Shown: positions 1-64,000 of the stretch, piece after piece
Layout of the letters: the number at the start of each line of letters is the position of its first letter
Position numbering within the stretch: position 1 is the first letter of the stretch
Assembly (NCBI GenBank): GCA_024230295.1
Contig: JAAERN010000049.1
Span: 62,001-126,000 of the forward strand
From: Planctomycetota bacterium
Lineage (GTDB): Bacteria > Planctomycetota > Phycisphaerae > Phycisphaerales > SM1A02
DNA: 64,000 bases
Reading direction: 5' to 3'
Position numbers and translations under genes: made by a program
Notes under the pieces: generated by a model
Seen by the model: the letters and a program-made list of their open reading frames with translations, nothing else
Database searches by the model: none
What the model was told of the DNA's origin: nothing

Positions 1-1038
1 AATGATGGGACAGATGGCCGTAGGTGACTCGAGCACATCGAAGCCCGCTTCACGAATTCCCGCACGAGCCTTCTCGGTGTTCGATCGCAGTTTGGCCACC
101 CGCTCTGGCTCGCGTGCCACGATCTCGATGGCCTTTGCTGCAGATGCCGCGACCGTGCAGGGAAGCGCGTTGCTGAAAAGAGTCGGTCTCGCCCGCTGGA
201 CAATCATCTCCATCGCGGCGCTGGACCCCGCGAGATACCCGCCCGCCCCACCGCCGAGGGCCTTGCCGAGCGTGCCGGTAAAGATGTCGATCATCGCAGG
301 GTCCATGCCCCAGTACTCGTGGGTACCGCGGCCGGTCTCGCCCATGACACCGGTACCGTGCGAATCGTCGACGACCAGCATCGCGCCGAATTCGTCGCAC
401 AACGTCCGCAGGCCCGGCAGGTTTCCGAGATCGCCCTCCATCGAGAAGACGCCGTCAGTCACCAGCCAAATCACGCCGCTGTCGCCTGCGGTTTCGCGGG
501 CCTTCACGAGCACCTCGCGGCAGTGATCCATATCAGAGTGCTTGAAGACGGCCTTGTTGACGCCCTTCTTGATGACAGTCGTCAGTCGCATCGCGTCGAT
601 GATGCACGCGTGATTGAGTTCGTCGCTGACGATGACGTCGCCCGGCTCACACAGCGTTGCAAAGCATGCCTCGGTCGCGGTCCAGCAGGACACGAAGGTG
701 TACGCCGCCTCGGTGCCGAGAAAGGAGGCAATCTGTTGCTCAAGATGTTCGTGCGCCGTAAACGTACCGCAGATGAAACGGACCGAAGCAGTGCCGCCCC
801 CCCCCTTCCGGAGCCCTTCGATGCCCGCTTCCACAACCTCGGGATGGTTGGCAAGGCCAAGGTAATTGTTTGAGCAAAAACAGTCGACCGTGCCCACGCC
901 GCGGATGTCGATGCTCGGGCCCATCGGGCCTTCGATCATCTGGAGGTGCTTGTACTGACCGCTCACTTCGAGTTCATCCAGCACCCCGCGGGTTCGCTGA
1001 TCAAAAAGGGCCGCGCCCGATGCATTGGTGGTGGTCAT
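1..1038 (-). CDS. kbl: Glycine C-acetyltransferase / 2-amino-3-ketobutyrate CoA ligase (partial, C-terminus runs off the window)
   Basis: Reverse-strand translation from ATG at 1038: MTTTNASGAALFDQRTRGVLDELEVSGQYKHLQMIEGPMG...CFCSNNYLGLANHPE...GTASVRFICGTFTAHEHLE...VDDSHGTGVMGETGRGTHE. Alpha-oxoamine synthase motifs. Not in the ORF track because it has no stop inside the window. Confidence 0.93.
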   Translation of the reverse strand, partial: MTTTNASGAALFDQRTRGVLDELEVSGQYKHLQMIEGPMGPSIDIRGVGTVDCFCSNNYLGLANHPEVVEAGIEGLRKGGGGTASVRFICGTFTAHEHLEQQIASFLGTEAAYTFVSCWTATEACFATLCEPGDVIVSDELNHACIIDAMRLTTVIKKGVNKAVFKHSDMDHCREVLVKARETAGDSGVIWLVTDGVFSMEGDLGNLPGLRTLCDEFGAMLVVDDSHGTGVMGETGRGTHEYWGMDPAMIDIFTGTLGKALGGGAGGYLAGSSAAMEMIVQRARPTLFSNALPCTVAASAAKAIEIVAREPERVAKLRSNTEKARAGIREAGFDVLESPTAICPII

Positions 1039-2072
1039 GATGTCGCTCCTTCTCGGGCTGGCGCGTCGCCGTAGCGGGCGCGAACGGTTGGCACGATGTA
1101 CTCGGCCATCGCCTCATCCAGATTCCAGCGTGGTTCAAATCCCCAGTCTTCCCGCGCTCGCATGCAGTCAACATCGGCTGGCCACGTGTCGACGAGCGAC
1201 TGCCTGCCCTCGTGCGGATCGAATGTAATTTCGGCGCCAGAGAAGTGCCGACGTACTGCGGCGGCGAAGTCACCTGCCGTCGCCGAAAATGCAGCGACGT
1301 TGTAGACGCATCGAGAGAGCACCGGGGCTTCGGCGAGCGACAGGATCGCTTCAACACACTCCGGCATCATCATCCACGGCAAAGTCGTGTCTTCACGCAC
1401 GAAGCACACGCAAGATTCTCCCCGCGCTGCCGCATGAATCATCTCGGGCACGTAATCGCTCGTTCCACCAACGGGCACGGTGTCGGCTGAAATGATGCCT
1501 GGCAATCGCAAACAGCGGAAGTCGATCGGCGGGCGGCGATCGCCCCGCGTGATCGATCGGTAGTACCGACCGTAGTACCGCCCCATTGCCTCGCAATACA
1601 GTTTGTTCGCCCCGTACATGGTGATTGGCCGCAGGGCCTGATACTCGCGGACCGGCGGCAATTCGTTCTTCTCGCGAGGCTCCACGCCATAGATTGCGAT
1701 GGTGCTCGGAAAGACAAATCGAATTGGATCGTCATAGATCTGCGCCTGCTCGGCGGCAGTCCGTAGGAGATTGAAGGTGCCCTGAACATTGACCTCATGG
1801 GCCTGCTCCGGTGCCCGCTCGGCCGAGGTGCTCAGGAGGGCCGCGAGATGGATGACCTCATTGATCTGATGCAGCGAAATCACATGCTCGATAAATGCTC
1901 GGTCGCAGATATTGCCCACGTGGACGGACTCAACCTTGTGTTGAAGTTCCGCTGGGATTTCCCTCAGATCCATGGCAATCAGTCGCACGCCCGGCCTCCC
2001 GGCGAGGGCGTTGATGAGCCCGTGGCCGATCTCTCCGGCGGCGCCCGTAATCAGAATCGTTCGTTCCATCAT
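1035..2072 (-). CDS. NAD-dependent epimerase/dehydratase family protein, probably SDR-type L-threonine 3-dehydrogenase-like
   Basis: MMERTILITGAAGEIGHGLINAL Rossmann motif, SDR YGANKLYCE motif; ATGA overlap with downstream kbl supports a threonine-degradation pair. Confidence 0.8.
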   Translation of the reverse strand: MMERTILITGAAGEIGHGLINALAGRPGVRLIAMDLREIPAELQHKVESVHVGNICDRAFIEHVISLHQINEVIHLAALLSTSAERAPEQAHEVNVQGTFNLLRTAAEQAQIYDDPIRFVFPSTIAIYGVEPREKNELPPVREYQALRPITMYGANKLYCEAMGRYYGRYYRSITRGDRRPPIDFRCLRLPGIISADTVPVGGTSDYVPEMIHAAARGESCVCFVREDTTLPWMMMPECVEAILSLAEAPVLSRCVYNVAAFSATAGDFAAAVRRHFSGAEITFDPHEGRQSLVDTWPADVDCMRAREDWGFEPRWNLDEAMAEYIVPTVRARYGDAPAREGATS

Positions 2073-2134
2073 TGGCGGCTCTCCTGACGTTGGAAGACCC
2101 CCAGTGTACCGCGCAGGGCTGCTATCCTCGCCCC

Positions 2135-3127
2135 GTGCCACACCCAGATCTACTTCTTGGGTCCACACTTGAGGGTTGGGTTCGTCTCGATGACGCCCCC
2201 CACGGTGCCGAGGCTGCGGACATCTATCGGCGGTACTTCCGCCACGGTTCGCACGCCGCTGTACCCGGCGATGGACGCGTCATCACGAGCACGCTCGAAG
2301 ATGACGGGACGACGAAGTTCTTGCTCAAACACACCGATGGTGCTGAAACCGAGTCGGTCATCATGCCGATCAAGGGGCGGTCCGGCCGCATTCGCCACAC
2401 GCTCTGCCTCTCGAGTCAAGTCGGCTGCGCAATGGGATGCACCTTCTGCCAGACGGCCACGATGGGACGCGTGCGGCAACTCACCGCGGCCGAAATCATC
2501 GCCCAGTGGCACCACGCCACACATGTGCTTGGCGCCGCGATCACCAATGTCGTGTTCATGGGGATGGGCGAACCGATGGACAACCTCGCCGCAGTCCTCA
2601 CATCCATCGAAGTGCTCGTTGATCACAACGCTGCGGCCATTCCCCCGAGCCGAGTCGGCCTCTCGACAGTCGGACACGCGGAGGGCATACGTCAGTTCAC
2701 ACGATTTATGCAGCGGCCCGGCATGCATCAAGTCAGACTTGCGGTGTCGGTCAACGCGGCCGATGAAGAAACACGCAGCTCCATCATGCCGATTACCCGC
2801 GCGGTGTCGATGACAGCGCTTCGCGACTCAATGCAGGAGTGGATCGAAGCCGGAGGGCGACCGATTCTGATTGAGTACGTGCTCATCCCTGGGGTCAACG
2901 ATCACCCCGATGCCCCTGACATGCTCGCTGAGTGGCTGAGTGACCTGCCGTGCCGCGTCAACGTGATTCCGTATAACCCCAAAGTCGACTCGCCCTGGCC
3001 CGCGCCAGATGAGCAAGACGTCAAAGCGTTCATCGATGCGGTTTCGCTACGAGGACTTCCCGTCAATCGCCGCCGAACAATGGGCCGCGGGGTCATGGCG
3101 GCATGCGGACAACTCGGCGTTTCCTGA
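2135..3127 (+). CDS. rlmN: RlmN-family 23S rRNA (adenine-C2)-methyltransferase, radical SAM
   Basis: ESVIMPIKGRSGRIRHTLCLSSQVGCAMGCTFCQTA (CxxxCxxC), VFMGMGEPMDN, C-terminal MAACGQL; GTG start inferred at 2135. Confidence 0.85.
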   Translation: MPHPDLLLGSTLEGWVRLDDAPHGAEAADIYRRYFRHGSHAAVPGDGRVITSTLEDDGTTKFLLKHTDGAETESVIMPIKGRSGRIRHTLCLSSQVGCAMGCTFCQTATMGRVRQLTAAEIIAQWHHATHVLGAAITNVVFMGMGEPMDNLAAVLTSIEVLVDHNAAAIPPSRVGLSTVGHAEGIRQFTRFMQRPGMHQVRLAVSVNAADEETRSSIMPITRAVSMTALRDSMQEWIEAGGRPILIEYVLIPGVNDHPDAPDMLAEWLSDLPCRVNVIPYNPKVDSPWPAPDEQDVKAFIDAVSLRGLPVNRRRTMGRGVMAACGQLGVS

Positions 3128-3132
3128 ACCGA

Positions 3133-4473
3133 TCAATCGCTTACTGGCGCCGAGCGGGTACCGGGAATCGACTCCCACTGGGCCTCGGTCAAGATAGCGC
3201 GGAGCCGTAGCATCGTGTCGTCAATGAGTTCCTTTCGCCGAGCCTTGGCCTCATCGAGATTCGGAGTAGGCATTCGCTCCCCTCTTTCAACTCGCATGAA
3301 TCGGACTGCCTGATCCACATCCTGATCCATCAACACTCGCCCTTCTTCAAGAATCATCGCATTCTGATAAGCATGTGCCAATGTCTTCTCGAGCGTCTCA
3401 TGCTCCATTTGCAGCGCAATCACCATGCCCCGCTGCGCCGCGTCGAGCCCTCCAGCGGTCAACGCCGAGGCCAACGCACGATCGGCGCGATCTCGCCGCC
3501 ATACACCCGGAAAGGCATCGCGCCTCGCACGCTCGCGGTATTGCTCCGCTGTGCCAGCATCAAGAAGAATGGCGAACATCTCAATGCCTTCGATCGCATG
3601 ATTCCGGACGGACTCTCGTCTCGCCATGGCATCATCAAGGGCGTGTTTCCACGCATTCAGTTGGTTCGCTGAAATGGCGTCCGCTGCTCTTATCGGCAAA
3701 TAACGCAGGGCATTTTCTCTGGCAGCAACGAGTTGGGCGTGCTCGCGAATCCAGTGTGATTCGATATCCCGAAATACTGCCGACGCCAAATCCTCGGGTG
3801 CAAGTTTCGAAGTGGGGTCAAATGCCTCCGCCGAGAGCCGGCCACGCTTCATCATTCGCCGTGCAGCTGACTCTAACCACCAGACATCCAATGCCGCCTC
3901 ACCCTCATCCCCGACAATGCCGTAGAGAGTTGCTCGTAGCGACGCCGCGTATGCGTCCTTGAGGTCGTACCACTTCGCTAGCACGTTGGCTTGTTCTTTG
4001 AACGAGTCACCCCATCCAGGAAGCCGCTCGCCAGCCTCCACCGTCAGATCCAACGCCGCCTGCGCTTCCCGAGCCGCCTCCTGGAAGGCTTCTCGCAGAG
4101 CAGCCTCATCTCCGGCGAACTCTCCTGCCCGCCGACGCGCTTCGATTCGATCGCGGACCGATTCCATCGCCTGCGTCCAGCGAACTTCATCGCTGGCCAC
4201 CTCGACCGCGCCTTCCGGCATTGCTGCAGCGATGGCAGCCCGCGTTTCACTGGCTCCCTGACGAACCGAGTCCTGATAGGCGGTCATTGCAGCATGGGCT
4301 GCCTGCAACTCCTCGCCGCTCAACTCAAAGGTCAACGCAAGCGTTCTCAGATCGCTCGGTTTAATCTCCGCCATCGCCAATGACTGGGGTCGGTAACCAG
4401 GCACACTCGTGCCAGCTCGACTCTCGGAAGCCACGAAGAAGAGCAGGGCAATACTCAGCAATCTCATCATCAA
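3133..4473 (-). CDS. Hypothetical secreted protein (signal peptide, helical Ala/Glu/Arg-rich)
   Basis: 446-aa ORF, N-term MMMRLLSIALLFFVASESRAG signal peptide; resembles the adjacent upstream ORF. Confidence 0.7.
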   Translation of the reverse strand: MMMRLLSIALLFFVASESRAGTSVPGYRPQSLAMAEIKPSDLRTLALTFELSGEELQAAHAAMTAYQDSVRQGASETRAAIAAAMPEGAVEVASDEVRWTQAMESVRDRIEARRRAGEFAGDEAALREAFQEAAREAQAALDLTVEAGERLPGWGDSFKEQANVLAKWYDLKDAYAASLRATLYGIVGDEGEAALDVWWLESAARRMMKRGRLSAEAFDPTSKLAPEDLASAVFRDIESHWIREHAQLVAARENALRYLPIRAADAISANQLNAWKHALDDAMARRESVRNHAIEGIEMFAILLDAGTAEQYRERARRDAFPGVWRRDRADRALASALTAGGLDAAQRGMVIALQMEHETLEKTLAHAYQNAMILEEGRVLMDQDVDQAVRFMRVERGERMPTPNLDEAKARRKELIDDTMLRLRAILTEAQWESIPGTRSAPVSD

Positions 4474-4494
4474 GAGCTCCGTACACGCATGGTT

Positions 4495-5862
4495 CTATTG
4501 AATCGGGGCAAAGCGAAGCGGTTCGCCGCTGTCATCTTGGAGCGTGCCGCGGAGCACCTTCGGAGGAAGTCGCGTTTCGCTGGGAACCGCGTTCCATCGC
4601 TCGGGCCCCAAAAGGTCCCTCAGGTTTCCGAGCCACGATACATCCAACTGCCGCCGCCTTTCCGCCATCTTCAAGGCCTCGACCAAGGCCTCATCTTCGG
4701 GAGTATCTGCCAGCCCGAAAAGTGCAGTCGGGCCGAAGACTTGGGCCATCGCTCGCTGCTCAGCACGCGCCGTCAGGACACGCCCAGCAGCGGCGCGCTC
4801 GGCAGCTCGTTCATTGGCCGCAGCACGCAGCCGCGGTCCACCAAAGCGGACCCGGAGCGCTATCGCAGCTGCACGCATCTCTTCCGGCACGTCACCTTGG
4901 CCGAGCAGCCATTCGCTTACTCGCGCCGCCTGAGATGAGCGAAAAATGTCGGGATGCATGGCCTCACTGACGTCCCGTTGGAAGTCATTCAAGAACGCTA
5001 CGGGAAGTTGCCCGCCGAGTCTTTGGAACCACTCAAGGTTGACATCCCGAAGGCGCTTTCTGGCGACAACCTCCTCTTGGGTGATTGCGAGAAGGTCAAT
5101 CTCATCCCTTCGCTCCTTCGCATCTAGACGTCTCGCATACAGGTCAGCGAGCACATCGTCCCTCACCTTGGCCACTGTGGCCCACGCATGCTCGTAGGCG
5201 GCCAGATCATCCCTCATAGACTCAATGACGCCGGGATCATTCTGGAAGATCCGGCGTATGAGCATGCCAAGGTCGAGATCTTCGCCTGTAATCTCGCCCG
5301 TGAATGGTGACCGCTGCCGCCGAATGGCCGACTCAACGCGATCCCACCGAGCCGCCTGCGCGGGGCTGACGATGAGGTCAATATCTCGTTGCAAATCCTG
5401 ACGAAGTTGCGCTCTCACCGCTCGCCAATGTTCAAGTGTTCTGGCTCGCTCGGAAGGGAGCGGTGGTGGCCGATTCTCGAAGGCATCAGCAAACTCTTCG
5501 CGTGCCTGCGCCTCCCGATAGCGGAGCCACGCGGCTGCTTCAATCGGATCATCCATCGCGGAGGCTTGTGCTCTCGTCTCGGCCCACGACGCTTGATGCG
5601 AAGACCAGTCGCGGGGATGCCAATCAAGGTGAAGTGAGTCAGGGTCGATGCTCAATAGCGCTTCGGATGCATTCCCGCGTGCCGCCTCGTCTGCGGCGAT
5701 GTACTCCGATAGCACATGATCGAGGACAGCCCCCTGCTCCTTGTCAAGTTCCAACTCCTGAATGATGACCGGCAGATCACGCTGAAGCATGATTGGCCTG
5801 AGCAGTGGATTCGCGGCCTCGGCAGTAGTCGAAAGACAGAGTGAGATGAGAACGCACAGCAT
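4495..5862 (-). CDS. Hypothetical secreted protein, probable paralog of the downstream ORF
   Basis: Long ORF; signal peptide MLCVLISLCLSTTAEA when started at 5862; similar C-terminus to the neighbouring ORF. Confidence 0.7.
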   Translation of the reverse strand: MLCVLISLCLSTTAEAANPLLRPIMLQRDLPVIIQELELDKEQGAVLDHVLSEYIAADEAARGNASEALLSIDPDSLHLDWHPRDWSSHQASWAETRAQASAMDDPIEAAAWLRYREAQAREEFADAFENRPPPLPSERARTLEHWRAVRAQLRQDLQRDIDLIVSPAQAARWDRVESAIRRQRSPFTGEITGEDLDLGMLIRRIFQNDPGVIESMRDDLAAYEHAWATVAKVRDDVLADLYARRLDAKERRDEIDLLAITQEEVVARKRLRDVNLEWFQRLGGQLPVAFLNDFQRDVSEAMHPDIFRSSQAARVSEWLLGQGDVPEEMRAAAIALRVRFGGPRLRAAANERAAERAAAGRVLTARAEQRAMAQVFGPTALFGLADTPEDEALVEALKMAERRRQLDVSWLGNLRDLLGPERWNAVPSETRLPPKVLRGTLQDDSGEPLRFAPIQ

Positions 5863-6225
5863 CCGGGAGGACTCCTTCGCGGCACGGTAGTCTACGCCGA
5901 CGAAGTCATGTGAGGTTCTTATTGTCGGCACTGGCCCCATAGGCCTCGGGACAGCGTGACATATCCGCTCGGCCGGTGTCGGCGTGCTTCACTGGATCCA
6001 TCGGAGAGACAATCGCCAGCCTGCTCCCCCACCGACTCGATTCTTCAACTCCCCGGAACGCATTGCCATTGCGGGCATCGATCTTCCGGTGCCCACACAG
6101 GAGAAGATCACGGTCCCCACATCGCTGCCGCCATTTCCGGAACCCCACACCCGCCCGTTCAAAAAGCGCGAGTCCTTCCCGAGGCCAGAGAAGTACTCGC
6201 GTTGAGCACACTCACACACCTCAGA

Positions 6226-7650
6226 TCAAGGGCACGCCCCCCAGCCGGCCAGCGCTTCGAGGAGATCATTGGCTCCGACGATCCCATCGCCATCAACGTC
6301 GCCCGTTGGTCCTGAGGTCCCCCAGGCATCGACAATTGCCAGTAGGTCATTGACGTCAACCGTTCCATTGCCATCCTGATCTGCGGGACACGGCTGCGCC
6401 ACATCCAGATGCCACTGCAGATCCCGAGTCATCAATGCGGCACGCGCGTCTTCGTCCTTTACCCACTCGGTTGCATCGACGACATGCACTTCAAGAGTGT
6501 GATTGCCGCTGGAAATACTGATCGCCCCGAGATCCAATTCGGGCTCAACCGCCCCGGCAATCGCCTCGCCGTCGATGGACCACTGCACGTCGAGCGCATG
6601 ACCGCCAGGGTCGACCGGATCAACAAAGACGGTTTCCGTACCATCCAGCACCGGCCCCGTCGGCGTCCAATCATCCAGAGGATCCACGATTGCGTACATT
6701 TCGAGCACGAGCGCTTCTGCAGAAGGCGCGTTGAAGGGGCGAGCGAGCGACCGCATCATAGAATTATCACTCGGTCGATAGATACCAAACTCACAGTAGG
6801 CAGCACCTTCATAGGTATCGACAGGGCCGTCCCATGGAGCCGGGTTCAAGCCAAGCCATGCAGCCCACTTCGTTCCGGAGATCGCCATTTGCGTAACGTT
6901 CAGCGTGGAGATATTCACAGTCGAAGGCTCACCGCCAGTCCAAGTCTCACCATCCCCATAGTGGTATTCGTCGGCGAGGTCGCCGAAACTGTGGCCGAAC
7001 TCGTGAATCGCAACCCAATACGCACTTCCATTGCCGCCAGATACGGTGCCGAGATTTGAGCTCGAATATCCCGCTCCGCCGTACTTCGTCGAGTTCGCAA
7101 TCGCAAGCACTTGCTCTCGATCCGGCGCGGCATTGGCGAACCCGATGGCCTTGGAGACGTTGATACACAAGAGCCGTTCGATGTTGCTGCACCAAAACGC
7201 CATGTCCATCGCGGTGTCACGGTCGATGCCGTCATTTGGATCATTGTCAACGCCGGACTCATTCGATACGACATCGACTCGGTGCGCGAGGAACAGGCCG
7301 CCATAGGACGCGAACGGCTCCTCAGAAAACATCGCCTGAACCGTCGCGTTCGCCTGTGATTGATACAGCGACATCTCGGCGGCCGTATATCCGTCGCCAA
7401 CGATGACCAGATCGATCCGATTACTCGAGGGCCCCGATCCAAAGATCAACTCCGAACCAACTCGCTCCGCCAGATGGCCATGTCGCTGTTCGGCCACAGG
7501 AACGGAAAGTCGGCCACCAAAGAGCTGTCCATCCGCATCAATGGAGTCCCAGTACAGCGTCTCTGTCTGGAGCGGTGAATCCGACGCGTGCGCCGCGCCG
7601 AGTCCAAGTCCGAGGGCGACGATCCCAATTTTCGCAGTAATGATTCGCAC
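6226..7650 (-). CDS. Secreted M64-family (IgA peptidase-like) metallopeptidase with C-terminal dockerin-like module
   Basis: DLVIVGDGYTAAEM and HEFGHSFGDLADEY zinc motif; C-terminus DQDGNGTVDVNDLLAIVDAWG...DVDGDGIVGANDLLEALAGWGAC. GTG start at 7650 gives a signal peptide. Confidence 0.85.
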   Translation of the reverse strand: MRIITAKIGIVALGLGLGAAHASDSPLQTETLYWDSIDADGQLFGGRLSVPVAEQRHGHLAERVGSELIFGSGPSSNRIDLVIVGDGYTAAEMSLYQSQANATVQAMFSEEPFASYGGLFLAHRVDVVSNESGVDNDPNDGIDRDTAMDMAFWCSNIERLLCINVSKAIGFANAAPDREQVLAIANSTKYGGAGYSSSNLGTVSGGNGSAYWVAIHEFGHSFGDLADEYHYGDGETWTGGEPSTVNISTLNVTQMAISGTKWAAWLGLNPAPWDGPVDTYEGAAYCEFGIYRPSDNSMMRSLARPFNAPSAEALVLEMYAIVDPLDDWTPTGPVLDGTETVFVDPVDPGGHALDVQWSIDGEAIAGAVEPELDLGAISISSGNHTLEVHVVDATEWVKDEDARAALMTRDLQWHLDVAQPCPADQDGNGTVDVNDLLAIVDAWGTSGPTGDVDGDGIVGANDLLEALAGWGACP

Positions 7651-7724
7651 CAACAAGACTCCCGAGCCCACCCGATCCAGAGCGTACACGACTGAGGCTT
7701 CCACGCAAGCAAAGATCGACGGCA

Positions 7725-8108
7725 TCAACGATATCGGAGACGCGTATCGTCGAAGGCCGCCTCCATCATCCGAACGCGGCATCGCCACCTGCCGACCTCA
7801 ACACAGGCGACATCAAAGCGAAGTCGGCGGTTTCGATTCCATTCATGGGGCAATCGCTCAGCAGCCCGCGCAATTCGTCGCTGCTTGGGAATATCAACTC
7901 GTCGAAGTATTGGATCGGCACCGCTGGTTGCCTTGACCTCCACAATCGCGAGAACACCGCCACCTCTCGGAACCGCAACAATGTCCAGTTCATCCCGCCC
8001 AAGTCGAATATTGCATCCCAAGATCCGCCAGCCTCGAAATCTCATCCACCGACGAGCGGCTCGCTCACCGCGGGGTCCGATTGTGTAGCGATTCGGCGAG
8101 AAAATCAC
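7725..8108 (-). CDS. YraN/UPF0102 family endonuclease-like protein
   Basis: GERAARRWMRFRGWRILGCNIRLGRDELDIVAVPRGGGVLAIVEVKA pattern; ATGA overlap with the upstream gene. Confidence 0.85.
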   Translation of the reverse strand: MIFSPNRYTIGPRGERAARRWMRFRGWRILGCNIRLGRDELDIVAVPRGGGVLAIVEVKATSGADPILRRVDIPKQRRIARAAERLPHEWNRNRRLRFDVACVEVGRWRCRVRMMEAAFDDTRLRYR

Positions 8109-9328
8109 CGCGGAGGAAATCGTGAAGCCGCAATGCCGACTGCTCGCTCCGCCATCATTTCCATATCGTCATAAATCCCCCGCTGCAGAACTTGCCCAAT
8201 GAATCTTGACTCTTCTTCTTGGCCACGCTCCACAGCGATCTGCCGCTGCAATTGCCGCTGTACATCGGAGTCATCGAGCGACCGATGAGGCGGCTGATTG
8301 ACTTCAATCACTGACACCCAGATGGTCCAGCGGCCGCGAGCAAATGCCTCTGAGGTCTGACCGGGTCCGAGCCCCTCCATGTGAGGAATGTAGAAGTCTG
8401 CAAGAGGCAGCCCCGCCATGCCATCCTTCGGCATCTGGAACGATTCCCACACTCCAGAATCCGGCATGCCTGCCTGTTCAGCCACCACTGCGAATGGTTC
8501 GCCTGCCTTCAATTCCTCACCAAGCAACGAAATCTGCGCCTCGTTCCCTTCCGTGCGAAGTCGAATTCTGCCGAGGGTCACGGTGGCTGAGGGCTGATAA
8601 CTTTTTAGGTTCGCTCTGTATTCCCGTTCAATGTCTCTCCAAGACACCACGGTAAACGGCGATATCTTCTTGCGAAGCAATTCGCCGATCAGAATCTTCT
8701 GCCGCTCAGCATCCATGTACTCATCGATCGTCTTGCCCTCTTCCTCGAGCAACGCACGCTCAGCTTCATGCTTAACACCACCGCGTTTCCGAACAGCATC
8801 CTCTCGAAGCGAGTCCATGAATGCCAACAGCCCGCCCTGCTGCTCGGAACTGAGGGAGGCACGGGACTCCGCAACAATCAGCTCATTGATGATGACTGCG
8901 CGGAGTTGATCGATAACCAGTCCGATGAGCCGCTCTCGGAACGCCTTATATGGCTCGTCGCGATACATCGCATTCAGACGATCCATCAACGGGGCGAGAA
9001 CCTCGTCTGCAAAAATAGGGCGACCATTCACTTGCCCAATCAAACTGTCGACAACGACCGGATGGCCCTCAACGGCCTCGACGCTGAAGAATGTCTCCAA
9101 GTCCTGCTCGTCAGGCGTGATGTATCGAATGGGCGCTGCGGCTCGAAGGCCGGACTCCGCCAATGCTTCTTCGGCAACTGCTCGACTGGGTCGCTGCTCT
9201 CCCGCTCGAGCCGGATCGGAAAAATCTCCCACGGCCAGCGATGGCCCCGAGCTTCCGGCCGGGCCGCATCCCACGAGAAGGCTGGCAAGACCTCCGATTG
9301 CCACAGTCATCCATGAATGGCTTTGCAT
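8105..9328 (-). CDS. SurA/parvulin-like foldase lipoprotein (peptidyl-prolyl isomerase family)
   Basis: Lipobox-like LASLLVGCG; GQVNGRPIFADEVLAPLMDRLNAMY SurA-N-like; PPIase-like C-terminal region. Confidence 0.7.
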   Translation of the reverse strand: MQSHSWMTVAIGGLASLLVGCGPAGSSGPSLAVGDFSDPARAGEQRPSRAVAEEALAESGLRAAAPIRYITPDEQDLETFFSVEAVEGHPVVVDSLIGQVNGRPIFADEVLAPLMDRLNAMYRDEPYKAFRERLIGLVIDQLRAVIINELIVAESRASLSSEQQGGLLAFMDSLREDAVRKRGGVKHEAERALLEEEGKTIDEYMDAERQKILIGELLRKKISPFTVVSWRDIEREYRANLKSYQPSATVTLGRIRLRTEGNEAQISLLGEELKAGEPFAVVAEQAGMPDSGVWESFQMPKDGMAGLPLADFYIPHMEGLGPGQTSEAFARGRWTIWVSVIEVNQPPHRSLDDSDVQRQLQRQIAVERGQEEESRFIGQVLQRGIYDDMEMMAERAVGIAASRFPPR

Positions 9329-9405
9329 CGCGCCGCGATGATACCGCAGTCGGATCCCTATACTGGGCAGCCTGCCCTTTGGTATCACAATGACGAGGAG
9401 AAGCC

Positions 9406-9855
9406 ATGACATCCGACGACGCACCGCAGATCCACATTGACTCCGATTGGAAAGCCGAAGCCCAGGCCGAGAAGGAGCGACTCGCTGCTGCCGAGAAAGA
9501 GAAGGAGGCGGTGGCGTCATCAGACTCCCCAAAGCTGCCCCCTGCCAACTTTCAAGGACTCGTCGGCATTCTCGCCTCACAGGCCGTCATGGGGCTTGGC
9601 GCAGTCCCGGATGAGTCCGGAAAGGGCGTGTTGATTGACCTGGACGGCGCAAAATTCGCGATCGACTTGCTCACCGTGCTTGAAGAGAAGACTGCAGGGA
9701 ATCTCACCGAGGACGAGGCCAAGGAGATTGGCGTTGTCCTGACCGAGTTGAGAGCCCGGTTCGTCCAAGTCACTCAGTTGATTGCTCAGCAGATGGCCCA
9801 GCCGACCGCCGGTGGCGAAGCCGGGGCTGGGCCTGGAATCGTGATGCCAGACTGA
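9406..9855 (+). CDS. DUF1844-type protein
   Basis: LPPANFQGLVGILASQAVMGLG...AKFAIDLLTVLEEKTAGNLTEDEAK. Confidence 0.8.
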   Translation: MTSDDAPQIHIDSDWKAEAQAEKERLAAAEKEKEAVASSDSPKLPPANFQGLVGILASQAVMGLGAVPDESGKGVLIDLDGAKFAIDLLTVLEEKTAGNLTEDEAKEIGVVLTELRARFVQVTQLIAQQMAQPTAGGEAGAGPGIVMPD

Positions 9856-9875
9856 CTGGCCTCGACAGCCCCGAT

Positions 9876-11294
9876 CTATATCAGCCAGGTGTTGATCGAC
9901 CAGAACGCCAGGAAGGCCATGCCGACAATTTGCAGCCCGGCGAGCCATCGTGGCAGCAATGCAATCCACGCTAGGGGAAGCAAACCCGACCAAACCAGCA
10001 GATAGCGATCAAAGACTGCACCTCGGGTCAAGGTGTAGAGGGCCAGCCCGAAAGCAAAGGTCAGGACCTGCAATTGCAACATCATGCCGAGCGAGGTTCG
10101 ATTCGAATGCCCGTATCCCATGGATGCGAGTGCCCCGAGACCCCCGAGACCGATCGCTGCGGCAATTGGCATGAGCACGGCGTGGGGGATGCCGCAACTC
10201 GCCGAGATCGCCCGAACCATCGTCGAAGCAATGCCCGCATAGTGATCGAACTGCCTATCGAGGTCCAATCCATCCATAGGCGTGAGATCGGGCATCGCGA
10301 TGGCGCTGAGCACCAGGCCCAGACCAATACCTGCCAATGGCATCCACCGAAGAACACGGCGGTCCCGATCGAGCACCCACGCAAGAAGGAACACGCCCAG
10401 CGGCACGGAGAGTGCAGCTGCCAGATACACAAGGCTCTCCAGCCGGAACCCAAGGCCGTGCAGATTCTGAAAGTCGGTGCTGACCAATCCATCCCATCGA
10501 ACCCAAAGGGGAATACGGAGCAGCACGGCCACAACCATGGCGAGGACCCATGGCCAGCACCTCCACGATTCACGCTGCCACACAACGATGCAGATTGCCG
10601 GAGCGAATGCCGCTGCGTGCGCCCGACTATGCAGCAGAACAACCATCAGCACGCAGGCAAGGATCGGCCCGGCGACAGGATGTCGCGTTCGCGTGCCCTC
10701 GCCGCTTCCCAGAACAACCACAACCCACAACACAAGTGATCCGAACACAAATGAAACTTCGCCCATCACCAACTGTCCCAAGACAGCGATATAGGGCAGG
10801 GTGAGATAGGCACACGCCACCAACATCATCGGCGGGCCTCGAATACCGGCCGACTGTCCGAGCATGAGTAGCGGAATGATTGACAGCACGAAGAACAGGA
10901 TGGAGAACGTGCGGAACATCGACAGCATGCGAGGAGGCGCAGGTAGCGGACCTCCCGGAATCGGGGATGTCCAAGCTTCCAACCTCGGGTCTCCGGGTTC
11001 GAGCATGACAACCTCGTGTGGATCGTCCACCAGCAGCCCGCCGGCCGCCGCATACGGCCAAATCAGCCCGGGGCCCTTTGCTTCCTGAAAGTCGATCGCT
11101 GTCTCGACTGTCCATCCACGCCGTATCAGTTCAGCCATCGGCCGCGTAATCCACCGCTCATCGAACGTGAGCGGCTGCGACGTCATCGAGGCACCCCACT
11201 GCAACGCAAATGCGGCCAAAACAACCAGCAAGAGCGAAGCCGTTGCCCAAACACGATCACGCTGGTTCGATCGAGCATCGTCTAGCCGAATCAT
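9876..11294 (-). CDS. Polytopic membrane protein, possibly GT-C-type glycosyltransferase
   Basis: Many TM segments; early acidic DE-containing loop LTFDERWITRPMAELIRRGW after TM1. Confidence 0.6.
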   Translation of the reverse strand: MIRLDDARSNQRDRVWATASLLLVVLAAFALQWGASMTSQPLTFDERWITRPMAELIRRGWTVETAIDFQEAKGPGLIWPYAAAGGLLVDDPHEVVMLEPGDPRLEAWTSPIPGGPLPAPPRMLSMFRTFSILFFVLSIIPLLMLGQSAGIRGPPMMLVACAYLTLPYIAVLGQLVMGEVSFVFGSLVLWVVVVLGSGEGTRTRHPVAGPILACVLMVVLLHSRAHAAAFAPAICIVVWQRESWRCWPWVLAMVVAVLLRIPLWVRWDGLVSTDFQNLHGLGFRLESLVYLAAALSVPLGVFLLAWVLDRDRRVLRWMPLAGIGLGLVLSAIAMPDLTPMDGLDLDRQFDHYAGIASTMVRAISASCGIPHAVLMPIAAAIGLGGLGALASMGYGHSNRTSLGMMLQLQVLTFAFGLALYTLTRGAVFDRYLLVWSGLLPLAWIALLPRWLAGLQIVGMAFLAFWSINTWLI

Positions 11295-12160
11295 GGTCGC
11301 CCCCGCTTGGCGAGCAGATTGACATAGCCATGAGACGGACACGCCGCCATGATGTCATCGCAAGTCGCCGCCGCACGAACTCCGGTCCGCTCGTCGATGA
11401 GTTCGAGCGAGAAACCAGATCGTGTCAATTGCAACAAGAACTCGACCGGATCGCTCTTTGCGGCGCGAAGCATGGCTGGGGCGAACTCCAGCAGTATGGC
11501 AAGTGGACGATCCCCTTCGAGCAGGCCGGACATTCCTTTGATCACCAAGGGTTCTGCACCCTGCACATCCATCTTGATGACGTCAGGTTCGATGCCCCGA
11601 GAATCCAACCATGGAGCTAGGGCAATGACATCGACAGTCACGCCACCGCGGGCGGAGCCGTTCACCAACCGATGGTCGCCCGTGTTGTACTGAGATCTCG
11701 CTAGCGTGAGGGAGCCTTCTGTATCCGCAACCGCCTCGGCATGGACCTCAACATTGCCCGGAGTATGCCGGGCCACGTTACGTTCAAGGAGTTCGCGGTT
11801 CTCTGGGGCCGGTTCAAATGCAATCACTCGGCCCTCGCTCCCAACGGTGATTGCCGCTGGCACGGCGAAGAGCCCGACATGAGCACCGATGTCCACAAAA
11901 GTCATTCCCGGTTCGAGGAGTTCTATGCACGCCGAGCGAGTGGCGGGCTCGTAGTCACCAGTCCTGGCAATCTCGAAGGTCACGCCGAAGTCGGCGGGAT
12001 GAACCTCATAGGCAAGACCATCCACCTTCGCTTCAGAGGGCTGCTGCCGGCCAAGCCACCACATCGCCGCCCACCGAATCGGCGGGACGTACTCAAGAAT
12101 CGGTCGAATCGCTGGGGCCAGCGCTGAACGAACTTTGCAAAAAGTGGTGACGCGGTCCAT
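11291..12160 (-). CDS. FkbM-family methyltransferase
   Basis: MTFVDIGAHVGLFAVPAAITVGSEGRVIAFEPAPENRELLERNV; DVIKMDVQGAEPLVIKGM. Start approximate. Confidence 0.8.
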   Translation of the reverse strand: MDRVTTFCKVRSALAPAIRPILEYVPPIRWAAMWWLGRQQPSEAKVDGLAYEVHPADFGVTFEIARTGDYEPATRSACIELLEPGMTFVDIGAHVGLFAVPAAITVGSEGRVIAFEPAPENRELLERNVARHTPGNVEVHAEAVADTEGSLTLARSQYNTGDHRLVNGSARGGVTVDVIALAPWLDSRGIEPDVIKMDVQGAEPLVIKGMSGLLEGDRPLAILLEFAPAMLRAAKSDPVEFLLQLTRSGFSLELIDERTGVRAAATCDDIMAACPSHGYVNLLAKRGRP

Positions 12161-12253
12161 CATGTCTTCAAGCCAGACTCCCTCCATCGGGCCATCAGTG
12201 GTCCGGCCTGAAGGATATCGCGATAGGGAGAGCAAACCACCCACAGGGCCCGA

Positions 12254-13483
12254 TCAGAGCAGTTGACCAATGACGCTGTCGGCCAGCAGCACCCCTTCCG
12301 AGGTCAGCGACAGCCGATCGTCCGCCCACTGCAGCAAGCGGTCCTCGATGGCTTGAGCAATAGAGGCCTTTCGGGCCTCCCCACGCGCTGGCGTCAGGCA
12401 GGCCGCCGTGACCCGCTCCCGAGCGACCCCCTCCATCAGCCTGAGTCCAAGCATCAGCATTTCCCCCGCCCGGCCGTCTTCATCCAAGTGTTCCACTGAG
12501 TCGATGGCTGAGAGCCCACTCCCAGCCACATACGCCCCAAGCCGTGGCCGGTTCCGCCATCGCCGCCCCTTGATGTGCCCTGAGGCTGACGGGCCGAGCG
12601 GCCACCAATTGCCGTTGGTCCAGTACAGCAGATTGTGAAGGCAACGGTGCCCAGGATGAGCCCAGTTGCTGATCTCGTACTGCTCCATACCGGCCGAAGC
12701 CAGGCGGGTTCTCGTGAGCTCATACAAATCGGCCTCGATTTCCTCGGCAACCCGCACGACCCCCCCCCGATCCAGCCGCCTCCGCAGCGGCGTCCCTGCC
12801 TCGTAGGTCAATCCATAGCAACTCAAATGCTTCGGATCGAGCGACAGGGCCGCGTCCAGATCACGAGCCCACACGCCCAACGGATCGCTCAGTTCCGGAA
12901 CCGCGAAAATAAGGTCGAGCGAGAGATCTGTGATGCCTACGCCCCGAAGCCGGCTCATAGCCTGCTCCACGTTAGCCGGATCGTGCCGCCGCTCCAACAT
13001 CTTGAGCGCTGGCTCATGAAAGGACTGCGCCCCCAAACTCACTCGAGTCACGCCAGCGGATGCAAGTGCGTCCGCCACCTCGGTGGAGACTGTGTCGGGG
13101 TTAGCCTCAATCGTCCACTCTTCGAGCTGGTGTCCACCCGCATCCAGCCGTTGGCGAAGTCCAAGGAGCAATTCCTGGAGCGACTGCACCGGCAGGTGCG
13201 TCGGAGTGCCGCCACCAACAAAGACAGTTCGGATCCCGGCAGGCAATTGCTTCAGCACCACATCGGCTTCGGCGAGGAGCCTACTCACGAAATCCGATCG
13301 CTCATCGTCTCGACCGGCAACCGTAAAGAAATCACAGTAATGGCAGCGATGTGCACAGAAAGGGATATGCGCGTAAAGTCCTTGCACACCACCATCTACG
13401 CAAATTGCAGCATCCAACATGTCCTCTGCAACTCGGGCAGGAGGTTCAGGGCTGTTATCATCTCGGGCGTGAACGCGGGGCAT
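12254..13483 (-). CDS. hemW: HemW-like radical SAM protein (coproporphyrinogen III oxidase-like)
   Basis: GLYAHIPFCAHRCHYCDFFTV, VFVGGGTPTHL, TIEANPDTV, RVSLGAQSF. Start may be internal (13420). Confidence 0.88.
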   Translation of the reverse strand: MPRVHARDDNSPEPPARVAEDMLDAAICVDGGVQGLYAHIPFCAHRCHYCDFFTVAGRDDERSDFVSRLLAEADVVLKQLPAGIRTVFVGGGTPTHLPVQSLQELLLGLRQRLDAGGHQLEEWTIEANPDTVSTEVADALASAGVTRVSLGAQSFHEPALKMLERRHDPANVEQAMSRLRGVGITDLSLDLIFAVPELSDPLGVWARDLDAALSLDPKHLSCYGLTYEAGTPLRRRLDRGGVVRVAEEIEADLYELTRTRLASAGMEQYEISNWAHPGHRCLHNLLYWTNGNWWPLGPSASGHIKGRRWRNRPRLGAYVAGSGLSAIDSVEHLDEDGRAGEMLMLGLRLMEGVARERVTAACLTPARGEARKASIAQAIEDRLLQWADDRLSLTSEGVLLADSVIGQLL

Positions 13484-13573
13484 CGAAGTGTGTCCTGGCA
13501 GTAGTAATCAAGGTTGCGAACCGGTCCCGGGGGTGGACCCGCAACTGGATGGGCATCCTACGAGGACATTCGC

Positions 13574-13915
13574 GTGAAGTTGGCATTGATCATGCAAACT
13601 GGCAGCACCGGCGATCGGACCTTCCCGATCAGCGGCGACCGAACCGTCATTGGACGGGATGGCCGCTGCGATCTGCGTCTGCCGCTGCCCACGGTTTCAC
13701 CCCAGCACTGCGAGATTGCGATCGAAAACCGCAGGGCCATACTGCTCAGCAGCGATCCTGAGAGCGAGACGCTGCTGAACGGACTCCCCGTCAGCAACGC
13801 CGAACTCTCGGACGCGGACACCGTCTGCATTGGCCCAGTCACGTTTCGAGTGTCCCTCTCGCTGACCACCGAAGACGGATCAACCAGATTGACGGTTGAG
13901 CGGGACAAAAACTGA
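13574..13915 (+). CDS. FHA-domain protein
   Basis: VIGRDGRCDLRLPLPTVSPQHCEIAIENRRAILLSSDPESETLLNG FHA signature. Confidence 0.82.
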   Translation: MKLALIMQTGSTGDRTFPISGDRTVIGRDGRCDLRLPLPTVSPQHCEIAIENRRAILLSSDPESETLLNGLPVSNAELSDADTVCIGPVTFRVSLSLTTEDGSTRLTVERDKN

Positions 13916-13950
13916 ATCGGGCCGGGGCGGCAGCCTTTACTATCCGCACC

Positions 13951-15294
13951 ATGCACACAGGTTCAAGCACAGCCGTGGTCGGCCTGCAATGGGGTGACGA
14001 GGGCAAGGGCAAGATCGTTGATCTGCTCGCAGCCGAACACGATGTCATCGTCCGCTACAACGGCGGCGCAAACGCCGGACACACGGTGGTCATCGACGGC
14101 GAGCGGTATGCGCTTCACCTTCTTCCGTCGGGCATACTCTCGAGTGAGCGAACATGCGTCATCGGAAACGGTGTCGTCGTCGACCCGCGCCAACTCCTGA
14201 GTGAGATTGAGTCAATCGAGGCTCGGGGAATCACAATCCAACCGGGGAGGTTGCTCGTATCGGATCGCGCTCATGTGGTCATGCCCTATCACAAGGAACA
14301 TGACGCCGCGCTTGAAACGGTGCTCGCAGGCGCCGCTGATCGCGGCGACGAGAATCTTTCGATCGGCACAACCAAGCGCGGCATCGGGCCGACCTATGCG
14401 GACAAGATTCACCGCTCGCTCGCGATCCGCATGGGTGACCTGCTGGACGAAGCCGTACTGCGACGGCGGCTCGACATCGTGTGTGCTATTCGGCAACGTG
14501 AACTTGAAGCGCTCGGCGTCGAAGTCACCCCGCTCGACCCGGCTGCACTCGCGGCGGAATACCACACACTCGGCGCGCGACTGCGGGATTTCATCACCGA
14601 TACGGTCTACGCCTTGCATGATGCCCTTGGCGAGAACAAGCGGCTTCTCTTCGAGGGAGCCAACGCCTGCCTGCTCGACATCGACCACGGCACATTTCCC
14701 TATGTCACAAGCAGCAACTGCTCAACGCTCGGCATTCCACCCGGAACGGGACTACCTGGAAGTGTGATTGACCGAACGGTCGGGATCGTCAAGGCCTACG
14801 GCACCCGCGTTGGAGAGGGACCGTTCCCAACAGAGGATCTCGGAGAGGACGGAGCCAGAATCCGAGAACGCGGACACGAGTATGGCACAACGACTGGAAG
14901 GCCCAGGCGGTGCGGCTGGCTCGATCTCGTGGCGGTTCGGTACTCCGCAATGGTGTGCGGATGCACATCGCTGGCGGTCATGTTGCTCGACGTCCTGAGC
15001 GGGTTCGACGAACTCAAGTTCTGTACCGCGTACCGGATGCCTGATGGCACGGTGACGGACCGATTCCTTCCGGACGCAAGACGACTTGCTCAAGCGGAGC
15101 CGATCTGGGAGACGGTTCCCGGCTGGGCCGATGAAATCGACTCCGCAGTCTCGGCAGATGATCTGCCACATCAGGCCTTGGCTTACCTCGACAGGATCGC
15201 GGCGTTCGTCGGTTGCCCGATCGAGATTGCAAGCGTTGGGCCAGACCGCAAGCAGACTATTCGAATGGCGCAGTCGGCCGGATCTCGGGTGTGA
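13951..15294 (+). CDS. purA: Adenylosuccinate synthetase
   Basis: GLQWGDEGKGKIVDLLAAEHDVIVRYNGGANAGHTV; GTTKRGIGPTYADK. Confidence 0.97.
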   Translation: MHTGSSTAVVGLQWGDEGKGKIVDLLAAEHDVIVRYNGGANAGHTVVIDGERYALHLLPSGILSSERTCVIGNGVVVDPRQLLSEIESIEARGITIQPGRLLVSDRAHVVMPYHKEHDAALETVLAGAADRGDENLSIGTTKRGIGPTYADKIHRSLAIRMGDLLDEAVLRRRLDIVCAIRQRELEALGVEVTPLDPAALAAEYHTLGARLRDFITDTVYALHDALGENKRLLFEGANACLLDIDHGTFPYVTSSNCSTLGIPPGTGLPGSVIDRTVGIVKAYGTRVGEGPFPTEDLGEDGARIRERGHEYGTTTGRPRRCGWLDLVAVRYSAMVCGCTSLAVMLLDVLSGFDELKFCTAYRMPDGTVTDRFLPDARRLAQAEPIWETVPGWADEIDSAVSADDLPHQALAYLDRIAAFVGCPIEIASVGPDRKQTIRMAQSAGSRV

Positions 15295-16052
15295 GTCAAC
15301 CAATCGATTCTGAAGAAGCCACCATCGACTTCGATGTGCCAGCAAAGGATCGACCCAGGCACATCGCCATCATCATGGATGGCAACGGCCGATGGGCGGA
15401 GCGGCGGGGTGTAACGCGCATCGAAGGGCACCGAGCCGGCACGCAAGCTGCAAGAGCAGCCATTCGAACGTGCGGACAACTTGGAATCGAGGCACTCACG
15501 CTCTATTCCTTCTCCACGGAAAACTGGAGTCGATCGGCGGAAGAAGTTGCGGCGCTCATGGCGCTCGTCGTGGAACTCTTGCCCGGGGAACACGATGAGA
15601 TGATGGAGAAGGGAGTTCGTTTCCGCGCAATCGGCGATCGCACCGGCCTCCCCAACGAGGTCGAATCCGCACTTCACCATGCGGAGCGGATTACTCAGGA
15701 CAACGACAGGCTGCACCTCACGATCGCCATGAACTACGGATCAAGGCAGGAGATCGTGCAAGCTGCGAGAGCACTCGCCACGCAAGCGGCAGCAGGAGAT
15801 CTCGATCCATCGAACATCGATGAGACCCTGTTCGCAGAGGCCCTGTGGACGGATGGCCTGCCTGACCCGGACCTGCTCATTCGAACCGGAGGCGACTACC
15901 GCGTATCCAACTTTCTGTTGTGGCAGATTTCCTATGCCGAGATTCATGTTGATACACGATTCTGGCCGGACTTCGATCAAACCGCCATGCTGGAAGCGAT
16001 CCGGGAGTACGCGCGGCGCCACAGACGATTCGGTGCTCGCCCCGGCAAGTAG
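15291..16052 (+). CDS. uppS: Isoprenyl (undecaprenyl) diphosphate synthase
   Basis: RHIAIIMDGNGRWAERRGVTRIEGHRAG; GTG start overlapping the purA stop (GTGA). Confidence 0.95.
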   Translation: MSQPIDSEEATIDFDVPAKDRPRHIAIIMDGNGRWAERRGVTRIEGHRAGTQAARAAIRTCGQLGIEALTLYSFSTENWSRSAEEVAALMALVVELLPGEHDEMMEKGVRFRAIGDRTGLPNEVESALHHAERITQDNDRLHLTIAMNYGSRQEIVQAARALATQAAAGDLDPSNIDETLFAEALWTDGLPDPDLLIRTGGDYRVSNFLLWQISYAEIHVDTRFWPDFDQTAMLEAIREYARRHRRFGARPGK

Positions 16053-16128
16053 CTTTCCCTTCGAATCACTGGCGCAATGGATTCGGCCGATGCATCATCG
16101 GAGGCCGCGAAACTCTAACCGCCTGCCA

Positions 16129-19100
16129 TCAATCGGCCACGCGTTGCATCATGAGGATGCGGGGACGATCACCAGGGTGATTCACTTCGCTTCGATCAAC
16201 CACCATGACGTAGCGTGCATCTTCAACGATGTTCTTCGGATCGGTCGCATCCCAGATATTGGTTTCGGAATCGCGTTTGAATGTCCGCACACGCAAATGC
16301 ACCGTAAAGACATCACTTCGTGTCGTCACGATGTTCGAGATGCCGCTGAAAAGCAGCCCCTGTTCCTCGGCATCCGATGCAACACGATCCCCCGTCAGGT
16401 GGACTTCTCTGGACCTCGGGTCCGCTTCAGGGCCTCCATCCCGAACATACTGAAGCGGATCATCCCAAAGACCGTTTCCTGGACCGGCAGCCACATAATT
16501 GGACTCGCGAAGATCGTACACCTGCGTGTCATACAACCGCCCCGTGTCCGTGGACAGGAATGAGCCAGGGTTATCCAGCGGGCCAGACTGGCCAACCATA
16601 CTTCGGGGGTCGAACAGTTGGCTCTGGCCCGAGAAGTTGCCAAACTCGCCATGTACTTGCTTGTCTTGGAACCCGAACGGATTGCGGCTCGCCCAGTCCA
16701 TCCGCCATGCGTCCGCTGCAACGGCGCTGCCAATTGCCTGCCGCATATCCTCGTAGTCATCCTCGATATCGCCATCGGCATTGTGGTCCCAAGCCGCAAA
16801 ATCGTAGTAGGCCGGACGGCTCAACTGGAACAGTTCGCCGATGCCCGCGAATCCTCGTTCACCTCGGCTGAACCGAATGGTCTCATCGGCGTCAACATCT
16901 CCCAGCGATGGGTATTGCGGGTCGATGGAGAGCGCCTCATAAAACTGATCCATTTTCGCGAGCAGGTCGTCATCTGTATCAGGCAGATTGTCACTGCCCC
17001 ACCATGCATTTGGCAGACCGTATCCACGATCAGGATAGGGAGCGCCATCGGGGATGCCTGCCAACAGGTAGCCCGCATCATTTCGCAGCGGATCGAAGAT
17101 TGACGAACTCATCCAACGGGGTATGTGGCCGTTCCCATCTCGAAACTGCACAATGGCATCTGCCACCGCTGATCGCGGATGCGGACTGATAGGCCTGTCC
17201 GTGGTATGCAACATTGCAGTCACCGAGTCATCGAGGATGGGCTGCTTGTTCCACTGACCGTTCCCATTCGATGTTGGATCGGCGTGGACCAATCGATGCA
17301 TATGCGGCATCGAACGCAGCACTTCCGCTGGCGCTGTATTGATATTGATCATTCCGCTGGTCGCGCTGCGGTCGAACCCTCCCGCATTATCAAAGTTCGA
17401 AGTACGAGCATCGAATTGCGGATTGGTGTACTGAGAGACGAAACTCGACCAAGTGTCAATGTCATCAATCCGTCCATCGGCGTACTCAAATTCGGCGTTA
17501 CCCCCCGGCGTTGGTGCCCACTGGCCATTGTCTACGAGGTCGTAAATGCCAGGGCCATCACAGACAAACATATCGAGCAATCGCTGCGATGCCGGAAGGT
17601 CGGGTTCCATGTGAGACAAGTCAGTTGATTTGAGAACCCAGTGCGGCACAGCCTGGGGATCCATTCCACCGAAGCCGCCAGAATCGAAGTCGACATGCCT
17701 CAAGTCATAGGATGCGTCGCCGCCATCAGCAAACCATTGATGGTACGGATCACCCACAATCGCGTTAGGTCCATGCTGCGTGCCGGCCAACAACAGTCGC
17801 CCCGCTCGCACAGTATCGCCACCCTCTGCAAGGCGATCGGCGATCCCCTCTGAGAAAGTCCGCAATGTTGCGATGCGATCATTGAACGGTGTCACTTGAC
17901 CATCTTGCGATGACATCTGCCCGGATGCGGGATGGACCTCGAATCCGCCATCCTCAGGAATGCTCGGTTCGGGCGGCCATACCCACCACTCCGAGGGAAC
18001 TATTCGAGGAACGGGATTCGTCGGACTGAAATTCTGGGTCTTCAATGGAAGATACAACTCATGGGCCACGGTCATGGCGTTGAGTACCTCGCCCACTTGC
18101 TCAAAGTTAGCATTCTTGGGCTGCACTTGAAATCCGTGCGGCATCAATAGTTCGCCGTCGATCTCCGCCGGACCGTACCAGCCCTTGTCGGGATAGGACC
18201 AACTGAAGTTATACGCGCCGTAATTCCCGGCCTGGTCATACCCGGCGTCTCGTTTGCGAATGAGATCGTTCCAGTCGTCCCGATCCATCTGATCAAAGCC
18301 AAAGAAACACGGCTTTGCCGCTTGGAATATTCGGTACTCAGCCTCTGGAGTTCCGTCAGAGGTGTTGTCTAGCGTCCAGGTCCACGGAAGCCGGACATTC
18401 CGAGTCGCCCATGGATATGGGTAAGGGTTCTGCGAGGAATATGGATCCGCCGTCTGCCAGCCATTGCTCCCCGTGTCCCACCATCCGTCATCATCAGCAT
18501 CGATGCGACCGATTCCATCGGGATCCCAAGCTGTGCTGTAAATGTGCCCGTGTCGATAGCGAAGAAGCGTGGAATAGGTATCTGCCATCTCGAAACCACT
18601 CTGGCCGTACTCACCGGTTGAGCCAGCCGTCGTGCGATACCACCCCGCGCCCCAGTCTGAAATGAAGTCGCTTTGATCGAGAAACGGCGGCGGAACCTGT
18701 GGCGCATCGTTGGTCGTATCGCCATCCAGAAGCACGCTACTGTTCGGCAGATTTCGATCCAGTTCAGGATCTCCCTCAAAGAGAACCCGCACATCACGGG
18801 TCTGATTGGTCTGATTGGAGTCCGTCACCAGCCACTGCTTCCAGCTATACACATCATCAACGTCTTCGACCCAGGGCGCATCTATGGAGAAGTGCGAATA
18901 TTGCCCTTTCTGCTCGGCCCGCCGTCGATCCAGTCGGAGCGGAGAAGTCGTCGCTCCAAGCGACAAGGGAACGCTCATTGCGTTGTAGGGCTCCAGCTTT
19001 GGAAGATTGGCGTCGATGAGCAGCGGGTCCTCCGTAGCGACAACGAGATGCTGAATCTGGTTGCTCGGATCATTGGGCGGGGCCGGATCCGTCTGAAAAG

Positions 19101-22100
19101 ACGGACCGACAGCCGGGCTGTTCGAATCCCAACTCGCCATGCGCAAGACATTCCACCACTGCTCTTCATTTGGATCTGTATTCTCGCGCCCCTCCGGGAA
19201 CGTGATGGATGGATTGGCGCTGTTCACATCATCACCATCAACATCCATCGCTGTCGGTGAGTTTGGAAGTTCGCCAAGTTGCGCAGCCCAGTCGCGTGAC
19301 CAGGAACGCGTCACTCTCGAATTCGCAGGGACAAAGCGTGGCGCAGCCCGATCGGGGCGCCATCTTCGAGACGTCACCGGCGAATCAACCCAGTCGAGCA
19401 AATTGGTGGCATACTCAGCGTCAGCAAAGCTCGGCTGGCCCACTTGTTTCTGATCGGCAAAGTCATCGACTGCCCAAGCTCGGCTATACCGTGCCCATTG
19501 CATCCATCTCGCCTGAGACGGCGCAATCCGATACATCGGATCAAGCGTCGAGCGACCCTCGACCTGATCCTTGTTGCCAGCAGCCGGATACAAGGCGCGA
19601 GGATAGAGCCAGCTCTGAGCGGTATCCACGGTCGCCGCGGCCGTTTCCCCCTCCATCGTCAGACTGATTTGCGAGTGGACGGGGAAGTGAGTTGAAATTG
19701 TACTTTGCACTGGTTGAATTGCTTGCGGATAGTCAGCAAACGACGGCTGCCGGTGCTGCGCAAGTTCAATCTGCACGGCATGGGCAAACTCGTCAATTCC
19801 ATCGGTCCCGACCGTACGGTCAATCACAACCTCCGCCGTGTAATCGTTCAATCCGCTTTCGGCATGGGGGTCTTCATTGCCATTTTGATTCCAGTCACGC
19901 GCATGTCGCCGAACCAACTCGATGCCGACACCAATCTTGGCATCGATTGCCAGGTTTGAAAACTGCGTGTCCGACACGCCTTTTCCAACGCCTTGGCCGT
20001 ACCAGAACTTGGCCAGCGAAGGCATCGATCGACCAGACATCTCCACGTTGGAATAGGACGGATCATCCGAAGACACCTCAGTCGGCGACGTCGGATGATG
20101 ATTCGGGCGTATAGACCAGATCAGTTCCCCCGGCGCAATCCAGCGGACCTCATCTCGAAAGTGTGGATCCCTGAAGCCGTAATCGAACTCATCGCCACCA
20201 ATGTTCCCGTCTCCATCGACATCGCTCGATGGGTGCATGCCCTGCTCCGCATCCAGAAAGTCCAACCAGCGTGCCGCTTCAAATGGCTGGTTGTCAAAGT
20301 CGTAGTTGGCGGTGCCTTGATCCCGATCATCGAGTCCATTCATGATGATCGTCAAACTGTATGGACGGTCATTTGTGGCTGGGGGGAGCACGGGCGTGAG
20401 GTCCATGATGTGGTCATTGTCGCGATCCCAGATCACGTCCCCATCAGGAAGGCCTGTATTACTGTCTATGCTCGTCATCGCATCGAAAACGAGTGTGCCG
20501 TTGTAGGGCTGGCCTGCATGCTCGGCACCTGACAGATATGGCCGAGGATCAATCGGAATCGTCCACAATGGTGGTTGACTTGCATCATGCCTGTTCGGAC
20601 GGAAGAAGTTGAGCGAGTAAATCGGTTGCCCAAACTCATCAAGGAGGGGAACGGGTTCGTCGTACGGATTGATCAACTGAACAGCGAATACGACGCGCGG
20701 CGACTGTGGACGGTGTTCCGGTTTCGTGAAGTAGTCTCCTGCCGCATTCTGTGCATTGACGACCGCCCCCCACTCGCCATCATTATTCTCGCCGGGTGGC
20801 GTATACGCTGTCGCCCAAGTCCATAAATCAGCGTTCTCGTATTCGTTATAAGAGTTGTCTTGATTCTGACCGGGCTGAAGCAACGGCTGCCCCGGAATCT
20901 TCCACGGGCGACCGACCACTGCAACGAATGCCTCGGCAATAAATGGCTGCGCCTCAACTCCGAGTTCGTGAATCTCTGGGCTGTACTGCCCGGTCCAAGC
21001 ATCGTGTTCGGCGAAGAGGCGGTCCTCTTGATAGGCGACAGGGTTTTGTGGATCAGCGGGATCGACCCACTCAAGGTCAGCTTTATAGACATCCCAAGGC
21101 GCCACTGGAGGCGCGGCGGTTCCGGATCCCGATACCGCAGCGTCCAACACATCGCGAAGGCTGGCGTCACTGAGATCAACGAAGTCGTCGATCAAGTTGC
21201 CTCCGATCGCCTGCAGGTTCGCATCGAAAGGAAGGCCGTCCAAGTCATCGGGCAGAAGATCAACTCCACCCAACAGTTCGGGACGCGATCCATTCTGAAA
21301 GGTATCGCTCCACGGATTCTGATCCCAGTTGCCCAGTCGATCGGGAACATAAGCCTGCTCGAAAATCGGCAGTGCAACGGCGCCCCGATCACCGATCCAC
21401 ATGTACTCTGGATCGCTCTGGGGGGGCACGAGAGGATCGTTGCCTTCCATTGAGTACAGGGGCGACTCGCTGTCTGGATCTCGCATAGCCATCATGTTGG
21501 CGGCCATAGCCGCAGCCATCCGGCGAGTCTTCTCCCACGCAGCATCGCCCTTACCGAAATACGAATCACGGCTTCCGAGTTGCAGCGTGCCCTCTGGGGA
21601 TCCGCCGCTGTTTTGCGGCTGCGTATCGCGATCGACAACATCGCCGCTCGTGAGGCCGAGCATGAGATTGTGTGCCAATAGATCACTGAAGGCATAGGGC
21701 TGATATTCGGGTGGTGGTTGCGAATTCGGATCCGGATCCGGATTCGAGGGTGGCGATGGTCGCTCGTATTCGCGGAGGTCGAGTTTCAATCTTGATTGTT
21801 CGAGAAACCGCTCATGAAGATTACGGACGATGACGTCGTTGAGGTCTCCCTCAATGTTGCCCTGTTTATGATTAAGTACAAACTGCCACGCCCGCGGCTC
21901 TGGTGCCCGCTGCGACCACCAGAGATACGGCGGCCGAGTTTCGTTCCGTGCAGCAGAAAAGAAGGTCATTCGATGCCGCAGATCCGATGCCAGTTGACGA
22001 TTGTCGAGCGGTTCACTGTGCTCTGGCCAGTCCAGTTTGCCGCGAAGGATGTGCGGAGTGCTGTTGCCCTGCGATCCACCAATCGCACGCTCCAACCGAG

Positions 22101-24264
22101 AGTAGACATATCCGCTGTTACTTCCTTCGTGCGCGCGGAGCTCGAACTCGTCGGCTAGACCAAATGGCGTGAAAATATTCTGCGGATGCTGCGACTCCTG
22201 CCCACTCTCCTTGAAGTAAAACAGCCTGTTGTCGCGGTCTGCGATGTCGTAGAGGCCGCCGCCACCATCGGGAAAGAACGGGTTCGCCAAACTGCCCGAG
22301 TCGATGTTCATCGCTTCAAGCCACGCTCGGTTGCTCTGACCCCGCCAGTAGTTCGCATTCCACGCAACAGGAGTTTCCGAGTAGCCGTGGCCACTCATGA
22401 TTCCAGGACCGGGGAATGTAAGCATCGGTCGGTCAAGGCTTGGATGCGGCTCCTGCAGCAGATCCCAAGTGCCTCCACCGTAGAAAGGCGCTTCAAGAAG
22501 CCACGGTTGGTGCGACTCAATGTCGAAGAACCCGGTATTCCAAACCGGAATCCCGTCGCCTCCTGCGGTCACTGGAATTCGGGCGCTGTCCTGGCCATAA
22601 CCAGCAGAGTTCTGACTCACAAGCGCGGTCGAAGCTGGCGTCCAGCCACGAGTGCTCTCCTTGCTGGATCCATCATCCTGCCGCTCAAACCGTGTTGCGA
22701 CATTCGCGTTGATGCGGCCGCTGTTATCGGTGATCGAGACTCCCACGATCTGCCGCGTGTCGTCCACACCAACATGGGGCGAGAGCCACCAGAAGGAGTC
22801 GGTAAACCCGTCTCCATCGGTATCGGTCAGGATGCGATTGACATGCCAACGGGCGGTACCGGGGATGAACTCGTCTGCCTCTGATTCGCCAAAGCGAGGA
22901 TCGCCGGGCAGGGGTTGAGTAGTCGGATCACCTGAGTATTCAGGATGGCTCGGATCGGTTTCCGGATCGTAGTACTCACTGACCCCATCGCCGTCGAGAT
23001 CATTCAGATCATAGAAGTTGGAAGGCAACATCGTGCCGTCGCCATTCCTCGCCGCCAGAAGTGCCTGCTTGTATCCCTCGGGGCGAAGCCAGTTGAGCCA
23101 GCGGTCCCAAAAGTCGAGGTGCCCGGTGTACTGGGTCATGTCAGTAGGCGCTGCGGACAGTGACACTGATTCCGTTTCAGGCAAGAACGTCGTGGTAGCA
23201 GTGTCACCCCAGTGGAATCCGTCGCCTGAGAGTGTCGTCCAGTTGTCGGCAACCCGAGTTTGCTCACCGGCCGGGCCGAGCCAACCGCTTGGGACCATCG
23301 CAGGCCACTGTTCAATCGGAACATCGGTCCGCTGAACAACGCCACCGTAATACCTTCGTCCGTCGGCCCACGCTGCATCCGTGTAAACATTGTGTCGGAT
23401 GCCATCCTCAGAGATGGCGCTCCGCTCCCCCGTCACATCCGCGATGTCCGGGCACATACGCCAACCGTTGCCAGCGCGGCCGAGATAAGTCAAATGCCGC
23501 CAGTGGCTGAAGGCATCGGCGTTGCGGTCCATGAACGGATTTGCCAGAGACGGAAGGACTGCGGTCGGGTTTGCTATTCCCCGCGACGGCACACGCTGTG
23601 GTTCGATATCGCGCAGCCACCGGGTATCAGAAGTACCGGGGCCACCCAGTGGATTCTCGCGTGGCTGCAGCACTTGGTTGGTCAGATTGACAGCAGGCCA
23701 CAATTCAGGCGCCTCGGGCCAGTCAAAAAGGGCGACATCCTCATCGGCCCGAAGATCCGCCCACAGCCACTGCTGTGGATCCCAGCGGCCATCCGGATTG
23801 TCTGGGTTGTCATAGACAATTTCGTGTAGGGGGCCCGGTCGGAGCGGCCATGTCAGCCAGTCCGGTGGATTGGTCCAAGGCGACACTTCCCACGGCGCAC
23901 GGTTCCACGCAAAATCCGGATCGACGCCATAGCGAATTGCCTTCGGATCGAGCGACTCGCGGCGGCTTTCATCGGGCGGCAGCGCGGCAGCGAACTCGGC
24001 GGGCGTGTAGTCGATCTCTCGAACAAACAAGGCATCGGCCACTTCCTGAGCGATTTCCAGAGCAGCGGTTTCGGTTCGATCTCGGCTGAAGGCGCGTTGC
24101 CGATGAACCCGTCCCATATCCCGAAGCGACTGAGTCCTCGAGAGGAACACGGTCGCAATGATGACCAGTAGCACCAGCATTCCGGCAACCAGAATGAGCG
24201 TATTGCCCCGCCGCCCGCTCGACTGCCGTCGGCGGTACACAGAGGTATCGACCCGAGAAATCAT
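16129..24264 (-). CDS. Giant (2711 aa) GspK/PilX-like pseudopilin-type protein
   Basis: Uninterrupted ORF; N-term RRGNTLILVAGMLVLLVIIATVFLSRTQS; GspK-like SGMININTAPAEVLRSMPHM near C-terminus; many DxDxDG-type loops; last in a pseudopilin gene series. Confidence 0.8.
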   Translation of the reverse strand: MISRVDTSVYRRRQSSGRRGNTLILVAGMLVLLVIIATVFLSRTQSLRDMGRVHRQRAFSRDRTETAALEIAQEVADALFVREIDYTPAEFAAALPPDESRRESLDPKAIRYGVDPDFAWNRAPWEVSPWTNPPDWLTWPLRPGPLHEIVYDNPDNPDGRWDPQQWLWADLRADEDVALFDWPEAPELWPAVNLTNQVLQPRENPLGGPGTSDTRWLRDIEPQRVPSRGIANPTAVLPSLANPFMDRNADAFSHWRHLTYLGRAGNGWRMCPDIADVTGERSAISEDGIRHNVYTDAAWADGRRYYGGVVQRTDVPIEQWPAMVPSGWLGPAGEQTRVADNWTTLSGDGFHWGDTATTTFLPETESVSLSAAPTDMTQYTGHLDFWDRWLNWLRPEGYKQALLAARNGDGTMLPSNFYDLNDLDGDGVSEYYDPETDPSHPEYSGDPTTQPLPGDPRFGESEADEFIPGTARWHVNRILTDTDGDGFTDSFWWLSPHVGVDDTRQIVGVSITDNSGRINANVATRFERQDDGSSKESTRGWTPASTALVSQNSAGYGQDSARIPVTAGGDGIPVWNTGFFDIESHQPWLLEAPFYGGGTWDLLQEPHPSLDRPMLTFPGPGIMSGHGYSETPVAWNANYWRGQSNRAWLEAMNIDSGSLANPFFPDGGGGLYDIADRDNRLFYFKESGQESQHPQNIFTPFGLADEFELRAHEGSNSGYVYSRLERAIGGSQGNSTPHILRGKLDWPEHSEPLDNRQLASDLRHRMTFFSAARNETRPPYLWWSQRAPEPRAWQFVLNHKQGNIEGDLNDVIVRNLHERFLEQSRLKLDLREYERPSPPSNPDPDPNSQPPPEYQPYAFSDLLAHNLMLGLTSGDVVDRDTQPQNSGGSPEGTLQLGSRDSYFGKGDAAWEKTRRMAAAMAANMMAMRDPDSESPLYSMEGNDPLVPPQSDPEYMWIGDRGAVALPIFEQAYVPDRLGNWDQNPWSDTFQNGSRPELLGGVDLLPDDLDGLPFDANLQAIGGNLIDDFVDLSDASLRDVLDAAVSGSGTAAPPVAPWDVYKADLEWVDPADPQNPVAYQEDRLFAEHDAWTGQYSPEIHELGVEAQPFIAEAFVAVVGRPWKIPGQPLLQPGQNQDNSYNEYENADLWTWATAYTPPGENNDGEWGAVVNAQNAAGDYFTKPEHRPQSPRVVFAVQLINPYDEPVPLLDEFGQPIYSLNFFRPNRHDASQPPLWTIPIDPRPYLSGAEHAGQPYNGTLVFDAMTSIDSNTGLPDGDVIWDRDNDHIMDLTPVLPPATNDRPYSLTIIMNGLDDRDQGTANYDFDNQPFEAARWLDFLDAEQGMHPSSDVDGDGNIGGDEFDYGFRDPHFRDEVRWIAPGELIWSIRPNHHPTSPTEVSSDDPSYSNVEMSGRSMPSLAKFWYGQGVGKGVSDTQFSNLAIDAKIGVGIELVRRHARDWNQNGNEDPHAESGLNDYTAEVVIDRTVGTDGIDEFAHAVQIELAQHRQPSFADYPQAIQPVQSTISTHFPVHSQISLTMEGETAAATVDTAQSWLYPRALYPAAGNKDQVEGRSTLDPMYRIAPSQARWMQWARYSRAWAVDDFADQKQVGQPSFADAEYATNLLDWVDSPVTSRRWRPDRAAPRFVPANSRVTRSWSRDWAAQLGELPNSPTAMDVDGDDVNSANPSITFPEGRENTDPNEEQWWNVLRMASWDSNSPAVGPSFQTDPAPPNDPSNQIQHLVVATEDPLLIDANLPKLEPYNAMSVPLSLGATTSPLRLDRRRAEQKGQYSHFSIDAPWVEDVDDVYSWKQWLVTDSNQTNQTRDVRVLFEGDPELDRNLPNSSVLLDGDTTNDAPQVPPPFLDQSDFISDWGAGWYRTTAGSTGEYGQSGFEMADTYSTLLRYRHGHIYSTAWDPDGIGRIDADDDGWWDTGSNGWQTADPYSSQNPYPYPWATRNVRLPWTWTLDNTSDGTPEAEYRIFQAAKPCFFGFDQMDRDDWNDLIRKRDAGYDQAGNYGAYNFSWSYPDKGWYGPAEIDGELLMPHGFQVQPKNANFEQVGEVLNAMTVAHELYLPLKTQNFSPTNPVPRIVPSEWWVWPPEPSIPEDGGFEVHPASGQMSSQDGQVTPFNDRIATLRTFSEGIADRLAEGGDTVRAGRLLLAGTQHGPNAIVGDPYHQWFADGGDASYDLRHVDFDSGGFGGMDPQAVPHWVLKSTDLSHMEPDLPASQRLLDMFVCDGPGIYDLVDNGQWAPTPGGNAEFEYADGRIDDIDTWSSFVSQYTNPQFDARTSNFDNAGGFDRSATSGMININTAPAEVLRSMPHMHRLVHADPTSNGNGQWNKQPILDDSVTAMLHTTDRPISPHPRSAVADAIVQFRDGNGHIPRWMSSSIFDPLRNDAGYLLAGIPDGAPYPDRGYGLPNAWWGSDNLPDTDDDLLAKMDQFYEALSIDPQYPSLGDVDADETIRFSRGERGFAGIGELFQLSRPAYYDFAAWDHNADGDIEDDYEDMRQAIGSAVAADAWRMDWASRNPFGFQDKQVHGEFGNFSGQSQLFDPRSMVGQSGPLDNPGSFLSTDTGRLYDTQVYDLRESNYVAAGPGNGLWDDPLQYVRDGGPEADPRSREVHLTGDRVASDAEEQGLLFSGISNIVTTRSDVFTVHLRVRTFKRDSETNIWDATDPKNIVEDARYVMVVDRSEVNHPGDRPRILMMQRVAD

Positions 24265-26285
24265 TGCAAACGCTCCTTGGGAAGTTCCACTACGAACTGA
24301 ACGAGTTTGCCATGCTCAAGGTTCGTTTCGGTATCGTGCAGAACCATCGTGAACCGCAGGGCCGAGGGCCAAGGGGTGTATGAGGGGTCGGGGTCCAACA
24401 AACCATCGTTACCGAACTCTTGGGTATCGGGATTTGCATTACCGGCCAGAACATCTCGGTTTTTCAGGAGCGGCCATCGTCGATTCGGGCCGAAGATCGC
24501 CCAGTATTCGCGGACTGGTTCCTGCCCGGGAAAGGCCGCTGGAACAACAACCTCATCAACCGCTAACGGGTTGAGAAGCGAAGGAGCCGCCATCGACGGC
24601 TTGGCGTTCTCGGGGTACACCTCCTCGGGAGTCTTCTGAGGTGCCAGGTTGGCAGGATATGAGGCGGCATAATCACGAAAGCTGGTCACACCCCGGTCCC
24701 ACTTGTCGGCAGCATCCGCCGGGATTCTCTTGTCAGGCATGCCGAACCAGAATTGCTGCCCAGATTGTCTCACATCGGTACCAGCCAATTGCCCACCCAA
24801 AGGGTCAAAATTGCTGTCCGCAGAGTCGTACCTAAATCCATGCCAGGTCACCCGGTCTCGACGGCTGATGGAACGGTCAGGCTCAACCCATTGCCAAGCC
24901 CGCGTCTCTCCGACGTTGTCATCCCACGTCCACTCGACAATAAAGTCGCTACAGGCCGATCCACAAATCTGATTGGTGAGTGACTGGTCATAGCGAGATG
25001 GTCCGGGGGCCGAACGCTCTACCCGCGGCCATGCCAAGAGTGTCTTGAGGAGATGCCGCTGTGTGGCCAGACCGGGCACGGCGGTGTCCTCCAGAATTGC
25101 GTGCGTGCCATCGGCGACGTCATCGTGCACTCCATCGTCGTTCGCATCGAACCATGGACGTCGACCAAAGACCGCATCGGGCTGGGTTTTGTGCCGACTA
25201 TGGAGAAGTGATTTACGGACATCGCCAAGCAACATCGACGTCATGTCAACTCTGCCCATGTCGATAACTGCGGCATCACGTTCGAACCCAGTTGCTTGCG
25301 GCGTAGTACGACGAGGGTCGGCCGGAAAGAGCGACTTCGTTGAATATGTCGATGCGTTGTAGATCTTCTTGGATTTGTCAGCCGGGTTTTGGGAGTCGTC
25401 GTCACCCATCACAGCGAGCCGCCGCGCAAGCAGCCAACGCCTTGCCTCGGGCTGATCACCGCGAACCAACCTTGCAGTATCGACAGCAGGGGCTTCCTGC
25501 TTGTACAAGTCATTGGTGTTGCCACCGGCAAAGCCATACTGGCTGTAGACCGCTTCGAGTTCGCCACCCCAGCCTCCGCTGGCGAAATCGCCGTTGACAT
25601 TCGATCGATAGAAGGGCGCCAGACGAGCGAGATTCGCTTCGAGTCCTGACGAGTCGGCGAATTGTCCTTCAACCGTTCGGAAGGCATCGAAGTCAATATC
25701 GTGCCCCTTATATTGCGGAGGCAGTTCGCCAAGTAGTGACTCCGTGGGGTCGGGCGTCGCACCTGTGGTGTAGTCGTACACGGAGTAGGGCGAGAGCAAT
25801 GGGAACTGCAGTCCGTGACCATAGGTAACTGCAGATGTTGATCCCATCGAGCGAGACACACCACCGAGCAAACTGTTGCCAGAGAGCCTTGCGCCAAGAG
25901 GAACAGACCGCTCGAACCCACCAATAAAGAACATCAACTGATCGCACCGTACCGGCGCATCGGCTGGCAGCGAGGGATTGATGAGCGGAGGCCGCGGCCC
26001 GGGCTTGGTGTTGTCCCAGTGCACGCGGTTGTAGTCATTCGGAACCTCGACCGAGTGGATAATGAGGCTTCCGTCCGGACTCACTCTGCTCAGGTCATCT
26101 CGAATCTGTTTCTCAATCGCCCACGACTCCTGCAGCACGCTGCCAGAGGCTTCGCCCATCCGGGCAACACCAGATGCCGCCTGAAATGCCTGTCCGCAGA
26201 CCAGCACGACAACAACCAGCACCGCAACCGACACAAGAATCTCGATGAGTGTAAAGGCCCGAGATGTCCGACAAGTAGATCGCAT
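24261..26285 (-). CDS. Prepilin-type protein (GspJ-like position), enlarged
   Basis: MRSTCRTSRAFTLIEILVSVAVLVVVVLVCGQAF class III prepilin leader and E5; overlaps neighbouring genes. Confidence 0.88.
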   Translation of the reverse strand: MRSTCRTSRAFTLIEILVSVAVLVVVVLVCGQAFQAASGVARMGEASGSVLQESWAIEKQIRDDLSRVSPDGSLIIHSVEVPNDYNRVHWDNTKPGPRPPLINPSLPADAPVRCDQLMFFIGGFERSVPLGARLSGNSLLGGVSRSMGSTSAVTYGHGLQFPLLSPYSVYDYTTGATPDPTESLLGELPPQYKGHDIDFDAFRTVEGQFADSSGLEANLARLAPFYRSNVNGDFASGGWGGELEAVYSQYGFAGGNTNDLYKQEAPAVDTARLVRGDQPEARRWLLARRLAVMGDDDSQNPADKSKKIYNASTYSTKSLFPADPRRTTPQATGFERDAAVIDMGRVDMTSMLLGDVRKSLLHSRHKTQPDAVFGRRPWFDANDDGVHDDVADGTHAILEDTAVPGLATQRHLLKTLLAWPRVERSAPGPSRYDQSLTNQICGSACSDFIVEWTWDDNVGETRAWQWVEPDRSISRRDRVTWHGFRYDSADSNFDPLGGQLAGTDVRQSGQQFWFGMPDKRIPADAADKWDRGVTSFRDYAASYPANLAPQKTPEEVYPENAKPSMAAPSLLNPLAVDEVVVPAAFPGQEPVREYWAIFGPNRRWPLLKNRDVLAGNANPDTQEFGNDGLLDPDPSYTPWPSALRFTMVLHDTETNLEHGKLVQFVVELPKERLQ

Positions 26286-27673
26286 CACAGATTCGCCACC
26301 GTTGCATACACAGGTATGAGCCGATACGTCAGCCCCTCTTCGGTCGTCACACGGGGTGGCACATACCACAGCCGATCGACGACTGGCGCGGCGCTGCTAG
26401 GCGATACGAGCCCTTTGGGGTAGTCGTTCGGTCGTGACATTCCAGACATCGCCGCCGCAGGCAAGATCGTGCTTGAGGTAAACATCTGGGGATCCACCTT
26501 GTCGCCGTCTGCGTCGAGATCAAGGCGATCGAGTCCACACGATACGAGCGGCGAAGGAACCGGGGCCGTCAGCGACACAGGAGTTTCGCCACCCCCTGCC
26601 CGCACGCGCCCGGTAGCAACACGGTGCACCGTTCCATACTGATCAATCAGCCACTGAGAAGGCCACTGCCATCCGTAGGCTGGGTTATCTGGATCAAAGG
26701 GATCATCCGAATCCGCGCCCGGAAGTGGCTCGACGTTATTTTCCCCTGAATACGCAGGCCCCTTCATGTCCACTGTCCATGGTCCAAATGCCACCGCAGG
26801 ATCATTGAGATCCTGCATCCATGGAACTGGAGATACCAACTGGGATGAATCATCATCCAGCCGCACTGGCTGAGGATGCCACGGAGGAGCGCTCATGCTC
26901 TCCCGTTGCACGCGGTACACAAAAACGGCAACCTGGATGGTGCCACCAACGCTGCGAAAGGCGCAGTCCCAGTAATACTTCGGCGTCCGTCCCGCCTGAT
27001 CCTGCAGCGGCCATTGGCGTTCGCTCGCCAGAATGAAGACCTTTGGGACGGACAGATATGGCATCGTCGGATCGCCGTTGAGTTCGATACCGTTGGCATC
27101 CTCGCGAATGATCTCACGAGAGTGGCTCGGGATACCCAACGTACGGCTCCCTCCGTCATAGGGATTGAACGAGAGAAACCTCTGCCAAGGATTCAGTACC
27201 GGCAACGTGTGCTCGCCGATTGTTTCGCCAGTCCCAGTCCACTGAAGTGAGTTGAAAATATCCAGCGAACCACGCTCAACAGTCTCACTGTCCGCCGAAA
27301 CAACCATTGCGGGTCGAAGCCAGGGCCATGTGTCCCGCGCCAGCCATGCAGCAGGATGGACCGTTCGCTGGCTGTAGAGTTTGTTCATGGCATCCAGTTT
27401 GGCCTGCTCGCCACCCTGCCACTCGTCCTGAGCGTCGATGTAATCCCACCAAGAACCGAAGTCTTCGCTGGAGATTCTGCTGCGAATGAGTTCGATCGCA
27501 TGCGAGGCAACCAGTGGGCCGTTGAGTTCATCCTCAGCCCGCTGCTGAAGCATCACGCCGGCCGGAAAGAGCGCGGCAATGCTGATGAGGCCGATCCCCA
27601 GGATGAAAATCGCCATCAAGAGTTCGATCAGTGAAAAACCCCGAGGCGGATTGGATCGGTGTACGCAATTCAT
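26285..27673 (-). CDS. Prepilin-type protein (GspI-like position), enlarged
   Basis: NPPRGFSLIELLMAIFILGIGLISIAALFPAG. Confidence 0.88.
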   Translation of the reverse strand: MNCVHRSNPPRGFSLIELLMAIFILGIGLISIAALFPAGVMLQQRAEDELNGPLVASHAIELIRSRISSEDFGSWWDYIDAQDEWQGGEQAKLDAMNKLYSQRTVHPAAWLARDTWPWLRPAMVVSADSETVERGSLDIFNSLQWTGTGETIGEHTLPVLNPWQRFLSFNPYDGGSRTLGIPSHSREIIREDANGIELNGDPTMPYLSVPKVFILASERQWPLQDQAGRTPKYYWDCAFRSVGGTIQVAVFVYRVQRESMSAPPWHPQPVRLDDDSSQLVSPVPWMQDLNDPAVAFGPWTVDMKGPAYSGENNVEPLPGADSDDPFDPDNPAYGWQWPSQWLIDQYGTVHRVATGRVRAGGGETPVSLTAPVPSPLVSCGLDRLDLDADGDKVDPQMFTSSTILPAAAMSGMSRPNDYPKGLVSPSSAAPVVDRLWYVPPRVTTEEGLTYRLIPVYATVANL

Positions 27674-28779
27674 CGATTGGTCGCCTCCAACGGAACGCCG
27701 CTGAACTTGTTGAAGTGCAGTTGCCGAGCATTGGCATCAATGAATCCCCGCAGTGCGTCGGAACGCGTACTGACCGCCTTACGACGAAGCACATCGGTTG
27801 GAGAGTTCAGCCACTCCATGGGATCGAGTTGCTTGCGGGCATCACGCTCGTCATAAATCGCCAACCAAGATCCGGTGACAACCAACGGTTCATCATCGAG
27901 CCGCTGTTGACAAACTGGCAGCCGCTCGGCTTCGTTGTCCTCCCACATGTCCTTCGCTGGAATATGAACGCCATCGGTCAGCCGATATCTGGCGCCGACG
28001 TAGCAGCCTGCCGAGGGGGGGGACCATGGAACCGCTGCCTGTCCGTCCTCGACGGGCGGGCAGGGATCGGGGCCGCCGAACCCGGGAGGATCCTGACGAT
28101 TGCAATAGTCGAGCCCTTCGTACCGCTGAAGTCCATCGGCATTGAAATCGACCCACAGCCAATCGGCATCTGCCGTGTGAACAAAGTTGGCGACCGATCC
28201 ATCACCCGAAAACAAGATGCCAATCATCTGCCCAGGCACTTCCGGAAGTTTCGTTGAGAACTGGCTTGGTGTGAGATATTGAATGTCCCCGTCGTAGGCC
28301 ATGGGGTCTGTCGTCGGCGAGTTGCTGTAGTCACTCAGATTGGAAAGCCTGTGGCCGGGCACGGCGACGCCGATTCCTTCGGCAAGTTGCATGGGCTTGC
28401 CCGAGTCGACCGGAACGAAACGCGATGTTCGCGGTTTACTGCTAACACCAGGATCACTCAGGTCAGGGTTAGGCACCCATGGGAGCGTTTCGCCTGAGTA
28501 CTGGGCAACAACACCCTCCAATTGCTGTACCCCCGACGATGTGAGAACCGGGCGGAACACCAAGGCCGTCGGCCGGGCATCTTCGATTGCCCGCTGCCTG
28601 GCCACAGAGAGCATGTTCTTTACTTCCTCGACCGCGCCTGCTCTACGCACATCGGATGCGATCGCCTGGTACGAAGCCACGGTTGCAAGACCGAGCACGC
28701 CGATAATTGCAACGACCGCCAACAGCTCAATGAGCGTAAAGGCGGTTCGGATCACCTGGCTGTACCCGCATCTCACCAT
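27670..28779 (-). CDS. Prepilin-type protein (GspH-like)
   Basis: VIRTAFTLIELLAVVAIIGVLGLATVASYQAIASDVRRAGAVEEVKNMLSVARQRAIEDARPTAL (GspH-like). Confidence 0.88.
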   Translation of the reverse strand: MVRCGYSQVIRTAFTLIELLAVVAIIGVLGLATVASYQAIASDVRRAGAVEEVKNMLSVARQRAIEDARPTALVFRPVLTSSGVQQLEGVVAQYSGETLPWVPNPDLSDPGVSSKPRTSRFVPVDSGKPMQLAEGIGVAVPGHRLSNLSDYSNSPTTDPMAYDGDIQYLTPSQFSTKLPEVPGQMIGILFSGDGSVANFVHTADADWLWVDFNADGLQRYEGLDYCNRQDPPGFGGPDPCPPVEDGQAAVPWSPPSAGCYVGARYRLTDGVHIPAKDMWEDNEAERLPVCQQRLDDEPLVVTGSWLAIYDERDARKQLDPMEWLNSPTDVLRRKAVSTRSDALRGFIDANARQLHFNKFSGVPLEATNR

Positions 28780-29639
28780 TGACGCACTCCGTACGAGTAG
28801 AGGTTGTCTTCGGTTCTTCGGAAGCGAACATCCTCCTGGGGCGGCGTAAAGTCAGTTCCCAATGGATGGACAAAGCCAACCCAGCCATACCGCTGATCAG
28901 CCCCACTGCTCATGAAGTAGGTACGGTCACTTGAGGCCGGACCGAATGCTCGCTCTTCAAATGTTCGGATTGTCCCGTCTTCATCCCGCAAGGATGTGTT
29001 TGGGCCCGCCAGTTCCTCATCGTTGACGCCAATCCCATCCATCGCCCCCGTGTACCAATCACGCCCGGCAAAAACGACCACCACAGGTCGCCCCCATGAA
29101 TCGACGAGCAACTTGTCGGTCGGAGATGACCCCGCACCGACTTCCTCCCAGAAGTCGCTTGGAAGCTTCGCCAAAATGGCCCGGCAAGACTCAACTGACT
29201 GCAATCGCTTCACGACTTCGACCATCAATTTCCGACCGGCCCGATTCGACGCGGCAGTTTCCCAATTCGCGTAGTCGTCAGAATCAATGGAGTAGTCCTC
29301 TAGAAATCCAATGCCGTCGAGTTGATCCTGCGCATACACACCCCGAACGGGAATGTCATAGCTGCTCTGACCATTAAGCGGCTCGTCGTCGTATGGCTGG
29401 GCTAGGTCCCCATCTCCCTGCCCATAGGTCAGTGCATGCCCCGTGTGTTGCTGGTACTCGACCATAGCCGCATCAAGAAGGCTCAGCATGTCCTGGGTCT
29501 TGCGGCGATCGGCCGAATCAAGAACGGCCGAACCGATCGAGAGTGTGATGGCCGCAAGAATGCTGATGATCACAATCGCGATCATCAACTCGATCATGGT
29601 GAAGCCGTGATACCTCGATACCGCTCGCTTTCCACTCAT
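28773..29639 (-). CDS. Prepilin-type protein (GspG-like)
   Basis: YHGFTMIELMIAIVIISILAAITL; LLVDSWGRPVVVVF; FMSSGADQRYG. Confidence 0.88.
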   Translation of the reverse strand: MSGKRAVSRYHGFTMIELMIAIVIISILAAITLSIGSAVLDSADRRKTQDMLSLLDAAMVEYQQHTGHALTYGQGDGDLAQPYDDEPLNGQSSYDIPVRGVYAQDQLDGIGFLEDYSIDSDDYANWETAASNRAGRKLMVEVVKRLQSVESCRAILAKLPSDFWEEVGAGSSPTDKLLVDSWGRPVVVVFAGRDWYTGAMDGIGVNDEELAGPNTSLRDEDGTIRTFEERAFGPASSDRTYFMSSGADQRYGWVGFVHPLGTDFTPPQEDVRFRRTEDNLYSYGVRQW

Positions 29640-30886
29640 TGGCCGATCTCCACAATGTTGTCCCGGTTGGCTTCCTCGGTAGCGACGACACCCGTGTCAA
29701 AGGCCGGCCTGCCAAGCCACTGAAGATTCAATCCGTCTTCGTACCACCCGTTCGCGGCATTATCGAAGGCCGCATGATCACCGCGACCATCAGACAATCC
29801 AGCAATGGGTTCACCTGGAAAGTCAACTCGCGCCCAATCGTAAATGCGTCGATTGGCGCCAGCTGACATAAATGCGAATCGACCGGTCAGCAGGGCACGG
29901 GGAATCGAAGGATCGCCGTGTGGATCACCACCATCTCCGACCAGCCCGTAGTCACCCCACCGCTCCCCATTTTCATTCGTGAACCACCAAGTGGTTTCCT
30001 CGCCGTCGCCAAACTCCCACGGCCGCAGTGCGAAGTACTCGGCCATCGTCGGGGCATATGTCCACTCCGGGGATGGCTGGTAGTCCGAGGGATAACGCCG
30101 CCCCGGCTCACCGGGCGGATGATTGATGCGGTAGTAGCGAATAGGCGTGCCCCAGGCATCGACGATCACCTTCGGAGCACAGGACTTGTAATCAGAATCA
30201 CCCGGAAAAACGACCAGCGGCTGGTTTGTCGCAGGGTCGATCGAACCATCCCACGCACCAAAGTCCCAGTGGTCTGCAGCAGTGTCATCTTCCACGCTGC
30301 AGTCGCCATCCCAACCGATCGCGCCGACCATTGCTGGGTCGTCGAGTTCTAGGTATGGGCCGAGCACGGTGCCTAACTGACCCAAACGCGCAGGTCGCCG
30401 CTCACACAATTCTGGGCGGCCCTCGTCGGTCCCGACGTTATCTGACCAGCCCGCATTCCAGAAGCCGTCGTCACCGGGGCGATGAATGCCCAGAGAGGCT
30501 GCCGTCGCTTCCGTGGGGTCATCGACGTCGTATCCATACCCGTCATGCTCCTCGTCGCCGTACCCGAGCAAATACTCTGCTGGCGAGGTATAGGAGTACC
30601 GACGCTGCATGGCAGTTAGGTACACGGGATAATCACCGTCCATCTTTCGCGTTGGCTCCACGCCGTCAACTCCAGCGCGATCGTTGTCGAGGAGTGGCGG
30701 CAGATAACCGGCTTCCGATTCAAACCGCACAACTGCCTGAGAAAGTGCCCTGAGTCGAGACTTGGTCGTAGCGACCATCGCAGCCTCTCGAGCGCCGCCT
30801 GCGGCGACAACCAACAGGCCGATCAATACGACGACGATGCCCATCGTGACCAGAATCTCAACCATCGTGAAGGCACGGCGAGGCAT
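29636..30886 (-). CDS. Prepilin-type protein (second GspG-like)
   Basis: MPRRAFTMVEILVTMGIVVVLIGLLVVAAGGARE; VIVDAWGTPIRYYRIN; FMSAGANRRIY. Confidence 0.88.
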   Translation of the reverse strand: MPRRAFTMVEILVTMGIVVVLIGLLVVAAGGAREAAMVATTKSRLRALSQAVVRFESEAGYLPPLLDNDRAGVDGVEPTRKMDGDYPVYLTAMQRRYSYTSPAEYLLGYGDEEHDGYGYDVDDPTEATAASLGIHRPGDDGFWNAGWSDNVGTDEGRPELCERRPARLGQLGTVLGPYLELDDPAMVGAIGWDGDCSVEDDTAADHWDFGAWDGSIDPATNQPLVVFPGDSDYKSCAPKVIVDAWGTPIRYYRINHPPGEPGRRYPSDYQPSPEWTYAPTMAEYFALRPWEFGDGEETTWWFTNENGERWGDYGLVGDGGDPHGDPSIPRALLTGRFAFMSAGANRRIYDWARVDFPGEPIAGLSDGRGDHAAFDNAANGWYEDGLNLQWLGRPAFDTGVVATEEANRDNIVEIGQ

Positions 30887-30888
30887 GA

Positions 30889-32220
30889 CTACTGGTTCTC
30901 CGAAACCGACTGAATCATCTTGACCAGCGGCATAAAGAGCGCGAGCACAATACCACCGACAATGGTGCCGAGGACCACGACAAGCATTGGTTCGACCAAG
31001 CTCAAAAGTGACTGCACTGCGACATCCACTTCTTCGTCGTAGTTATCTGCGACCTTCATAAGCATGACGTCGAGATCGCCCGTCTCTTCACCCACATCGA
31101 TCATGTTCACGACAATGCCATCGCACACTTTCGATTCTCGAAGCGGCGCCGCAAACGACTCACCCTCACGGATCGAGTCATGCACACGCTGAAGGGCTCG
31201 CTCAAAAACCCAGTTGCCACAAGTGTCGCGAGTGATATTGACGGCTTCAAGAATCGGTACGCCGGCCGAAACAAGCGTGCCGAGCGTTCGCGTAAACCTT
31301 GCAACCGTGGTCTTTTCAACCAGCACACCAACAACGGGAATCTTGAGAACGACCCAATCAATCGCCGCACGCCCGAATCCAGTCTTCTTGAATACCTTGA
31401 GGCCAGAGAACAACACGAATGGCGACGCAACGATAACGGACCACCCAGGCACTAACTGGCCGGGCTGCTTGCCCGCAACCCACGAACTGGCTTGGATCAA
31501 GAACTTGGTCAGCCCAGGCAACTCGATTTCGAAATCTGCAAAGATCTCTTCAAATTTCGGAATCACAAAATACATGATGCCTGTCACGATCGCGATCGCA
31601 ATGATCACGACGACCGTCGGATAGATCATCGCACCCTTGATTCGAGCGCGAAGCCTCGCCGCCTTTTCCATAAAGTTGGCGAGACGCTGAAGGATGACAT
31701 CCAGAACACCACCGATTTCGCCGGCCGCGACCATCTTGCAGTAGAGTCGATCAAACCCCTTGGGGTGCTTGGCGAACGCATCAGAGAGCGTTGAGCCGGC
31801 CTCGACATCCGCCACGACTTGCGTGAGAATCACCTTGAGCTTGCCTGGCTTCTGCTGCTGTTCAAGAATCTGCAGCGAGCGTAGCAGCGGCAAACCTGCG
31901 TCCTGCAGGGTGGAGAGCTGTCGAGTGAACTGAGTCAGCACCTTGATCTTGACTGGACCGAAACTCGGCAGCCTGATTTGAATGCCCTTCTTTTCCTTCT
32001 TACTTTTCGCTTCTGGCTTTTCCTTCTTCTTCTTCCGCTTGCCACCAGCCTTAACTCGGGCTTTCTTGCGACCGCCCTCGCCATCGCTCTGCGTCACAGA
32101 CGTCGGAAAGAAACCCTGCCCGCGAATCTGCTGAATTGCATCTTCGCTGCTGCCAGCCTCCACAGATCCGCTCGTCGGTTTTCCAGCGGAATCCAATGCT
32201 TCGTATTGATAGGTCGCCAT
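30889..32220 (-). CDS. Type II secretion / type IV pilus inner-membrane platform protein (GspF/PilC)
   Basis: FTRQLSTLQDAGLPLLRSLQIL; FTRTLGTLVSAGVPILEAVNITRDTCGN; duplicated GspF domains. Confidence 0.95.
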   Translation of the reverse strand: MATYQYEALDSAGKPTSGSVEAGSSEDAIQQIRGQGFFPTSVTQSDGEGGRKKARVKAGGKRKKKKEKPEAKSKKEKKGIQIRLPSFGPVKIKVLTQFTRQLSTLQDAGLPLLRSLQILEQQQKPGKLKVILTQVVADVEAGSTLSDAFAKHPKGFDRLYCKMVAAGEIGGVLDVILQRLANFMEKAARLRARIKGAMIYPTVVVIIAIAIVTGIMYFVIPKFEEIFADFEIELPGLTKFLIQASSWVAGKQPGQLVPGWSVIVASPFVLFSGLKVFKKTGFGRAAIDWVVLKIPVVGVLVEKTTVARFTRTLGTLVSAGVPILEAVNITRDTCGNWVFERALQRVHDSIREGESFAAPLRESKVCDGIVVNMIDVGEETGDLDVMLMKVADNYDEEVDVAVQSLLSLVEPMLVVVLGTIVGGIVLALFMPLVKMIQSVSENQ

Positions 32221-32248
32221 GGGTTGTTCTCACCGGCACATGCCGGAA

Positions 32249-34204
32249 CTACTCCTCGCTAATGGTCTCACGAAGGACTTCGTCGATGGTGGTGCGGCCG
32301 TCATAGATAGAAAGAAGGCCTGACTCTCGTAGCGTTCGCATTCCGCGTTTGCGACACTCAGTACGGAGCAGTGCTGTCGACGCTTGCCTCATGATGAGTT
32401 CGCGGATCGCATCATCCATCGTCATAATCTCGAAGAGCGCAAGCCGCCCCTTGTATCCACTGCCGTTGCAGCTATCACATCCGCTTCCACGGAAGAAGGA
32501 CTGGCCAACAACATCTTCTGGGCGAAGTTCGAGCTCCATGAGCTCGGCCTCGCTTGGCGTGTACTGCTGCTTGCACTTCAAACAAATCCTGCGAACCAGC
32601 CGCTGGGCCACGATGGCTTCAATCGTTGCCGTAATCAAGAAGGCCTCAACGCCAAGATCGACCATACGAAGTACGGTCGACGGCGCATCGTTGGTGTGCA
32701 ACGTCGAGAACACAAGGTGGCCCGTCAGCGCAGCCTGAATTGCGATTTGCGCAGTCTCAAGGTCACGAATCTCACCAATGAGAATCGTGTCGGGATCCTG
32801 ACGCAAAAACGAACGAAGTAGCCTGGCGAACGTGAGGTCCTGATCAGTATTGACCTGACACTGCACCAGGCCGTCGATGTCGTACTCGACGGGATCCTCA
32901 GCCGTCAAAATCTTGGTCTCGGGGGTATTAAGCGCACTGAGCGCGGCATACAACGTTGTCGTTTTGCCAGAACCAGTAGGCCCCGTTATCAGCACCACGC
33001 CATTGGGCCGTCGAATGAGTTCGTTCATTGTTCCGAGTTCATCATCCCGAAGCCCGATTCGGTCGATGGCCAACTCGACATTGCTCCGGTCCAATACACG
33101 CATAACGACCGACTCGCCATACATCGTGGGGAGGACCGAGATACGCAGATCAATGGGGTTCTGGTTAACGGTCAACTCAATACGCCCGTCCTGAGGTAGA
33201 CGCCGCTCCGCAATATCCAGATTCGCCATGACCTTGATTCGGGAAACAATCGGCAGTGCCAAATGCGGCGGTGGCGGAACCATCTCATAGAGCACGCCGT
33301 CAATGCGATACCTCATCTTGAACTCGTCTTCAAACGGTTCGAAGTGGATATCACTCGCCTTGTCTCGGATCGCCTGCAACAGAACCAGATTGAGCAACTT
33401 GACGACCTTGTTGTCTTCGGAGGCTGCCGCGAGTTGATCGAGGTCGATTGACTCTCCACGCCCCTCGAGTGCCGCCAAAGTATCGGACTCTTCGAGAGCC
33501 GCCATGACGTCGAGCATCGAGGAACCTGATTGCGATGCGGACGCGTAGAGCCGCTCGATAGCCGCATCGACGGCCGCCGGAGGCGCAACAACCGCATTGA
33601 CTTTGAAGCCCATCAGCAATCGAAGGTCATCAACCGCGCGATAATTGTCCGCGGACTTCATCGCAATCGTGATCGCCTTTCGATTTGCATCGAAGGCAAC
33701 CGGCACGATTTGATAAGTGCGTGCCGTTTCGCCGGGCAAGTGTTCCGTCAGGGCCTCGTCGATCGAATCTGGATCCAGCTCGACGAATTCGAGCCCGATC
33801 TGGCCAGCCAGAACTTGCAGAATGTCCTGCTCGGTGATCTTGTCGAGTTCCAGAAGTATCTCGCCGACCTTGGTCCGCTCCCCCTTCTGAACGCGGCGCT
33901 TCTGAATTGCCAGGGCTTCATGTACTTCGTCTCTGGTCAGTTTCCCCAACTTGACCAAGATCCGCCCGAATCGCCGCCCCTTCAGTTCCGTGGCAGCACT
34001 GCCGTCACTGCGACGGCGGCGGCCTGATCGTGAACTTCGGCTGCTGGAGCTACTCCTGCGGCTCGAACTGCTCCGGGTCGTTTCCGCCTGGGCTGAATCC
34101 GACTTGGATGCGGCGTTGCTACTGCTTGATTGTTCTTTGTTGGACAAGGGCCAGTTCCCTATACACCCGAGCAAGGGCCCCTCGCCACGCTCAACGCTCT
34201 CCAC
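32249..34204 (-). CDS. GspE/PilB-family assembly ATPase 1
   Basis: GPTGSGKTTTLYAAL, AEDPVEYDIDGLVQCQVN, tetra-Cys CLKC...CDSC; N-terminal Ser/Arg-rich tract. Start uncertain. Confidence 0.94.
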   Translation of the reverse strand: MESVERGEGPLLGCIGNWPLSNKEQSSSSNAASKSDSAQAETTRSSSSRRSSSSSRSSRSGRRRRSDGSAATELKGRRFGRILVKLGKLTRDEVHEALAIQKRRVQKGERTKVGEILLELDKITEQDILQVLAGQIGLEFVELDPDSIDEALTEHLPGETARTYQIVPVAFDANRKAITIAMKSADNYRAVDDLRLLMGFKVNAVVAPPAAVDAAIERLYASASQSGSSMLDVMAALEESDTLAALEGRGESIDLDQLAAASEDNKVVKLLNLVLLQAIRDKASDIHFEPFEDEFKMRYRIDGVLYEMVPPPPHLALPIVSRIKVMANLDIAERRLPQDGRIELTVNQNPIDLRISVLPTMYGESVVMRVLDRSNVELAIDRIGLRDDELGTMNELIRRPNGVVLITGPTGSGKTTTLYAALSALNTPETKILTAEDPVEYDIDGLVQCQVNTDQDLTFARLLRSFLRQDPDTILIGEIRDLETAQIAIQAALTGHLVFSTLHTNDAPSTVLRMVDLGVEAFLITATIEAIVAQRLVRRICLKCKQQYTPSEAELMELELRPEDVVGQSFFRGSGCDSCNGSGYKGRLALFEIMTMDDAIRELIMRQASTALLRTECRKRGMRTLRESGLLSIYDGRTTIDEVLRETISEE

Positions 34205-34328
34205 TGCCCGACACCGGGCATCAATGAGAGCGAATAGCCACTAACAAGTATGCTGTGCTCGATATCCTATTGCAAGGCCCAACATGAGCCTTTCTTGCTA
34301 TTGCCACCGGCCCGATGCAATGATTGCA

Positions 34329-35447
34329 TCAGGCGCTAGCCTGGTCAGCCTGGTCGAGTTCTGTCCGACCAACCGACTTTCCGACCCGATGAATCCGATT
34401 CGTGAGCTCTGAGGCATCCCGGGCCTTGTCGATCATCTCTTCTGCGTCAATCACGCCACGCTCGAAGAGGCCCCAAAGGTGGTCATCCAGCAACTGCATG
34501 CCGAATTTCTTGCCTGTCTGGATCGCCGAGTCGATTCGGAAGGTCTTGTTCTCACGAATCAGGTTGGCAATGGCAGGCGTCACAACGAGGAACTCGTAGG
34601 ACGCCACCCGTCCGGGCTTGTCAGATCGGGACAGCAACTGCTGGGAGAGCACCGCAAGCAGCGTCACCGACAACTGCACCCGGATCTGCTCCTGCTGATT
34701 CGTAGGAAAGGCGTCAATAATTCGGTTGATCGTGCCCGACGCCCCCGTCGTATGAAGTGTCGCAAACACCAAGTGCCCTGTTTCGGCCGCAGCGATGGCT
34801 GCTTCGATCGTATCCAAATCACGCATTTCACCGACGAGAATGACATCGGGGTCCTGCCTCAATGCCCGGCGAAGCGCCTCGGAGAAGGACGGGACATCCA
34901 CCCCGACTTCGCGTTGATTCACCACCGACTTCTTGTGGTAGTGGTAGTACTCGATCGGATCTTCGACCGTCACAATGTGTCGGTCGTAACTCATGTTGAT
35001 GTGGTCGATCATCGTGGCGAGGCTGGTCGTCTTGCCCGACCCGGTCGGCCCAGTCACGATGAACAGGCCTCGCGGGCGCCGAATCAATTCTCGAACAATC
35101 TCAGGGAGACCGATCTGATCAAACGTCAGCAGTTCATTGGGAATGAGCCGCAGCACAATGCTGATATTGCCTCGCTGGCGAAACACCGCGACACGGAACC
35201 GAGCCCGGTCGCCATAGGCAAAGCCGAAGTCGGTGCTTCCATGCTCCTGAAGTTCCTGCTGACAACGCTCGGGCGTGATCGACTTCATCAGCGCCACGGC
35301 GTCTTCGTTGTCCAAGACCTTGGTGTCGAGGCTCCTCAAACGACCACTCAGGCGAAGCGTGGGCTTCCGCCCAACCGAGATGTGAAGGTCCGATGCATCT
35401 TGGCGGATCACCGTATCGAGAAGTCGATCAATTTGAATACTTGACAT
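34329..35447 (-). CDS. pilT: PilT-type retraction ATPase
   Basis: LLDTVIRQDASDLHISVGRKPTLRLSG; GPTGSGKTTSLATMIDHIN; EDPIEYYHYHKKSVVNQREVG; TPAIANLIRE. Confidence 0.94.
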   Translation of the reverse strand: MSSIQIDRLLDTVIRQDASDLHISVGRKPTLRLSGRLRSLDTKVLDNEDAVALMKSITPERCQQELQEHGSTDFGFAYGDRARFRVAVFRQRGNISIVLRLIPNELLTFDQIGLPEIVRELIRRPRGLFIVTGPTGSGKTTSLATMIDHINMSYDRHIVTVEDPIEYYHYHKKSVVNQREVGVDVPSFSEALRRALRQDPDVILVGEMRDLDTIEAAIAAAETGHLVFATLHTTGASGTINRIIDAFPTNQQEQIRVQLSVTLLAVLSQQLLSRSDKPGRVASYEFLVVTPAIANLIRENKTFRIDSAIQTGKKFGMQLLDDHLWGLFERGVIDAEEMIDKARDASELTNRIHRVGKSVGRTELDQADQASA

Positions 35448-35485
35448 TGAATCTGCGCTCGCCGCAAACGGCGAGATCACGCCTC

Positions 35486-37234
35486 CTACTCAGAATCCAT
35501 ATTGGCCGTCACGAGAACTTCAGCTTGTGCGAATCTGGCGATCTCGTTCATGGTCGTCACGCCGTTGAGAATCTTGACTTTGCCGTCTTGGAGCAGCGAA
35601 CGCATGCCTTGTCGAACCGCAGCCGCTCGCAGTTCGGAAACCGGCGCCTGCTCAAACGCCATTTCCCTGATTTCGGTTGTCATTTGCATCATCTCAAAGA
35701 TCGCCTTACGACCTTTGTACCCGATACCGCCACATTTACCACAGCCGGTTTCACGGAGAATCTTGCCTTCTCCTTCTGATGCCGTGATGTCAACCAACCG
35801 CATGACACGGGAATCGGGGGATGGATCCACCTCAGCACACTCCTTGCAAAGCACACGAATGAGTCGCTGGGCCATCACCGCTTGAATGGAACTCGCCGCA
35901 AGATAGGGCTTCACGCCCATGTCAACCAGGCGGGTAATCGCCGAGGGGGCATCGTTCGTATGCAACGTCGAGAACACCAGGTGACCGGTCAATGCTGCCT
36001 GAATGGCAATGTCGGCCACCTCTCGGTCTCGGATTTCGCCGATCAGCACGATGTTCGGAGCCTGACGCAACATCGACCGAAGAATTGATGGGAACGTCAA
36101 GCCAATGCCCTCGTTGACCTGGCACTGGTTGATCCCTGCGAAGCTGTATTCCACCGGATCCTCGGCCGTGATGATCTTGCGATCCGGTCTGTTGAGTACA
36201 TCAAGTGCCGAATACAACGTCGTCGTTTTGCCCGAACCGGTCGGCCCCGTCACCAGAAAGATGCCGTTGGGCCTGCGAATGATTCGATTGAAGTTGTCGA
36301 GGTGATCCTGCTCAAAACCAAGGTTCTGAAGGCCGATCCGAACGGAGTCGGGACGGAGAATACGAAGCACAACTGACTCACCGTGATAAGCCGGACATGC
36401 GCTCACCCGGAAATCGATCTGATCGCCGTCTACATCCATTTTGATGCGGCCGTCCTGCGGAATTCGCTTCTCCGCAATATTGACACCCGCCATCAACTTC
36501 AAACGCGCGAGCAGGGCAGACTGCATTCGCTTTGGAAGATTGTCGCGCACATGACACACGCCATCAATGCGGTACCTCAGAAGCACACGATCTTCCATCG
36601 GCTCGATATGAATATCAGAGGCGCGGCCGCGGACTGCTTCCGCAATCGCCTTGTTGACCAACTTGACGATCGGGGCGTCTTCTCCACCACCGCCAATGTC
36701 CACAGAAGCATCAACCGAACGGTCAACCGACGTGTCAACCGACACATCGATCGACTCCGTCACCAGCGAGCCACTTTGGACTGCCGAGCCACTCCCGAGC
36801 TTCTCGTCGATATATGCCTTCAACGCACTTCGGGGCGCGAGAATCGGATCGATCTCGGCCTTGAGGCGGAAACGCAACAGATCAAGCAGTTCCAGATCCA
36901 TCGGATCATGAATGATCAGCTTCATCCGACCACTGGCCATCCCAGCCGGGGCGACAAGATGCTTGCGGACGACATCCTTCGGAGCCGCATCGAGGTCAAT
37001 ACCCTCGAGGTCAGCGGCGCTGGCCATGGGATTGAATTCCATCGCAAACTGCTCGGCAAGAGCCTTGGTTACTTCGAGGTCCCCGCAGGCACCCGACTCG
37101 ATCAGGCATTCGCCAAGACGCTTGCCGCTGCCCTTAGACAGCTTCAAAGCCGTCTCCAACTGCTCGTCGGTGATGACCTTGGCCTCCAGCAGCATCTCAC
37201 CGAGCTTGCGTCGGACTCTGGTTCGCCGTGCCAT
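35486..37234 (-). CDS. GspE/PilB-family assembly ATPase 2
   Basis: GPTGSGKTTTLYSALDVLN; AEDPVEYSFAGINQCQVNEG; Zn motif CKEC...CGKC. Confidence 0.94.
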   Translation of the reverse strand: MARRTRVRRKLGEMLLEAKVITDEQLETALKLSKGSGKRLGECLIESGACGDLEVTKALAEQFAMEFNPMASAADLEGIDLDAAPKDVVRKHLVAPAGMASGRMKLIIHDPMDLELLDLLRFRLKAEIDPILAPRSALKAYIDEKLGSGSAVQSGSLVTESIDVSVDTSVDRSVDASVDIGGGGEDAPIVKLVNKAIAEAVRGRASDIHIEPMEDRVLLRYRIDGVCHVRDNLPKRMQSALLARLKLMAGVNIAEKRIPQDGRIKMDVDGDQIDFRVSACPAYHGESVVLRILRPDSVRIGLQNLGFEQDHLDNFNRIIRRPNGIFLVTGPTGSGKTTTLYSALDVLNRPDRKIITAEDPVEYSFAGINQCQVNEGIGLTFPSILRSMLRQAPNIVLIGEIRDREVADIAIQAALTGHLVFSTLHTNDAPSAITRLVDMGVKPYLAASSIQAVMAQRLIRVLCKECAEVDPSPDSRVMRLVDITASEGEGKILRETGCGKCGGIGYKGRKAIFEMMQMTTEIREMAFEQAPVSELRAAAVRQGMRSLLQDGKVKILNGVTTMNEIARFAQAEVLVTANMDSE

Positions 37235-37436
37235 GATGAGTAAGGACTCCTGATCGTCGAGCTGAGACGGGGTGGATGAAGGAACCGTGGCACCATATCC
37301 CTGAAAGATGCGAAGCGTTGCATCCTACAGGCTGGGGACCCCCGAGAGGAACGAAGAGCCGGTACCCTCCCGCCACGGTCCACTGAGGGGCTTACCGCAA
37401 CTGGCTTACCCCTCACAGCCGCAATGAGAGCACGCC

Positions 37437-38078
37437 GTGAGAATACTTGTCACCGCTGGACCAACCCGTGAACCAATCGACGCTGTTCGGGTGCTCACCA
37501 ATAGGTCATCCGGGACTATGGGGCTTGCGGTTGCACGCGAAGTCCAGGCCCGTGGGCACGAGTTGTGCCTTCTCCTGAGCCAGAGCGTGAGCCCCATTCC
37601 TGAGGATCTTGCCGCATGCACCCGCTCCTTTGACACGACTGATGAACTCCGAGCCCAATTGGCCGTTGAGTTTCCAGCGGCAGATGTCCTGATCATGGCC
37701 GCCGCCGTCGCCGACTTCATTCCATTGCCGGAGCCTCCTGGCACCAAACGAAGTCGCCGTGACGGCCCATGGGATCTGCACCTTGAACCGGCCCCGGATC
37801 TGATCGCCGAGCTTGCGAGCCAGAGGCGTGACCAGCAACGAATCATCGGATTCGCACTTGAACCGGCCAGCGAACTGGAGCAGCGAGCCCGGGCCAAACT
37901 CATCCGCAAAGAACTCGATGCGATCGTTGCCAATCCGCTCGAAACCATGGAGTCGAACCGGATCTCGGGGCACTTCATCACAGCGGAGGGCAACACATGG
38001 TCAGCCCCACCCGATGTGCCAAAGCCCGACTTCGCAGCATGGCTTCTCGACCGCATCGACGGCTTGCTGCGAACTTGA
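37437..38078 (+). CDS. coaB: Phosphopantothenate-cysteine ligase (CoaB domain, stand-alone)
   Basis: ILVTAGPTREPIDAVRVLTNRSSGTMG; ADVLIMAAAVADF. Confidence 0.88.
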   Translation: MRILVTAGPTREPIDAVRVLTNRSSGTMGLAVAREVQARGHELCLLLSQSVSPIPEDLAACTRSFDTTDELRAQLAVEFPAADVLIMAAAVADFIPLPEPPGTKRSRRDGPWDLHLEPAPDLIAELASQRRDQQRIIGFALEPASELEQRARAKLIRKELDAIVANPLETMESNRISGHFITAEGNTWSAPPDVPKPDFAAWLLDRIDGLLRT

Positions 38079-38115
38079 CCGGCCACAGCCGCCCCCCTGT
38101 ATCCTCCCTCAGCCC

Positions 38116-39606
38116 ATGTCGACAGATCTCACCAATAATGAACTGCACAGCCCCACTGGACCACGCACTTGGACGATTGCGATCTGCATCGGCGGATCGC
38201 TGCTCATGGCCTTCGCTCTGTTCTGGGGGGTCTTCGGTTCGCACCATGACGCCCACGCGGAACCATCGCACGCGCCCACTGCCTGGCTCATCGGAACAAT
38301 CCCCTTCATCATGATCCTCGGGGCGATCGCCCTTCTGCCGCTTATTCCCAAGACTGCCGGATGGTGGCACAGCAACCTGAGCCGGTTTCTCGTCGCCATA
38401 CTCTGCGGACTCGGCACGCTGATCTATCTTTGGATTGTGGAAGGCTGGCAGGCAGTTGGGCTGACCCTCGACCACGCCGTGCTGCAGGAATACGTGCCTT
38501 TCATCATCCTGCTCTTCAGCCTCTACGTCATCAGCGGTGGTATTCATATCGGCGGCGACGTCCGGGCGCACCCACTGGTCAACACAGGTTGGCTGGCCGC
38601 GGGAGCCGCCATCGCGAGCTTCATCGGCACGACCGGGGCCAGCATGCTCCTGATCCGGCCGCTGCTCAACACGAATCGGGAACGCACGCACAAAGTGCAT
38701 ACCGTCATCATGTTCATCTTCTTGGTGAGCAATATCGGCGGAACACTGCTGCCGATCGGCGACCCCCCGCTCTTCCTGGGATACCTCGCAGGCGTCCCGT
38801 TCTTCTGGACCATGGGACTGTGGGCACCATGGGCGATCACCTGCATCCTGCTCCTCATCATCTATTACGCGTGGGACTCGATACTCTACAAACGCGAGCC
38901 GGAAGTCGTTCGACTCTTCGACAAAGCGAACGTGCAGCCCCTGCACCTCACTGGCAGTATCAATATCGTCTGGATGCTCGGCGTCGTCGCATGTGTCGCG
39001 TTCATTTCACCCGGAAAGCCCGTGCCGGGAACCACGCTCGAAGCCTTTGACTTCCTTCGTGAACTGACGATGCTCGCGTTCGTGGTCCTCTCACTGGTCA
39101 CGACGGCAAGGCACATCCGTGAGTCGAATCACTTTGATTACGGGGCCATCATCGAAGTCGCGGCCCTGTTCATCGGCATCTTCATCGCCATGCAAGTTCC
39201 CCTCGCCGTACTCAAGGCGCAAGGTGAACAGATGGCGACCATGCTCTCCGAGCCTTGGATGTACTTCTGGATCACCGGCGGCCTCAGTAGCGTGCTCGAC
39301 AATGCGCCGACCTACCTCGTCTTCTTCCATCTCGCCGAAGCAGGCACGCCGATGGAGGCCGAAGGCGCCATAGAACTGCTCGGCGGCGACTGGATCGACG
39401 AGACGCGGCTCGCCTTCATCTCGCTCGGCGCCGTCTTCATGGGCTCGATGACATACATCGGCAATGGCCCAAACTTCATGGTCAAGGCCATCGCCGAACA
39501 AATGGGCGTCGAGATGCCCTCCTTCTTCGGCTATGTCATCCGGTACAGCATTCCTGTACTGCTCCCGGTGTTCATCCTCATCACGATTCTCCTCCTCGCC
39601 TTCTGA
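38116..39606 (+). CDS. Putative sodium:proton antiporter (ArsB/NhaD-like ion transporter)
   Basis: ~12 TM; LVSNIGGTLLPIGDPPLFLGYLAGVPF; DNAPTYLVF. Confidence 0.78.
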   Translation: MSTDLTNNELHSPTGPRTWTIAICIGGSLLMAFALFWGVFGSHHDAHAEPSHAPTAWLIGTIPFIMILGAIALLPLIPKTAGWWHSNLSRFLVAILCGLGTLIYLWIVEGWQAVGLTLDHAVLQEYVPFIILLFSLYVISGGIHIGGDVRAHPLVNTGWLAAGAAIASFIGTTGASMLLIRPLLNTNRERTHKVHTVIMFIFLVSNIGGTLLPIGDPPLFLGYLAGVPFFWTMGLWAPWAITCILLLIIYYAWDSILYKREPEVVRLFDKANVQPLHLTGSINIVWMLGVVACVAFISPGKPVPGTTLEAFDFLRELTMLAFVVLSLVTTARHIRESNHFDYGAIIEVAALFIGIFIAMQVPLAVLKAQGEQMATMLSEPWMYFWITGGLSSVLDNAPTYLVFFHLAEAGTPMEAEGAIELLGGDWIDETRLAFISLGAVFMGSMTYIGNGPNFMVKAIAEQMGVEMPSFFGYVIRYSIPVLLPVFILITILLLAF

Positions 39607-39633
39607 CTTCCATGGGATAGCATGTGCCATCCC

Positions 39634-39834
39634 ATGAAAATCGACATCAACGGCCAACCAATGCATTTGGACGACTCGATCTCGATCGAGCAGTTGCTTG
39701 ACCGACTGGATCGCTCGCCAGGGCCATGCGCTGTAGAACAAAACGGCCACCTTGTCCCATGGAAAGACCGCGGCTCTGTCCAACTGAGCGACGGTGATGC
39801 CATTGAAATCGTCACGCTCGTCGGAGGAGGATGA
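39634..39834 (+). CDS. thiS: Sulfur carrier protein ThiS
   Basis: [25 protein letters not shown]...[14 protein letters not shown]; next to thiG. Confidence 0.9.
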
Positions 39835-40700
39835 CCATGACCACAACGATTACAGAATCGACGATCGAAACTGCCCCACTCAAGATTGGCAGTCATGTGC
39901 TCCGGAGCCGACTTATCGTCGGTACTGGCAAGTACGAAACGTACGAGATTATGCAAGACGCGCTGCTGGCCAGCGGATGCGATGCCGTCACAGTCGCGGT
40001 ACGCCGAGAGCGTCTCGTGGACGCGCAGGGCCGCTCACTGCTCGACTTCCTCGATCTCGGTCGCTACACCGTGCTTCCCAATACTGCCGGATGCTTTGAT
40101 GCTGCCGATGCCGTGCGAGTCGCGCGCCTTGGCCGCGACCTGCTTGAACAACTCGACAACCCCGGCGCGGATTGGGTCAAACTCGAAGTTCTTGGCGACC
40201 GCGCCACCCTGCTGCCAGACCCGGTCGGCACACTTGAGGCCTGCCGAGAACTCGTCGCCGACGGATTCACCGTGCTCTGCTACTCGAGCGATGATCCAAT
40301 CATGGCCTGTAAATTGCGTGATGCCGGAGCAGCGAGCGTCATGCCAGCCGGAAGTCCAATCGGTTCCGGACGAGGCATCGCCAATCCGGAAGCCATCGCC
40401 ATCATCCGGGACATGCTCAAGAGCCCCGAACACGGTGGATCGCCCGACTATCCAATGGTCGTCGACGCCGGCGTCGGAACACCGAGCGATATCACGCTCG
40501 GCATGGAACTCGGCGCCGATGGCGTGCTCCTAAACACCGGGATTGCCCATGCCCAAGACCCGGTCAGAATGGCGCACGCGATGCGGTGCGCCTGTGAAGC
40601 GGGCTATCACGGTGTTCGCGCAGGGCGAATTGGCCGAAAACTGTACGCGACCGCGTCCAGCCCATGGACCGGACTGATCGGAAGCATCCCGGGGGAATAG
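39831..40700 (+). CDS. thiG: Thiazole synthase
   Basis: [66 protein letters not shown]. Confidence 0.96.
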
Positions 40701-40709
40701 CGTTCACGC

Positions 40710-42104
40710 TCAGTGCGCGACGCGCGTTCCGAGCAGCGGCTCAATATCTGCAACGCGGGCTTCGACATCGGCATCCGTAGCCGCCTCAAGGTTGAGCCGC
40801 AGCAGTGGCTCGGTATTACTCGGCCGGACATTGCACCACCAATCACCAAGATCGACCGTGACGCCGTCCAGGCGGTCGATCTCGGCATTCGGGTAGGCCG
40901 CGGCAAGCCGCTCCATGGCAGCGGCCTTGTCTTCAACCTGGAAGTTGATTTCGCCACTCTGCCGGTATCGCCTGGCGCCTGCGATGATTTCGCTGAGCGG
41001 ACGCCCATCTTCGACCATCGCCGTGCAGACAGATGCGAATGCCATGGCACCCGAGTCGGCGTTAAAGTTCTCGCGGAAGTAGAAGTGACCCGAGAGTTCG
41101 CCACCAAACACCGCATCGTGTTCGGCCATCGCCTGCTTCATGAAGACATGACCGACGCGGCTTCGCAGCGGGTCCCCACCGGCTTCACGAACCAACTCGC
41201 TTGTGCTTCGGCTGCTCCGAAGATCAAAGACGACCGAGCCGCCGCCCGAGGCTCTCAAAAACCGCTGACCAAGCCAGCCTGTCACGAGATCGCAGCCCAC
41301 AATGCCGCCCTGCTCATCAACCACCATGCAGCGGTCAGCATCGCCGTCGAAGCAGATACCCAGCGCGCATCCCTGTTCCGTAGTCGCATCACGCACCTGC
41401 TGCAGGTTTGCCTCAACCAGCGGGTTGGGCTCGTGCACAAACGTCCCGGAACTATTCTCGAAGTTGATCTTCACGATTTCGATGCCCGGAACGTCGTCGA
41501 AAAGTTGCGGCACCATCGTGCCAGCCATTCCGTTGGAAGCATCGACCGCAACCTTGATGGTGGCCTCGCCGGTTTGAAGTTTCGTTCCGAGCATTTCAAA
41601 GACGTGACTTCGGTAGGCCTCCCACAAGTCGATCGTCTCGACGTCAGTGGCAGAGTCGCCCGGATTCTCGACCGCTCGCTCGGCCAGTGACCGGATGTCC
41701 TGAAGACCGGTTTGTTCGCCCACTGGCTTGCCATGCATGCGGCTGATCTTGAACCCGTTGTAGTTCGCCGGATTGTGGCTCGCCGTCGTTTGCACGCCTC
41801 CAATACAGCCCTCGTGATTCACCGCGAAGGGGACAAAGGGCGTATCGACGAGACCGACATCAAGCACGTCCGCGCCGCATGCCCGCATTCCCGCCTGGAG
41901 CGCTGCCACCAAAGCCGGGCTGGTCAATCGCATGTCGTGACCGACAACGATTGTCCGCCGCCGGTGTTCGGCCAGTTGGTCGAGCCCCGGCTGGGCCAGC
42001 AGAAACTCGGCTGTACCACACCCGATCCGGTAGGCCACAGACTCATTCAGCGGATCCGGAACCGTAGCCCGCACGTCATACGCCTTGAATACTTTGCTCA
42101 GCAT
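40710..42104 (-). CDS. Phosphomannomutase/phosphoglucomutase family
   Basis: VFKAYDVRATVPD; TASHNPANYNGFKI; GICFDGDADRCMVVDEQG. Confidence 0.93.
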   Translation of the reverse strand: MLSKVFKAYDVRATVPDPLNESVAYRIGCGTAEFLLAQPGLDQLAEHRRRTIVVGHDMRLTSPALVAALQAGMRACGADVLDVGLVDTPFVPFAVNHEGCIGGVQTTASHNPANYNGFKISRMHGKPVGEQTGLQDIRSLAERAVENPGDSATDVETIDLWEAYRSHVFEMLGTKLQTGEATIKVAVDASNGMAGTMVPQLFDDVPGIEIVKINFENSSGTFVHEPNPLVEANLQQVRDATTEQGCALGICFDGDADRCMVVDEQGGIVGCDLVTGWLGQRFLRASGGGSVVFDLRSSRSTSELVREAGGDPLRSRVGHVFMKQAMAEHDAVFGGELSGHFYFRENFNADSGAMAFASVCTAMVEDGRPLSEIIAGARRYRQSGEINFQVEDKAAAMERLAAAYPNAEIDRLDGVTVDLGDWWCNVRPSNTEPLLRLNLEAATDADVEARVADIEPLLGTRVAH

Positions 42105-42135
42105 GATCGGCATGGTACCGATCGTGGCGATGTTC

Positions 42136-44112
42136 TTATTCGGCAGCCAGATCTTCGACCCGAATGCCTTCGGGCAGCACGCGGGTGAACTCGCGGCCGT
42201 ACGGTTTTCGAACAACACGCGAGTCGAGAATCGCGACAAGACCCGTGTCTTGGCTGGACCGAATCAGTCTGCCAATGCCCTGCCTGAACCGGCGCACAGC
42301 CCGAGGAAGGCTCTCGTCGCGAAACGGCGATCCTCCCGCAGCTCTTACCGCTTCGCACCGCGCCTCAACAATGGGCCGGTCGGGTGGATCAAAGGGCAGT
42401 CGTGTGATGATCACGTTTCGAAGCGAGGCGCCGGGAACATCGACACCCTGCCAGAAACTCGCCGTACCGACGAGCACACCACCCTCTCGCTGGCGGAACC
42501 GCTCAACCAGGCCGCCTGGCGTTCCGTCGCGGCCTTGGACCAGAACCTCTCCGCCAGCCTCTCGAAGCCTGGCCTCACCTCGCTTGGCGATGGCATTGAC
42601 GATACGAAAACTTGTGCACAGCACCAGTGCATCTCCGTGTGTCCGCTCGACGAGCCGTACGACCCTGTCAATGAGCGCATCGATGTACCGCGGATCCGAC
42701 GGCTCGGGCATCGCCGAGTCGATGACCAGCCGCATCTGCGAGGCGAGATCAAATGGACTTCCCTCCTGCAGTGAATCGGCCTGCTCGCACCCAAGCCGAG
42801 TTGCAATGTGACCAAATCCCTGCGGTGGGCTCGCAAGCGTAGCGCTTGTCAGCACAATGCCCTTGCCTCCTCTGAAGAGCGCATCTCGAAGGACCGGCGC
42901 CACGTCGATCACCGTGCACTTCAAGACCGGACGTGGAGAACGGCCCTCAGCCGAATCGATCCCGTCGAGGTAATAAACCGCGCCGGGAACATCCTGAGCC
43001 AGCAAGCGGCGTGTTCCAGTCGCCATGCCACCTGCCCGCGCCGCCCAGGATCCCAACTCGGCTCGCTCCTCGTCGTCCTCGCATTCGCTCCGCGCCGCTG
43101 CAATGGCCTCGGCAAGTGACTCCAATGGTTCCGAAAGAAGATCTTCGACCGGATGAGCCTTCCGAATACGTCCACCCGGAACGCCAACGCTTGACTGCCA
43201 CTCCAGTAGTGAGTCAAAGAACCGCCGTGCAGCCGCCCGTGTTTCACGCACGTGGACGATGCAGCGAGCAATTGCCCCATCGCCGTCTTGACTGGCCAAC
43301 CACCCTCGCCTCTCGTCCGCGCTGAAGAGCGCGTTGAGAAGCCGCTCCACGGCCGTCTCCGAGACCTGCATACCGAAATGATCTGCTGCCACATCCTCCA
43401 CGGCGTGTGCCTCGTCCAATACCACATGGTCGTGCTCTGGCAACAACGCAGCCCCTCCGACCCGCAGGGCCAGATCCGAGAAGAAGAGCGCGTGGTTGCA
43501 CACGAGCAGATTGCCCTGCTGCATTCGAGCGCGGTCTTGCTGGTAGAAACACGCCTCATACCGAGGACACTTGGACCCTAGACAATTGTTCGCGTCACTC
43601 TGCACATGCTCCCACACGCCCCCGCGGGGCAGTTGCGGAAGCGTCGCGCGAGTCCCGTCATCCGTTTCACGTGCCCATGCGTGGATGATGTCGAGTGTGG
43701 CTCCGGACGCCGCATCCATTCCAGCCCTCCGACGCCGCATCGCCAGTTCAAGCCTGCGGAGACTGAGGTAATTGCCCCGTCCTTTCACAAGCACCGGCTT
43801 GACGTTGCCGGCGGTCAGCGGCAGGAGCAATGGAATGTCCTTGTTGAGGAGCTGCTCCTGCAATGCAATCGTGTGGGTTGATACGACTATGCGTTCGCCC
43901 TGCGTTTCCACACGATCCATCGCGGCAAGCAAGTACGCAAACGACTTTCCGACCCCGGTCCCGGCTTCGGCGAGCAGCACATGACGCTCATCGAATGCCG
44001 TGGCGATCGCGTGGGCGAGCCGAACCTGTTCCTCGCGAACTTCGAATCCCGGAAGCACTTCGGCGAGCCGATCACCTCGCGAGAGAAACTCGACGAGTTC
44101 ACCGCTGGTCAC
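42136..44112 (-). CDS. dinG: DinG/XPD-like ATP-dependent helicase
   Basis: LLAEAGTGVGKSFAYLLA; CLGSKCPRYEACF...VCNHALF Fe-S cysteines; VLDEAHAVED (DEAH). Confidence 0.92.
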   Translation of the reverse strand: MTSGELVEFLSRGDRLAEVLPGFEVREEQVRLAHAIATAFDERHVLLAEAGTGVGKSFAYLLAAMDRVETQGERIVVSTHTIALQEQLLNKDIPLLLPLTAGNVKPVLVKGRGNYLSLRRLELAMRRRRAGMDAASGATLDIIHAWARETDDGTRATLPQLPRGGVWEHVQSDANNCLGSKCPRYEACFYQQDRARMQQGNLLVCNHALFFSDLALRVGGAALLPEHDHVVLDEAHAVEDVAADHFGMQVSETAVERLLNALFSADERRGWLASQDGDGAIARCIVHVRETRAAARRFFDSLLEWQSSVGVPGGRIRKAHPVEDLLSEPLESLAEAIAAARSECEDDEERAELGSWAARAGGMATGTRRLLAQDVPGAVYYLDGIDSAEGRSPRPVLKCTVIDVAPVLRDALFRGGKGIVLTSATLASPPQGFGHIATRLGCEQADSLQEGSPFDLASQMRLVIDSAMPEPSDPRYIDALIDRVVRLVERTHGDALVLCTSFRIVNAIAKRGEARLREAGGEVLVQGRDGTPGGLVERFRQREGGVLVGTASFWQGVDVPGASLRNVIITRLPFDPPDRPIVEARCEAVRAAGGSPFRDESLPRAVRRFRQGIGRLIRSSQDTGLVAILDSRVVRKPYGREFTRVLPEGIRVEDLAAE

Positions 44113-44824
44113 GGGGTACTCCTCCAATCGGCGCCCGAGCGGGTTCACCGGGTCGCCTTGGATACATTCGTGGCATCGGCCCCGTACGGCGTATGGCCAC
44201 GATGGTCCCTGTAGGAGTACGGTGCGTGAGTTCGACCGTTCCACCGAGCGTCTTGAGCGCCTTGCGGGAAGCCTCTATCTCCTCTGCCGCACGCTGCCCC
44301 TTGATCGCAAGCAGGACCCCGCCATCGACGAGCAGTGGCAAGGCGAGTTCCAGAAGGACCGGCAGGCCCCCGACGGCTCTCGCGGTAACGACATCCCACG
44401 CGCCGCGGCCACCTCCGTCGGGAGTCCCGAGCGACTCTGCTCGCTCAGCGAGAACCGTGACATGTTCCAACCCAAGTTCGGTTGCAGTCTCCGAGAGATA
44501 GTGCGCTTTCTTGCCCGTCGCCTCCAAGAGCGTGATGGGGAGTTCCGACATCGTGACAGCAAGGGGTATTCCAGGCAGACCACCACCAGAACCAATGTCG
44601 ATGAGATTGGTCGCGCCCGCGGCCTCGATGAACGGCATGAGCGTCAGGCTGTCAAGAATATGTCGATTCCACGCCTCTTCACGCTCAACAATGCGAGTGA
44701 GGTTCATCCGCTGATTCGCGGAGTGCAGCAGATCAAGGAATCGGCCAAGCCGATCGATGTCCTGACTCGTCAGTTCCAGCTCAAACGGCGCGGCAAGTTC
44801 CCGCACCTTCGCAACCTCATCCAT
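44099..44824 (-). CDS. rsmG: 16S rRNA m7G527 methyltransferase
   Basis: MNLTRIVEREEAWNRHILDSLTLMPFI; NLIDIGSGGGLPGIPLAV. Confidence 0.93.
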   Translation of the reverse strand: MDEVAKVRELAAPFELELTSQDIDRLGRFLDLLHSANQRMNLTRIVEREEAWNRHILDSLTLMPFIEAAGATNLIDIGSGGGLPGIPLAVTMSELPITLLEATGKKAHYLSETATELGLEHVTVLAERAESLGTPDGGGRGAWDVVTARAVGGLPVLLELALPLLVDGGVLLAIKGQRAAEEIEASRKALKTLGGTVELTHRTPTGTIVAIRRTGPMPRMYPRRPGEPARAPIGGVPRDQR

Positions 44825-46034
44825 GCACATCATCCTCGGGACCGAATTCAAATGCCTCTCGCCACAAACGGCTCGGCGGCCTTAACCCGACATTGAGAAG
44901 CAGGCCGATGAGCAACCATACCGCCACGAGACTCGACCCACCGGCACTGACAAATGGAAGTGTCATGCCAGTAATCGGCATCACACCGATTGTCATCCCG
45001 GTGTTGACCACCATCTGAGCGACCAGAAGCGTCGTCGCGCCGACAGCGACAAGCCTCCCAAATGCCTCCCGGCACTGCCCGGCAACCAACAATCCACCGA
45101 GTGCCATCAGGCCAAAAAGACCCCACGTCACGACAGCACCAACCAGCCCCCATCTCGCCACGATGACCGCGAACACCATGTCATTGTGTTCTTCAGGGAG
45201 ATGATTCCAGTGCACAAGTCTCGAGGCCTGCTCGCGGCCGTAACCGGTCAATCCACCAGCTCCCACAAGCGTCATGGCCCGCTGCCCCTGATATCCGATG
45301 TCATCGACAAAGGTGGTATCGCCTTGAATCTGCGCCCACATGGCCATGATCCGGTCTCGCTGGTGGGGGCGAAGAAGCGGCGTCATGGCCCCTGCTCCAG
45401 CAAGACCGAGCAGCCCCACAATGCAGAGGTCACGAATTCTCGCCCCCGCAGCAATCAACATGGCGATGGCGGTCGGTAGGAACAGCAGCGCGGTCCCCAA
45501 GTCCGGCTCAAGAAGCACCAGCCCCATCGGAATCAGCGCAATCACCAGTGGTGGCAGGAGCCCACGAAGCCGCCGGTGATTTCGGCGAAATCGCAGCCAT
45601 GTAGCAATCGCAAGTACAACGGCCACCTTGGCGAGTTCCGAAGGCTGAAAGTCCATCACAATCACGTTGATCCACCGCCGCGCACCGTTTCGGGGGCGGA
45701 CGATCGCCTCGGGAACACCGGGCACGAGCAGAAACACCAGCAGTAGAACCACACCGACCAAGAGCGGCCAACTGACCCACTGCAGAAATCGGTGTGAGGG
45801 CCAGGTCACCAACGCGGCTGCGAGCAATCCAATAGCGAGGATGGCACTCTGCTTGGGAACCAGTTCCGGTCTGGTGGTCCCGATCGCCGCTAGGCCGATC
45901 ACTGTCAGCATGAGCGCGGCCACAACACAGAGCCATGCGGGCGTCGTCCAGTGCACGCGATCAACCCACGTGCGCCGCGTCGTTCGGCGGAGCGATCCCC
46001 CTGGGCGAACCAATCCGTGTCCACTCCGGCTCAT
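44817..46034 (-). CDS. rodA: RodA/FtsW/SpoVE-family SEDS protein
   Basis: SEDS topology; NGARRWINVIVMDFQPSELAKVAVVLAIATWL; PEEHNDMVFAVI; MPITGMTLPFVSAGGSSL. Confidence 0.93.
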   Translation of the reverse strand: MSRSGHGLVRPGGSLRRTTRRTWVDRVHWTTPAWLCVVAALMLTVIGLAAIGTTRPELVPKQSAILAIGLLAAALVTWPSHRFLQWVSWPLLVGVVLLLVFLLVPGVPEAIVRPRNGARRWINVIVMDFQPSELAKVAVVLAIATWLRFRRNHRRLRGLLPPLVIALIPMGLVLLEPDLGTALLFLPTAIAMLIAAGARIRDLCIVGLLGLAGAGAMTPLLRPHQRDRIMAMWAQIQGDTTFVDDIGYQGQRAMTLVGAGGLTGYGREQASRLVHWNHLPEEHNDMVFAVIVARWGLVGAVVTWGLFGLMALGGLLVAGQCREAFGRLVAVGATTLLVAQMVVNTGMTIGVMPITGMTLPFVSAGGSSLVAVWLLIGLLLNVGLRPPSRLWREAFEFGPEDDVHG

Positions 46035-48295
46035 GGGGCGCCTCCACCGAGAAGTCCCTCGGCCTGCATCGCGCGGATCACTTGATCGGCAATCGGGCCA
46101 GCCACCCGGCCTCCGGACCCGCCATACTCAACGAGCACGGCTAACGCATACCGCCAACTTTCTCCCTCGTCCCCCAGCAATGTCACAACCCACGAATGTT
46201 CAAGGCCAGTCACGCGTTCACCTCGTTCGATAACGCCACTGCCATCAACATCTCGCTTCCATGGCGGCGCTTGCGCAGTTCCCGTCTTTGCAGCAATCCG
46301 CACACCGCCAACACGAAAGACAGGCTCTCTGCCCGTCGGCAGATTGAGATGATTGGCAGTTCCCCACGACTTGGCCACGACATCTTCAAGGCCATCGATC
46401 GCCAATGCGGCCACCGAGGGCGCAATCGGCCGCCCAGCGGGCCGATGAACTGGCACGTAGCCCTTCACGATGGTCGGCGGAACACGGCGGCCGTGGCGAG
46501 CAAGTGTCGCATACGCATCCGCAGCGTGCAGCGGCGTCCATGTCGATCGACCTTGCCCGATGGCAAGCATGATGCTCTCGAATGTGGCTTCGCCGGCCTG
46601 CTCAAGTGCGGCGATTTCTTCGAGCGAGGGGCGTGTCCCCGCCACCTCCACCGGTGAGTCCGCCCACTCGGGCGTCAATCCAATATCCAGCGGCTCGCCG
46701 AGGCCGAACGAACCCAGCCAGTCGGACAGCCTCCCTGCTCCGAGCCGGTCACCAAGTTCATAGAACCAACTGTTACACGATCGGGCGACCGCCTCGACTG
46801 CGCCCAACGGCCCATGCGTCGCCATGCCGTACTTGGGACGGTAGATCCAACACCTCGCAATGCCAGGGCTGTTCTCGAAGTGATGCCCGTTGCAGGTCAA
46901 GATGGAATCGGGCTCGATCACGCCTTCGGTCAGCGCAGCAGCAAGAACCAATGGTTTCACAATCGACCCAGGCGGCGCAACAACCTGAACGCCTCGAATG
47001 AGCCACGGCTGCAAGGCCGCGGCAGCAGCTGGGCTGATGCCATTCAAAGTAGCAGGGAAAGGCGTTGATGCCATCGCAAGAATCTCACCGGAGTCGATGT
47101 CCAGCACCACGACGCTTGCAGGAAGTTCTGTACCGACGGGAAGCGCATCGTTCGAGTGATACGGCTGAACGCGAGTCAGGCCGACCGACGGATCGAGAAT
47201 GGCTTCGATGCGGGCTTGCAGCAACGTGTCAATTGTGAGAGCCACATCCCCACCGCCGATCGGCTGCTCCCTTGTCTGCTCCCCCTCATCTCGATTGCGG
47301 ATCACCAGACCAACTTCGCCCCGGAGACGGTCCTCGAATGCTCGCTCGATACCTCGCGTGCCAACAACATCATCGACTCGATATCCACCACGATCGATTG
47401 TCCCGGACTGCGCGTCCTTGAATGGTCGGCGGGCGACATCCTCCTCCCAGACCCCAGTTCGGACATCGCCGACAATGGCATCGGCAACGGCTGGAAGCGG
47501 GACCGAGCGAAATCCGGCGTTTCTCAGCGGGCCGGGGAGTGTCTGCAGATCAATGTCAACTGAATAACCATCCGTGGCGCGACCACGAACCCGCGAGTAG
47601 TTCAGATCCACCAGGTCCGGATGCTCCGCCGCGAATGCTTCCAGCCCCGAGGCAGGAGCATCGAGAAGATCTGGAATGATGACGTGCGATTGGGCTTGTT
47701 CACGAATTGGGCGCGGAACAAAGTCGGGTCCGCCGCTGGCGCCGAACCGGGCTTCGTGGCGACGCCGCTGCTGCTCCCAAACAACGGCCGCCATTCGCTG
47801 AACACTCCCCCGAATCTCGTTGAGTTCGCTATTGAGTTCCTCCCGGGAAACGTGAGCAGTTGCAGCCACCTCAGCCCAGAGCGATTCAAGAATGGCATCC
47901 CACGGTTGACGCGCTGCAGCGATGGCTCCCGCGCGGACTTCCGGCGAGGCCATCGACCATGCGTCACGCCCCATGGCTCGCCGAGCAGCACGAACCGCTC
48001 GGTCCTCAGCCCATTGCCCCGTAATAGCATCGAACGCAACCCGCACCTCCCACCGAGGCTCGTCTCTAACAAGCACATCGCCATCGCGATCGAGGATCGA
48101 TCCCCGCCAGGTTGGCAGCCATGTCCGCTGTTGGAGCCGCGATTCGGCCACCGCACGATGCCCGGCACCCTGCACCAGCGTGAGCCGAACGGCCTGTACC
48201 AACAATGCGAGCGTCACGACACAGACCGCTGCCGCGATCAATCGCAGGCGGCGGTGATACATGACGGGTGCCTTGCGGCGGGTAGCAGTGGACAT
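46031..48295 (-). CDS. mrdA: Penicillin-binding protein 2 (peptidoglycan D,D-transpeptidase)
   Basis: TWRGSILDRDGDVLV; PPGSIVKP (SxxK), SCN, AAKTGTAQ (KTG); ATGA overlap with rodA. Confidence 0.93.
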   Translation of the reverse strand: MSTATRRKAPVMYHRRLRLIAAAVCVVTLALLVQAVRLTLVQGAGHRAVAESRLQQRTWLPTWRGSILDRDGDVLVRDEPRWEVRVAFDAITGQWAEDRAVRAARRAMGRDAWSMASPEVRAGAIAAARQPWDAILESLWAEVAATAHVSREELNSELNEIRGSVQRMAAVVWEQQRRRHEARFGASGGPDFVPRPIREQAQSHVIIPDLLDAPASGLEAFAAEHPDLVDLNYSRVRGRATDGYSVDIDLQTLPGPLRNAGFRSVPLPAVADAIVGDVRTGVWEEDVARRPFKDAQSGTIDRGGYRVDDVVGTRGIERAFEDRLRGEVGLVIRNRDEGEQTREQPIGGGDVALTIDTLLQARIEAILDPSVGLTRVQPYHSNDALPVGTELPASVVVLDIDSGEILAMASTPFPATLNGISPAAAAALQPWLIRGVQVVAPPGSIVKPLVLAAALTEGVIEPDSILTCNGHHFENSPGIARCWIYRPKYGMATHGPLGAVEAVARSCNSWFYELGDRLGAGRLSDWLGSFGLGEPLDIGLTPEWADSPVEVAGTRPSLEEIAALEQAGEATFESIMLAIGQGRSTWTPLHAADAYATLARHGRRVPPTIVKGYVPVHRPAGRPIAPSVAALAIDGLEDVVAKSWGTANHLNLPTGREPVFRVGGVRIAAKTGTAQAPPWKRDVDGSGVIERGERVTGLEHSWVVTLLGDEGESWRYALAVLVEYGGSGGRVAGPIADQVIRAMQAEGLLGGGAP

Positions 48296-48673
48296 CGGGC
48301 GAATTGGGTTCCAGGCGTACTCAGCTCGGTTCAACTGCAGTCTACGTCTCGGCGATCAACGATGATGGTTCTGCCACCAAGAATCCGATCTTGCGTCCAA
48401 CCCCGGCTGGCTGGTATCCTGCTCCGTCTTCCATCGTGAGGAGCCGTCGGTGAGGGCCTGTAAGGGTCGGCGCCGCACGGGGCACAAGGTCGCGGCTGAC
48501 ATGTGCTCCAGCTCCGGGAAGTCCAGCCGCGGCACGCGTTCCGACGCAATCCGCGCCTTCAATCGTATCGACGCCGCTTCAGGCGTCGATTTCCAGAACG
48601 CGTTCGCGGAGATCGCAGGATCGCCCTATAGGCCAAACGGCCACAGTGAGAATCAGAGGACAATGCTCCCAAG

Positions 48674-48745
48674 TGGCCCGTGGTGTAATCGGTAACACAC
48701 CTGGTTTTGATCCAGGCATTCCAAGTTCAAGTCTTGGCGGGCCAG
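48674..48745 (+). tRNA. tRNA-Gln (anticodon TTG)
   Basis: TGGCCCG acceptor pairs with CGGGCCA; anticodon arm CCTGG-TTTTGAT-CCAGG; T arm CCAAG-TTCAAGT-CTTGG. CCA not encoded. Confidence 0.96.
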
Positions 48746-48758
48746 TTCGATACAGCTC

Positions 48759-49541
48759 ATGACGACTCAACTCCAACCCGATCAGCGTCCCTGCGCTGCC
48801 GTCATTCTCGCGGCTGGCAAGGGCACACGCATGAACAGTGATCTGCCGAAGGTGCTCCACGAGGTGCAGGGGCGGCCGATGGTTCACTGGGTCGTGGAAG
48901 CATGTCGTGAGGCGGGCGCCTCGCCGATCTTGCTTGTGATTGGACACCGTGGCGATCTGCTGCGAGACGCATTCGAGGGCCAATCGGACATTCGCTTTGT
49001 CGAGCAGCCCGAACAACTTGGCACTGGGCATGCGGTCGATGTGTGCCGGAGCGAGCTCTCCCAACTGAGCGGCGATGCGTTTGTACTGGCTGGCGACGGT
49101 CCCCTCATTCGATCCACCACGCTCAAGGCGCTCCTCGCCGCTCATCAGAATGCCGGTGCTGCCGCCACGCTCGCAACTGCCGAGGTGGGTAATCCAACCG
49201 GGTACGGACGCATCGTCCGAACCGCAGAGAATCGATTCAAGGCGATCGTCGAGCAGAAGAATGCTTCCGAGGCCGAATTGGCCATTCGGGAGATCTATCC
49301 CTCCTACGCCTGCTTCGATATTCCGCAACTTCTCGAAACCCTTGTCGATCTTCCGCGAGATCCGGTCGGTGGCGAGTACTACCTCACCGAGCTCCCAGCC
49401 ATGATGGCCAGTCGGGGCGAGACGGTGGAACTGCTCCCCGGAGTCCCGGCAGAGGACGTTCTCTCGATCAACACGCCTGAGCAGCTCGCTCAGGTTGATT
49501 CTCTCCTTCACCAACGAATGCAGACGGAGGCCGCGACATGA
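48759..49541 (+). CDS. Nucleotidyltransferase, GlmU-like uridylyltransferase domain only
   Basis: AAVILAAGKGTRMNSDLPKVLHEVQGRPMVHWV; only 260 aa, no left-handed beta-helix acetyltransferase domain. Confidence 0.87.
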   Translation: MTTQLQPDQRPCAAVILAAGKGTRMNSDLPKVLHEVQGRPMVHWVVEACREAGASPILLVIGHRGDLLRDAFEGQSDIRFVEQPEQLGTGHAVDVCRSELSQLSGDAFVLAGDGPLIRSTTLKALLAAHQNAGAAATLATAEVGNPTGYGRIVRTAENRFKAIVEQKNASEAELAIREIYPSYACFDIPQLLETLVDLPRDPVGGEYYLTELPAMMASRGETVELLPGVPAEDVLSINTPEQLAQVDSLLHQRMQTEAAT

Positions 49542-50518
49542 ATCTCGATCGCGATCACCTGAAAATCTTCGGCGGCCGAGCGGGGCGTGAACTCACCACT
49601 GAGGTGTGCGAACACCTCGACATTCCCGAAGGCGCGGCCGAAACAGAACTCTTCCCCGACAGTGAGCTGCTGGTCCACATCGATGAGGATGTGCGTGGCC
49701 GAGACTGCTTTGTCATGCAGTCGACATGCCACCCGGTCAACGCGAACCTGATGGAGTTGCTGATCTTCATCGACTGCCTGCGGCGGGCCTCGGCCAAACG
49801 AATCACTGCGGTCATCCCGTACTTCGGATACGCCAGACAAGACCGCAAGGACGCCGGGCGTACTCCGATCACAGCCAAACTCGTCGCAAACCTCGTGACG
49901 GCAGCCGGAGCTGATCGCGTGCTGTGCATGGATCTGCACGCAGCGCAGATTCAGGGCTTCTTCGATATCCCGCTCGACCACCTGACCGCATCCACGGTCA
50001 TCGGTGGCTACTTCCAGAGCATCCGAAGCGAACTCGGCGATCTCGCCATCGTTTCTCCCGACGTCGGCAACGTCAAAGTTGCCAATGGCTATGCGGCCAT
50101 GTTGAATGCCGACCTCGCCATCATCGACAAACGACGGGAGTCGGGCGAGCGGGTCGCGTCCAAGAATCTCATCGGCGACGTCAAGGGCCGAACCGTCGTC
50201 ATGGTCGACGACATGATCTCGACTGCAGGGACCATTTGCGAAGCCGCACGACTTGTGCTCGATCGCGGGGCAGAACGCGTCATCGCGGCGGCCACACATC
50301 CCGTCCTGTGTGGACTGGCGATGGACCGCCTGCAGGAGGCCCCCATTGAGCGAATCGTCGTCACCGACACAATCCCCGATCGCGGGCGACTCGACCCGAT
50401 CCGTGACAAACTCGTCGAACTTCCCATCGCCCCGCTCCTTGGCGAGGCGATCTACCGAATCCACCACGACATGTCTATTTCATCTCTGTTCCAACGTGGA
50501 ACAGGTGTCAAGCGTTGA
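49538..50518 (+). CDS. prs: Ribose-phosphate pyrophosphokinase
   Basis: DCFVMQSTCHPVNANLMELLIFIDCLRRASAKRITAVIPYFGYARQDRK; VVMVDDMISTAGTI. Confidence 0.96.
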   Translation: MNLDRDHLKIFGGRAGRELTTEVCEHLDIPEGAAETELFPDSELLVHIDEDVRGRDCFVMQSTCHPVNANLMELLIFIDCLRRASAKRITAVIPYFGYARQDRKDAGRTPITAKLVANLVTAAGADRVLCMDLHAAQIQGFFDIPLDHLTASTVIGGYFQSIRSELGDLAIVSPDVGNVKVANGYAAMLNADLAIIDKRRESGERVASKNLIGDVKGRTVVMVDDMISTAGTICEAARLVLDRGAERVIAAATHPVLCGLAMDRLQEAPIERIVVTDTIPDRGRLDPIRDKLVELPIAPLLGEAIYRIHHDMSISSLFQRGTGVKR

Positions 50519-50566
50519 ACCACTCGCTGCGACACAACGTCGCAGCGTTCTTTGGAGGACCCAACC

Positions 50567-51223
50567 ATGGGCCACACTACCCCGACCATCGAGGTCGCCA
50601 CTCGCGAGCGAACCGGAACCCGGTACGCCAAGCGACTGCGTGATGCAGGTCGTCTCCCAGCGGTCATCTACGGCCGTGGCGGCGAACCGAGCCACGTCAG
50701 CGTCGATGCCTTGCAGGCGATCGACCATCTCCGCCAGGGTGTACACATCATGGACGTGTGCGTTGATGGCGGCAAGAAGGAAACCTGCCTGATCAAGGAA
50801 CTGCAATTCGGCCATCTGGGCGATGATCTTGCACACATCGATTTCGCCCGAGTGGATCTCGATCAGATTGTGACGGTCAAAGTCCCGGTCAATCTTTTCG
50901 GTACCGCCAAAGGAACAAAGGAAGACGGCGCCATGCTCGTGGCCGTCCGAAGCGAGATCGAAGTTCGCTGCAAGGCCAGGGACATTCCATCCGAGATCAA
51001 GGCCGATATCAATGAACTTACCGAAGCCCTGACAATCGGTGACCTTGATCTTCCCGACGGTGTCGAGCCGGTTCTCGATTCCGAGAAGCACATCGCCCAC
51101 ATCGCGTACAAGGCTGTTGAAGAAGCGGACGCTGATGCGGAAGCCGCAGACGTCGATGCCGACGGCAGTGGGCCAGAGGTCATCACAGAGAAGAAGGAAG
51201 AGGGAGCTGGCGGCGAGGAGTGA
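50567..51223 (+). CDS. rplY: 50S ribosomal protein L25/Ctc
   Basis: RERTGTRYAKRLRDAGRLPAVIYGRG; in prs-rplY-pth order; acidic C-terminal tail. Confidence 0.93.
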   Translation: MGHTTPTIEVATRERTGTRYAKRLRDAGRLPAVIYGRGGEPSHVSVDALQAIDHLRQGVHIMDVCVDGGKKETCLIKELQFGHLGDDLAHIDFARVDLDQIVTVKVPVNLFGTAKGTKEDGAMLVAVRSEIEVRCKARDIPSEIKADINELTEALTIGDLDLPDGVEPVLDSEKHIAHIAYKAVEEADADAEAADVDADGSGPEVITEKKEEGAGGEE

Positions 51224-51244
51224 TCCTCGTCCCTGTGAAGCATC

Positions 51245-51844
51245 ATGCGTCTCATCGTTGGAATCGGCAATCCTGGCACCAAGTACGATCGCACCCGGCA
51301 CAACGTCGGGTTCGAGGCGATCGATCGACTTGCCAGACGGATTGCGCCGGGAGAGGTTGCTCGCAGCCGATTCCAAGCCGCAACCATCGAGTCGATGTCC
51401 GGCGACGACCGCATCATGCTTCTCAAACCGCTGACCTTCGTCAATCGAAGCGGGCAGGCAGTCTCCGAGGCGGTCCGCTTCTACAAGTTGTCCCCGGAGG
51501 AAGACCTGCTCGTCATTGTGGACGACACAGCGCTGCCTTGTGGCCGCATCCGAGTTCGCCAATCCGGCGGCACCGGTGGTCACAACGGCCTCCGCGACAT
51601 CGGCAACCATCTCGGTTGCGACACATGGGCCCGCATCCGAATCGGGATCGACGCCCCTGGAGACATCCCACTTTCATCCTATGTCCTCGGCACTTTCCGT
51701 CCAGACCAGCAGGACGCCGTCGAGCAAGGCATCGAACAGGCCGTCGAAGCGGCCAGTTGCTGGATCAATCGCGGCACCGTTGCCGCCATGAACGCTTTCA
51801 ACGCCGACCGGGAGCAGATCAGCTCACCGGAGGAGATCAACTAA
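51245..51844 (+). CDS. pth: Peptidyl-tRNA hydrolase
   Basis: MRLIVGIGNPGTKYDRTRHNVGFEAIDRLA; GGTGGHNGLRDI. Confidence 0.95.
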   Translation: MRLIVGIGNPGTKYDRTRHNVGFEAIDRLARRIAPGEVARSRFQAATIESMSGDDRIMLLKPLTFVNRSGQAVSEAVRFYKLSPEEDLLVIVDDTALPCGRIRVRQSGGTGGHNGLRDIGNHLGCDTWARIRIGIDAPGDIPLSSYVLGTFRPDQQDAVEQGIEQAVEAASCWINRGTVAAMNAFNADREQISSPEEIN

Positions 51845-52387
51845 ATGTCTGAAACAGCAATCAACATCTACGAGGGCATGTTCCTCTTTCCCCAATCCGC
51901 GACAGCAGACCTTGCCGCCGCGAGCCAGCATGTACTCGACCATCTAGAAAAGGTCGGGGGCGAGGTTGTCTCATTCCGTAAGTGGGATGACCGACGCTTG
52001 GCATACCCCATCAAGGGCAACAAGCGAGGGGTTTACTTCCTCGGCTTCTTCAAACTTTCCGCCGATAAGTTCGCATCATTGGAACGAAATCTGCTGCTCT
52101 CCGAGGACGTCTTGCGTTTCCTGATCACTCGCGCAGATCACCTTTCCGCCGAGCAGATGGAGGCCCTCGAAGGACGAACCGAACTCGCTGATGAGATAAA
52201 GCTCCGTGGCGAGCAGAAGGCTGACGAAGTCAGCGCATCGGTGCGTGCCACGACTCGAGCCGAGCGAGAGGCGGGCGACGAGGCGGGCGACGAGGCGACC
52301 GAAGCCCCGAAGGCCGAGGACAGCGAGGCTCCGGCAGAGGAAACACCGGCCGACACAACGGACGCTGAGGAACCAGCGGCATCTTGA
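51845..52387 (+). CDS. rpsF: 30S ribosomal protein S6
   Basis: NIYEGMFLFP...KWDDRRLAYPIKGNKRGVYFLGFF; long Glu/Ala-rich tail. Confidence 0.92.
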   Translation: MSETAINIYEGMFLFPQSATADLAAASQHVLDHLEKVGGEVVSFRKWDDRRLAYPIKGNKRGVYFLGFFKLSADKFASLERNLLLSEDVLRFLITRADHLSAEQMEALEGRTELADEIKLRGEQKADEVSASVRATTRAEREAGDEAGDEATEAPKAEDSEAPAEETPADTTDAEEPAAS

Positions 52388-52472
52388 TTAAGATGCCGCT
52401 CTTCGGCGGTTCGACTGCCGCCTCCCTCGGGAGGCGGTACGATGGGCCGCCTAGAGCAGGAGGACGCACCCA

Positions 52473-52889
52473 ATGGCTGGAAGTGTGAACAAAGTATTCT
52501 TGATGGGCAATCTCACCCGAGACGTGCAATTGAAGCACACCGCCAACAATACCGCTGTGGCAAATCTTGGCCTTGCGGTCAACCGCCGCTATCGGAACAA
52601 CTCCGGTGAAATGCAGGAAGAGACGACCTTTGTCGACTGCGAAGCCTGGGGACGCACCGCAGAGACCATGGCGAAGTATCTCGGAAAAGGACGCCCCGTA
52701 TTCATCGAAGGACGGCTTCGTCTCGATGAGTGGCAGGACCGCGACGGCAATCGACGATCCAAGCTGGTCGTAGTCATCGAGACGTTCTCCTTCGTCGATA
52801 GCCGCGGTGGTGGCGACACGAAGAAGCCCGAATCAACCTATCAATCCTCGGCGAGCAGCAAAGCCACGCCGGATGACATCCCGTTCTGA
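52473..52889 (+). CDS. ssb: Single-stranded DNA-binding protein
   Basis: VNKVFLMGNLTRDVQLKHTANNTAVANLGLAVN; C-terminal DDIPF. Confidence 0.96.
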   Translation: MAGSVNKVFLMGNLTRDVQLKHTANNTAVANLGLAVNRRYRNNSGEMQEETTFVDCEAWGRTAETMAKYLGKGRPVFIEGRLRLDEWQDRDGNRRSKLVVVIETFSFVDSRGGGDTKKPESTYQSSASSKATPDDIPF

Positions 52890-52973
52890 TCTGCGAGTGT
52901 TCGCAGGTCGAAAACAAAGACGCTGGGGTGCCAACGCAACGGCACTCCTCAACTCCCTTGGAGGACACCGCAC

Positions 52974-53573
52974 ATGAGTCGAAGAACAATCAATCTGCTG
53001 TTACTTGAGAATATTGAGAGCCTTGGCATCATCGGAGACATCGTCAAGGTTCGGACCGGCTATGCCCGGAACTATCTGTTGCCGATGGGTATGGCCGAGC
53101 CGCCAAGCGATGAACGCATCGAGACTCTCCACGCCGAACGAATCGAGGCCCTCGCTCGAGTAGAGGCCCGCCGCTCGGAGCGAGAGGAGTTGGTCACCCG
53201 CATGGAAGAAGTCGAACTCACGCTCATCCGATCGTGCAATGACCGCGGTGGCCTGTACGGATCGGTTACCCAGCGTGACATCGCCGACGCCCTCGAGCAG
53301 GTCGGCTATCCAGGCGTCGACATCCGCGCCGTCCGCCTTCCTGCATCGATTCGACGGGTCGGGGCCTATGAGGTGCCAATTCAATTTGAAGCCGATCTTC
53401 GAGCCGACATCACCGTAGTCGTCGAACCCGACCAGCCCTTGGAAGAGCGGGAGGAAATGGAATTCGACGATGAGGGCGAACTCATCGAGAAGCCCACGCC
53501 GAAGCCAGTCGCTGCCGCCCCAGCTGAAAAATCAAATGCTGCTGCAGACGATGAAGCCAAATCCGAGGGGTAG
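52974..53573 (+). CDS. rplI: 50S ribosomal protein L9
   Basis: NLLLLENIESLGIIGDIVKVRTGYARNYLLPMGMA; acidic/Ala-rich tail. Confidence 0.94.
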   Translation: MSRRTINLLLLENIESLGIIGDIVKVRTGYARNYLLPMGMAEPPSDERIETLHAERIEALARVEARRSEREELVTRMEEVELTLIRSCNDRGGLYGSVTQRDIADALEQVGYPGVDIRAVRLPASIRRVGAYEVPIQFEADLRADITVVVEPDQPLEEREEMEFDDEGELIEKPTPKPVAAAPAEKSNAAADDEAKSEG

Positions 53574-53596
53574 CGGAAACACATCCTCGATCACAC

Positions 53597-53638
53597 AACA
53601 CCGTGAGCCGACCTCATATCGGCTCACGGTGTTTTTTT
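53597..53638 (+). terminator. Intrinsic terminator after rplI
   Basis: Perfect 15-bp stem AACACCGTGAGCCGA (53597-53611) / TCGGCTCACGGTGTT (53619-53633), loop CCTCATA, T tract to 53638. Confidence 0.93.
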
Positions 53639-53661
53639 GTCACATGTACCGAGAGGTCGAG

Positions 53662-54084
53662 TCAGGCCACGCGGACCTCTGACGAAGGCGTCGGTGCAGG
53701 CCGACCAGCAGGTGGCGGCTCCGAAGCCACTTCACCAAACTGAAGTTCCAAATACCGCGCGATGTAGTCCAGGATGCTCGAAGCCTCTGGAATGTCTGGA
53801 TTGCTGGTGCCACCAGATGGTTCGAAACGCATCCCTTTGAATCGGCGGACTGCATCATCAACCGGCAGCCCATACTGCAGTGAGATCGAGAAGCTTCGAC
53901 AGAACCCCTGAATGAGTCCGGAAAGCGTCGACCCCTCTTTGCTCATCTTGATGAAGATCTCACCTGGCCGCCCGTCATCAAAGAGACCTACGGTCAAGTA
54001 GCCCTCAAACCCATTGACAGAAAATTTGTGAGTCGTGGACTCCCGCGTCGTGGGGAGAATCTCGCGTTGTCGATCGGTGAGCAT
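53662..54084 (-). CDS. Stand-alone TSCPD-like domain protein resembling the C-terminal part of class II (B12-dependent) ribonucleotide reductase
   Basis: RESTTHKFSVNGFEGYLTVGLFDDGRPGEIFIKMSKEGSTLSGLIQGFCRSFSISLQYGLPVDDAVRRFKGMRFEPSG...ASSILDYIARYL. Confidence 0.82.
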   Translation of the reverse strand: MLTDRQREILPTTRESTTHKFSVNGFEGYLTVGLFDDGRPGEIFIKMSKEGSTLSGLIQGFCRSFSISLQYGLPVDDAVRRFKGMRFEPSGGTSNPDIPEASSILDYIARYLELQFGEVASEPPPAGRPAPTPSSEVRVA

Positions 54085-54287
54085 TGAGGTCCTTCCGTGA
54101 CCTGAGAGGCCGGCATGTTAGCCGACCGACACTCCGTTGAAACTGGAGCTATTCGGAATTAGCGACCGTTCACCGGCCCGCCTGAGCTTCACTCGCTGAA
54201 GCGTGCACCCAATGCACTTCCGACAACTGCATCCCTGCAGCCTTGGCGTGCATCGGTTCGCAGCGACGCTCAACTTGAATCACCGAC

Positions 54288-55205
54288 TCATGGGAGCGTG
54301 GCCAAGACCACAATTGAGGCGATACCCGCCAACCACCCCACAGATGCGACGACTCGGCCGCGGCCAATCGGAGTTCGCGACCACCCTGCAATGATCCCGC
54401 TGAGTATCAGCACAGCGGCACCTGGAGCTGCCAACGCCTCCATCCCGTCTACATACGGGTACCCCACAACGGCGTACGCTCCTCCCAATGCAGCTTGAAT
54501 TGCCACTCGAAGGCCGTCCTGCCCGATGACTCCGATCATGGCAACCGGCGCCAGGGCGGCGGCCCACCCCCCGGCGAGAATGGCCGTTCGGCGTCCAAGC
54601 CGCCGCGCGGCGAGTAGAGGTATCAGAACGCTCACAGCGAGTATGACGACGCGGACCGCCACGTGATCATCCGCTCGCCTTGCCACGACCGCAAGCCCAG
54701 TGGCCGCTCCAAGGCACACGAGCACCCACCCTGCCCCCGGACCACCGTGCCCCTCATACATCCTCGGGACCGTTTCAGCCCATACGAAGACCAGCCCAGC
54801 GGCACAGGCCACGATCAAGAGGAACTGCGGACCACTTCCCGCCACCGCCAAGAGCAACAACATCGTGCCGATCGCCGGCCAGGCCAGCGGCACATGGTCG
54901 TCTGCATGCCAATCTGGATGGCTCCAGCGGGACCGAAACAGCAGAATGGGGGGCACCGCCACGAGAACTCCCAGAGGCACAATCAATAATGCGTCCAGCG
55001 AATCAACAAGCGATCCGCTCCCACTCACCCCAATCGGTGCCACCAAGCCTACGGTCGGTATCACCATGCACAGAGGCAGCCACAGCGATGCGAGCACTCT
55101 TCGTGGCCGCCCGGGATGATCCGCAGCACGCATCAACTGATTGGCGGCGACCAGAGTCCCCAATCCGAGCGCTACAGCCGCCGCAAGTGTCAGAATCGAT
55201 TCCAT
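54288..55205 (-). CDS. Polytopic membrane protein of unknown function
   Basis: ~9 hydrophobic segments; no recognised family motif. Confidence 0.65.
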   Translation of the reverse strand: MESILTLAAAVALGLGTLVAANQLMRAADHPGRPRRVLASLWLPLCMVIPTVGLVAPIGVSGSGSLVDSLDALLIVPLGVLVAVPPILLFRSRWSHPDWHADDHVPLAWPAIGTMLLLLAVAGSGPQFLLIVACAAGLVFVWAETVPRMYEGHGGPGAGWVLVCLGAATGLAVVARRADDHVAVRVVILAVSVLIPLLAARRLGRRTAILAGGWAAALAPVAMIGVIGQDGLRVAIQAALGGAYAVVGYPYVDGMEALAAPGAAVLILSGIIAGWSRTPIGRGRVVASVGWLAGIASIVVLATLP

Positions 55206-55264
55206 TCGGGGCGAATGGTACGTGGACCTCCCAACGGCCGCCAGAGATCGCATGCCGAGGCCCG

Positions 55265-58200
55265 CTATTCCTCAACGGTGAACACCCGCGTCAAATGCTT
55301 CAACACGCCGCCGATTGACCGTTGCCCCGCCGGAACCCGCCACCACACCTCGCTGAGACCCTCGGGACTGTTGGCCCCTACTCGCCGCACGACGCCTGGA
55401 ACATCTCGCAGGCGTGCCAAGAGCGGTTCTGCTCTGGGCGTTTGAAACACCAGATCCTCGTCCCGCCGCAGCACCGCCCGAACGCCATGTGATCCTGCAA
55501 GGGCGGCCACTGATCGCACCATTCGGAGTCGGTCGGCTGGAGGTGGAATCGGCCCGTAGGCGCTTTGGAGATCCCCCATCACACTGTCAATTGACTCAAG
55601 CGAAGCGGCCCGTGAGAGGCGCCGATACGCGTCCAGTCGCCGTGACTCGCTCGGAATCCAAGGCTCCGGGAAGTACCCCGCCCAGCCGATGTCAACGATG
55701 CATGGGGGTTCGTCAACAGGTCGCCCTTCCTTGAGATCCTCAACCGCCCGTTCAAGAAGGCGGCAATACAACTCATATCCAACGGCAGCGATGTGCCCTG
55801 ACTGTTCCGGCCCCAGCAAATTGCCCGCCCCTCTGAGTTCCAGATCCCTCAGCGCAATCCTGAAACCAGCACCCAGCATCGAGAACGACTCCACCGCTTC
55901 CAACCGCCGACGAGCATCTGGACGAACCGTTCGAGTCATCGGCAGAAGGAGATAGCAATAGGCGCGATGTCTGGATCGACCAACACGACCTCGGAGCTGG
56001 TGCAGATCAGCAAGGCCATACCGATCGGCCTCGTTGATGATCATGGTGTTTGCATTGGGAATGTCGATGCCCGACTCGATGATGGTGGTCGCCACCAGAA
56101 CATCGGCCTCGTGACGCATGAACTCAAGCATCGTCTTCTCAAGCGCCTGAGGTGTCATCCGACCGTGGCCGGTGACAATGCGAGCATCTGGGATGAGTTG
56201 GTGCACAGCCTCAGCCACATCGTTCAAATCGCTGATGCGATTGTGGACGACGAAAATCTGCCCCTCTCGAGCCAACTCTCGCTTCAGCGCCGCCCGAAGC
56301 CGCTCCTTGTTCCAAGGCATGACTTCAGTAACGACCGCCCGCCGATCGATTGGCGCCGTCTGCAGACTGCTGATGTCTCTGAGTCCCATCATCGACATGT
56401 GAAGCGTCCGAGGGATTGGAGTCGCGGTCATTGTCAGAATATCCACAGTCGTCCGGAGTTCGAGAAGCCGCTGCTTGTGTTCAACCCCGAACCGCTGCTC
56501 CTCATCGATCACGACCAATGCGAGATCCTTAAAGTGGACGTCGTTGCTCAGAAGCCGATGAGTCCCGATCAGCACATCAACCTGCCCCGCCGCTAATTCC
56601 TTCAGAATCTCCCGCTGCTCACCCCGAGTCTTGAAACGACTCATCGATTCGACACGAAACGGAAACCCGGCAAATCGACTGCGAACGGTCCGCTCATGTT
56701 GTTCGGCCAGCACGGTTGTCGGTACGAGAATCGCAACTTGTCGACCTGCAGCAGCAGCGCGAAACGCCGCGCGTATCGCCACCTCGGTCTTCCCAAACCC
56801 GACGTCTCCGCAGATCAATCGATCCATGGGCCGCGGTGCCTGCATGTCATGCTGTACCGATTCGAACGCCGCGTGCTGATCGTCCGTGGGCTCCCACGGG
56901 AATGCTGCCTCGAATTCACGCTGCCACTCACCATCTTGCGGAAAGCTGACGCCGATGCGGCTCTGACGCACAGCCTGCACGCGAAGGAGTTCCGCTGCAA
57001 GATCGCGAACAGACTCTGCTGCCCGCTCCTTTCGATTGCCCCACGCTTTACCACCGAGCATGGATCGCTCAGGAGCACCCTTGAATGCCCCGATGTAGCG
57101 ATGCACATCCTCAATGCCCGTCGCAGGCACAAGCAGCCGCGCCCCCTGGGCAAACTCCAGAACAAGGAACTCCTCCTGCGAGTCATCTCCTCCGTCACGG
57201 CGAGACTGAAGCCGCATTCCAAGGAACTCCGCCACGCCGTGCGCACGATGCACCACATGGTCGCCAGCGGAGATCTCAACAAATGCGTCCAGTTCACGCC
57301 TAGCCCCGACACCATGCACCCGCCGCCGCACCTGGTATCGATGAACAATCTCGTGGTAGGGAATGAACTGAACCGAACACCCGGCATCATCCCAGACGAA
57401 GCCGCGATGCAGATACCCCTCGACGACGCTGACGCCTTGCGGCATTGCCCCGAGGAGTTCCCGGAGTCTTGCCGCATCTCCGGACTGTTGACACACCAGC
57501 ATGAGCTGATGATGGGCTGCCCGTTGACGAATGTCCTCCATCGCCTCGGCTGCTTGATCTGGAAATGGCGGCAGTGACGACACCGGGAGCTGCAATGCAG
57601 GCGCGTCAAGGCCCGATCCAATCATGCACACACCTTCGCAGCGAGACACGAACGCCGCTTGAACGTCCTCGATGTCGGCAATCCAACCTCCTCCGGCAAC
57701 TCGATCGGAATACGATCTCGCCTGCTCCTTGATTTCTACCGGATCATCGAGAACAACCGTCCAGCGGTGATCGAGCAGTTCGGGAAGGATTCCATGAACA
57801 CCCGAATCGTCAGCCTCTGCACCGTCAAGGCCGCTCCCTCCCACGACCAAGTCGACGCGGTCGAGACGGTGGGCCGACCCCATCGTGTCCAGATCAATTG
57901 CGTGGAGCGACTCCACTTCATCACCAAACACATCCATCCGGGCCGGTTCGCCAACTTCGGGGAACAGATCGATGACGTCACCACGAACGGCAAATTCGCC
58001 GGGTCGTTCGACAGTTGCCGCACGCACCCACTTTGCCCGGGTCAGCCATGCGATCAGCGCGGATTGGTCCAGCGTGTCGCCGACCCGAATCGTTCGAAGC
58101 TGATCACCGAGATCCTCAGCATTCGGGACCGGCTGCATCAGCGCGGCCACTGGAGCAACCACGATTGTTTCTGACATCGACGCGATATCGCGAACAACGC

Positions 58201-58525
58201 ACAGCCGCTCGGCAATCAAATCGGACCTCGCCGTAGTTTCACCCGGAAGTGTCTCCAAGGCCGGGAAGCGGATGGCATTGACTCCGCGTGCAGAGAGCTC
58301 CTCAATCGCCTCGTCCGCCTGATCAAGGTGCGCCGTCACCAGCAATCGCGGCGCCACCCGCTTCGCCGAGACTGCTGCAAGGATCAGGCAAGTCGAAGAG
58401 CCAGCTCTTCCCTGCACCGACACCACTCCAGATCGCATCACCGAGTCGATGCGTTGAATCACAGGCGCCTCGTCAATGATGCGATGCCAACTTTCCTTTG
58501 CTGGCACAACTACCACCGAACACAT
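55265..58525 (-). CDS. mfd: Transcription-repair coupling factor
   Basis: 1086 aa; [74 protein letters not shown]. Confidence 0.97.
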   Translation of the reverse strand: [1086 protein letters not shown]

Positions 58526-58836
58526 TCCGCGATTCGCGTAGCCAACACGGACCCGACACCATCAACCCGCGGCAAGTCGAATGGGTGGGTCAATACTCGG
58601 TTAGATCCACAGATCGCCAAACGCTGCGCCAGTACCGGCCCAACACCCGGTATCAGTCGCCACATCGAGGGATCCCTAGACTCCGGATCGATCACGCCTA
58701 TCTCACCCCAACCAACCTCCGGCAAGGATTGTGACGCGCGACCCTCCCACAATGCGCCTACGGCCAGAATCAGGCACACCAGCACGACACAGCCATGCAC
58801 GCCACGACGGCCACGCCACGCGGTACGAGCCATCAT
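58510..58836 (-). CDS. Membrane-anchored helix-hairpin-helix (ComEA-like) protein
   Basis: TM segment VVLVCLILAVGALW then LIPGVGPVLAQRLAI...DLPRVDGVGSVLATRIAE; ATG near 58836/58833. Confidence 0.68.
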   Translation of the reverse strand: MMARTAWRGRRGVHGCVVLVCLILAVGALWEGRASQSLPEVGWGEIGVIDPESRDPSMWRLIPGVGPVLAQRLAICGSNRVLTHPFDLPRVDGVGSVLATRIAECVRW

Positions 58837-60326
58837 GGATCCTGTGACTGAGACGGTTGGCCCAGGGGCTTGGAGAGCTTCTTCCGCCAACCGACGAGTT
58901 GCCTGAGTACCTGCTTGGCGGCGCCTCGTTCAGAAATGAGACCAGCAGTTGGAGGGCGCGTGTCAACATGATCAAACAGATCGGTCCAGATGATTGACTC
59001 GACATGCGGCTTGGAGAGAAGTATGGGAAGCACCCGGTTGGCCCACTGGCTTTGAAGCGTCTCGCTCCACGCTTCCCGCCAACGTCCCCCTTTCCCTGCC
59101 GCATCGACCGAGGGAACTCCGAGATCTGTCACCAGAACACGAAGATCAAGCAGGAGATACCGATCGAGCAGCCGGCTGACTTCCATCAAGTCACGCATGG
59201 GCCTTCCATCTTCACCGTCCCCGAGTTGAAGCCTCAATCCGACGCCATCAAGTCGAACCCCAGACTGCACGAGTTGTTCCAAAAACATCCACGGCGACAA
59301 CGCGTCGGCGTGCTTGAACATGTACTCACTCCACGGCTGCTCAATCTCGATGATGACCCGCCGACCGCGATGCCCTTCTCGAACAAGGAGCGCAAGGGTG
59401 CGGGCCAAGTCGGTCATGTCCTTGGGCTTCAAGGAAATCGACGAATTCGTATTGAAGCCGGTGCCGATCGACCACATGCCGACATGGTCGCCGTACCGCG
59501 CGACAACTCGCTCAACATGCTCATAAGCCAGATCTCGGAAGTGTTCGAAAGACACTGCTCGGCTTGCCACCCAGCCAGGCAGGCCGTGCCGACCGAGATC
59601 GATGAGTGGTCCACCGATAACTCGGCATCCGTTGTCTTCAGCCCATGCAATCCAGTCATCGGCCTGCTCCCACACGTACGTGCCCTCTTCAGGACACAAT
59701 CGGCCCCACTGCAGGGGGATTGCGAGAAGTCGAAAGTGACGGTGCGCGAGTTCCCGCAGGGCATCACCACTGCGGCTGGGGTCGATTCGGACACCAATCG
59801 AGGTTGAGGGGGCCGCCTTAGATCGAAATCGCCGCCGAAGGAGAATATCCGCGTGAGCAATGGCAAGCCGCTCAGAAGCTCGGATCGCCAATGCAAGTGA
59901 CGCCCGACCAGCCTGATCAGCCTTGGCTTGGTTACTTGTCACCATGGCAGTCGTGAAGAGTCGCCTCGCCTCTTCCCAAAGCTGCATTGCCGGATGAGAA
60001 TCGTCGAGATCAACCATCATCCACTCTTCGGCCTTGTGGACAAACATCGCAATTCGATGTCGTGCGAGCTCCACCGACAATACGTAGGGGAGATCACGCG
60101 ACGGCAGCAAACACGTGCGAAGGGCCAGTTCACCCGGCTCACCGGCGTCATACAAAAGGCTCATGGCTGTCGCGCCGGGGGACCGTCGCAAGCACTCGAT
60201 GACGCCTTCCCGACTGCGAATGCGCCCACCAACCACAACCTCATCCTTGTCAATCAGGATGGCTTGTTGTGGCACACTCGCGTCGGCATGCCCGTCGGCG
60301 TCATAGGAGGTAAATCGAAGCATCAT
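58833..60326 (-). CDS. GH10-like (xylanase fold) protein lacking canonical catalytic glutamates
   Basis: RLLAIPLQWGRLCPEEGTYVWEQADDWIAWAEDNGCRVIGGPLIDLGRHGLPGWV; VARYGDHVGMWSIGTGFN; RLDGVGLRLQL; LRVLVTDLGVPS. Confidence 0.7.
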   Translation of the reverse strand: MMLRFTSYDADGHADASVPQQAILIDKDEVVVGGRIRSREGVIECLRRSPGATAMSLLYDAGEPGELALRTCLLPSRDLPYVLSVELARHRIAMFVHKAEEWMMVDLDDSHPAMQLWEEARRLFTTAMVTSNQAKADQAGRASLALAIRASERLAIAHADILLRRRFRSKAAPSTSIGVRIDPSRSGDALRELAHRHFRLLAIPLQWGRLCPEEGTYVWEQADDWIAWAEDNGCRVIGGPLIDLGRHGLPGWVASRAVSFEHFRDLAYEHVERVVARYGDHVGMWSIGTGFNTNSSISLKPKDMTDLARTLALLVREGHRGRRVIIEIEQPWSEYMFKHADALSPWMFLEQLVQSGVRLDGVGLRLQLGDGEDGRPMRDLMEVSRLLDRYLLLDLRVLVTDLGVPSVDAAGKGGRWREAWSETLQSQWANRVLPILLSKPHVESIIWTDLFDHVDTRPPTAGLISERGAAKQVLRQLVGWRKKLSKPLGQPSQSQDP

Positions 60327-60415
60327 TGCGGCGCGGCATTCTACGGTGAATTACCCATCGGACGGCGATTGCAGCCCAAGTGCTACACTCCCGCTCTAAG
60401 AAGGAGTCCCGACCC

Positions 60416-61360
60416 ATGCAGGCCGCCCCCAACGCCCCGATCACGACCACGAATCTCCCCCTTCAGGGTCGGCGGCAAGGCAAAGTCCGCGATATCTACG
60501 AGATGCCGGCCACGGCGGGACGGCCACCGCAGGTTCTCATCATCGCGACCGACCGCATCAGCGCCTTCGACGTAGTCATGCCAACGCCCGTTCCGGGCAA
60601 GGGGCAGGAACTCACTGCGATTAGTACCCGCTGGTTTGACATGATTCGCTCCTGGAATCTCATCCCCGATCATCTGCAATCAACCGAGCCGGCGGACGTC
60701 GCCGGCGTAGACGCCTCCCACGCAGACCAATTGCATGGCCGAATGATGCTGGGCCGGGCGGCAAGGGTCATACCCGTTGAGTTCGTCGTACGAGGCTATA
60801 TCACCGGCTCGGGCTGGAAGGAATACCAGCAGTCCGGAACGGTGTGCGGAATTGCGCTGCCCGAGGGACTGCGTCACTGCGAACAACTTCCCGAGCCCAT
60901 CTTCACCCCGGCCACGAAGGCGGAAGAAGGTCACGACGAGAACATCGACTTCGAAACTGCATGCTCGATTGCGGGACGCGGTGTGATGAACCGGCTCCGC
61001 GATGTCTCGGTCGAGATTTACTGTCGCGCTGCCGAGTATGCCCGTGAGCGAGGAATCATTCTTGCGGACACCAAATTCGAGTTTGGTTTTGCTCTCGACG
61101 CCAAGGGCAACGAGACCGATGAGATCATACTGATCGACGAAGTCCTGACGCCGGACTCAAGTCGATTCTGGCCCGCCGAGGACTATGAAGTCGGCAGAGA
61201 TCAGGATTCCTTTGACAAGCAGTACGTCCGCAATCATCTCGAAGGCCTCGTCCAGAGCGGTCATTGGGACAAGACGCCGCCCGGACCAACGATTCCGGAC
61301 GACGTCGTCGTCAATACACTGGCGAGATACCGCGAGGCACATCGCCGATTATTCAGCTGA
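60416..61360 (+). CDS. purC: Phosphoribosylaminoimidazole-succinocarboxamide synthase
   Basis: GRRQGKVRDIYEMP; IIATDRISAFDVVMPTPVPGKGQELTAIS; LADTKFEFGF; IDEVLTPDSSRFWP. Confidence 0.97.
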   Translation: MQAAPNAPITTTNLPLQGRRQGKVRDIYEMPATAGRPPQVLIIATDRISAFDVVMPTPVPGKGQELTAISTRWFDMIRSWNLIPDHLQSTEPADVAGVDASHADQLHGRMMLGRAARVIPVEFVVRGYITGSGWKEYQQSGTVCGIALPEGLRHCEQLPEPIFTPATKAEEGHDENIDFETACSIAGRGVMNRLRDVSVEIYCRAAEYARERGIILADTKFEFGFALDAKGNETDEIILIDEVLTPDSSRFWPAEDYEVGRDQDSFDKQYVRNHLEGLVQSGHWDKTPPGPTIPDDVVVNTLARYREAHRRLFS

Positions 61361-61366
61361 CTCCAT

Positions 61367-62734
61367 TCACGGCCACAACACCTCGACGTGGATTACCGAT
61401 ATGTCGCCGCAGTTTCCGAATCCAGCAAGAACGATCATGAGATCGACGAGATCGACATTTCTACTGCCATCAAGATCTGCAAAAGGATCACGGGTGCCCC
61501 ACACTTCGAGAACATCAAGAAGGTCGATCGCCGTGGTCGAGTCATCCATGCCTGTATCACCATCACAGTCGGGGCATGTCGCATCACCGGTAACCGGAAC
61601 GATGCCTTCGGTTGTTCCATGCGTTGAATGCCCGTTGCAGAATGCGTTCGCAGCGAGGTACGGACCTTGCGCCATACTCGAATCGTGATACCAGACATCG
61701 GCACTCTCGCTGGCTTGGTTAGAACGGAAGTGGCACGAGGACACATCTGCATCTATGACACCTTCAGAACCAACCGCTCCTCCTGAAGTGGCGAACCCAC
61801 CTTGGAACAGGCACCGCACTGCCTGGAGTTCGTTCTCGTTGAAGTAGCAGTGCCCTCCCAATGATGCCGAGTTGCCTACGAGCCAACACTGCGACATCTC
61901 CATCGTTCCGCCATGCGCCATTATCGCACCGCCGTTGCCATCAACAGCGTTGCACTGCGAAAAGGAATTTTGATCCAGCAATACATTGCAACCGGCTGCT
62001 GCAATCGCTCCGCCCGACGGGGCTTCGCACGACGAGAAGTCACATCGCTCTACTTCGATGTTGGCGAACATGCCAAAGACCCCTGCGCCAGCGGTATAAC
62101 TGCCTTCACCGGAGGTCATCCCTGCTGACAGATTCGTGAACTCACAGTTGGTCACGCGGACCGACGCCAAGCCAGCCGAAATCGCTACGCCATCGTGAAA
62201 CCGCTGGACTACTGGCGGTCCACCGTCGAAAATATATCGCCGTACCGACGAAAAGGTCATGCCATCGAACTGCATCACGTGTCCCGGTGGGGTGTAGGTC
62301 ACCCTGAAGATTGGATCGTTCGTGGCCGGCCACACGTGAACATCGCCATCACCGATGATCCGAACTGCCTTGCTGCTGATGACGACGTTCTCGTAGTACG
62401 TTCCCTCTTCCACAACGATGACGCAATCATTGTCAGCAGCATCAACCGCGTCCTGAATCGTGGGATACACAGACGGAACGTCGAGCCGACACGGCAGCCA
62501 TGGCAAATCATCAAAGTAGGGGTATTCAAGTACTTCGCCACTGAACCCTGGAATCTCTACTGGCTCAAAGAAATCCCAGCCATCGGGAACAGTCGGAAGC
62601 GACGGCGGCAGCATCGGATCATCGTGCCAAGGCTCATCCGGATTCGGAGTCGTTGCAATCGCAGTAGATACAGCAGTCAGTACTGCAGCCATTGCTGCAA
62701 GAGAAGTGATTCGATTCGTGGCATAGGTGGGCAT
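61367..62734 (-). CDS. Secreted parallel beta-helix (pectate-lyase-like) repeat protein with dockerin-like C-terminus
   Basis: Signal peptide; PTIQDAVDAADNDCVIVVEEGTYYENVVI; repeated VRVTNCEF/IEVERCDFSSC; C-term AIDLLDVLEVWG...DLVDLMIVLAGFGNC. Confidence 0.8.
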   Translation of the reverse strand: MPTYATNRITSLAAMAAVLTAVSTAIATTPNPDEPWHDDPMLPPSLPTVPDGWDFFEPVEIPGFSGEVLEYPYFDDLPWLPCRLDVPSVYPTIQDAVDAADNDCVIVVEEGTYYENVVISSKAVRIIGDGDVHVWPATNDPIFRVTYTPPGHVMQFDGMTFSSVRRYIFDGGPPVVQRFHDGVAISAGLASVRVTNCEFTNLSAGMTSGEGSYTAGAGVFGMFANIEVERCDFSSCEAPSGGAIAAAGCNVLLDQNSFSQCNAVDGNGGAIMAHGGTMEMSQCWLVGNSASLGGHCYFNENELQAVRCLFQGGFATSGGAVGSEGVIDADVSSCHFRSNQASESADVWYHDSSMAQGPYLAANAFCNGHSTHGTTEGIVPVTGDATCPDCDGDTGMDDSTTAIDLLDVLEVWGTRDPFADLDGSRNVDLVDLMIVLAGFGNCGDISVIHVEVLWP

Positions 62735-62892
62735 ATCGTTGGCTCCAGTAGTCTGTTATGCCACTTAGTCAGCCACATGCCCCCGGTGTGATGAGATTGT
62801 AAGAATAGGCCCTAAAGACCCCTTAGGAGGCATTTAGGCTCGCGTACAGACTGGAGTACAAGCGAGATTTGCCAACGATCTGCTGCTGATCG

Positions 62893-63774
62893 TCAGCCGT
62901 GGTCCGCCGCCGCAACCGTGTTACGAAGCAGCATGGCCACTGTCATTGGGCCAACGCCACCTGGCACGGGGCTCAGCCAACCGGCAATTGAGGAGACGGA
63001 CTCGAAGTCAACGTCCCCTACTGTTCGCCGGTCACCATTCTCGTCCTCGATTCTGTTGATCCCGACGTCGATGACGACCGCGCCGGGCTTCACCATGTCT
63101 CTGGTCACCAGCCCCGGCACGCCTGCAGCGACGATGACCACATCAGCACCGCGGACATGGCTTGCCAAATCAACCGTGTGCACATTGGTCGAGATCACCG
63201 TCGCCTGAGCCTCCATCAGCAGAACCGCCACGGGTCTGCCAACAATGGTGCTCGCCCCGACACACACAACTTCGGCGCCAACCAGATTTATTCCCGTTGC
63301 TTCGATCATCCGCATCGTCGCAAGCGCGGTGCAAGGAACCAGCGTGCGGCGGCCGTAGATCACGCCTCCGATGTTGGCGGGATTCACGCCCTCGACGTCT
63401 TTGCCAGCATCGATCATCGACTGAATTCGCATCGTGTCGACCCCGTCGGGCAAGGGCAGATGCACCATGATTGCCGTTACCGCAGGGTCTACGTTGAGCG
63501 ATTGCACTGCATCGGCCACACAGTCGCTGTCGGCGTCACAGGCCACTTCATGCAGCCGGTAGTCGATTCCGATCTCCTCACACATGGAAGCCTGATTCCG
63601 GGCATACACAGAACCTGCGGGGTTGCCCGCGGCCAGAACTACGTCGAGGCGGACGGAAATCCCATTCGCTGCCAGTTCAGCCACCCGCGTGGCCAGTTCG
63701 CGTTTGACGGCATCGGCCAGCTCCCGACCATCGATAATTTTGGCTGTCTCAGCTGTGCTCACACTCGGGAGCAT
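62893..63774 (-). CDS. folD: Methylenetetrahydrofolate dehydrogenase/cyclohydrolase
   Basis: GKDVEGVNPANIGG; GASTIVGRPVAVLLMEAQATVISTNVHT; PVPGGVGPMTVAMLLRNT. Confidence 0.96.
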   Translation of the reverse strand: MLPSVSTAETAKIIDGRELADAVKRELATRVAELAANGISVRLDVVLAAGNPAGSVYARNQASMCEEIGIDYRLHEVACDADSDCVADAVQSLNVDPAVTAIMVHLPLPDGVDTMRIQSMIDAGKDVEGVNPANIGGVIYGRRTLVPCTALATMRMIEATGINLVGAEVVCVGASTIVGRPVAVLLMEAQATVISTNVHTVDLASHVRGADVVIVAAGVPGLVTRDMVKPGAVVIDVGINRIEDENGDRRTVGDVDFESVSSIAGWLSPVPGGVGPMTVAMLLRNTVAAADHG

Positions 63775-63816
63775 AACGAGCCGCGGTAGACCCCGACGGG
63801 GCCTACAATGGGCGGC

Positions 63817-64000
63817 ATGTCAAGCCTCCAACTCGTCCTCATCGACGTGGGCAACTCCTGCTCACGCATCGCCGCCGCCAAAGATCGAACGCTCATCGAG
63901 CCAATCTCTGTAGCAAACACCGATCTTGCAGCGGTCTCGAGTGAAGTTCTCAGACACCGCGCCCTGCTCGACGCAGACGCGTCGAAGGCAACTGTCATCG
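63817..64000 (+). CDS. coaX: Type III pantothenate kinase-like (partial, runs off the window)
   Basis: N-terminus MSSLQLVLIDVGNSCSRIAAAKDRTLIEPISV; DxGN phosphate motif. ATG 63808 is an alternative in-frame start. Confidence 0.7.
   Translation, partial: MSSLQLVLIDVGNSCSRIAAAKDRTLIEPISVANTDLAAVSSEVLRHRALLDADASKATVI

Follow-up and report, generated by a model that had tools for sequence, protein, structure and literature searches.

A giant GspK-type minor pilin encoded last in a PilT-containing pilin operon of a Phycisphaerales bacterium

The 64,000-nucleotide stretch of planctomycete DNA analyzed here (the window) encodes on its (−) strand, at 16129..24264, a giant GspK-type minor pilin, hereafter K, of 2711 aa (about 301 kDa, pI 4.4). 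Our favored interpretation, which we hold to be probable, is that K, at about eight times the ordinary size, occupies the terminal (GspK/PilX) position among the minor pilins of a type IV pilus-like machine capable of retraction, with a cap that would grip a ligand while PilT pulls. A preliminary description of this DNA had already pointed to the 2711-aa open frame and to its about eightfold excess over an ordinary GspK, and both held on closer analysis.

The K gene is real and intact, and it is under strong purifying selection. Its frame starts with ATG, contains zero internal stops, overlaps by 4 bp the stop of the upstream GspJ/PilW-like pilin gene, and is single-copy in its genome (2.7 Mb, 97.6% complete). 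In a genome of the same genus (Phycisphaerales bacterium isolate Arabian9_MAG_11; L031), a stop-free K frame of 2,592 aa with about 77% identity to the window K ends at the contig edge, and a second genome carries a frame of 2,680 aa. Comparison of the window K with that of L031 returned an overall dN/dS of 0.066; in the middle of the protein, synonymous sites were saturated and the non-synonymous distance was 0.15–0.30. No K counterpart was found in viral contigs. The preliminary description had asked whether the frame might be a fusion or an assembly artifact, a reading for which length alone speaks. Because K was found as one open frame with both ends present in about 29 independent loci, and in view of the low dN/dS, we dismiss a fusion, an artifact, or a decaying gene (pseudogene) as exceedingly improbable. 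The stretch between the two ends is indeed rich in Trp, Asp, and Pro (3.5%, 10.1%, and 8.5%), as had been described, and it is poor in Lys (1.1%), with 3 Cys, but the earlier length of ~2000 residues has to be corrected to about 2,240.

The features conserved along K support its description as a GspK interrupted by a large insertion, with ordinary GspK parts at both ends, an arrangement suggested earlier and now backed by profile–profile comparison and by the gene order G-pilin-H-I-J-K. The N-terminus (residues 1–45; 24130..24264, (−)) comprises a leader ending in RRG, after which a prepilin peptidase cut is expected, followed by the hydrophobic helix NTLILVAGMLVLLVIIATVFL, which was recognized at this place from the outset and does not have the FTLIE-type Glu at +5; this Glu5 is missing from every family member with a readable position 5. 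A core block, DTDGDGFTDSFW...VSITDNSGRINAN (residues 481–521; 22702..22824, (−)), joins a Ca-loop-like segment to the first GspK-type 'K(I)NxN' motif, and its landmarks D483 and N521 are separated by exactly 38 aa in the majority of members; the hhalign match of this motif to that of ordinary GspK was weak. The motif itself, VSITDNSGRINAN (residues 509–521), and the PilT-containing operon upstream were both absent from the preliminary description. Further along are the conserved block FG..DE.ELR...SRLER...D.R..LTT.SGaRN (residues 694–771; 21952..22185, (−)) and NFEQVGEVLN... (18055..18108, (−)), which according to profile alignment is the counterpart of the 'n.PL.siEL' motif in the first alpha-domain of GspK. 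The GspK-type motif SGMININTAPAEVLRSMPHM (residues 2303–2322; 17299..17358, (−)), from which the T2SSK/helix-hairpin-helix region begins, was found where first reported, as was the motif SGMININTAPAEVL. Profile alignments also placed the second 'F.siGEL' motif of GspK at GFAGIGELFQLSR (16816..16854, (−)), and the C-terminal strands TTRSDVFTV...RYVMVVDRS..PRIL (residues 2624–2711; 16132..16395, (−)) form the most conserved part of the family.

Taken by itself, the window K falls below the cut-off of all GspK models of Pfam and NCBIfam: Pfam returned solely a 14-residue T2SSK match (PF03934, 16.1 bits), and NCBIfam returned no match. The kinship became visible in profile comparisons that set 31 giants against 16 planctomycete GspKs of ordinary size, among them the 444-aa protein of the same genome (L034). 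There, hhalign gave a probability of 97.9% (E 6e-13) for the C-terminal part (residues 2270–2711) and of 82% (E 1e-5) for the helix, and nothing across residues 960–2270; the best of 40 column shuffles reached 21 vs. the real 98.8. Both groups are bridged by members of 830–1,300 aa that belong to other orders within the class; these align with ordinary GspK at 99.1% (E 1e-18) and with the giants over the full length at 100% (E 4.5e-85), and some of them directly match T2SS_GspK, ComEA helix-hairpin-helix, or HHH_3 models. Pfam PF21687, the first alpha-domain of GspK, had zero matches among the giants; the 'n.PL.tiEL ... LTV' end of this domain aligns in the class-level members. The resulting series of colinear motifs reads helix; DN..(L/I)NvN; [insertion]; n.pF..GEl..v; LTV; GrINxNTAP.VL; AIvaYRd; F.siGEL; TVRSDVFtv; VDRS. 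K combines the leader and helix without Glu5, the T2SSK region, and the last place in the G-H-I-J-K order, as seen in GspK. A PDB search with the K C-terminal profile produced weak helix-hairpin-helix matches only, and AlphaFold models of the insertion and the C-terminus, built from two-sequence alignments, had pLDDT of 27 and 29, with the C-terminal strands as the sole part reaching 50–70.

These alignments place the insertion, relative to GspK, after the first strand motif and ahead of the point where the first alpha-domain ends. A start after 'LTT.SGaRN' had been considered and was abandoned, as the GspK 'n.PL.tiEL' motif aligns at residues about 2050. Within the insertion, residues about 1101–1345 (GVEAQPFIAEAF ... 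AVQLINPYDEPVPL; 20230..20964, (−)) form a lamin-tail-domain-like region with the motif G.E.QPFI.E.F ... AVQIANPY..PI.L..Y.L. In five orthologs, PF00932 matched at one shared place, the position of which was checked (E 1.1e-6, 3.4e-4, 7.9e-4, 2.6e-3, and 0.12), all of them below the curated cut-off of 34.3 bits, with 29.4 bits for the best ortholog (L197, E 1.1e-6). Since the window K itself had no PF00932 match, and a PDB search with the profile of this region found nothing beyond one spurious RNA ligase match, we regard the lamin tail domain as a good lead, short of a proven domain. K also carries eight DxDxDG-type motifs, a number that 0 of 2000 shuffles reached, which suggests that they are Ca2+ loops; almost no variation is seen in the motif at residue 481.

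The giant is no isolated oddity but the most extreme member of a family spread throughout the class, detected there in 174 of 198 sampled genomes. Frame lengths, counted stop-to-stop for K, I, and J alike, range from roughly 840 to 2,700 aa for K in the class. Within the family to which the window belongs, they span 1,181–2,728 aa, and beyond the order most of them fall at 840–1,600 aa. Among 61 relatives, 53 matched K as a whole, and five of the other eight were clear with the C-terminal profile. Between members of 1,020 and 2,691 aa, the length difference was spread over most inter-landmark segments, which lengthen together, amid two near-constant blocks, D483–N521 and R2649–end (about 62 aa). 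A single grafted module is thus excluded as the source of the size, and from the joint lengthening of most segments we conclude that, as aligned, the largest K proteins are loop-inflated forms of one body without an added new module. Across genomes, the K frame length also followed those of I and J, with Spearman coefficients of 0.91 (K-I) and 0.79 (K-J), both raw and uncorrected for shared ancestry, a co-lengthening that would be expected if the three make one tip complex. Separately, three other planctomycete frames of large size that carry T2SSK motifs (L099, L101, and L102; 1,787–2,082 aa) were excluded from the family for their different architecture, in which INxNTA stands about 350 residues from the helix; their C-terminal extension of about 1,300–1,400 residues represents a second route to a giant GspK-like protein.

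The genomic context of K is an operon on the (−) strand whose order, PilB-PilT-PilB2-PilC-G-pilin-H-I-J-K, is kept across the order with K last, while H/I-J-K is kept across the class. It begins with a 582-aa PilB-type extension ATPase with a c-di-GMP-binding N-domain (35486..37234), which exceeds the NF053729 cut-off and matches TIGR02538 at E 4e-171, under the equivalog cut-off. Next to it are the 383-aa PilT retraction ATPase (34329..35480; TIGR01420, 451.5 bits, cut-off 319.1), a 651-aa PilB/GspE-type ATPase with an MshEN domain recognized from model matches (32249..34204), and the 443-aa PilC/GspF platform protein (30889..32220; PF00482, E 5e-65). The pilins follow: a 416-aa GspG-like pilin (29636..30886), a 288-aa pilin with a GspG-like N-terminus (28773..29639; N_methyl, E 9e-9), a 369-aa GspH-like minor pilin (27670..28779), a 462-aa GspI/PilV-like minor pilin (26285..27673; TIGR02523, E 1.3e-6, below cut-off), and the 702-aa GspJ/PilW-like minor pilin (24261..26369); the GspG-, GspH-, and GspJ-like assignments draw on models and conserved gene order. 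Every pilin of the operon in 24261–30886 is enlarged (288–702 aa). PilT was present in many of the order-level stretches long enough to include its position. Elsewhere in the window, three consecutive ORFs of 311, 319, and 376 aa without a Pfam match at 0.001 (48579–51610) separate a PBP/FtsW pair from the window's right part.

K had initially been assigned to the pseudopilins of a type II secretion system (T2SS), and the GspK kinship underlying that assignment was sustained. K as an enlarged T2SS-like pseudopilus tip for large substrates, recruiting and releasing secreted enzymes through a secretin, would also agree with the PilB/GspE relatives scoring almost equally on GspE models and with the three secretins of the genome. 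It would, however, give this genome two secretion pseudopili, as a complete-looking T2SS-like cluster lies on contig C92 (L034:2306–15387 of G000), with GspE-/GspF-like proteins, pilins, GspL/M-like ORFs, a 967-aa secretin, and an ordinary GspK of 444 aa (7761–9095) in which both T2SSK Pfam domains exceed the cut-off. Furthermore, a T2SS would be recognized by GspC/L/M and a secretin with the pilin cluster and by no PilT, and the K operon contains PilT and no secretin. We therefore consider the T2SS reading rather unlikely and T2SS membership, as first proposed, not upheld; given PilT in the operon and the separate T2SS with an ordinary GspK, K more likely serves a type IV pilus that retracts, as its minor pilin at the tip. 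The genome, which has one prepilin peptidase, holds a type IVa-like pilus gene set of PilB, PilT, PilC, prepilin peptidase, PilMNO-like ORFs (identified by eye), and secretin. On contig C84 (L173:6960–11887), a 659-aa secretin adjoins the PilM/N/O-like ORFs, and together they are likely the envelope part of the window's pilus, to which we link them by inference. The third secretin-domain ORF (L174:3–1394) reaches a contig edge, and beside it on the other strand is a 1,978-aa ORF with a signal-peptide-like start (L174:2655–8591).

A DNA-uptake pilus for natural transformation, with K as a large DNA-capturing tip subunit, would equally accommodate PilT and the pilin cluster, and it has a precedent in ComZ of Thermus, a proposed DNA-capturing tip with a beta-solenoid inserted in the pilin sheet (PMC8179133). 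The helix-hairpin-helix part of K resembles ComEA, but this element already belongs to ordinary GspK, and the very acidic K (pI 4.4) would make a poor DNA ligand, so that we rate this function as improbable.

For the favored type IV pilus tip, the proposed mechanism builds on published GspK biology, because GspK is without Glu5 like PilX and has been proposed as the ultimate tip (PMC7541494), and because the alpha-domain of GspK already interrupts the pilin sheet as an insertion (PMC8179133). Prepilin peptidase would cleave K after RRG, and K, without Glu5, could be placed solely at the tip, atop I and J. The insertion would then most likely reach out beyond the filament and form a large, acidic cap that Ca2+ may stabilize via the DxDxDG loops and that would bind a surface, polymer, or other ligand, with PilT driving retraction. 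The earlier suggestion that K projects as an adhesin or receptor fits GspK/PilX biology; an adhesin or sensor is the best reading of the enlarged I-J-K tip cap, and gripping or sensing surfaces is probably what the enlarged K serves for.

The usual tip adhesin of such pili is PilY1, whose job K may take here. PilY1 (PF05567) was not found in this genome nor in 59 of 61 relatives. The two matches came from G018 (L184; a fragment, over cut-off) and G031 (L185; below cut-off), which are two of the three relatives without a convincing giant K. With G018 only 74% complete, this coincidence is no more than a hint. More tentatively, and with somewhat less than even confidence, we propose that a pilus found throughout the class has a jointly inflated I-J-K tip complex, which replaced PilY1 as adhesin or sensor. 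In this view K, by accreting loops, reached 300 kDa and may be the largest of all known pilins.

Compared with known systems, K resembles the T2SS GspK (PF21687 + PF03934; NF037980) in the helix without Glu5, the two NxN motifs, INxNTA with helix-hairpin-helix, F.siGEL, the RSDVF strand, the DRS end, and the place after J. It differs in the length of its family (about 830–2,711 vs. about 320–500 aa), the LTD-like insertion, the PilT operon, and sub-cut-off scores. This graded series of putative tip pilins (830–2,711 aa) offers a natural series for the load that a pilus tip carries through its secretin, and it bears on the joint growth of tip complexes and on PilY1 replacement. The nearest named long relative is the Verru_Chthon cassette protein A (TIGR02600), like K a long partner of prepilin-type proteins. 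Of 20 giants, 9 matched TIGR02600, the best of them at E 5.7e-6, through the K C-terminal strands where the position was seen (model positions about 1200–1253), and no match in 195 planctomycete genomes, giants included, exceeded the curated cut-off of 332 bits. The likeness was seen at the ends only, and giants reach twice the length of protein A, which probably works like giant K despite these sub-threshold scores. Our literature search found no paper on Verru_Chthon cassettes or giant GspK. The modular type IV pilins (Streptococcus sanguinis PilB/PilC, CofB/TcpB, ComZ) share with K an extra functional module and an expected tip position, but their modules are mostly appended (PMC8179133). 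The largest modular pilin in that survey has 860 aa, and, because the survey required a GFxxxE-type motif, which GspK lacks, it was blind to GspK-type proteins (PMC8179133). Finally, PilY1 with PilX/PilW/PilV/FimU parallels the proposed K tip in that minor pilins equivalent to I-J-K carry a large part exposed at the tip of a retractable pilus, whereas PilY1 itself is a separate, non-pilin beta-propeller protein.
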